A DNA stretch of 22,474 bases from Physcia stellaris (taxonomy: Eukaryota > Ascomycota > Lecanoromycetes > Caliciales > Physciaceae), in contig JABSSW010000118.1 of NCBI GenBank assembly GCA_018902385.1, forward strand, positions 1-22,474, given 5' to 3'. The position numbers and the translations under genes are program-made. This document shows positions 1 to 22,474 of the stretch, one piece after another; position 1 is the first letter of the stretch, and each line of letters starts with the position of its first letter. The notes beneath the pieces were generated by a model. The model searched no databases and was not told the origin of the DNA. It saw only the letters and a list, made by a program, of their open reading frames with translations.

Positions 1-3000
1 GCAACACTGCAATGATTTTTTCGATTACCTGCAATGACACGGCGGAATGACCACGTGCGATCGTGTTGCTTCTGACGAGCATAGTTCCCTTGACCCAGTT
101 TTCCGGCATAGCAGTGGATTGAACGAATGTCTTCGTAGTTGAAGGAAGGCCACGATCTGCTGCTGTGAGAACACCGAAATGGTGATGCTGGAGCAGAGCC
201 GATTGCAGTGCCTCGTTTTGACTTGAGCGAGTATCGGCGCTACCTCCGAAGCCCGTGTTGACCCCTGCTGAGAATAAGGATTGCACTTACAGTCAAGTCC
301 ACTCGAATGCTTACCATATATAGTCCTTCCTTCCGCTATCAAGCCAGACAATACGGCCACACTGTCGTCAATACACTTGATAAACGCCGGAGCTCTGCTG
401 AGCGATGGTTGAACATCGTGGCTGATACGACAGCCTCGTCAGATTCGCTGTCAAGTCATTAGAGATTCTACGCACCAAGAGACAGCAACAACTGTGGGAA
501 CATCGAGGGATTCTCCGTTTATCTCGACATTTCCATCTCTTCGGATGTCTTGTAGTCTTGTGTAGATCTGACGGGTAAGTAACGAATGTGTGGACGCAGT
601 ATTTACGTTGACAGATCTATTCTCTTGAAGCGGAGACATGCTGGACAATCACTCAATTTCCCTAATTGTGACGAAGAACGCTACAGATGGTCAAGGATGT
701 CTCGAATAAGTCTGATCAAGGAGGGAGTTGTGGTTCATGAAGTATTTGGCATGTTTAATCTGTCGAAAAGACAAGCTAAGATGATGCTCAATCTAGATGG
801 AAAGCCATCGATGGTGAATGTGCCAGCCGTAAAAAGCAGGCTTACGATTTACAATTTGAAAGAGTCCACAATAATATCCAATTCATATAAAGGCATAAAA
901 GAAATATACGCAACATTTTTATACTAAGATCTGGACATTTGAGGGGGAAACTTATCGTTTGGCTTCGACAATAGCTTTAGCGCCGTTCTTGTTTCGAGGG
1001 CGAGCAAGCCTCGAGGCAGAAGCTGATGTAGATAGAAGTGATGAAATGGCGATCGTAATTTCAGTAGAGTTGGTAGAGGGCAATGCACCTGGCTAGTAAG
1101 CCTTCTAGGTCCTGGGTGAAGTATCTTGTGGAAATCATGATGAAGGGTCCGGATCAACTTGTGCGGCGAGATTGATCGAGCAACAAAGAGGCTGCATCCA
1201 GCAAGTTCCTTGGACTAGAGAAGTTTTGGCCACCCTGCTTGGGGAGATAGTATGGAGCTGAGAGATGTAATGAGATTGATCGATGTGCATGAAATAGCAT
1301 GCATGATTGATGGATAACCACCTCTATCAAAGATCTGACACGAGAACAGGGTCCTGACATAGTAGCCTACTTGAATACACCGACGAGGTGGCTTCCAGAG
1401 TTCGACGACCGAACATGTCCAATTTATTATTTTGATTGAGGTGCGGTTAAAAATTCGACTGATTTTATTCAAAGTAGTTTAGCTTGACTCTCACCTGACC
1501 TCTAATGTGCACTCTTATTGGAGGGCAGGATTCAAACGGGCCAATCAGGGCTTGCTTATGTAGCTACCTTCTGGCTTGGCATTAGTCTTCTGCAAATATC
1601 CCCTTTCTCTTATCTTGAGGTACCCCGGTACCTAGGTAGATCCTCCAACTCACGGAAGGCGAACGCGCCTATGTTCTGTCGATATGACACAAAGGCGAGA
1701 TCACACCGTACCATGACGACGCCCCACAGACAAGCTATTCGGACTTAGTGGTTGCCTCAAGTTTGAGCGGCCGAGGCAAGTTAATCTCGAAACCTTCTAC
1801 CGAGTATTTGATTGCGGGGCCATATATGTTTGTGTACTTCGTACAGGAATGAAGTAACAATAAGCGTTTTCCAGACCACGAATTGAGGCTGTATGCGTAG
1901 GCACAAGGGTTGGCCATGTACAATTGAGATCATGGGGCGTCACGCTAAGCGTAGAGTCATATCGCTTGCATCGAAGTGAGGTAGACGAGTCATTTCGCAG
2001 AGGTGGTCGTGTCCAATTGCACCTGCATCCGGCTCAATCACCAGAGCAGGATGACGAGTAATGGCAAGCTGGTCCTGCATCCGGCTCAATCACCAGAGCA
2101 GGATGACGAGTAATGGCAAGCTGGTCTTCCCACTTGGGAAAAGACCGACGAAACACTACTATTTCCTTCAGGTTCTCGTACAATGACATCTATATGTAAT
2201 GTTCTGACAGAGGCGAGGTTTACTACCTTGTTCTAAGATCCCCTTTCGTAATTCACAGAAATTCTGATGGGTCGATCAGCTTCTTAGAAACGCTTTCCTT
2301 CCATGGCAAGAATGGGTCAAATCCGCGGGACTTACTCGGTATGATAGAGTACCAATCATTACCAGGGACTACCGGTAACGTCCTCTCTTGGTGTGAAAAC
2401 TGCATATTCTCTTACAAGCTTCCGTAAACTTCTACGTTGATATCACATTCCTCTCGTGGAAAATATGCTCGCAAGCACTATTGCAGGTCAGTAAATCAAT
2501 CTAATTGATCTGAAAGGGTGGAAACCATGCTGTCTCGCATACCAGAGATCTTGTAATAAAGACGGGCTTGAGAATCGTCTAACTTATCAGAGTAGTAACA
2601 TTCAGGGGTCAAAACGATAAGGAAAGGGATGGAGCGCTCGGAGAAGCAGTGACGGATGCTGTTGGGCTCATGTGTTTGGAGGTTGGGAAGATGTGGCAGA
2701 AGACACCGGGTGAAGAGGATATTATTGAGGCGAGGTTGAAAAGCTAACAAGCCCGACTGCTCACTTGCTCCTACGCCGTATTATAGTAGACCTCGCCGGA
2801 TCAGAATTCTGCTTGCAAAATTGGTGAACTCGAAGATGTTTGAGAAGCTTGTGTGGGTGTCCTCTTTGAAGATCCCACTTTGACTAAGACATGAGATTAA
2901 GGTCTGGTGCTATGGTCACAGATCGTGTGCCAGTCCTGTATTAAGCTGGATATTGGTGGATTAGTACCTGAGTCTATAGTTGGTGGTGGTATCGACTTAC

Positions 3001-3083
3001 GCTTCTTATTCAGACCGGTTTGCAATCTTTTAGCCCCTCTCAATAAATAGTCACCTCCTATATACTCCAGGCAGCAAGACTAA
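1..3083. other. Intergenic region with no supportable gene
   Basis: About 3.1 kb of ordinary base composition at the left edge. The longest open frames on either strand (25-360 minus, 586-927 plus, 2496-2750 minus) are short, start without supporting context, show no domain I recognise and do not join through plausible GT-AG introns into a longer protein. A perfect 52-bp tandem duplication lies at 2022-2125 and a 10-bp palindrome TACCTAGGTA at 1629-1638. CC and GG dinucleotides are frequent here, so the C-to-T mutation seen on the right side of the window has not touched this part. A lineage-specific gene or non-coding RNA cannot be excluded. Confidence 0.5.
2022..2125. repeat. Perfect 52-bp tandem direct duplication (two units)
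   Basis: Units 2022-2073 and 2074-2125 are identical over all 52 bases, beginning CCTGCATCCGGCTCAATCAC; one further base also matches at 2126. The flanks differ. Perfect identity in non-coding DNA implies a recent local duplication, or an assembly artefact. No coding role is evident. Confidence 0.95.
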
Positions 3084-3779
3084 TTATAACTCAGCCAAAC
3101 CCTCGCCTTCGACGTATTCCGCGCCGTAATACTCCCTTCTCAGTCCATCCATCCCTTCCGTATTCCCGTTCAAGAGCTTGCTCATGTATCCTTCAACCAA
3201 CATCACATTGTCCGTCCATCGTTCAGCCTTGGCCTTAATTCCTTCAACTTGCTTTATCTTCCGTTCCACCTCCTCTGGATCATTGTCGGCATAGCCAGCC
3301 AGCTCCTTCCTCAAAGCCTTGACTTCTTCGGACAGAACCTCTTCCTTAGTGATCAGCATCTCCCTCTCGCCTTCTTCTTCTCCATCGGCTCTTTGCGCCC
3401 TTGCCGCTGCTACCTTCTCCTCAAGCTCGCTGACAGCTCTCGTAGCACCCTCCAATTCGGCTTTTAGTTTCGCTAGCTCAGATGTGCGAAGAGCGGTTTC
3501 TTCAGAAGCGAACGACCAGTACCAGTTACCGCTGCCGATTTTTTCGACATGGATTTTTCCATCATCGGATAGGGCTTGCAGATACTCTTTCACTTGCATG
3601 CCGTTGATTGAAGCAACAGAAGGGAGGGATTTTTCGAGATCCTTGAGTGTGTGCGCTGTGAGTGAATCGCGCAGGTAGGAGAGGACGAGGGCTTGTTTTG
3701 CTGATGGTGGGAGTGATTTTGGCGCCTATAATGATACAATCAGAAAGAAAGACAGAGCATATGACCATCAACGTACCAT
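3084..3779 (-). CDS. MND1: Meiotic nuclear division protein 1 (Mnd1), Hop2-Mnd1 complex subunit
   Basis: The coding sequence is complement(3084-3725, 3777-3779), 214 aa. Exon 1 is only the ATG (3779-3777). A 51-bp intron (3726-3776, GTACGT...TATAG) follows, and exon 2 begins GCG CCA AAA, giving MAPKSLPPSAKQALVLSYLR. Residues ~5-75 form the winged-helix DNA-binding domain, with the family motifs LKDLEK (~28-33), the VKEYLQ-L-DDGKI stretch and IGSGNWYWSF. Residues ~75-170 are a charged heptad coiled coil, the part that pairs with Hop2. Known family role: with Hop2 it stabilises Dmc1/Rad51 filaments and promotes strand invasion in meiosis. Length fits the family (human about 205 aa). The reading frame is intact, unlike the two genes at 5.3-7.9 kb. 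The next gene lies upstream on the same strand, 605 bp away. An internal in-frame Met (3599) is a less likely start because it would delete half the winged helix. Confidence 0.95.
3726..3776 (-). other. Intron 1 of MND1, directly after the start codon
   Basis: Read on the minus strand, the donor is GTACGT immediately after ATG and the acceptor is ATTATAG before GCG. A CTGAT element about 15 bases upstream of the acceptor can serve as branch site. Removing these 51 bases joins ATG to a frame encoding the full winged-helix domain. Retaining them leaves no good Met for that domain. Confidence 0.85.
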
Positions 3780-4384
3780 GGCTGGCAGTTAGCTACCACT
3801 GGCTAGCCTTCTTAGGAGCCTTGAGATCTGTTCAATAATGGTTCCTCGGTGGATAGATTGAGATGACAAAATGGATTTAGGGTTAAGCGAGACGAATTAT
3901 TTCACGAAGCCGAGAGGTTCAGGATGAGTAAAGCAGCTTTCCGATCACGGTTCTTTCGAGCAAGAAGATGCGAGCTGAGAAAATACGAATGGGAACAACG
4001 GTTTATTGAAACCATGAGATCATCAAGGAGATAGGACTCTGTTTCCATCGCCTATTGCGCTCTTCGACAACAATAACCGACTTACCGTACGATGTGATTC
4101 CTTTGACCAGTTGTCTCGGAAACTTTATGACAGGAAGCCGAAGCCACCTTGTCGGTAGGATGACCTTCGAGAACCCTTGGCGCTGTTGGGTTATTAGAAT
4201 AATTCTCTGCCCGACCAGAGTAGAATATACTAGCTTCATCGCTGGAGTACTTGTCGATCTCGGCTCTTCAGATTGGCATAGAATAAGCCATATGTCAAGT
4301 AGATAGGATAGTTACATTCCTCTCCTCAGGATGCGACTCTGTCGAGCTACGGCTAGAGGGTAATGAATTGACATGGCACGTCAA
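3780..4384. other. Intergenic region upstream of MND1
   Basis: 605 bp between the MND1 start and the stop of the next minus-strand gene. It should hold the MND1 promoter and the 3' end of the neighbour. Short open frames on both strands (4003-4239 minus, 4055-4306 plus) overlap each other and show no recognisable domain. I see no tRNA, repeat or convincing promoter element. A single TTAGGG-like hexamer near 3879 is not a repeat array. Confidence 0.5.
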
Positions 4385-5064
4385 TCATTTTGGTGGGTGC
4401 CGAAGCTTCCTTTTCTTGTGTCTTCTTCTCTCTTTTGATTCATTATCAGTTGATGGCTCTGCTTCCTCGGGTTCTTGAGCAGGATCCCGCAAGCCGAGCC
4501 TTTGGACGTCCGGTTCACCATCATGGTCCGAGATCTCCTCGCCTTCGACGAGGGCTAAGTCGCCTGTTTCGCCAAGAATGTGTTCTGCAGCTTCTTCGAG
4601 CAAGATGCCGACAGCCAATAGTGCTGTTTCGTCCATGCTCCCAAAGCTGACATCTCCCTGAGCACCGAGGGCACTTTCGTAATACTCGGAAGCGTATATA
4701 TGCACAGCTTTCAGCAAGTCGGTGTCAGGTAGTATCTGATCCTGTTTCAGATGTCTATGAGCCCAATATATATCATCCTCTTCATATCGGACAGGCGCGC
4801 GGCTACGTCGAAACAAAACTTCATCGGGCGGGACAGGAAGAGAGCTTGATGTAGCTGTATCGCGGGTTGTAGATGTGTATGGGGTATCAGGTATAAAGCG
4901 CTGAGTTGAGACGCGCCCTTATATTGTCAGGTTGGTGGTCGATCGAACAGTCATGGTCCATCAAGCTCACCGGCAACTGCATCGTAGACGGTGGCGTTGC
5001 GCTTGCTAGAGCCGACAATAGTCTGGCCATTTTCGGCAAGGATCTCGCCTTCTTTGGAGGACAT
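4385..5064 (-). CDS. RRN10: Rrn10-like protein, probable subunit of the RNA polymerase I upstream activation factor
   Basis: The coding sequence is complement(4385-4917, 4971-5064), 208 aa, frame intact. Exon 1 starts ATG TCC TCC (5064) and encodes MSSKEGEILAENGQ...; a 53-bp intron (4918-4970, GTGAGC...CTGAC...AAG) splits a Gly codon. Residues ~78-145 are the conserved core: DDIYWAHRHL, ILPDTDLLKAVHIYASEYYE, then SMDETALLAVGILLEEAAEH. From memory of yeast Rrn10, the pattern I-PD-DL--VH-YA followed by DET-L---G-L-E is shared; this is recognition by eye, not a search. The tail is acidic, then strongly basic (KERRRHKKRKLR), a likely nuclear localisation signal. In yeast, Rrn10 belongs to UAF, which binds the upstream element of the rDNA promoter. 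It is divergent from the CSA gene with 217 bp between starts. The gene structure is more secure than the function. Confidence 0.62.
4918..4970 (-). other. Intron 1 of the Rrn10-like gene
   Basis: 53 bp. Donor GTGAGC and acceptor ATAAG on the minus strand, with a consensus CTGAC branch site 10-14 bases before the acceptor. Without splicing, the downstream frame meets TAA just upstream of its first sense codons. With splicing, exon 1 and exon 2 join in frame (GCC G|GG CGC). Confidence 0.85.
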
Positions 5065-5281
5065 GATGCTGTAGGTTTGCTACAATTGTCTTTTGGTATC
5101 AATGATCCTTTGAATTGAAATAATACCTTAGTATGTCGTTTGAAAGACCACTGCAAATGAGAAGCTCGGACTTTACGGTTTTAAGTCTTCACCTAGAAAC
5201 CTCAAGCTCTTGAAGAAAAGAACCTCGATCTGCAAAGTCAAACTCGCTCGTTGGAAGCACGAAAGCGCAACTATCTAATGT
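5065..5281. promoter_or_regulatory. Shared divergent promoter region (Rrn10-like / CSA)
   Basis: 217 bp separate the two start codons, which point away from each other, so both promoters must sit here or extend into the neighbouring gene. I recognise no specific factor site or clear TATA box. The call rests on gene arrangement only. Confidence 0.5.
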
Positions 5282-6739
5282 ATGAATTCATATCTCTTTG
5301 GGCGCGCGCTGGGTACTGTCAGTTCCCAATCGCTGCAGCGCGCCCATTGTGTTGGACTTCTGCATTCAATTCAACCGGCCCCGGCAATTCGATTCGATGG
5401 CAGCGATGGCCAACACCACCATGGTAGTCTCGAAGGATACTGTCTTGGCTCACAAGGCTGGCGTAAACTGCATCACCATCGACAAGTTCGAAGGAAGATA
5501 GTATGGGCTTCCCATAGCCAATCAAGTTGCAAGCTGACGTTACCAGTCTGCTTTCTGGAGGGGCTGAATCTTCAATTAGCCTATGGGACCTCGAGACCAT
5601 CAGGAATGGTTCGAAGCCAGGGTATCTATCATCCTATGGGTTCTGTTTGAGAGGTACCTATGTGAATCCAGTTTAAATCGTTGTCTGCGCTTATCCGTGT
5701 ACAGATCCAAGTCGACTGCATCAATTCAGGATAATCCATCTCCTCCTTCTACCCTTTCGACTCCCTTGCATTCCTCTCCTCCTCGTATGACCACTCATTG
5801 AAGATTTACGACAGCCAGACTCTCGGTCCTTCAGCCTCCTTCGACCCATTCCGTGGTATACTCCCATGCGCTCTCCCCTATAGCGGATCACTTGCTAGTC
5901 GCTTGCGCTACGCAGCATCCTGCGGTCAGGTTGGTGGACTTACGAACTGGTGCAGCCGCACACTCGCTATCTGGCCATCAAGGCGCGGTTCTTTCGGTGG
6001 CTTGGAGTCCGGAGCATGACCATATCCTGGCTGAGTGGAGGGTCTGACGGAACTGTAAGACTTTTGGGATATTCGGCGCAGCGCAGGCTGCTCGGTGTGC
6101 TCGATATGGAAGATTCTGTGGGAGTCTTGGGAGAGGATGGACTTGGAACGAAAGCACGACCACTGGGACAGGGTAAAGCGCACGTCGGAACTTGCAATGG
6201 CGTGGTCTGGACTGGACGGAAAGCACCTGTTACTACCGGTCACGACGAACGAGTGAGGGTATGGCATACTGATAGTGGCGCAAACGCCTCTATCTCATTT
6301 TGGTCCAATCATCAAGAACACAAGAGCTCCATCCACTCTTCTTCCTCTGATCGCGCCCGGATATGCCTCCTCTCCTGGAGGTCATATCATGTTCTACCCC
6401 AATGAGAAAGAAATCTTAACTTTGATCTTTTCGAAGGAACACTGCTCAAGCGGCTCCGAGACCCCAACGCTGCCTATTCCCATGGTAGTGGCAGTGCTGG
6501 ACGAAATGTACGAAATAGAATAACCTCATTGGCCTGAGAGCCGCTGGTGATGTTGAGATGTACTCTGCCCATTCCGATGGGGTCATCCGAGCGTGGAAGC
6601 CTCGAACAGCAGAAGAGGTTGAAGCCGATAATGAGGAGGCGGAAGGCGCACAGGAAGAGTGAGAGTAGAAAGAGGAAAAGAGAAGCGCTTAATGACGTCT
6701 TCCGAGATTTTGACAAAACAGAAGATCACGTTCACTTAG
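5282..6739 (+). CDS. CSA: CSA/ERCC8-like WD40 repair protein, reading frame broken by about 15 single-base indels
   Basis: The protein reads across all three frames, about 450 aa when followed by homology. It starts MNSYLFGRALGTVSS (5282). Recognisable blades in order are: HKAGVNCITIDKFEGR / LLSGGAESSISLWDLE (split by intron 5501-5546); SFYPFDSLAFLSSSYDHSLK; VVYSHALSPIADHLLVACAT; HPAVRLVDLRTG; SGHQGAVLSVAWSPEHDHIL; SGGSDGTVRL; GHDERVRVW; and the tail RKRKREALNDVFRD ending at TAG 6737-6739. This matches the fungal CSA family, the WD40 substrate receptor of a CUL4-DDB1 ubiquitin ligase in transcription-coupled nucleotide excision repair. Frame changes fall near 5390-5440, 5618, 5647, 5742, 5850, 6033, 6063, 6090, 6214, 6229, 6299, 6422, 6536, 6655 and 6709. 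Many are one base more or fewer in runs such as TTTT, GG or CC, and some compensate. Conserved residues survive, so sequencing or assembly error seems likelier than old decay, but a pseudogene is possible. Confidence 0.85.
5501..5546 (+). other. Intron 1 of the CSA-like gene
   Basis: 46 bp. Donor GTATGG, branch-like GCTGAC, acceptor TACCAG. Splicing joins GGA AGA TA to T CTG CTT and rebuilds the WD40 motif EGRYLLSGG. The unspliced frame hits TAG at the donor. Confidence 0.85.
5654..5704 (+). other. Probable intron 2 of the CSA-like gene
   Basis: 51 bp from GTACCT to GTACAG. It lies between the segment IYHPMGSV and the segment HQFRIIHLSFYPFD, where family members continue without a break. A frameshift just upstream (about 5647) makes the exact phase uncertain. 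Confidence 0.6.
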
Positions 6740-6763
6740 GCATCTTTTGGCGGAAAACTCCAT

Positions 6764-7895
6764 TCACATGATCTGCTCTATTCGCAGCAAGCCTTCGCAG
6801 GAACCAGCTTCTGCTTCAATCTGGCCTCCAGACTCGATTCGATTCTTCCACTTCCGAGCCTCGCCTCTGGCCAGGATTATGGTCATCCGCAAGATGGGTA
6901 AATGCGTTTCAGACTCTCGGAGTTGCACCGTTGAGCCATTCACATAGGAAGAGAGGCCGTTCCCATTGGCGTGAAGTTCCATCGTCGAAGGCCCAGTTGA
7001 GTATATAGTCTTGCAGTCGTCTGTCCCTGACGCACCATCGCCGCCTCAGCGTTTTCCTCAGAGGAGGCTGGGGGACGAGAAGCCGCAACAATTGCTTTGA
7101 TACGGTAAATCTCATCCTTTGGAGCGGACAACAGGAAAGTCTCTAGCGTTTCAAGGTTTACTGCTGACGTTTTGCCTCCTTTAGATGACAGCGTGACGGA
7201 GAGTACCTCCACTTCGCTCTGGTGATCGGCCTTGTGTTCATGGCTATGCGCTTTCTTGTACATCAAGTGGTGCCTGCAAAGTTATGTCTTTCGCCAAGGT
7301 GCTGTCGAGGCCCAGTAGGAGACTCATATCAACACGCCCACGATCAGACTTAACATTAGCAATCTGAAGCTCGAGGTCTCAACACGATCCAAGCAGTCTT
7401 CGTATCTCCTCTCATCAACATGCTCCCTTGTTGAAAACAATCAGGTCTGTGTACCTGGCTTGCATTTTTGGCTGTATAGCTCGTATCCTCATATCCCTTC
7501 CAATTCTCCACATCAATAACAACAATCACACCGTCGAGCGCAAAACAACCCGTCTCTCTCCCCAACCTATTGACCTCCATAGCCAAAGTCGCCGGAAAAG
7601 CACTTCCGCTGGTCTCAATGATGATGCGAGCTGGCTTTACATCCTTGCGGAGAGTCTCAAGGGCATCTCCAAGCTGACCAACGAGGTTGCAGCAGATACA
7701 ACCGTTCAGGAGCTCTTTGACACCAGAGATTGATGACGAGGAAGCAAGCTGGGAGTCGATAGCTACATCACCGAACTCGTTCTTCAGGAGAGCGAGTCGG
7801 TAGTCCTTGGGCAGTTGCGGGATCAAATTCAGTATTAATGTGGTTTTACCCGAACCTAGAAAGCCTGTGATTATGGTGATTGGTATTGAAGTCAT
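6764..7895 (-). CDS. CobW/P47K-family GTPase (zinc-type metallochaperone), 3' half broken by about seven frameshifts
   Basis: The frame from ATG 7895 is intact for about 143 residues. It shows Walker A GFLGSGKTT (11-19), the metal-binding CxCC motif in NGCICCN (Cys66, Cys68, Cys69), the ETSG segment and VIVVIDVENW. Beyond that, homology hops between frames: MQARYTDLIVFNK and EHVDERRYEDCLDR (~7465-7390); IANVKSDRGRVDMSLLLGLD (~7365-7310); a His-rich HSHEHKADHQ loop (~7245), typical of metal binding; SEVEVLSVTLSS; APKDEIYRIKAI; DYILNWAF (~7010); WNFTPMG; and the tail GEARKWKNRIESGG...LLRIEQIM ending at TGA 6764. The family are GTPases that deliver metal (zinc for the eukaryotic ZNG1 type, cobalt for CobW). 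Frame breaks fall near 7466, 7428, 7380, 7255-7300, 7025, 6988 and 6970; the first is an extra T in a T5 run. It converges with the CSA-like gene, 24 bp between stops. Its promoter abuts the AT-rich block. Confidence 0.85.
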
Positions 7896-8170
7896 TTTTT
7901 CAGTAAATTGATTTTCAGCGGTTTCGATTTCTGAATTTGCTCGGTATTTTTTCTCGCTATTTCATAATTCAGATCTTCATTTTGTTTTTGTCGAGCTTAA
8001 TCTGTCGAGCAATACAGATAGAATTTACGAGCACAATGAAGTTTAGTCTCAGTTGGCTCTCAGCTTCACGCTTATTCCGATATTCCTTTGCCCGCTGACT
8101 CTGCAGCCAGTTCTGGGGTTAGGGTTCTATAATTTTTAGTGCGCGGGAAGCAAAGCTTGGCATTATTCTG
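7896..8170. promoter_or_regulatory. Promoter region of the CobW gene and edge of the AT-rich block
   Basis: About 275 bp upstream of the CobW ATG. Positions 8040-8160 keep normal composition with CC, GG, CT and AG steps. From about 8170 onward these nearly vanish. No specific regulatory site recognised. A single TTAGGG at about 8118 is not part of an array. Confidence 0.4.
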
Positions 8171-11004
8171 ATCAATAGAATCGCTGAATTTCTTGTTTTC
8201 GAATTGATTTATTAACATACATCGATTCGAAAATTTCAAAAATCGCATTTTTGATTTTCTAGATTTTTCACATTTTTTTCGTTTTCGTTTTGTCAGACAT
8301 TTCATGAAGCTTTTTTCAACGTGAAATCGATATTGCAAATCGTCGTTTCGCATTTTAAACATGCAAAACTGATTTGAAAAAGACGAAACGAATTCATTTG
8401 ATTTTTTTATCATTGAAATTTATTTTCAATGTTTTCGTTTCGAAGTGACATTTTCATTTTGCTTGCAAAGTTCGCAATACTTTTTCTCGTTTATTTTTTT
8501 GATATGATGATTAAATTTTTTAAACATTTTTTTCGTGTACATGATCATGTAATCGAACGTGTAAAAAAAAAAAATGTTTTTTTCAACGAAACAAATGAAT
8601 TTCGTCGATTGACAGAATTTTCGAACAATTTGATTGCAATTGTGCGTTGAAAATCGAAATGAATCATAATGATTTTCGAATTCAAAAGTTTGTAAAATAA
8701 ATAGAAATTGACTACAGAAATCATTAAAATTGATTCATGATTTTCATCAAAATTTTCGATTTCTAATGACAATAAAAAAATAAATCGTTTTCGTTTGTGC
8801 GTTGTTGTCGATATCATTCATGTGTTTGTTGTATTGTCGTATAAATTTTGAAAAAAAAAATTCGAAATATATATTTTTCGATGAAATATTCTTTCGTTTT
8901 ATCGGATTTTTGTAAAATTTATCGTCGAAATCTTGAAAAATATGAATCGTAATGAAATATTGAATCGTGAAATTGTTCTGAAAAACAACACAAAACGTTT
9001 GATTTTTGTGATCAACGTTTGCATTTGATTTTTTAAAATTTGTTGTTGTAAATATTAACGTATTTCAATCAATTTTTTTCAAAATGTTTCGAAATTTCAA
9101 CAACGATGTTGAATAATCGTTTCGAGCTTCAATCGTATCGATTATATCGTATCGCGTTGTTTCAATTCGACGAGATCAATTTTGACGCCGCTTAAAAAAT
9201 TGTTCAAATCAAAATGTAATTTTCGACGTTTTGATGAAAAATATTTTCGATTAATTGAGTAATCACGCGAGCAAAATCGAAAAATTGATTTTTTTGAATA
9301 CAAATATGTTTAATTTTTGATTGATTTTCAAATTCTGTAACGTCAAATTTCTTTGAAAATGTAAAAAAAGTTCAGCAAATAACTATCGTCTGTTATATTA
9401 TAATATTTGCGATTTTTTTTATCGATTTTCACATTCAACTTCAAAATGTGTACATTACGAATTTTACACATGTTCAACGTTTCGTCAACAACAAATCAAT
9501 TAGACGAAATTCAATATTTCAAATTAGCGAAACAGAAATCGCTGTAAAAAAAATCGAATTTTCGATATCATCGAGAATTTTTGTCGTCGATATCATCGTT
9601 TGAATTGTTGATTTTCAGAAATCGTTTAATATTTTCGAATCGATTCAAAAACATAGCGTTTTGACGATTTGTACGACAAATCGATCGTTAAGGAAATTTC
9701 AATACGTTTCCACGACGTTTACAGTCGCAAAATTCATAATTAACAAACGTCAATAAAACGCACATTTTCTGTTTTTCGTCGACGTTTTTTCAAAAATCGT
9801 TGAATTTGATTTTCATTTAATTTTTGAATTTTCGTTTCACGTCGAAAATTGCATTGCGATTTGTATGTTCGATTAACAACTCGACGTTGATCATGTTGAA
9901 ATAAAAATCAACATTCATAAAAATCGTCTCGTATAGTTTCGGACACGAAATCAAATTTAACGAATTTTTTTTGCAATTTGCAATAATGTATAATCGTTTG
10001 AAAAAGAATAAATCATGCAAATCACGCAAAAATTTTTTTCGAATCGATTTTTTTTTCAGATTTTTATCAATTTTCGAATTTCGAAAAATTTATTGCTTTT
10101 TTTTTTTCAGAAATTTTCGTTCGTCAATTCTCATTTTAATCAAATATGTTAATTATTATGATTACAAAATCGTCAAATATGCAAAGAATAAGCAAATATA
10201 ATGTATATAAAATGTAATGTGCAAAAATATCGAAATGAAAATGTGAAAAATCAAAAAACAAACAAACAGTTTCATTTACATGTGTCAAGAACAATGTGTG
10301 AAAGAATGTAAAAACTTGATTGTTAATTTTCGAAAAAGTTTCGAAATATATATTGTAAAATTATGTGACAAATTTTGTCATTGCTATGCAGAAATACGAT
10401 ATTATTTTTCGAGAAACGACAGAGCACGTTTTTATTTCAGATTTCGTCATTGACAATCGTCAAAACAGATTTTCGTCTCATAGTACGTCGTCACAATTAA
10501 TAGCCAAACAAATTTTCGTTTTTTATCGACAAATTAGTCGACAAATTTCTAACAATTTGTTTCAATCAAAATAAACGACATCGTTTCGATATGCCAACAA
10601 TGTTTTTTTTATATCATGTCAAAAATATTTAGTCATATTTTTTTCTTTTCATTTTTTATTTTTCAATGTTCGAATAAAATCGAAAAATCAAAATATCAAT
10701 TGCAAGTCGACGATGTCGATTTTGACGAAATAAAATCAATCGACGATTGACTTTCGTCGCTGAAAAATTCGATGTCAAAAATTAACGACAAATCGTGTTC
10801 GATTTACGTAAAATGACAATTGCGAAAGATTTGTTGATGATTGACGACAAACGTCGACGTCGAAAAATTTTAAAAGTTTTTAATTGAAATAACGACGAAA
10901 AATTTTTTGATCGAACGTTTAGTCAATTTTGATTAACGATTTGTCAAAAGATTTTTGCAAACGATCAAACAGAAAAATCGTAAAACGTAAAACGTTTTCG
11001 TAAT
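8171..11004. other. AT-rich mutated DNA with no identifiable content
   Basis: About 2.8 kb left of the chromodomain end of the Gypsy element. The element's downstream LTR would be expected here, but I could not find a copy of the 17987-20908 repeats or any TG...CA pair by eye. Open frames (8072-8413, 8545-8817 and 9817-10029 minus; 9971-10201 and 10365-10574 plus) show no domain. It could be 3' untranslated and LTR sequence mutated past recognition, or another element. Confidence 0.4.
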
Positions 11005-11145
11005 TTTGTAATTAAATTCAACGTTTTCGAATTTTGAAAAATTTCGTCATTTATCGAATTGCGAAGAATATTCTTTTCAACGAACAAAATATTCAAAATC
11101 ACGACGTTTGATTTGACGTTTATTGATAAATTTTTCAATTTTTCA
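11005..11145 (-). pseudogene. Chromodomain at the integrase C-terminus
   Basis: On the minus strand the frame reads KIEKFINKRQIKRR, EYFVR*KEY, QFDK*RNFSKFENVEF. This is the chromodomain pattern Y-IE-L---R ... EYLVRWKGY ... --EW---L-NA, with both stops at the aromatic-cage and core Trp positions (TGG to TGA). Such a domain targets insertion to chromatin carrying particular histone marks, usually heterochromatin, which fits the element lying inside a repeat block. Confidence 0.75.
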
Positions 11146-11239
11146 TGAATTTTATTCGATTCGTGTTTTTTTCAACAAAACAAAATCTGATTGATTTGAA
11201 TAAACGATTGAAAAATCGTTTATTTTGATAAAAAAAAAC

Positions 11240-12468
11240 AAATTTCAATCAATTATGAATAAAACAAAATGTATACGTCAATGCGTAAACAAATTTCAAA
11301 TCGATAAAACAGATTGTCAATTTTTTCAAAAATTTTGAAAAAATCGAATATTGTTGATTAAATTTCGATTCAAAATTTCAATAGATATATCGTATTCATG
11401 ATATAATCGAATATAAACGTCAATTTTCGAATTTCATAGAACGATTGATGTTTTCGATTATAATAATATTTGTTGATCATTTGAACGAAAACGATAATAT
11501 CGTCAATCATTTCAAAACGAACGCGAAAATGCATTGAAAAAATTTTTACGAAAAATTTTTATTTTATGATCGATTTTCAAATCGTCGACGAAATCAAATG
11601 TAACGAACTTTCGAAACATGTTCAAAAATTGATTGACGTAAAATCATAAAACGATTTCATTAGAAATTTTGTCGAATAGTGACAAAATGATCGAATTGTT
11701 GAAATGACGTTGCAATCACAAACAATACATTTGATTAATCGACAAAATTTTTCATAATAATCAAATAAAATCGAAAACAATTTCAATAGTTTGATTAATG
11801 CGCTCATTTTGTTCGTCGATTTGAAAATGATATGTTGTCGAATACATAAGTTTTATTTTCAATTTTTCGAATATAATCGTTCACATATCGAAGAAAAATT
11901 TTCGATTTCTATTCGAAATAATGATTTTTGATAAATTTCAATTTGCAATATTTAATCGATCGAATAACGCGATGTTTCATTTTTTGACGAATCAAATTTT
12001 TTTGTCAAAAATAACGAAATCACGTTTGAAAAATTTGCATGACAATGATATAATCGTATCAAATTTTTGACGCGATAAAAACAAAACGAAAATGAAATTC
12101 AAAATAACAATGTGAAATAAAATCGAAAAAATCAATATTAATTGCAACGAATCATAAAACGCGTGTCGACGCGTTTGATATATTTGACATTGAAAACAAT
12201 GTTTCAAATAATTACGTAAATATCGTGACAAATTTCGAATGTAATAAAATGACGAAATTTTCTCGAAACATTTGACATAGTCAACGTGATTATCGTCATG
12301 AATTAATCGCAAAATATTCGAAACGATCGAATACGATATGCACAATCGACAAAATTCGTAAACATGATCATCAATAATAATGTTTTCAAAACGAAAAATA
12401 AAATTTTTTTTTTTATAAAAAGAAAGATTAGCGACGTTTTCGCTGTTCAATTCGACATTTTGATTCAA
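11240..12468 (-). pseudogene. Integrase of the Gypsy element
   Basis: The N-terminal HHCC zinc finger is complete: H-x3-H in HDDNH (12300-12286) and C-x2-C in HCFQC (12198-12187), followed by YQTRRH. The catalytic core follows with frame interruptions; YH-Q-DEQ-ERINQTIEI (about 11836-11779) is the conserved YHPQTDGQSERTNQT block. KISNEIV (~11660) matches the GKSPNE block. The C-terminal domain reads YYYNRKHQSFY (~11475) and FKIFEKIDNLFYRFEI (~11330). The catalytic Asp-Asp-Glu residues were not each located. The protein inserts cDNA into the genome. Confidence 0.85.
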
Positions 12469-12614
12469 AATGTTGACAATCTTTTGTCAATTGAAATTCG
12501 TTTTGTAATCATTCAAAATGCGTTGTTTAAAAGCGAAATTCATTTCGACTAATGAAACAATGAACAGAACATCAAATTCGTCTTCAACGTGATTAAACGA
12601 ATTGATGTTGACGT

Positions 12615-13270
12615 TGATTAATTTGAATAAAACATTCGACACGATATGTTGTTTGTTTGATTTGTGACGTATTTTCAAATTAAAACGTTGTATGTAATCG
12701 AACGTTTTGATTAATCGAAAATTCAATTTGTCGATCGATGAAATAATAAAAATAATTTAATTAGCGATTTTCAATGTTGCGTCGTGATCGATGTAAATAA
12801 TGTTTTTATTTGAAATTTCAACAATATGACGAGTTTTTTTCAAAATTCATACAATGTCAACAATTTCAAATTTTGTTGATCAATATTTTGATTTCGCGTT
12901 AATGATAAAACGATTGAAAAAAATATCGATTCGATTGCGTGACGCGAAAAATATTTGTTTTTCAAATTATTTTTTAGAAAAATTTTTTAACATAATACAG
13001 CATGATTTCGAAGTCAAATTTTTTGTTGACATTTAAATCAATAAATAATGATCGTTTGATGTCGACGTGAATCAAATAAAAAAATTTTGACAACATGATT
13101 TGCAAAATTTCGAAAAAGACTATTTTTAACTCAATTGAATTTTTTAGTCGAATTTTGATCGAGTAAAATTTTCGAGCATTGTCAATTGTGAAATCATAAC
13201 GCAAAAATTCGATTTTACGATTTTGAAATGATTTGAAAATGTCAACATAATAAAACACGTAATTTCGCAT
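12615..13270 (-). pseudogene. RNase H domain and connection of the Gypsy element
   Basis: 13270-12974 encodes the connection (RNYVFYYVDIFKSFQNRK, matching R-YVPYYADISKPLQ) and the start of RNase H (LIHVDIKRSLFIDL, where relatives have LYVDLDAS). It continues through a segment with stops at two predicted Trp positions, then YIDHDATLKIA and DKLNFRLIKT, ending with NLKIRHKSNKQHIVSNVLFK (12726-12618), the conserved RHKPGKQHIVPDALSR end. One stop (IAN*) is at a predicted Gln, a CAA-to-TAA change, which is exceptional here. Confidence 0.85.
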
Positions 13271-14056
13271 TCAATCGATCAAATTCAAATAGATTTCTAA
13301 TTGACGTAAAGTACGTGAAAAACGAAACTTCGATATTGTTTTAAGTTTTTTCTCAAAAATAGTCAGATCAAATGAGTCAACTTTTTGATTTAGAAATGAA
13401 ATCGACGAATAATCAAGAAAAGTTTTCGCAATCTTGACGAATATATTATTTTCGATTAAAACGATGAAAACGCGTCGCAAATGAAATTCGTGTTTTTTTT
13501 TATATGTGAAAAAATCACGATGTCATCGACATATGCGCGAGCGAATTCGCGAAACGTACGAAATAATCGATTTATTTGACGTTGAACGTATGTTGATGAA
13601 TTTTTGTAATTCATTATTGTCACATTGAAATTTTTTTGATCTCGATGATTAACAACGATGAGTTTATGTTTGTCGATCGAATTTATTTTTCATTGATAAA
13701 AGAAAACAAAGCAATCGATGACGAATATATATTTGCAATCGCGAATCAAAATGAAAATATTTGTTTGAAATGACAAAGAATAAACATTTGATTGAATGAT
13801 GACATTGAAATCACGAATGTCGACAATTATTCTATTTTTTCGTTTTTTTTCAACTGTTTTTCAAACACAAAAAATCGAAAAAAAAAAACGTTGATTCGTT
13901 AATTCAAAACAACTCGTCGATACGATGAAACTCGTCGAATGTCTGATCGACTAGTTCGCGATTTTTAATTTTTAATGAATATATTTTGATTTTGTCAAAT
14001 ACACGCGTTTTTCAATCAAATTTGAATGATATACGCATTCATTTGTTTTCAAACAT
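13271..14056 (-). pseudogene. Reverse transcriptase domain of the Gypsy element
   Basis: The domain reads almost entirely in one frame. Fingers: NRELVDQTFDEFHR then INEST. Palm: RIIVDIRDFN, DCKYIFVIDC, KLIVVNHRDQKNFNV, YVQRQI, and the catalytic YVDD at 13533-13522 in FARAYVDDIVIFS, all four residues intact. Thumb: the segment 13480-13271 with RTLRQLEIYLNL. Stops occur where relatives have Trp, for example in the finger region before INEST, in CV*K, and in YQ*K. It would copy element RNA to cDNA. The catalytic residues survive only because their codons lack the mutated CpC/CpT contexts; the gene cannot be translated through. Confidence 0.9.
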
Positions 14057-14441
14057 GTTAACAAAATCGATGTCGTGTCATAATGTTGAAAAATCGTTGA
14101 CGATTTTGACGCAAAAATCAACAATATTCGATTCAAAATTGTAAATAATGACGTCGTTGAATAACACGATTTCTGACGAGTTAAAAACATTTGTGAAAAA
14201 TTTTTTCAAAATTGATTTGACGTCGAACGTGAAATCAAAAAATGACGCGATTGAAAAATCAAACATTGTTGACGTAAAAAACGACATGAAAACGTTGATT
14301 AAATTAGAAAAATCGATGAATGTTGTTTCGATTTTAATAACGACAACAATTACATAAATTGTAACGCAAACAAAAATGAGTTTTTTAAATCATTCATTTG
14401 TATAAGAAGTTTTTGATTTTTTAATCGCGAAATGTCTGACG

Positions 14442-15080
14442 TCATTTGAATTTTTCAATGTGAAAAACATTAGAAAAATTTAATTCAAATACACGATTTA
14501 GTCGATAATTGCGTGATATTTTGACAGAAACATTTTTATCGTTGCGTATCAATATAGCAATAATGTTGACGTCAATAAAATGAATATATATGATCAGTTT
14601 CGTGTTTTTTGATTCGAACAAAAAATCGAAAAAAACAAATAAATTGACGTTGTGAATCGATACAGTCATTTCAATATGCGACGAAATAATAGCAATTTTT
14701 TTCAAATATATTAAACGTTGAAACAACATTTTTGTTGATTTCATTTCGATAGAAATTGAAACGTCGATATTTTCAATTATAGTTTGTTTAATTTTTATAT
14801 CAATAATGAATTGTTCAGCGTCGATGATATCATTGTCAATTAACATGTTAATTTTGAAATTGTTCACTAAGTGAATTTTTCGCTGAATAAACGAGATGAC
14901 ATTTTTGTCATTTTTCGATTTTGACAAATAGATGTCACAAACAACATATTTTCATGTTTGATGACGATTCGTGCTCAAATCACGAATTTGCAAAAGAAAA
15001 ATCATAATTCGAACGAAAGTATTTGAAATCTAAATTTTGAAAAACGTACGATTTATCAATAAAACGTCGACATCAATGTT
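14442..15080 (-). pseudogene. Retropepsin-like protease remnant and linker to RT
   Basis: 14927-14442 is one open frame with HLVNNFKINMLIDNDII, which corresponds to the fungal Gypsy protease C-terminal pattern HLVDN-K--MLIG-DI, followed by the linker containing FLFES and YIHFIDVNIIAILIRND. About 50 codons upstream, at 15074-15066, the frame reads D-V-D ahead of VLLINR; this is where the catalytic D-T/S-G should be, the Gly apparently changed to Asp by G-to-A. The active-site assignment is tentative. The enzyme would cleave the Gag-Pol polyprotein. Confidence 0.6.
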
Positions 15081-15386
15081 TAAACAAACATTTGTTGATT
15101 CGACGATTAACGAAAGAAACATTTTAGTTTTAGCGTAATTTCAATTTTTGAAATCATAATCGATATCGACGTCAAAAGCGAAATTGACGTTGAAACGTAA
15201 AATAGTTTTCTCGAACAATGAAACAATTGACGAAATCGATGTCATCGATTTGTGCGAATCAAAATCTTTGATAATTTCGATAGATAATACGAACACGACA
15301 GAATAAACAATTTCGAATTTCGATTTTTTTGAAAAATCAAACGAAATCAAAATCAATTGTGAAAATTTTTTTCATATTGATTTTGA

Positions 15387-17185
15387 TTAGCGTCGAGCAA
15401 TTAGCACGAAAATATCGATATAAATTATTATTGAATTGAAAAATTTTTTACAATGACGACAACGAGATTTTGACGTCGTCGCAAAAACAAATGAAATGAA
15501 ATTAACAATTTTTTCGTCATTTTGATCATTTGATTCGTAATATGTGAAATTTTCGTCATCAACGTGATAATTTTTTTGTTTTTGATTTTGTTTTTCGTGA
15601 AAATTTTTTTCAAATTCAAATTCATTTTTCTCGTCGACAACGTATGTTTTGATTTTGTCAACACGATTATCGAATTTTTTTTCGTTTGTTTGAAAATCAA
15701 ATTTCGTTTTCGTTTGATTTTTCGAATTTAATTCGTTTTCGAAAATCAATTGCAAAAATTGTTTGACGAATGACAAAACGATTGCAATTGAAACAAACTT
15801 TTCGACGAAAAATTGATATTGATTTTTTTGATTTTGATAAATTGAATTTTTGAATTGATACGAAATGTAATCAAATGAAAATTATTTTTCGTATTGTTTT
15901 GAATAAGAATAAAAAAATTGAAAATCGTTGACGTCAAATTGTTGTTGATAATCATTTTGTCGTTCTCGATTTTGTTTATTAAATCGATTAATTCGATCAA
16001 CATTGTTGTTAAAATCAACGTCAAAATTGTTAAAATCACGTTGACGAACGATCATATTCATTCAAACATTTTTTTTAACGTTCAATTGAATCAAAAAACT
16101 GAATAAAATAATATTTTTCGTTGATTCGAAAATTTGCGTTCGAAAATCAAATTCAAAATTGTTTCAAACAATGATACATTGATGAAAAACGAACGAATAA
16201 TCAACAATTTTGAAATATCGTAAAATATTTTGCATGTAAACACGTGATTTACGTTCACGACGAGCATCGACGTAAATGTAAAATTCAATTTGTAATTTCT
16301 TTAAAGTTACAGAATTTTTCTTTTTGAATCGTTTGATTAAATGAATGCATCAACGTTCAATCGTAATTTTTTTGAAAAAAAAATTTTCGATCTCAGTAAA
16401 CTTCGAATTGTATCAACGTAACGTTTTTTTTTTAAAACAAATAATCACAAGCTTTTTGATTTTAGAGTCAAACGTGATTTTGTTCAAATTTTTGAAATGA
16501 TCGATAAAGATGTAAACATTTCGATAAAAGTTGTGTTTTTCGAAACTCACAATAGATTGATCAGTATCGATCGAATTTTCATAATTCGAATCAAAATAAT
16601 CAATATTTTCAACAAATTTGATGATCGATTGCAAATCATTATTGTTGTTGACAAAAAAAAATGTGTCGACAACGAATCGAAATATTGAAACGAACGCGAT
16701 AATCACGATCATGATGTCATTTCACAAAGTCGAATTTATTTCAATTGACGACGAAATTGTTGAAAACATGATGCGACGAATTTTTTCAATTTGAGTGAAA
16801 AAAATGTTTGACTATTGTTAGTTTGAACGTTGATTGAATGTTCACTGTCAATCGTTTTTGACTCGATGATGAATTGACGAAAAATATTCGATTCATTATC
16901 AAAATTGATAATGAAAAAATAACTAAATGTTCGTGACGAGAAATTAAAATTACGAATTTTTGAAACGTTATTTCGTCGAAATTTCGATTTGATCAAAACA
17001 TCAAATTGATCAAAAACAATAAATTGAATGAACGTTTTTAATTTGATTACACGCGACACAAATGAAAAAATAAAATTATTAAACGTTGAATTGACAATTT
17101 CGAATCGAAACAAAAAATTGCGAAAATTTTTCGATTGTTTGAATTGCTGGATATCGACACGAAATTGATTGATAACGTTTTGCAA
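15387..17185 (-). pseudogene. Gag remnant of the Gypsy element
   Basis: Fragments in more than one frame. 16712-16413 holds the best-conserved part (DYFDSNYE, then FYRNVYIFIDHFK), matching the fungal Gypsy capsid pattern G-YFDP-YE ... FYRDVYVFVDRLKDL. 16288-16091 continues the capsid region, where fungal elements read YTFTDARR. A charged linker follows, and at about 15461-15387 a CRHC motif begins a degenerate zinc finger whose downstream ligands are lost. 17185-16736 is open but less certain, perhaps the N-terminus. Gag would form the particle that packages element RNA. No functional frame remains. Confidence 0.65.
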
Positions 17186-17270
17186 TGAAACAATGTCGTT
17201 GATTCATTGAAATGAATAAAAAAAATCACTGATTTTGATTTTGAAAAATCGAAAATTTTTGACAATCAAA

Positions 17271-17986
17271 ATTTGAATCGCACGTTGATTTTCGTTATTG
17301 AACAAAAAAATAAATTCGTGATCGATTTGACAAAATTCGTGAAGTGATCACGCAAACTGAATAATTTCACTAAAAACAAAAATCAAAATGTCGATTAATG
17401 AAAAATGTTTGAAATTGTTTTTCTAATCAAAATAATGAAATGTGAAAAGTTTTCAAAATGTGAAAAAATTTTTGAAAAGTTTTCACAAATTGATTACACA
17501 AACAGAGTTGAAAAACAGACAGAAAAAAATATTCAAACAATGATCATCGATGAAAAGTCGATCGAAAAAGATGAAATGAAAAAATCATCGAATAACAAAA
17601 TTGCGAAAACACGAAAATTCTGATAAAATAAAAACAAACAAATTAAATCAATAAAATATTTTGTATGATGATTGTCACAATACAATCAATGATGCAAAAT
17701 GACGATTAATTGTAACGATGATACTATCATATGTTGAAAACAAAAATGTGTAAAAAAAATGCATTAAAAATTATCGAGAAGTTTCGATTTATAAACTTTA
17801 ATTACATGTGAAAAAGAAATTTTTTTCGTTTTTTTCGAATGAAAACTAATCATTTCAACGAACAAACATTCAAATCAAACAGATCAAATCGTCGATAACA
17901 TTTAACAATATCGTGATTTTTTGCACGTAATCGACAAAATCGCATTTATTTTCGTTGAAATACATTTATTTCAATTAGACATCGTT
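17271..17986. other. AT-rich spacer between gag and the LTR-like repeats
   Basis: About 700 bp upstream of gag in the sense of the Gypsy element. A plus-strand open frame (17405-17623) is Lys-rich and unrecognised. The motif TGAAAAGTTTTCA occurs twice within 17445-17489. If the repeat at 17987 is this element's upstream LTR, this would be its leader, but no primer binding site (TGG...) is visible; the GG would probably have been mutated. Confidence 0.35.
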
Positions 17987-19364
17987 TGATACGAGCACAA
18001 ATAATTGTTTAATGATTGTTAATTCGCATTAAACTAACTAATTGTATTTAAGAAAATTTCTATTTTAATTAGCAATTCAATTCATTTATCATTCATTGAT
18101 ATTGATTTTTAGTAATTGATTATTTTAACAAATGATAACATCATAAATTCGATTTGTATTACGTATTTGACATCATTGATTGTCGATCGAATACGTCGTT
18201 TTATATCAAATCGAATTTGTCAACAATCAAACGCATTGTTTCAACAATTTCATCAATTTGACAAATCATAATTCAATTGTCAATTTTAAATCGTCGATTT
18301 AATTGTCGTAAAAAATCAATTTATTCATGAATTCGACACGTCATTTTCAATTGAATGAATTGACAAAACGTTCGAATCATAACGTGCGCGTTTATCAATT
18401 TCAATATCTCGTTGTCGAAAAATTTGAAACAAACGAAATTTTCGTCGCATCGATTTTACAAAACAATTTAAACAACAAAATTGTTTTTCAAAAATTTTTC
18501 GCAAATTTCAATTTAAACAATTTTACATCGACAATTTCGTTTTCAAATCAATAATCGATTTCTATCTAGTTTGCGACTTTTCATTTTGTCAATTCTTTTC
18601 GAATTTGTTAAATGACGAATCACGTCAAACGAATTTGTCGTTCGAATATTTTTAACGTTTGTTTTTTTAGCGTTTGTCTTTTCGAAAAATCTCGTCATTT
18701 TTTTCAAACAGTTTTTCGTCTTTTTCGTTCATTTTGTTTATTTATTTATGTTATTTTCATTTTTTGCATTTTGTTGTCATCGTTTATTGCAATCGTTGTT
18801 CTAGTTGACAAATCATTGTAATACATCAATTTGTCATTATATGACAAACATTTTTAATTAAACAATCAAATTGATTTCGTTTAACATTTTAATTTCGCGT
18901 ATTTCAATTCAATCAATGAACAAAAAATCGTCGTCATTGCGTGACATTTTCATAAATTTGAATTAATAAATCATTCGTTGTCAAAAACATTATCAAAAAA
19001 AAATCATTCAAACAATGATAATTTTTGTAAACATCAATTTTCGATCAACAAAATCGTCAACAATTCGAAAAATCAAAATAACGTCAATCGAATTTTTAAA
19101 ATATTCGTCGAAATGAATTATCAATATTGTTATTTTTCGAGCGATCGCGTCACGATTCTTTGAAAAAATTGAACAATACAAACAAACATTTGTTTATCAA
19201 AATTTTCAATTTAAATCAAAAATCGAAACATTTAACGACAATTCGACATTTAATGATATTTTAATCATTTCGAATCGCAAAACAATTGCATTTCAAATTA
19301 TCGTTTCACGTATAAAAAATCGATTTCGATACGAAAACGATATTTTCGTAATCGAACGAAATCA
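17987..19364. repeat. LTR-like direct repeat, copy A
   Basis: About 1378 bp, beginning TGATACGAGCACA and ending CGAACGAAATCA, so it has the TG...CA ends typical of LTRs. It aligns along its whole length with copy B (19513-20908), with many C/T and G/A differences and small indels. Landmarks shared by both are ATGAATTCGACACGTCATT (18327 / 19875), AATGACGAATCACGTCAAAC and ACGAAAACGATATTTTCG. No 5-bp target-site duplication is apparent around A alone (TCGTT / AACGT). A 75-codon plus-strand frame inside (18327-18554) also exists in B, but its differences are C-to-T type and show no sign of selection. Confidence 0.8.
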
Positions 19365-19512
19365 AACGTACGTCGATGAATTTTTGTAATTCATGACGAT
19401 CACGTTGAAATTTTTTTGATTTTTGTGATTGACAACAATAAATTCTAAGGCTTCGATCACTTGAAATTTAACTCGTTATCGATAAAAAATTGAACAATCA
19501 ATGATTGATATG
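19365..19512 (-). mobile_element. 148-bp reverse transcriptase fragment between the two LTR-like repeats
   Basis: Read on the minus strand it encodes YHISIIDC, then FIVVNHKNQKNFNVIVMNYK and NSSTYV, the same RT segment as in the main element (DCKYIFVIDC, LIVVNHRDQKNFNVTIMNYK, NSSTYV). At the DNA level 19368-19440 closely matches about 13587-13665. It is cut off exactly at the repeat boundaries on both sides; neither outer flank (below 17987 or above 20908) continues the RT. This is therefore the only internal sequence left of an LTR element on the minus strand. Confidence 0.75.
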
Positions 19513-20908
19513 TGATATTGAACACAGATAATTGTTTGATGATTGCTGTTCGCGCTAAATAATTGCTTGATGATTGCTAACTCGCGCTAAACTGACTAGC
19601 TGTACTTAAAGAAATTTTTACTTAGCTACGAATCCAATTCACTTACACTCATTGATATCGGTTTTTAGTAACTGACTAATTTAGCAAATGATAACATCAT
19701 CGATTCGATTTGTATTACGTATTTGACATCATTGATTGCCGATCGAATACGTCGTTTTTACATCAGATCGAAGTTTGTCAACAGTCAAACGCACTGTTTC
19801 AAGAATTTCATCAGTTTGACAACTCTAAATCGTCCGATTTTAAATCTTAATTGTCGTGAAAAATCAATTTACTCATGAATTCGACACGTCATTCACAATC
19901 GAATGAATTGACAAAACGTTCGAATCATAACGTGCGCGTTTATCAGTTTCAATATTTCGTTGTCGAAAAGTTTGAAACAAAAAAAGTTTTCGTCGTTTCG
20001 ATTCTACAAAACAATTTAAACAACAAAGTTGTTTTTCAAAAATTTTTCGCAAATTTCAATTCAGACAACTTTACATCAACAATTTCGTTCTCAAGTTCGC
20101 AATCGATTTTTATTTAATTTACGACTTTTCATCTTGTCAATTCTTTTCGAATCTGTTAAATGACGAATCACGTCAAACGAATTTGTCGCTCGAATATTTT
20201 TATTTTAACGTTTGTCTTTTTTAGCGTCTGTTTTTTCGAAAAGTTTCGTCATTTGTTTCAAACAGTTTTTCGCTTATTTTGTTTATTTATTTTTGTTACG
20301 TTCATTTCATTGCATTTTGCTGTCATCGTTTAACGCAATATTTGTTTTAATTGACAAATCATTGTAATATATCAGTTTGTCATTACATGGCAAACATTTT
20401 TAATTAAACAATCAAGTTGATTTCGTTTGATATTTCGATTTCGCGTATTTCAATTCAGTCGATGAGCAAAAAAATCGTCGTCATTGCGTGACATTTTCAT
20501 GAATTTGAGTTAACAAATCATTCGTTGACAAAAACTTTATCAAAGAAAATCATTCAAACAGTGATAACTTTTGTAAACATCAACTTTCGATCAACAAGAT
20601 CGTCAACAATTCGAAAAATCAAAATAACGTCAATCGAATTTCTAAAATATTCGTCAAAATGAATTATCAACATTGTTATTTTTAAAGCGATCGCTTCAAG
20701 ATTCTTTAAAAAAATCGAAAAGTACAAACAAACATTTGTTTATCAAAGTTTTCAATCTAAACAAAAATCGAAACATTTGACGACAATTCGACATCTAATA
20801 ATATTTGATCATTTCCGAATCGTAAAACAACTGTATTTCAAATTATCGTTTCACGTATAGAAGTCGATTTCGATACGAAAACGATATTTTCGTAATCGAA
20901 CGAAATCA
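19513..20908. repeat. LTR-like direct repeat, copy B
   Basis: About 1396 bp, beginning TGATATTGAACACAG and ending CGAACGAAATCA. Direct partner of copy A. B keeps more C:G pairs than A at its start (for example GCTAACTCGCGC against GTTAATTCGCAT), so it is less mutated there. It also carries an internal tandem duplication (19529-19591) absent from A. Flanks ATATG and CTACG are not a target-site duplication. Confidence 0.8.
19529..19591. repeat. 31/32-bp imperfect tandem duplication inside copy B
   Basis: Units 19529-19559 and 19560-19591 share TAATTG-TTGATGATTGCT and CGCGCTAAA. Copy A has only one unit (18002-18033). It is therefore a duplication gained in B, or lost in A, after the repeats became separate. 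Confidence 0.8.
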
Positions 20909-22474
20909 CTACGTTAGAATTTCTCGTGCCAAGTTACTTTCTATTATCGATTCAAACAATCGTTTTATTATCGATAGTCGACAAATCAGCAATAATCTGT
21001 TTATCGATAACAATTCGACTATTACACGCGAGACGTCAATCGAGAAAATCGTATACGATCATTCATAAAATTTAATTGATAATTCTCTCATGAATTCAGC
21101 TTTTCAAAGCTATCAAAACTGTCGTTAGTGTCGCCGTTATTCAGATTATCGAAAATATTAAAACAGAAATACGTCAAAAATGCAACAGATCAATCAGCGA
21201 GATCGCAAAAATCGGCTGAATCGCTCGATTCATTCATTCGTCTGAAGATGACAATGATGTGATGACAATAGTCAATTTCAGTCGAAACATTTAGACTTTT
21301 TCGACTCGTTTTCATGACGACAAATTTGTAACTATCGACGCAACTATGAAATTTATTAGCGAGAAACGTCTTTCGTGACGTTACACTGTTGTGATTAAAG
21401 CAAAAAATTTCGCTGTTACAAAAAACGAAAACATCGTACGTATGATCTTTTGTCTTTAAAGAATGACGTTTTGAACTGATATACGTCATTTCTTATCGAC
21501 ATGAAAAGAATTTCTTGCTACTAAATCAAAATTTAAATCGATGAAAAAAGTATTTAGTAAAAAAATTTCGAGAATCGTCAATAAAAGTCGTGAAAAACTC
21601 GTCAAAAAATGGTATGACAGATACGACATGAACGTGAATCTAGAAAATGCGCGCAAAAGATAATTCGATTAAACAAATCAGTTAATTGTCGATATTCAAT
21701 CAATTATTACAGATTTGAAACGAGTTCGACGTTGACTTTCATTACGTCGATAAATTTATCAATGCGTCAAACTGAATGATTTTTTACGAGATTTGAATGA
21801 TCGAAAACATTCATGATGAAAACTGACTAACAAACAATTTTTCGAACAGATTGATCGACGAAAAATCAATGTCAGGAATAAAAATATTCGCGGCAACGTG
21901 AAAATAAACAATTACAACGTGACACGTCGAAAATAGATTATCGCGATCGCGATCAGCCAAATGTCGAATATGACGACAATCTTTGTTGATAAATATACTC
22001 AGAACGATTACTTTCGATTTGACATTGTTCGACTTTCGTTTGTTGATTTTCGAATTTCGTATCGCAAAACAATTATGTTTCGCAAAATTATCTCAAACTT
22101 GAAATCAAAATCGTGTTTGCATGCCAATGACAATCGGCAAATCGATTCTCAGGCAATGCAGCAGCAGCAATCGATTTTTGTCGAGCTCTTTTGACACATG
22201 AACAATTGATCGCTGATTTCTCAAATCAAAATCAACGAAATCGGCAAAAGAAAACGCGTCAAATTCGAATCGTCGATCATTTGTATTTTTTAACGTCGAC
22301 GTTCGCTCGTTTGATCGATATATAATGCGTCGACGTCGACGACAACATCGACGATGAAAACGTTTATTATGACGACGGCGATAAAACGATATTATTCGTC
22401 TGACATATTGTCGCGAAACGTTTTGCTGTAAATCGAAGAAAATCAAAATCGATCTGGATCTGTTTTCTGAACGA
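20909..22474. other. Right flank, AT-rich and moderately mutated, no gene recognised
   Basis: About 1.57 kb. Composition is biased like the rest of the block, but CT, AG and occasional CC steps are more frequent, so mutation seems weaker. Open frames at 21190-21489 (minus), 21961-22194 (plus) and 22105-22446 (minus, Arg-rich because of repeated CGA/TCG words) match nothing I know. Near 22325-22360 the sequence is a dense run of CGA/GTC words. Probably another repeat that continues beyond the window. Confidence 0.4.

Follow-up and report, generated by a model that had tools for sequence, protein, structure and literature searches.

C-to-T mutation of repeats before pyrimidines, on both strands, in the genome of Physcia stellaris

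A hypermutated tract beside a gene-bearing flank

The window, a stretch of 22,474 nucleotides of contig C118 of Physcia stellaris, comprises a flank with parts of two genes and a tract of repeated DNA in which remnants of a Ty3-like retroelement and two direct copies of one sequence were found (Table 1). All four pieces of the tract that were searched (16681-17040, 8300-10800, 18000-19400, and 21000-22474) occur again elsewhere in the genome. The GC content of the tract is 27.4%, and its left edge is sharp: CpC and GpG together occur nine times in the 100-bp bin at 8101 and are absent from the bin at 8201.

Table 1. Position and basis of the features in the window
Feature	Position	Strand	Basis and remarks
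Gene-bearing flank, normal dinucleotides (control)	1..8170	.	Observed/expected ratios, densities
Hop2/Mnd1-like gene part, in flank	3084..3599	-	PF03962, E 5e-13
CobW-type GTPase exon, adjoining tract edge	7356..7895	-	PF02492, E 1.8e-36
Hypermutated repeat tract, to end of contig	8171..22474	.	Observed/expected ratios, densities, edge bins, repeat searches
Integrase zinc-binding domain remnant, same kind of Ty3-like element	11992..12486	-	PF17921, E 2.3e-10
Reverse transcriptase remnant, Ty3-like retroelement, stop-to-stop frame	13456..13689	-	PF00078, E 1.6e-4, under curated cut-off
First of two direct copies (87.7% identical), more mutated	17999..19364	+	blastn, window vs itself
Second direct copy, less mutated at CpT	19557..20908	+	blastn, window vs itself

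The dinucleotide composition differs between the tract and the flank. Observed/expected ratios in the tract are 0.05 for CC, 0.31 for CT, 1.22 for CA, 3.18 for CG, and 0.43 for TA, whereas those in the flank are 0.91, 1.13, 1.07, 0.86, and 0.71, respectively. Per kb, CpC is present 1.0 times in the tract against 52.7 times in the flank and CpT 15.3 against 70.8 times, whereas CpA (60.9 against 66.8), CpG (59.8 against 49.8), and TpA (56.1 against 47.6) remain close to the density of the flank; thus, the loss falls at CpT and at CpC, which is nearly absent. The depletion before pyrimidines (CpY) peaks at 11-19 kb and is weaker, affecting chiefly CpT, at 8-9 kb and 19-22.5 kb. A hand count over 16681-17040 in the first-pass annotation, on which the depletion was originally proposed, proved exact, the pooled values of both strands being CpA 48 (17+31), CpC 0, CpG 44 (2x22), and CpT 8 (4+4). 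The same annotation regarded an equal depletion in single-copy DNA as evidence against its proposal, and gene-rich DNA is normal, with CC ratios of 0.83-1.09 in 20 one-kb bins (L029 and L030). Between the two direct copies, C/T differences before T have the C in the second copy 57 times and in the first 10 times.

Restriction to repeats is consistent with the four repeated pieces and the normal gene-rich bins, yet some close duplications are intact. The flank part 2500-8100 has copies elsewhere in the genome at 96 and 95% identity and is unmutated in the window, and L043 and L044, which share 95% identity along 4.8 kb, carry no or almost no such mutations, their C/T differences numbering 94 before a pyrimidine and 61 before a purine. 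Either the process skips some duplications or the assembly keeps uncollapsed haplotypes. The mutated share of the genome is estimated at about a quarter, on the basis of a published genome GC content of 43.32% and assumed, rounded GC contents of its two compartments (49.5 and 26%).

Direction and context of the change in aligned repeat families

The direction of change was read from two retroelement families with unmutated copies, i.e., the L033 family and the family of L046 and L047. In L046, C is changed to T at 349 of 368 CpC, 258 of 343 CpT, 9 of 362 CpA, and 2 of 366 CpG sites; the lighter copy, L047, has 294 of 366, 144 of 334, 5 of 360, and 2 of 366, respectively. Altogether, 607 of 711 CpY sites are changed in L046 and only 14 of the 2,044 sites outside CpY, including 11 at CpA or CpG; outside CpY in L047, 16 of 2,040 sites are changed (7 at CpA or CpG). 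Mutation has therefore been fast in comparison with the background. Three copies of the L033 family give 94.5-98.6% at CpC, 80.1-87.1% at CpT, 6.0-6.7% at CpA, and 3.4-5.4% at CpG. Repeats are thus rewritten by C-to-T change at cytosines followed by a pyrimidine, on either strand, and CpA and CpG are nearly untouched. These directed counts support the initial reading of C-to-T change before pyrimidines on both strands, perhaps by RIP of altered context, and the opposite outcome, a majority of changes at CpA in aligned families, did not appear. The CpY preference itself stands in that both CpC and CpT are hit, but the two had been left unseparated, and CpC changes at two to three times the rate of CpT.

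The 3′ base decides and the 5′ base has little effect: NCC is changed at 95.6-98.2%, NCT at 77.9-87.5%, NCA at 5.0-7.7%, and NCG at 1.3-9.3%. Furthermore, CCR has become TCR in 188 of 193 and 165 of 192 cases. L040 was left out of the pooled 5′-context counts because its homology to the family extends over only about 2.1 kb, and its values (CpC 79.7%, CpT 70.6%, CpA 24.4%, and CpG 15.8%) include non-homologous sequence. The distant copies L022 and L024 of the L021 family are changed at 16-18% of CpA and CpG, which is read as old divergence because T-to-C change at TpA reaches 12-13% there. For L036, another open reverse transcriptase, no second copy was found in the genome. In L047, patches of about 200-400 bp are mutated on one strand exclusively (0/18 vs 21/25, 1/23 vs 27/36, and 0/24 vs 23/29).

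Candidate enzymes and competing explanations

The genome contains the RID/DIM-2 methyltransferase genes for which the first-pass annotation recommended a search. A DIM-2-like gene lies on C3 (E 4e-180 to 9bap), and two RID-like genes with open exons, RID-A and RID-B, lie on C5 and C6, respectively; RID-B has the last conserved motif. We take both to be RID-like partly on the basis of motifs considered typical of RID. The label also rests on kinship to an Aspergillus protein, within a comparison set that leaves out Neurospora RID; Aspergillus DmtA has been likened to RID (PMC7862722). A tree of 80 catalytic cores places RID-A and RID-B apart (45 and 28 rows, 100/99), although long branches meet there and the bootstrap is unsettled. 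Its rows are a selection: 13 of 194 proteins yielded no core, P0040-P0074 and Neurospora RID were omitted, and of the RID-A rows above P0103 one in six was kept.

The process is probably RIP in which a RID/DIM-2-type cytosine methyltransferase has shifted its target from CpA to CpY, because it is fast, consists of transitions only, is patched by strand, acts on repeats, and is accompanied by a DIM-2-like and two RID-like genes. Two features of RIP, C:G to T:A transitions alone and a RID-type methyltransferase, are found here. RIP takes place before meiosis within one sexual cycle, a point on which the low background and the strand patches bear indirectly. The preference for CpA, which is typical of Neurospora-type RIP and absent from some definitions, is not: CpA is hardly changed in either L046 or L047, whereas CpC is changed at most sites. 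None of 150 AT-rich 1-kb bins passes both classical RIP indices, and these values, together with the directed counts, rule out classical CpA-directed RIP. In the proposed mechanism, the enzyme would act on homologous DNA, one strand at a time in patches a few hundred bases long, and would convert C to T directly or via 5-methylcytosine, and repeated rounds would leave DNA devoid of CpC. RID-A, RID-B, and the DIM-2-like protein are the candidate enzymes; we tentatively lean toward a RID-like gene among them as the one responsible.

A dedicated mutator would be dispensable if a DIM-2-like enzyme methylated CpY in transposons and 5-methylcytosine were then slowly deaminated spontaneously. The DIM-2-like gene is compatible with this route, and Dim2 of Zymoseptoria tritici is reported to raise C-to-T change in mitosis, at CpA (PMC8016269). 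However, near-complete change at CpC beside so few changes outside CpY is judged too fast for slow decay, and the strand-exclusive patches suggest single events, which makes this explanation unlikely. Still less probable is a DNA cytidine deaminase unrelated to methyltransferases and acting on the single-stranded DNA of the elements: the strand-exclusive patches would fit exposed strands, and the cytidine deaminases also proposed for a search are represented by eight PF00383 matches, but that count looks ordinary in our judgment. APOBEC-type enzymes read the 5′ base, the target being the second base of CC or TC. The weak effect of the 5′ base and the change of CCR to TCR are unlike such an enzyme, and an APOBEC-like 5′ context is ruled out. 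A search with PF08210 gave no match and its controls were equally silent; hence, it is uninformative. Although the tract is AT-rich and the assembly is reported to derive from Nanopore reads, neutral A+T bias, CpG-type methylation decay, or a sequencing or assembly artefact scarcely merits consideration, given that CpC is gone while CpG and CpA are untouched, that the pattern stops within about 100 bases at the tract edge, and that the assembly was, as reported, polished with Illumina reads (PMC7513301); decay of CpG methylation, with CpG lost first, is ruled out by the CpG counts in L046 and L047.

Relation to known systems and implications

RIP is usually described as CpA-directed. Among the portions of the RIP literature consulted, a scope that excludes what is reportedly the widest early survey (Clutterbuck, from 2011), no RIP taking CpC first and sparing CpA was found; the comparisons below draw on the same excerpts. 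RIP in Neurospora crassa, which is confined to repeated DNA, likewise changes C:G to T:A on both strands, near saturation, and RID-like and DIM-2-like genes are present here. Its order of preference is CpA>CpT>CpG>CpC (PMC5496416), with CpC last, whereas the order in P. stellaris, CpC>CpT>>CpA>CpG, is inverted. Trichoderma reesei shares repeat-directed C-to-T change but also takes CpC last, after CpA~CpG and then CpT (PMC5496416). CpT is hit in Botrytis cinerea, Sclerotinia sclerotiorum, Magnaporthe oryzae, and Anisogramma anomala as in P. stellaris, and this signature has been tied to a RID-type protein motif in the first three (PMC4352252); in these four fungi, however, CpA is also hit (PMC4352252; PMC10998396), and the excerpts do not name CpC as a target. 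For N. crassa Tad1 (PMC2621366), and also for control fungi capable of RIP (PMC7882544), the main change is reported to be at CpT, and a kingdom-wide survey describes RIP-like defences as having the CpA preference in common (PMC12543289). Dinucleotide-directed C-to-T change in transposons is shared with Microbotryum and other basidiomycetes, but their target is CpG (PMC4352252), the most spared dinucleotide in P. stellaris. Cladonia rangiformis, also a lichen-forming fungus, has sharp-edged AT-rich transposon blocks and RID and DIM-2 homologues (PMC12542154); its local GC peak is about 16%, whereas the median for the 150 AT-rich bins of P. stellaris is 26.8%, so more contexts would have to be hit in C. 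rangiformis.

Comparisons with proteins suggest that CpC loss without CpA loss may also occur in other organisms; the query was itself a mutated open frame, which biases the search toward proteins of this kind. Three scans of viral_contigs for DNA of relatives confirmed none. The new stops in mutated frames are all TGA (12/12 and 7/7), and since long frames are thereby kept, gene callers may take the relics for proteins or for genes of a code in which TGA is Trp; 31 of 120 aligned hits keep no proline or glycine but at least one tryptophan. It is conceivable, and put forward tentatively, that CpY changes are made by a mutator of repeats that follows a strict target rule of its own, equivalent to RpG on the opposite strand, and is carried by a diverged RID-like enzyme. 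Several lineages would then share it, and it would have been overlooked because screens seek CpA-to-TpA change; its relics, in which only TGG turns into a stop and long frames therefore stay open, would fill databases with false proteins lacking proline and glycine.

The contrast in P. stellaris is clean: CpA is spared, and the most preferred dinucleotide is CpC, which is reported to rank last in two RIP fungi (PMC5496416). Standard RIP indices can overlook a class of RIP-like decay, as the failure of every AT-rich bin indicates. Furthermore, what sets the context of RIP becomes testable, within one genome that carries a DIM-2-like gene and two diverged RID-like genes.

CpC and CpT loss in the tract and across the genome

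The genome analysed comprises 44.0 Mb in 147 contigs, less than the 46.57 Mb in 184 scaffolds (43.32% GC) published for Physcia stellaris from an axenic ascospore culture, assembled from Nanopore reads with Illumina polishing (PMC7513301); no RIP analysis appears in the available part of that paper. The window is the complete contig C118. The hand count of the first-pass annotation for 16681–17040 was exact on recount, and the loss of CpC and CpT claimed for the tract (8171–22474) was confirmed throughout, with observed/expected ratios of 0.05 and 0.31, respectively, versus 0.91 and 1.13 in the flank (1–8170). From flank to tract, the density per kb falls from 52.7 to 1.0 for CpC and from 70.8 to 15.3 for CpT, and CpA, CpG, and TpA (60.9, 59.8, and 56.1) are close to the flank values (66.8, 49.8, and 47.6). 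The loss is real and strong, and the tract represents sequence in which C-to-T change affected only CpC and CpT. The left boundary is abrupt, the composition shifting over about 100 bases. Relics of a Ty3-like element lie in the tract, and all four tract pieces searched are repeated elsewhere in the genome. In the unmutated flank, a stretch of about 52 bases is seen by eye twice in tandem at about 2022–2126.

The genome was sampled at 20 loci of 10 kb, 13 picked by match to the window's repeat and seven irrespective of repeat. GC content was below 35% in 150 of 200 one-kb bins (median 26.8%), and none of these 150 passed both classical RIP thresholds [TpA/ApT ≥ 0.89 and (CpA+TpG)/(ApC+GpT) ≤ 1.03]; the bins below 30% GC, 127 kb altogether, contained a total of 32 CpC+GpG. 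At the seven unselected loci, 31 of 70 bins were below 35% GC, 29 of them with at most two CpC+GpG. Dinucleotide ratios are normal at gene-rich loci. The first kb of contig C1 (L026, C1:1-1000), unlike the repeat tracts, combines low GC (0.32) with normal CpC (0.96) and is possibly a telomere repeat.

Direction of change in three repeat families

In family 1, a copy on C52 (L033; 51% GC, with a reverse transcriptase match without stops) was taken as the unmutated state, and L039, L041, and L042 are mutated copies. C-to-T change from L033 reached 94.5–98.6% at CpC and 80.1–87.1% at CpT versus 6.0–6.7% at CpA and 3.4–5.4% at CpG, with T-to-C change at 0.2–4.1%. By trinucleotide, the values were 95.6–98.2% (NCC), 77.9–87.5% (NCT), 5.0–7.7% (NCA), and 1.3–9.3% (NCG); remaining neighbour effects were small, the largest being CAC (13.5%), and CCR became TCR at 637 of 682 sites. 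Family 2 has two unmutated copies, L043 (whose pol frame spans 1,151 aa) and L044, 95.3% identical over 4.8 kb with normal dinucleotides, and counts were limited to sites where both agree. The mutated copy L046 changed at CpC 349/368, CpT 258/343, CpA 9/362, and CpG 2/366, and L047 at 294/366, 144/334, 5/360, and 2/366; at all non-CpY sites (CpY, C before a pyrimidine), changes numbered 14/2,044 and 16/2,040. When the rate is expressed as –ln of the fraction kept, CpC/CpT is 2.1 and 2.9, CpC/CpA about 117, and CpC/CpG about 300–540. CCR became TCR at 188/193 sites in L046 and 165/192 in L047, and the mutating base in CC is the first C. L047 also contains strand-exclusive patches (top versus bottom: 0/18 vs. 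21/25, 1/23 vs. 27/36, and 0/24 vs. 23/29).

The third family lacks an unmutated copy, and its least mutated member, L021 (C83:47000-53111), served as the reference. Changes at CpC, CpT, CpA, and CpG were 95, 65, 3, and 1% in L018 and 92, 61, 7, and 5% in L025. In the more distant L022 (79, 65, 16, and 18%; T-to-C at TpA, 13%) and L024 (94, 72, 18, and 18%; 12%), old divergence is mixed into the counts. In the partly mutated L021, CpT/ApG survival is skewed over the whole 6 kb (CT 9–24 vs. AG 25–44 in each full 500 bp), which would fit either heavier mutation of one strand or an effect of base composition.

L043 and L044 show hardly any mutation: the C/T differences between them fall 94 times before a pyrimidine and 61 times before a purine. 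The gene-bearing flank 2500–8100 has copies at C101:11216-16811 (96%) and C28:302284-307891 (95%), C28 being collinear with the window's AT-rich part; these copies represent either haplotypes that remained uncollapsed or a segmental duplication spared by the mutation. If the flank copies and L043/L044 are true duplications within one nucleus, the process misses some duplications; if they are haplotypes left uncollapsed by the culture, they do not conflict with RIP.

Reading frames and protein relics

New stops arose by TGG-to-TGA change only (L046, 12/12; L047, 7/7). A reverse-transcriptase search gave 150 rows, and in the first 20 of them 28 of the 32 in-frame stops are TGA. Change of CAA or CAG to a stop is possible under CpA-directed RIP and impossible for a CpY process; long frames persist in the mutated elements, with loss of proline and glycine. 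A protein search with the mutated open frame of L046, a query biased towards P/G-poor proteins, gave 215 matches, 120 of them listed. In alignment with the unmutated protein of L043, 75 of these 120 retain none of the reference P and G residues and 105 retain two or fewer; the other 15 retain more. In 31 of the 120, P and G are all lost but at least one W is retained, which suggests gene calls in which TGA was translated as Trp. The long predicted proteins P0195–P0314, devoid of P and G and in some cases retaining W, resemble hypermutated transposon relics that were annotated as genes, perhaps under such a code.

In one jgi/ncbi family of 44 relatives, counted against the less mutated P0234, P changed to S/F/L in 347/420 cases and G to D/E/N/K in 206/240; H→Y (13/606), C→Y (2/107), and M→I (22/421) were rare by comparison. 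R→K (33/910) and A→V (100/718) were low and give no clear sign of CpT change. H→Y was 50/284 with P0256 as the reference. At the protein level, and so indirectly, the family reads as CpC lost and CpA largely spared, and some CpG change is possible because R→C/H/Q reached 108/910.

Candidate methyltransferases and comparison with known RIP

The genome has four PF00145 matches, which fall in three genes. The gene on C3 best matches 9bap/9baq (E 4e-180), labelled DNA cytosine methyltransferase there, which we take to be Neurospora DIM-2; it also matches DUF7893, with a BAH match below the cut-off. The other two genes are presumed to be RID-like from their motifs and kinship.

Positions of the two diverged RID-like methyltransferase genes
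Gene	Locus	Position	Strand
RID-B	L009	C6:791557	+
RID-A	L011	C5:499307	-

The RID-A protein matches P0075 (G7Y79_00005g016670, NCBI) at 98% and has at least 298 protein matches, 120 of them listed. RID-B extends through the last conserved motif, with intron-like gaps; its 74 matches comprise 29 at 60–94% identity, one of them from the lichen fungus Heterodermia, and 45 at ≤48%. In a tree of catalytic cores, the RID-A and RID-B groups split at 100/99, and RID-B clusters with Aspergillus candidus and Talaromyces proteins (Eurotiales), not with RID-A. The cytidine deaminase domain PF00383 has eight matches, the strongest of which is interrupted by four in-frame TGA.

Among the passages available, the RIP order is CpA>CpT>CpG>CpC in N. 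crassa and CpA~CpG, then CpT>CpC, in T. reesei (PMC5496416); CpT is affected together with CpA in Botrytis, Sclerotinia, and Magnaporthe (PMC4352252) and in Anisogramma (PMC10998396), and is the main change in N. crassa Tad1 (PMC2621366) and in RIP-capable control fungi (PMC7882544). The available parts of PMC5555474, PMC12542154, PMC12543289, PMC7862722, PMC8016269, PMC3017866, and PMC3897900 present no CpY-only case, and in that of PMC9907504 RIP appears only in the reference list. CpY is RpG on the opposite strand, and the target rule would follow if a purine were read opposite the +1 base. Since the CpY site is asymmetric, maintenance methylation could not copy it, and such a site would fit a de novo event.

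The unmutated copies, and the restriction of the evidence from other organisms to proteins, slightly reduce confidence in altered RIP. Several marks of RIP are present: the change was fast relative to the background, consists of transitions, occurs in strand-specific patches, and is apparently confined to repeats; the genome also has candidate genes of the RIP type. The target context of the Physcia stellaris process differs from that of known RIP, and among the readings considered RIP with an altered context has the best support.
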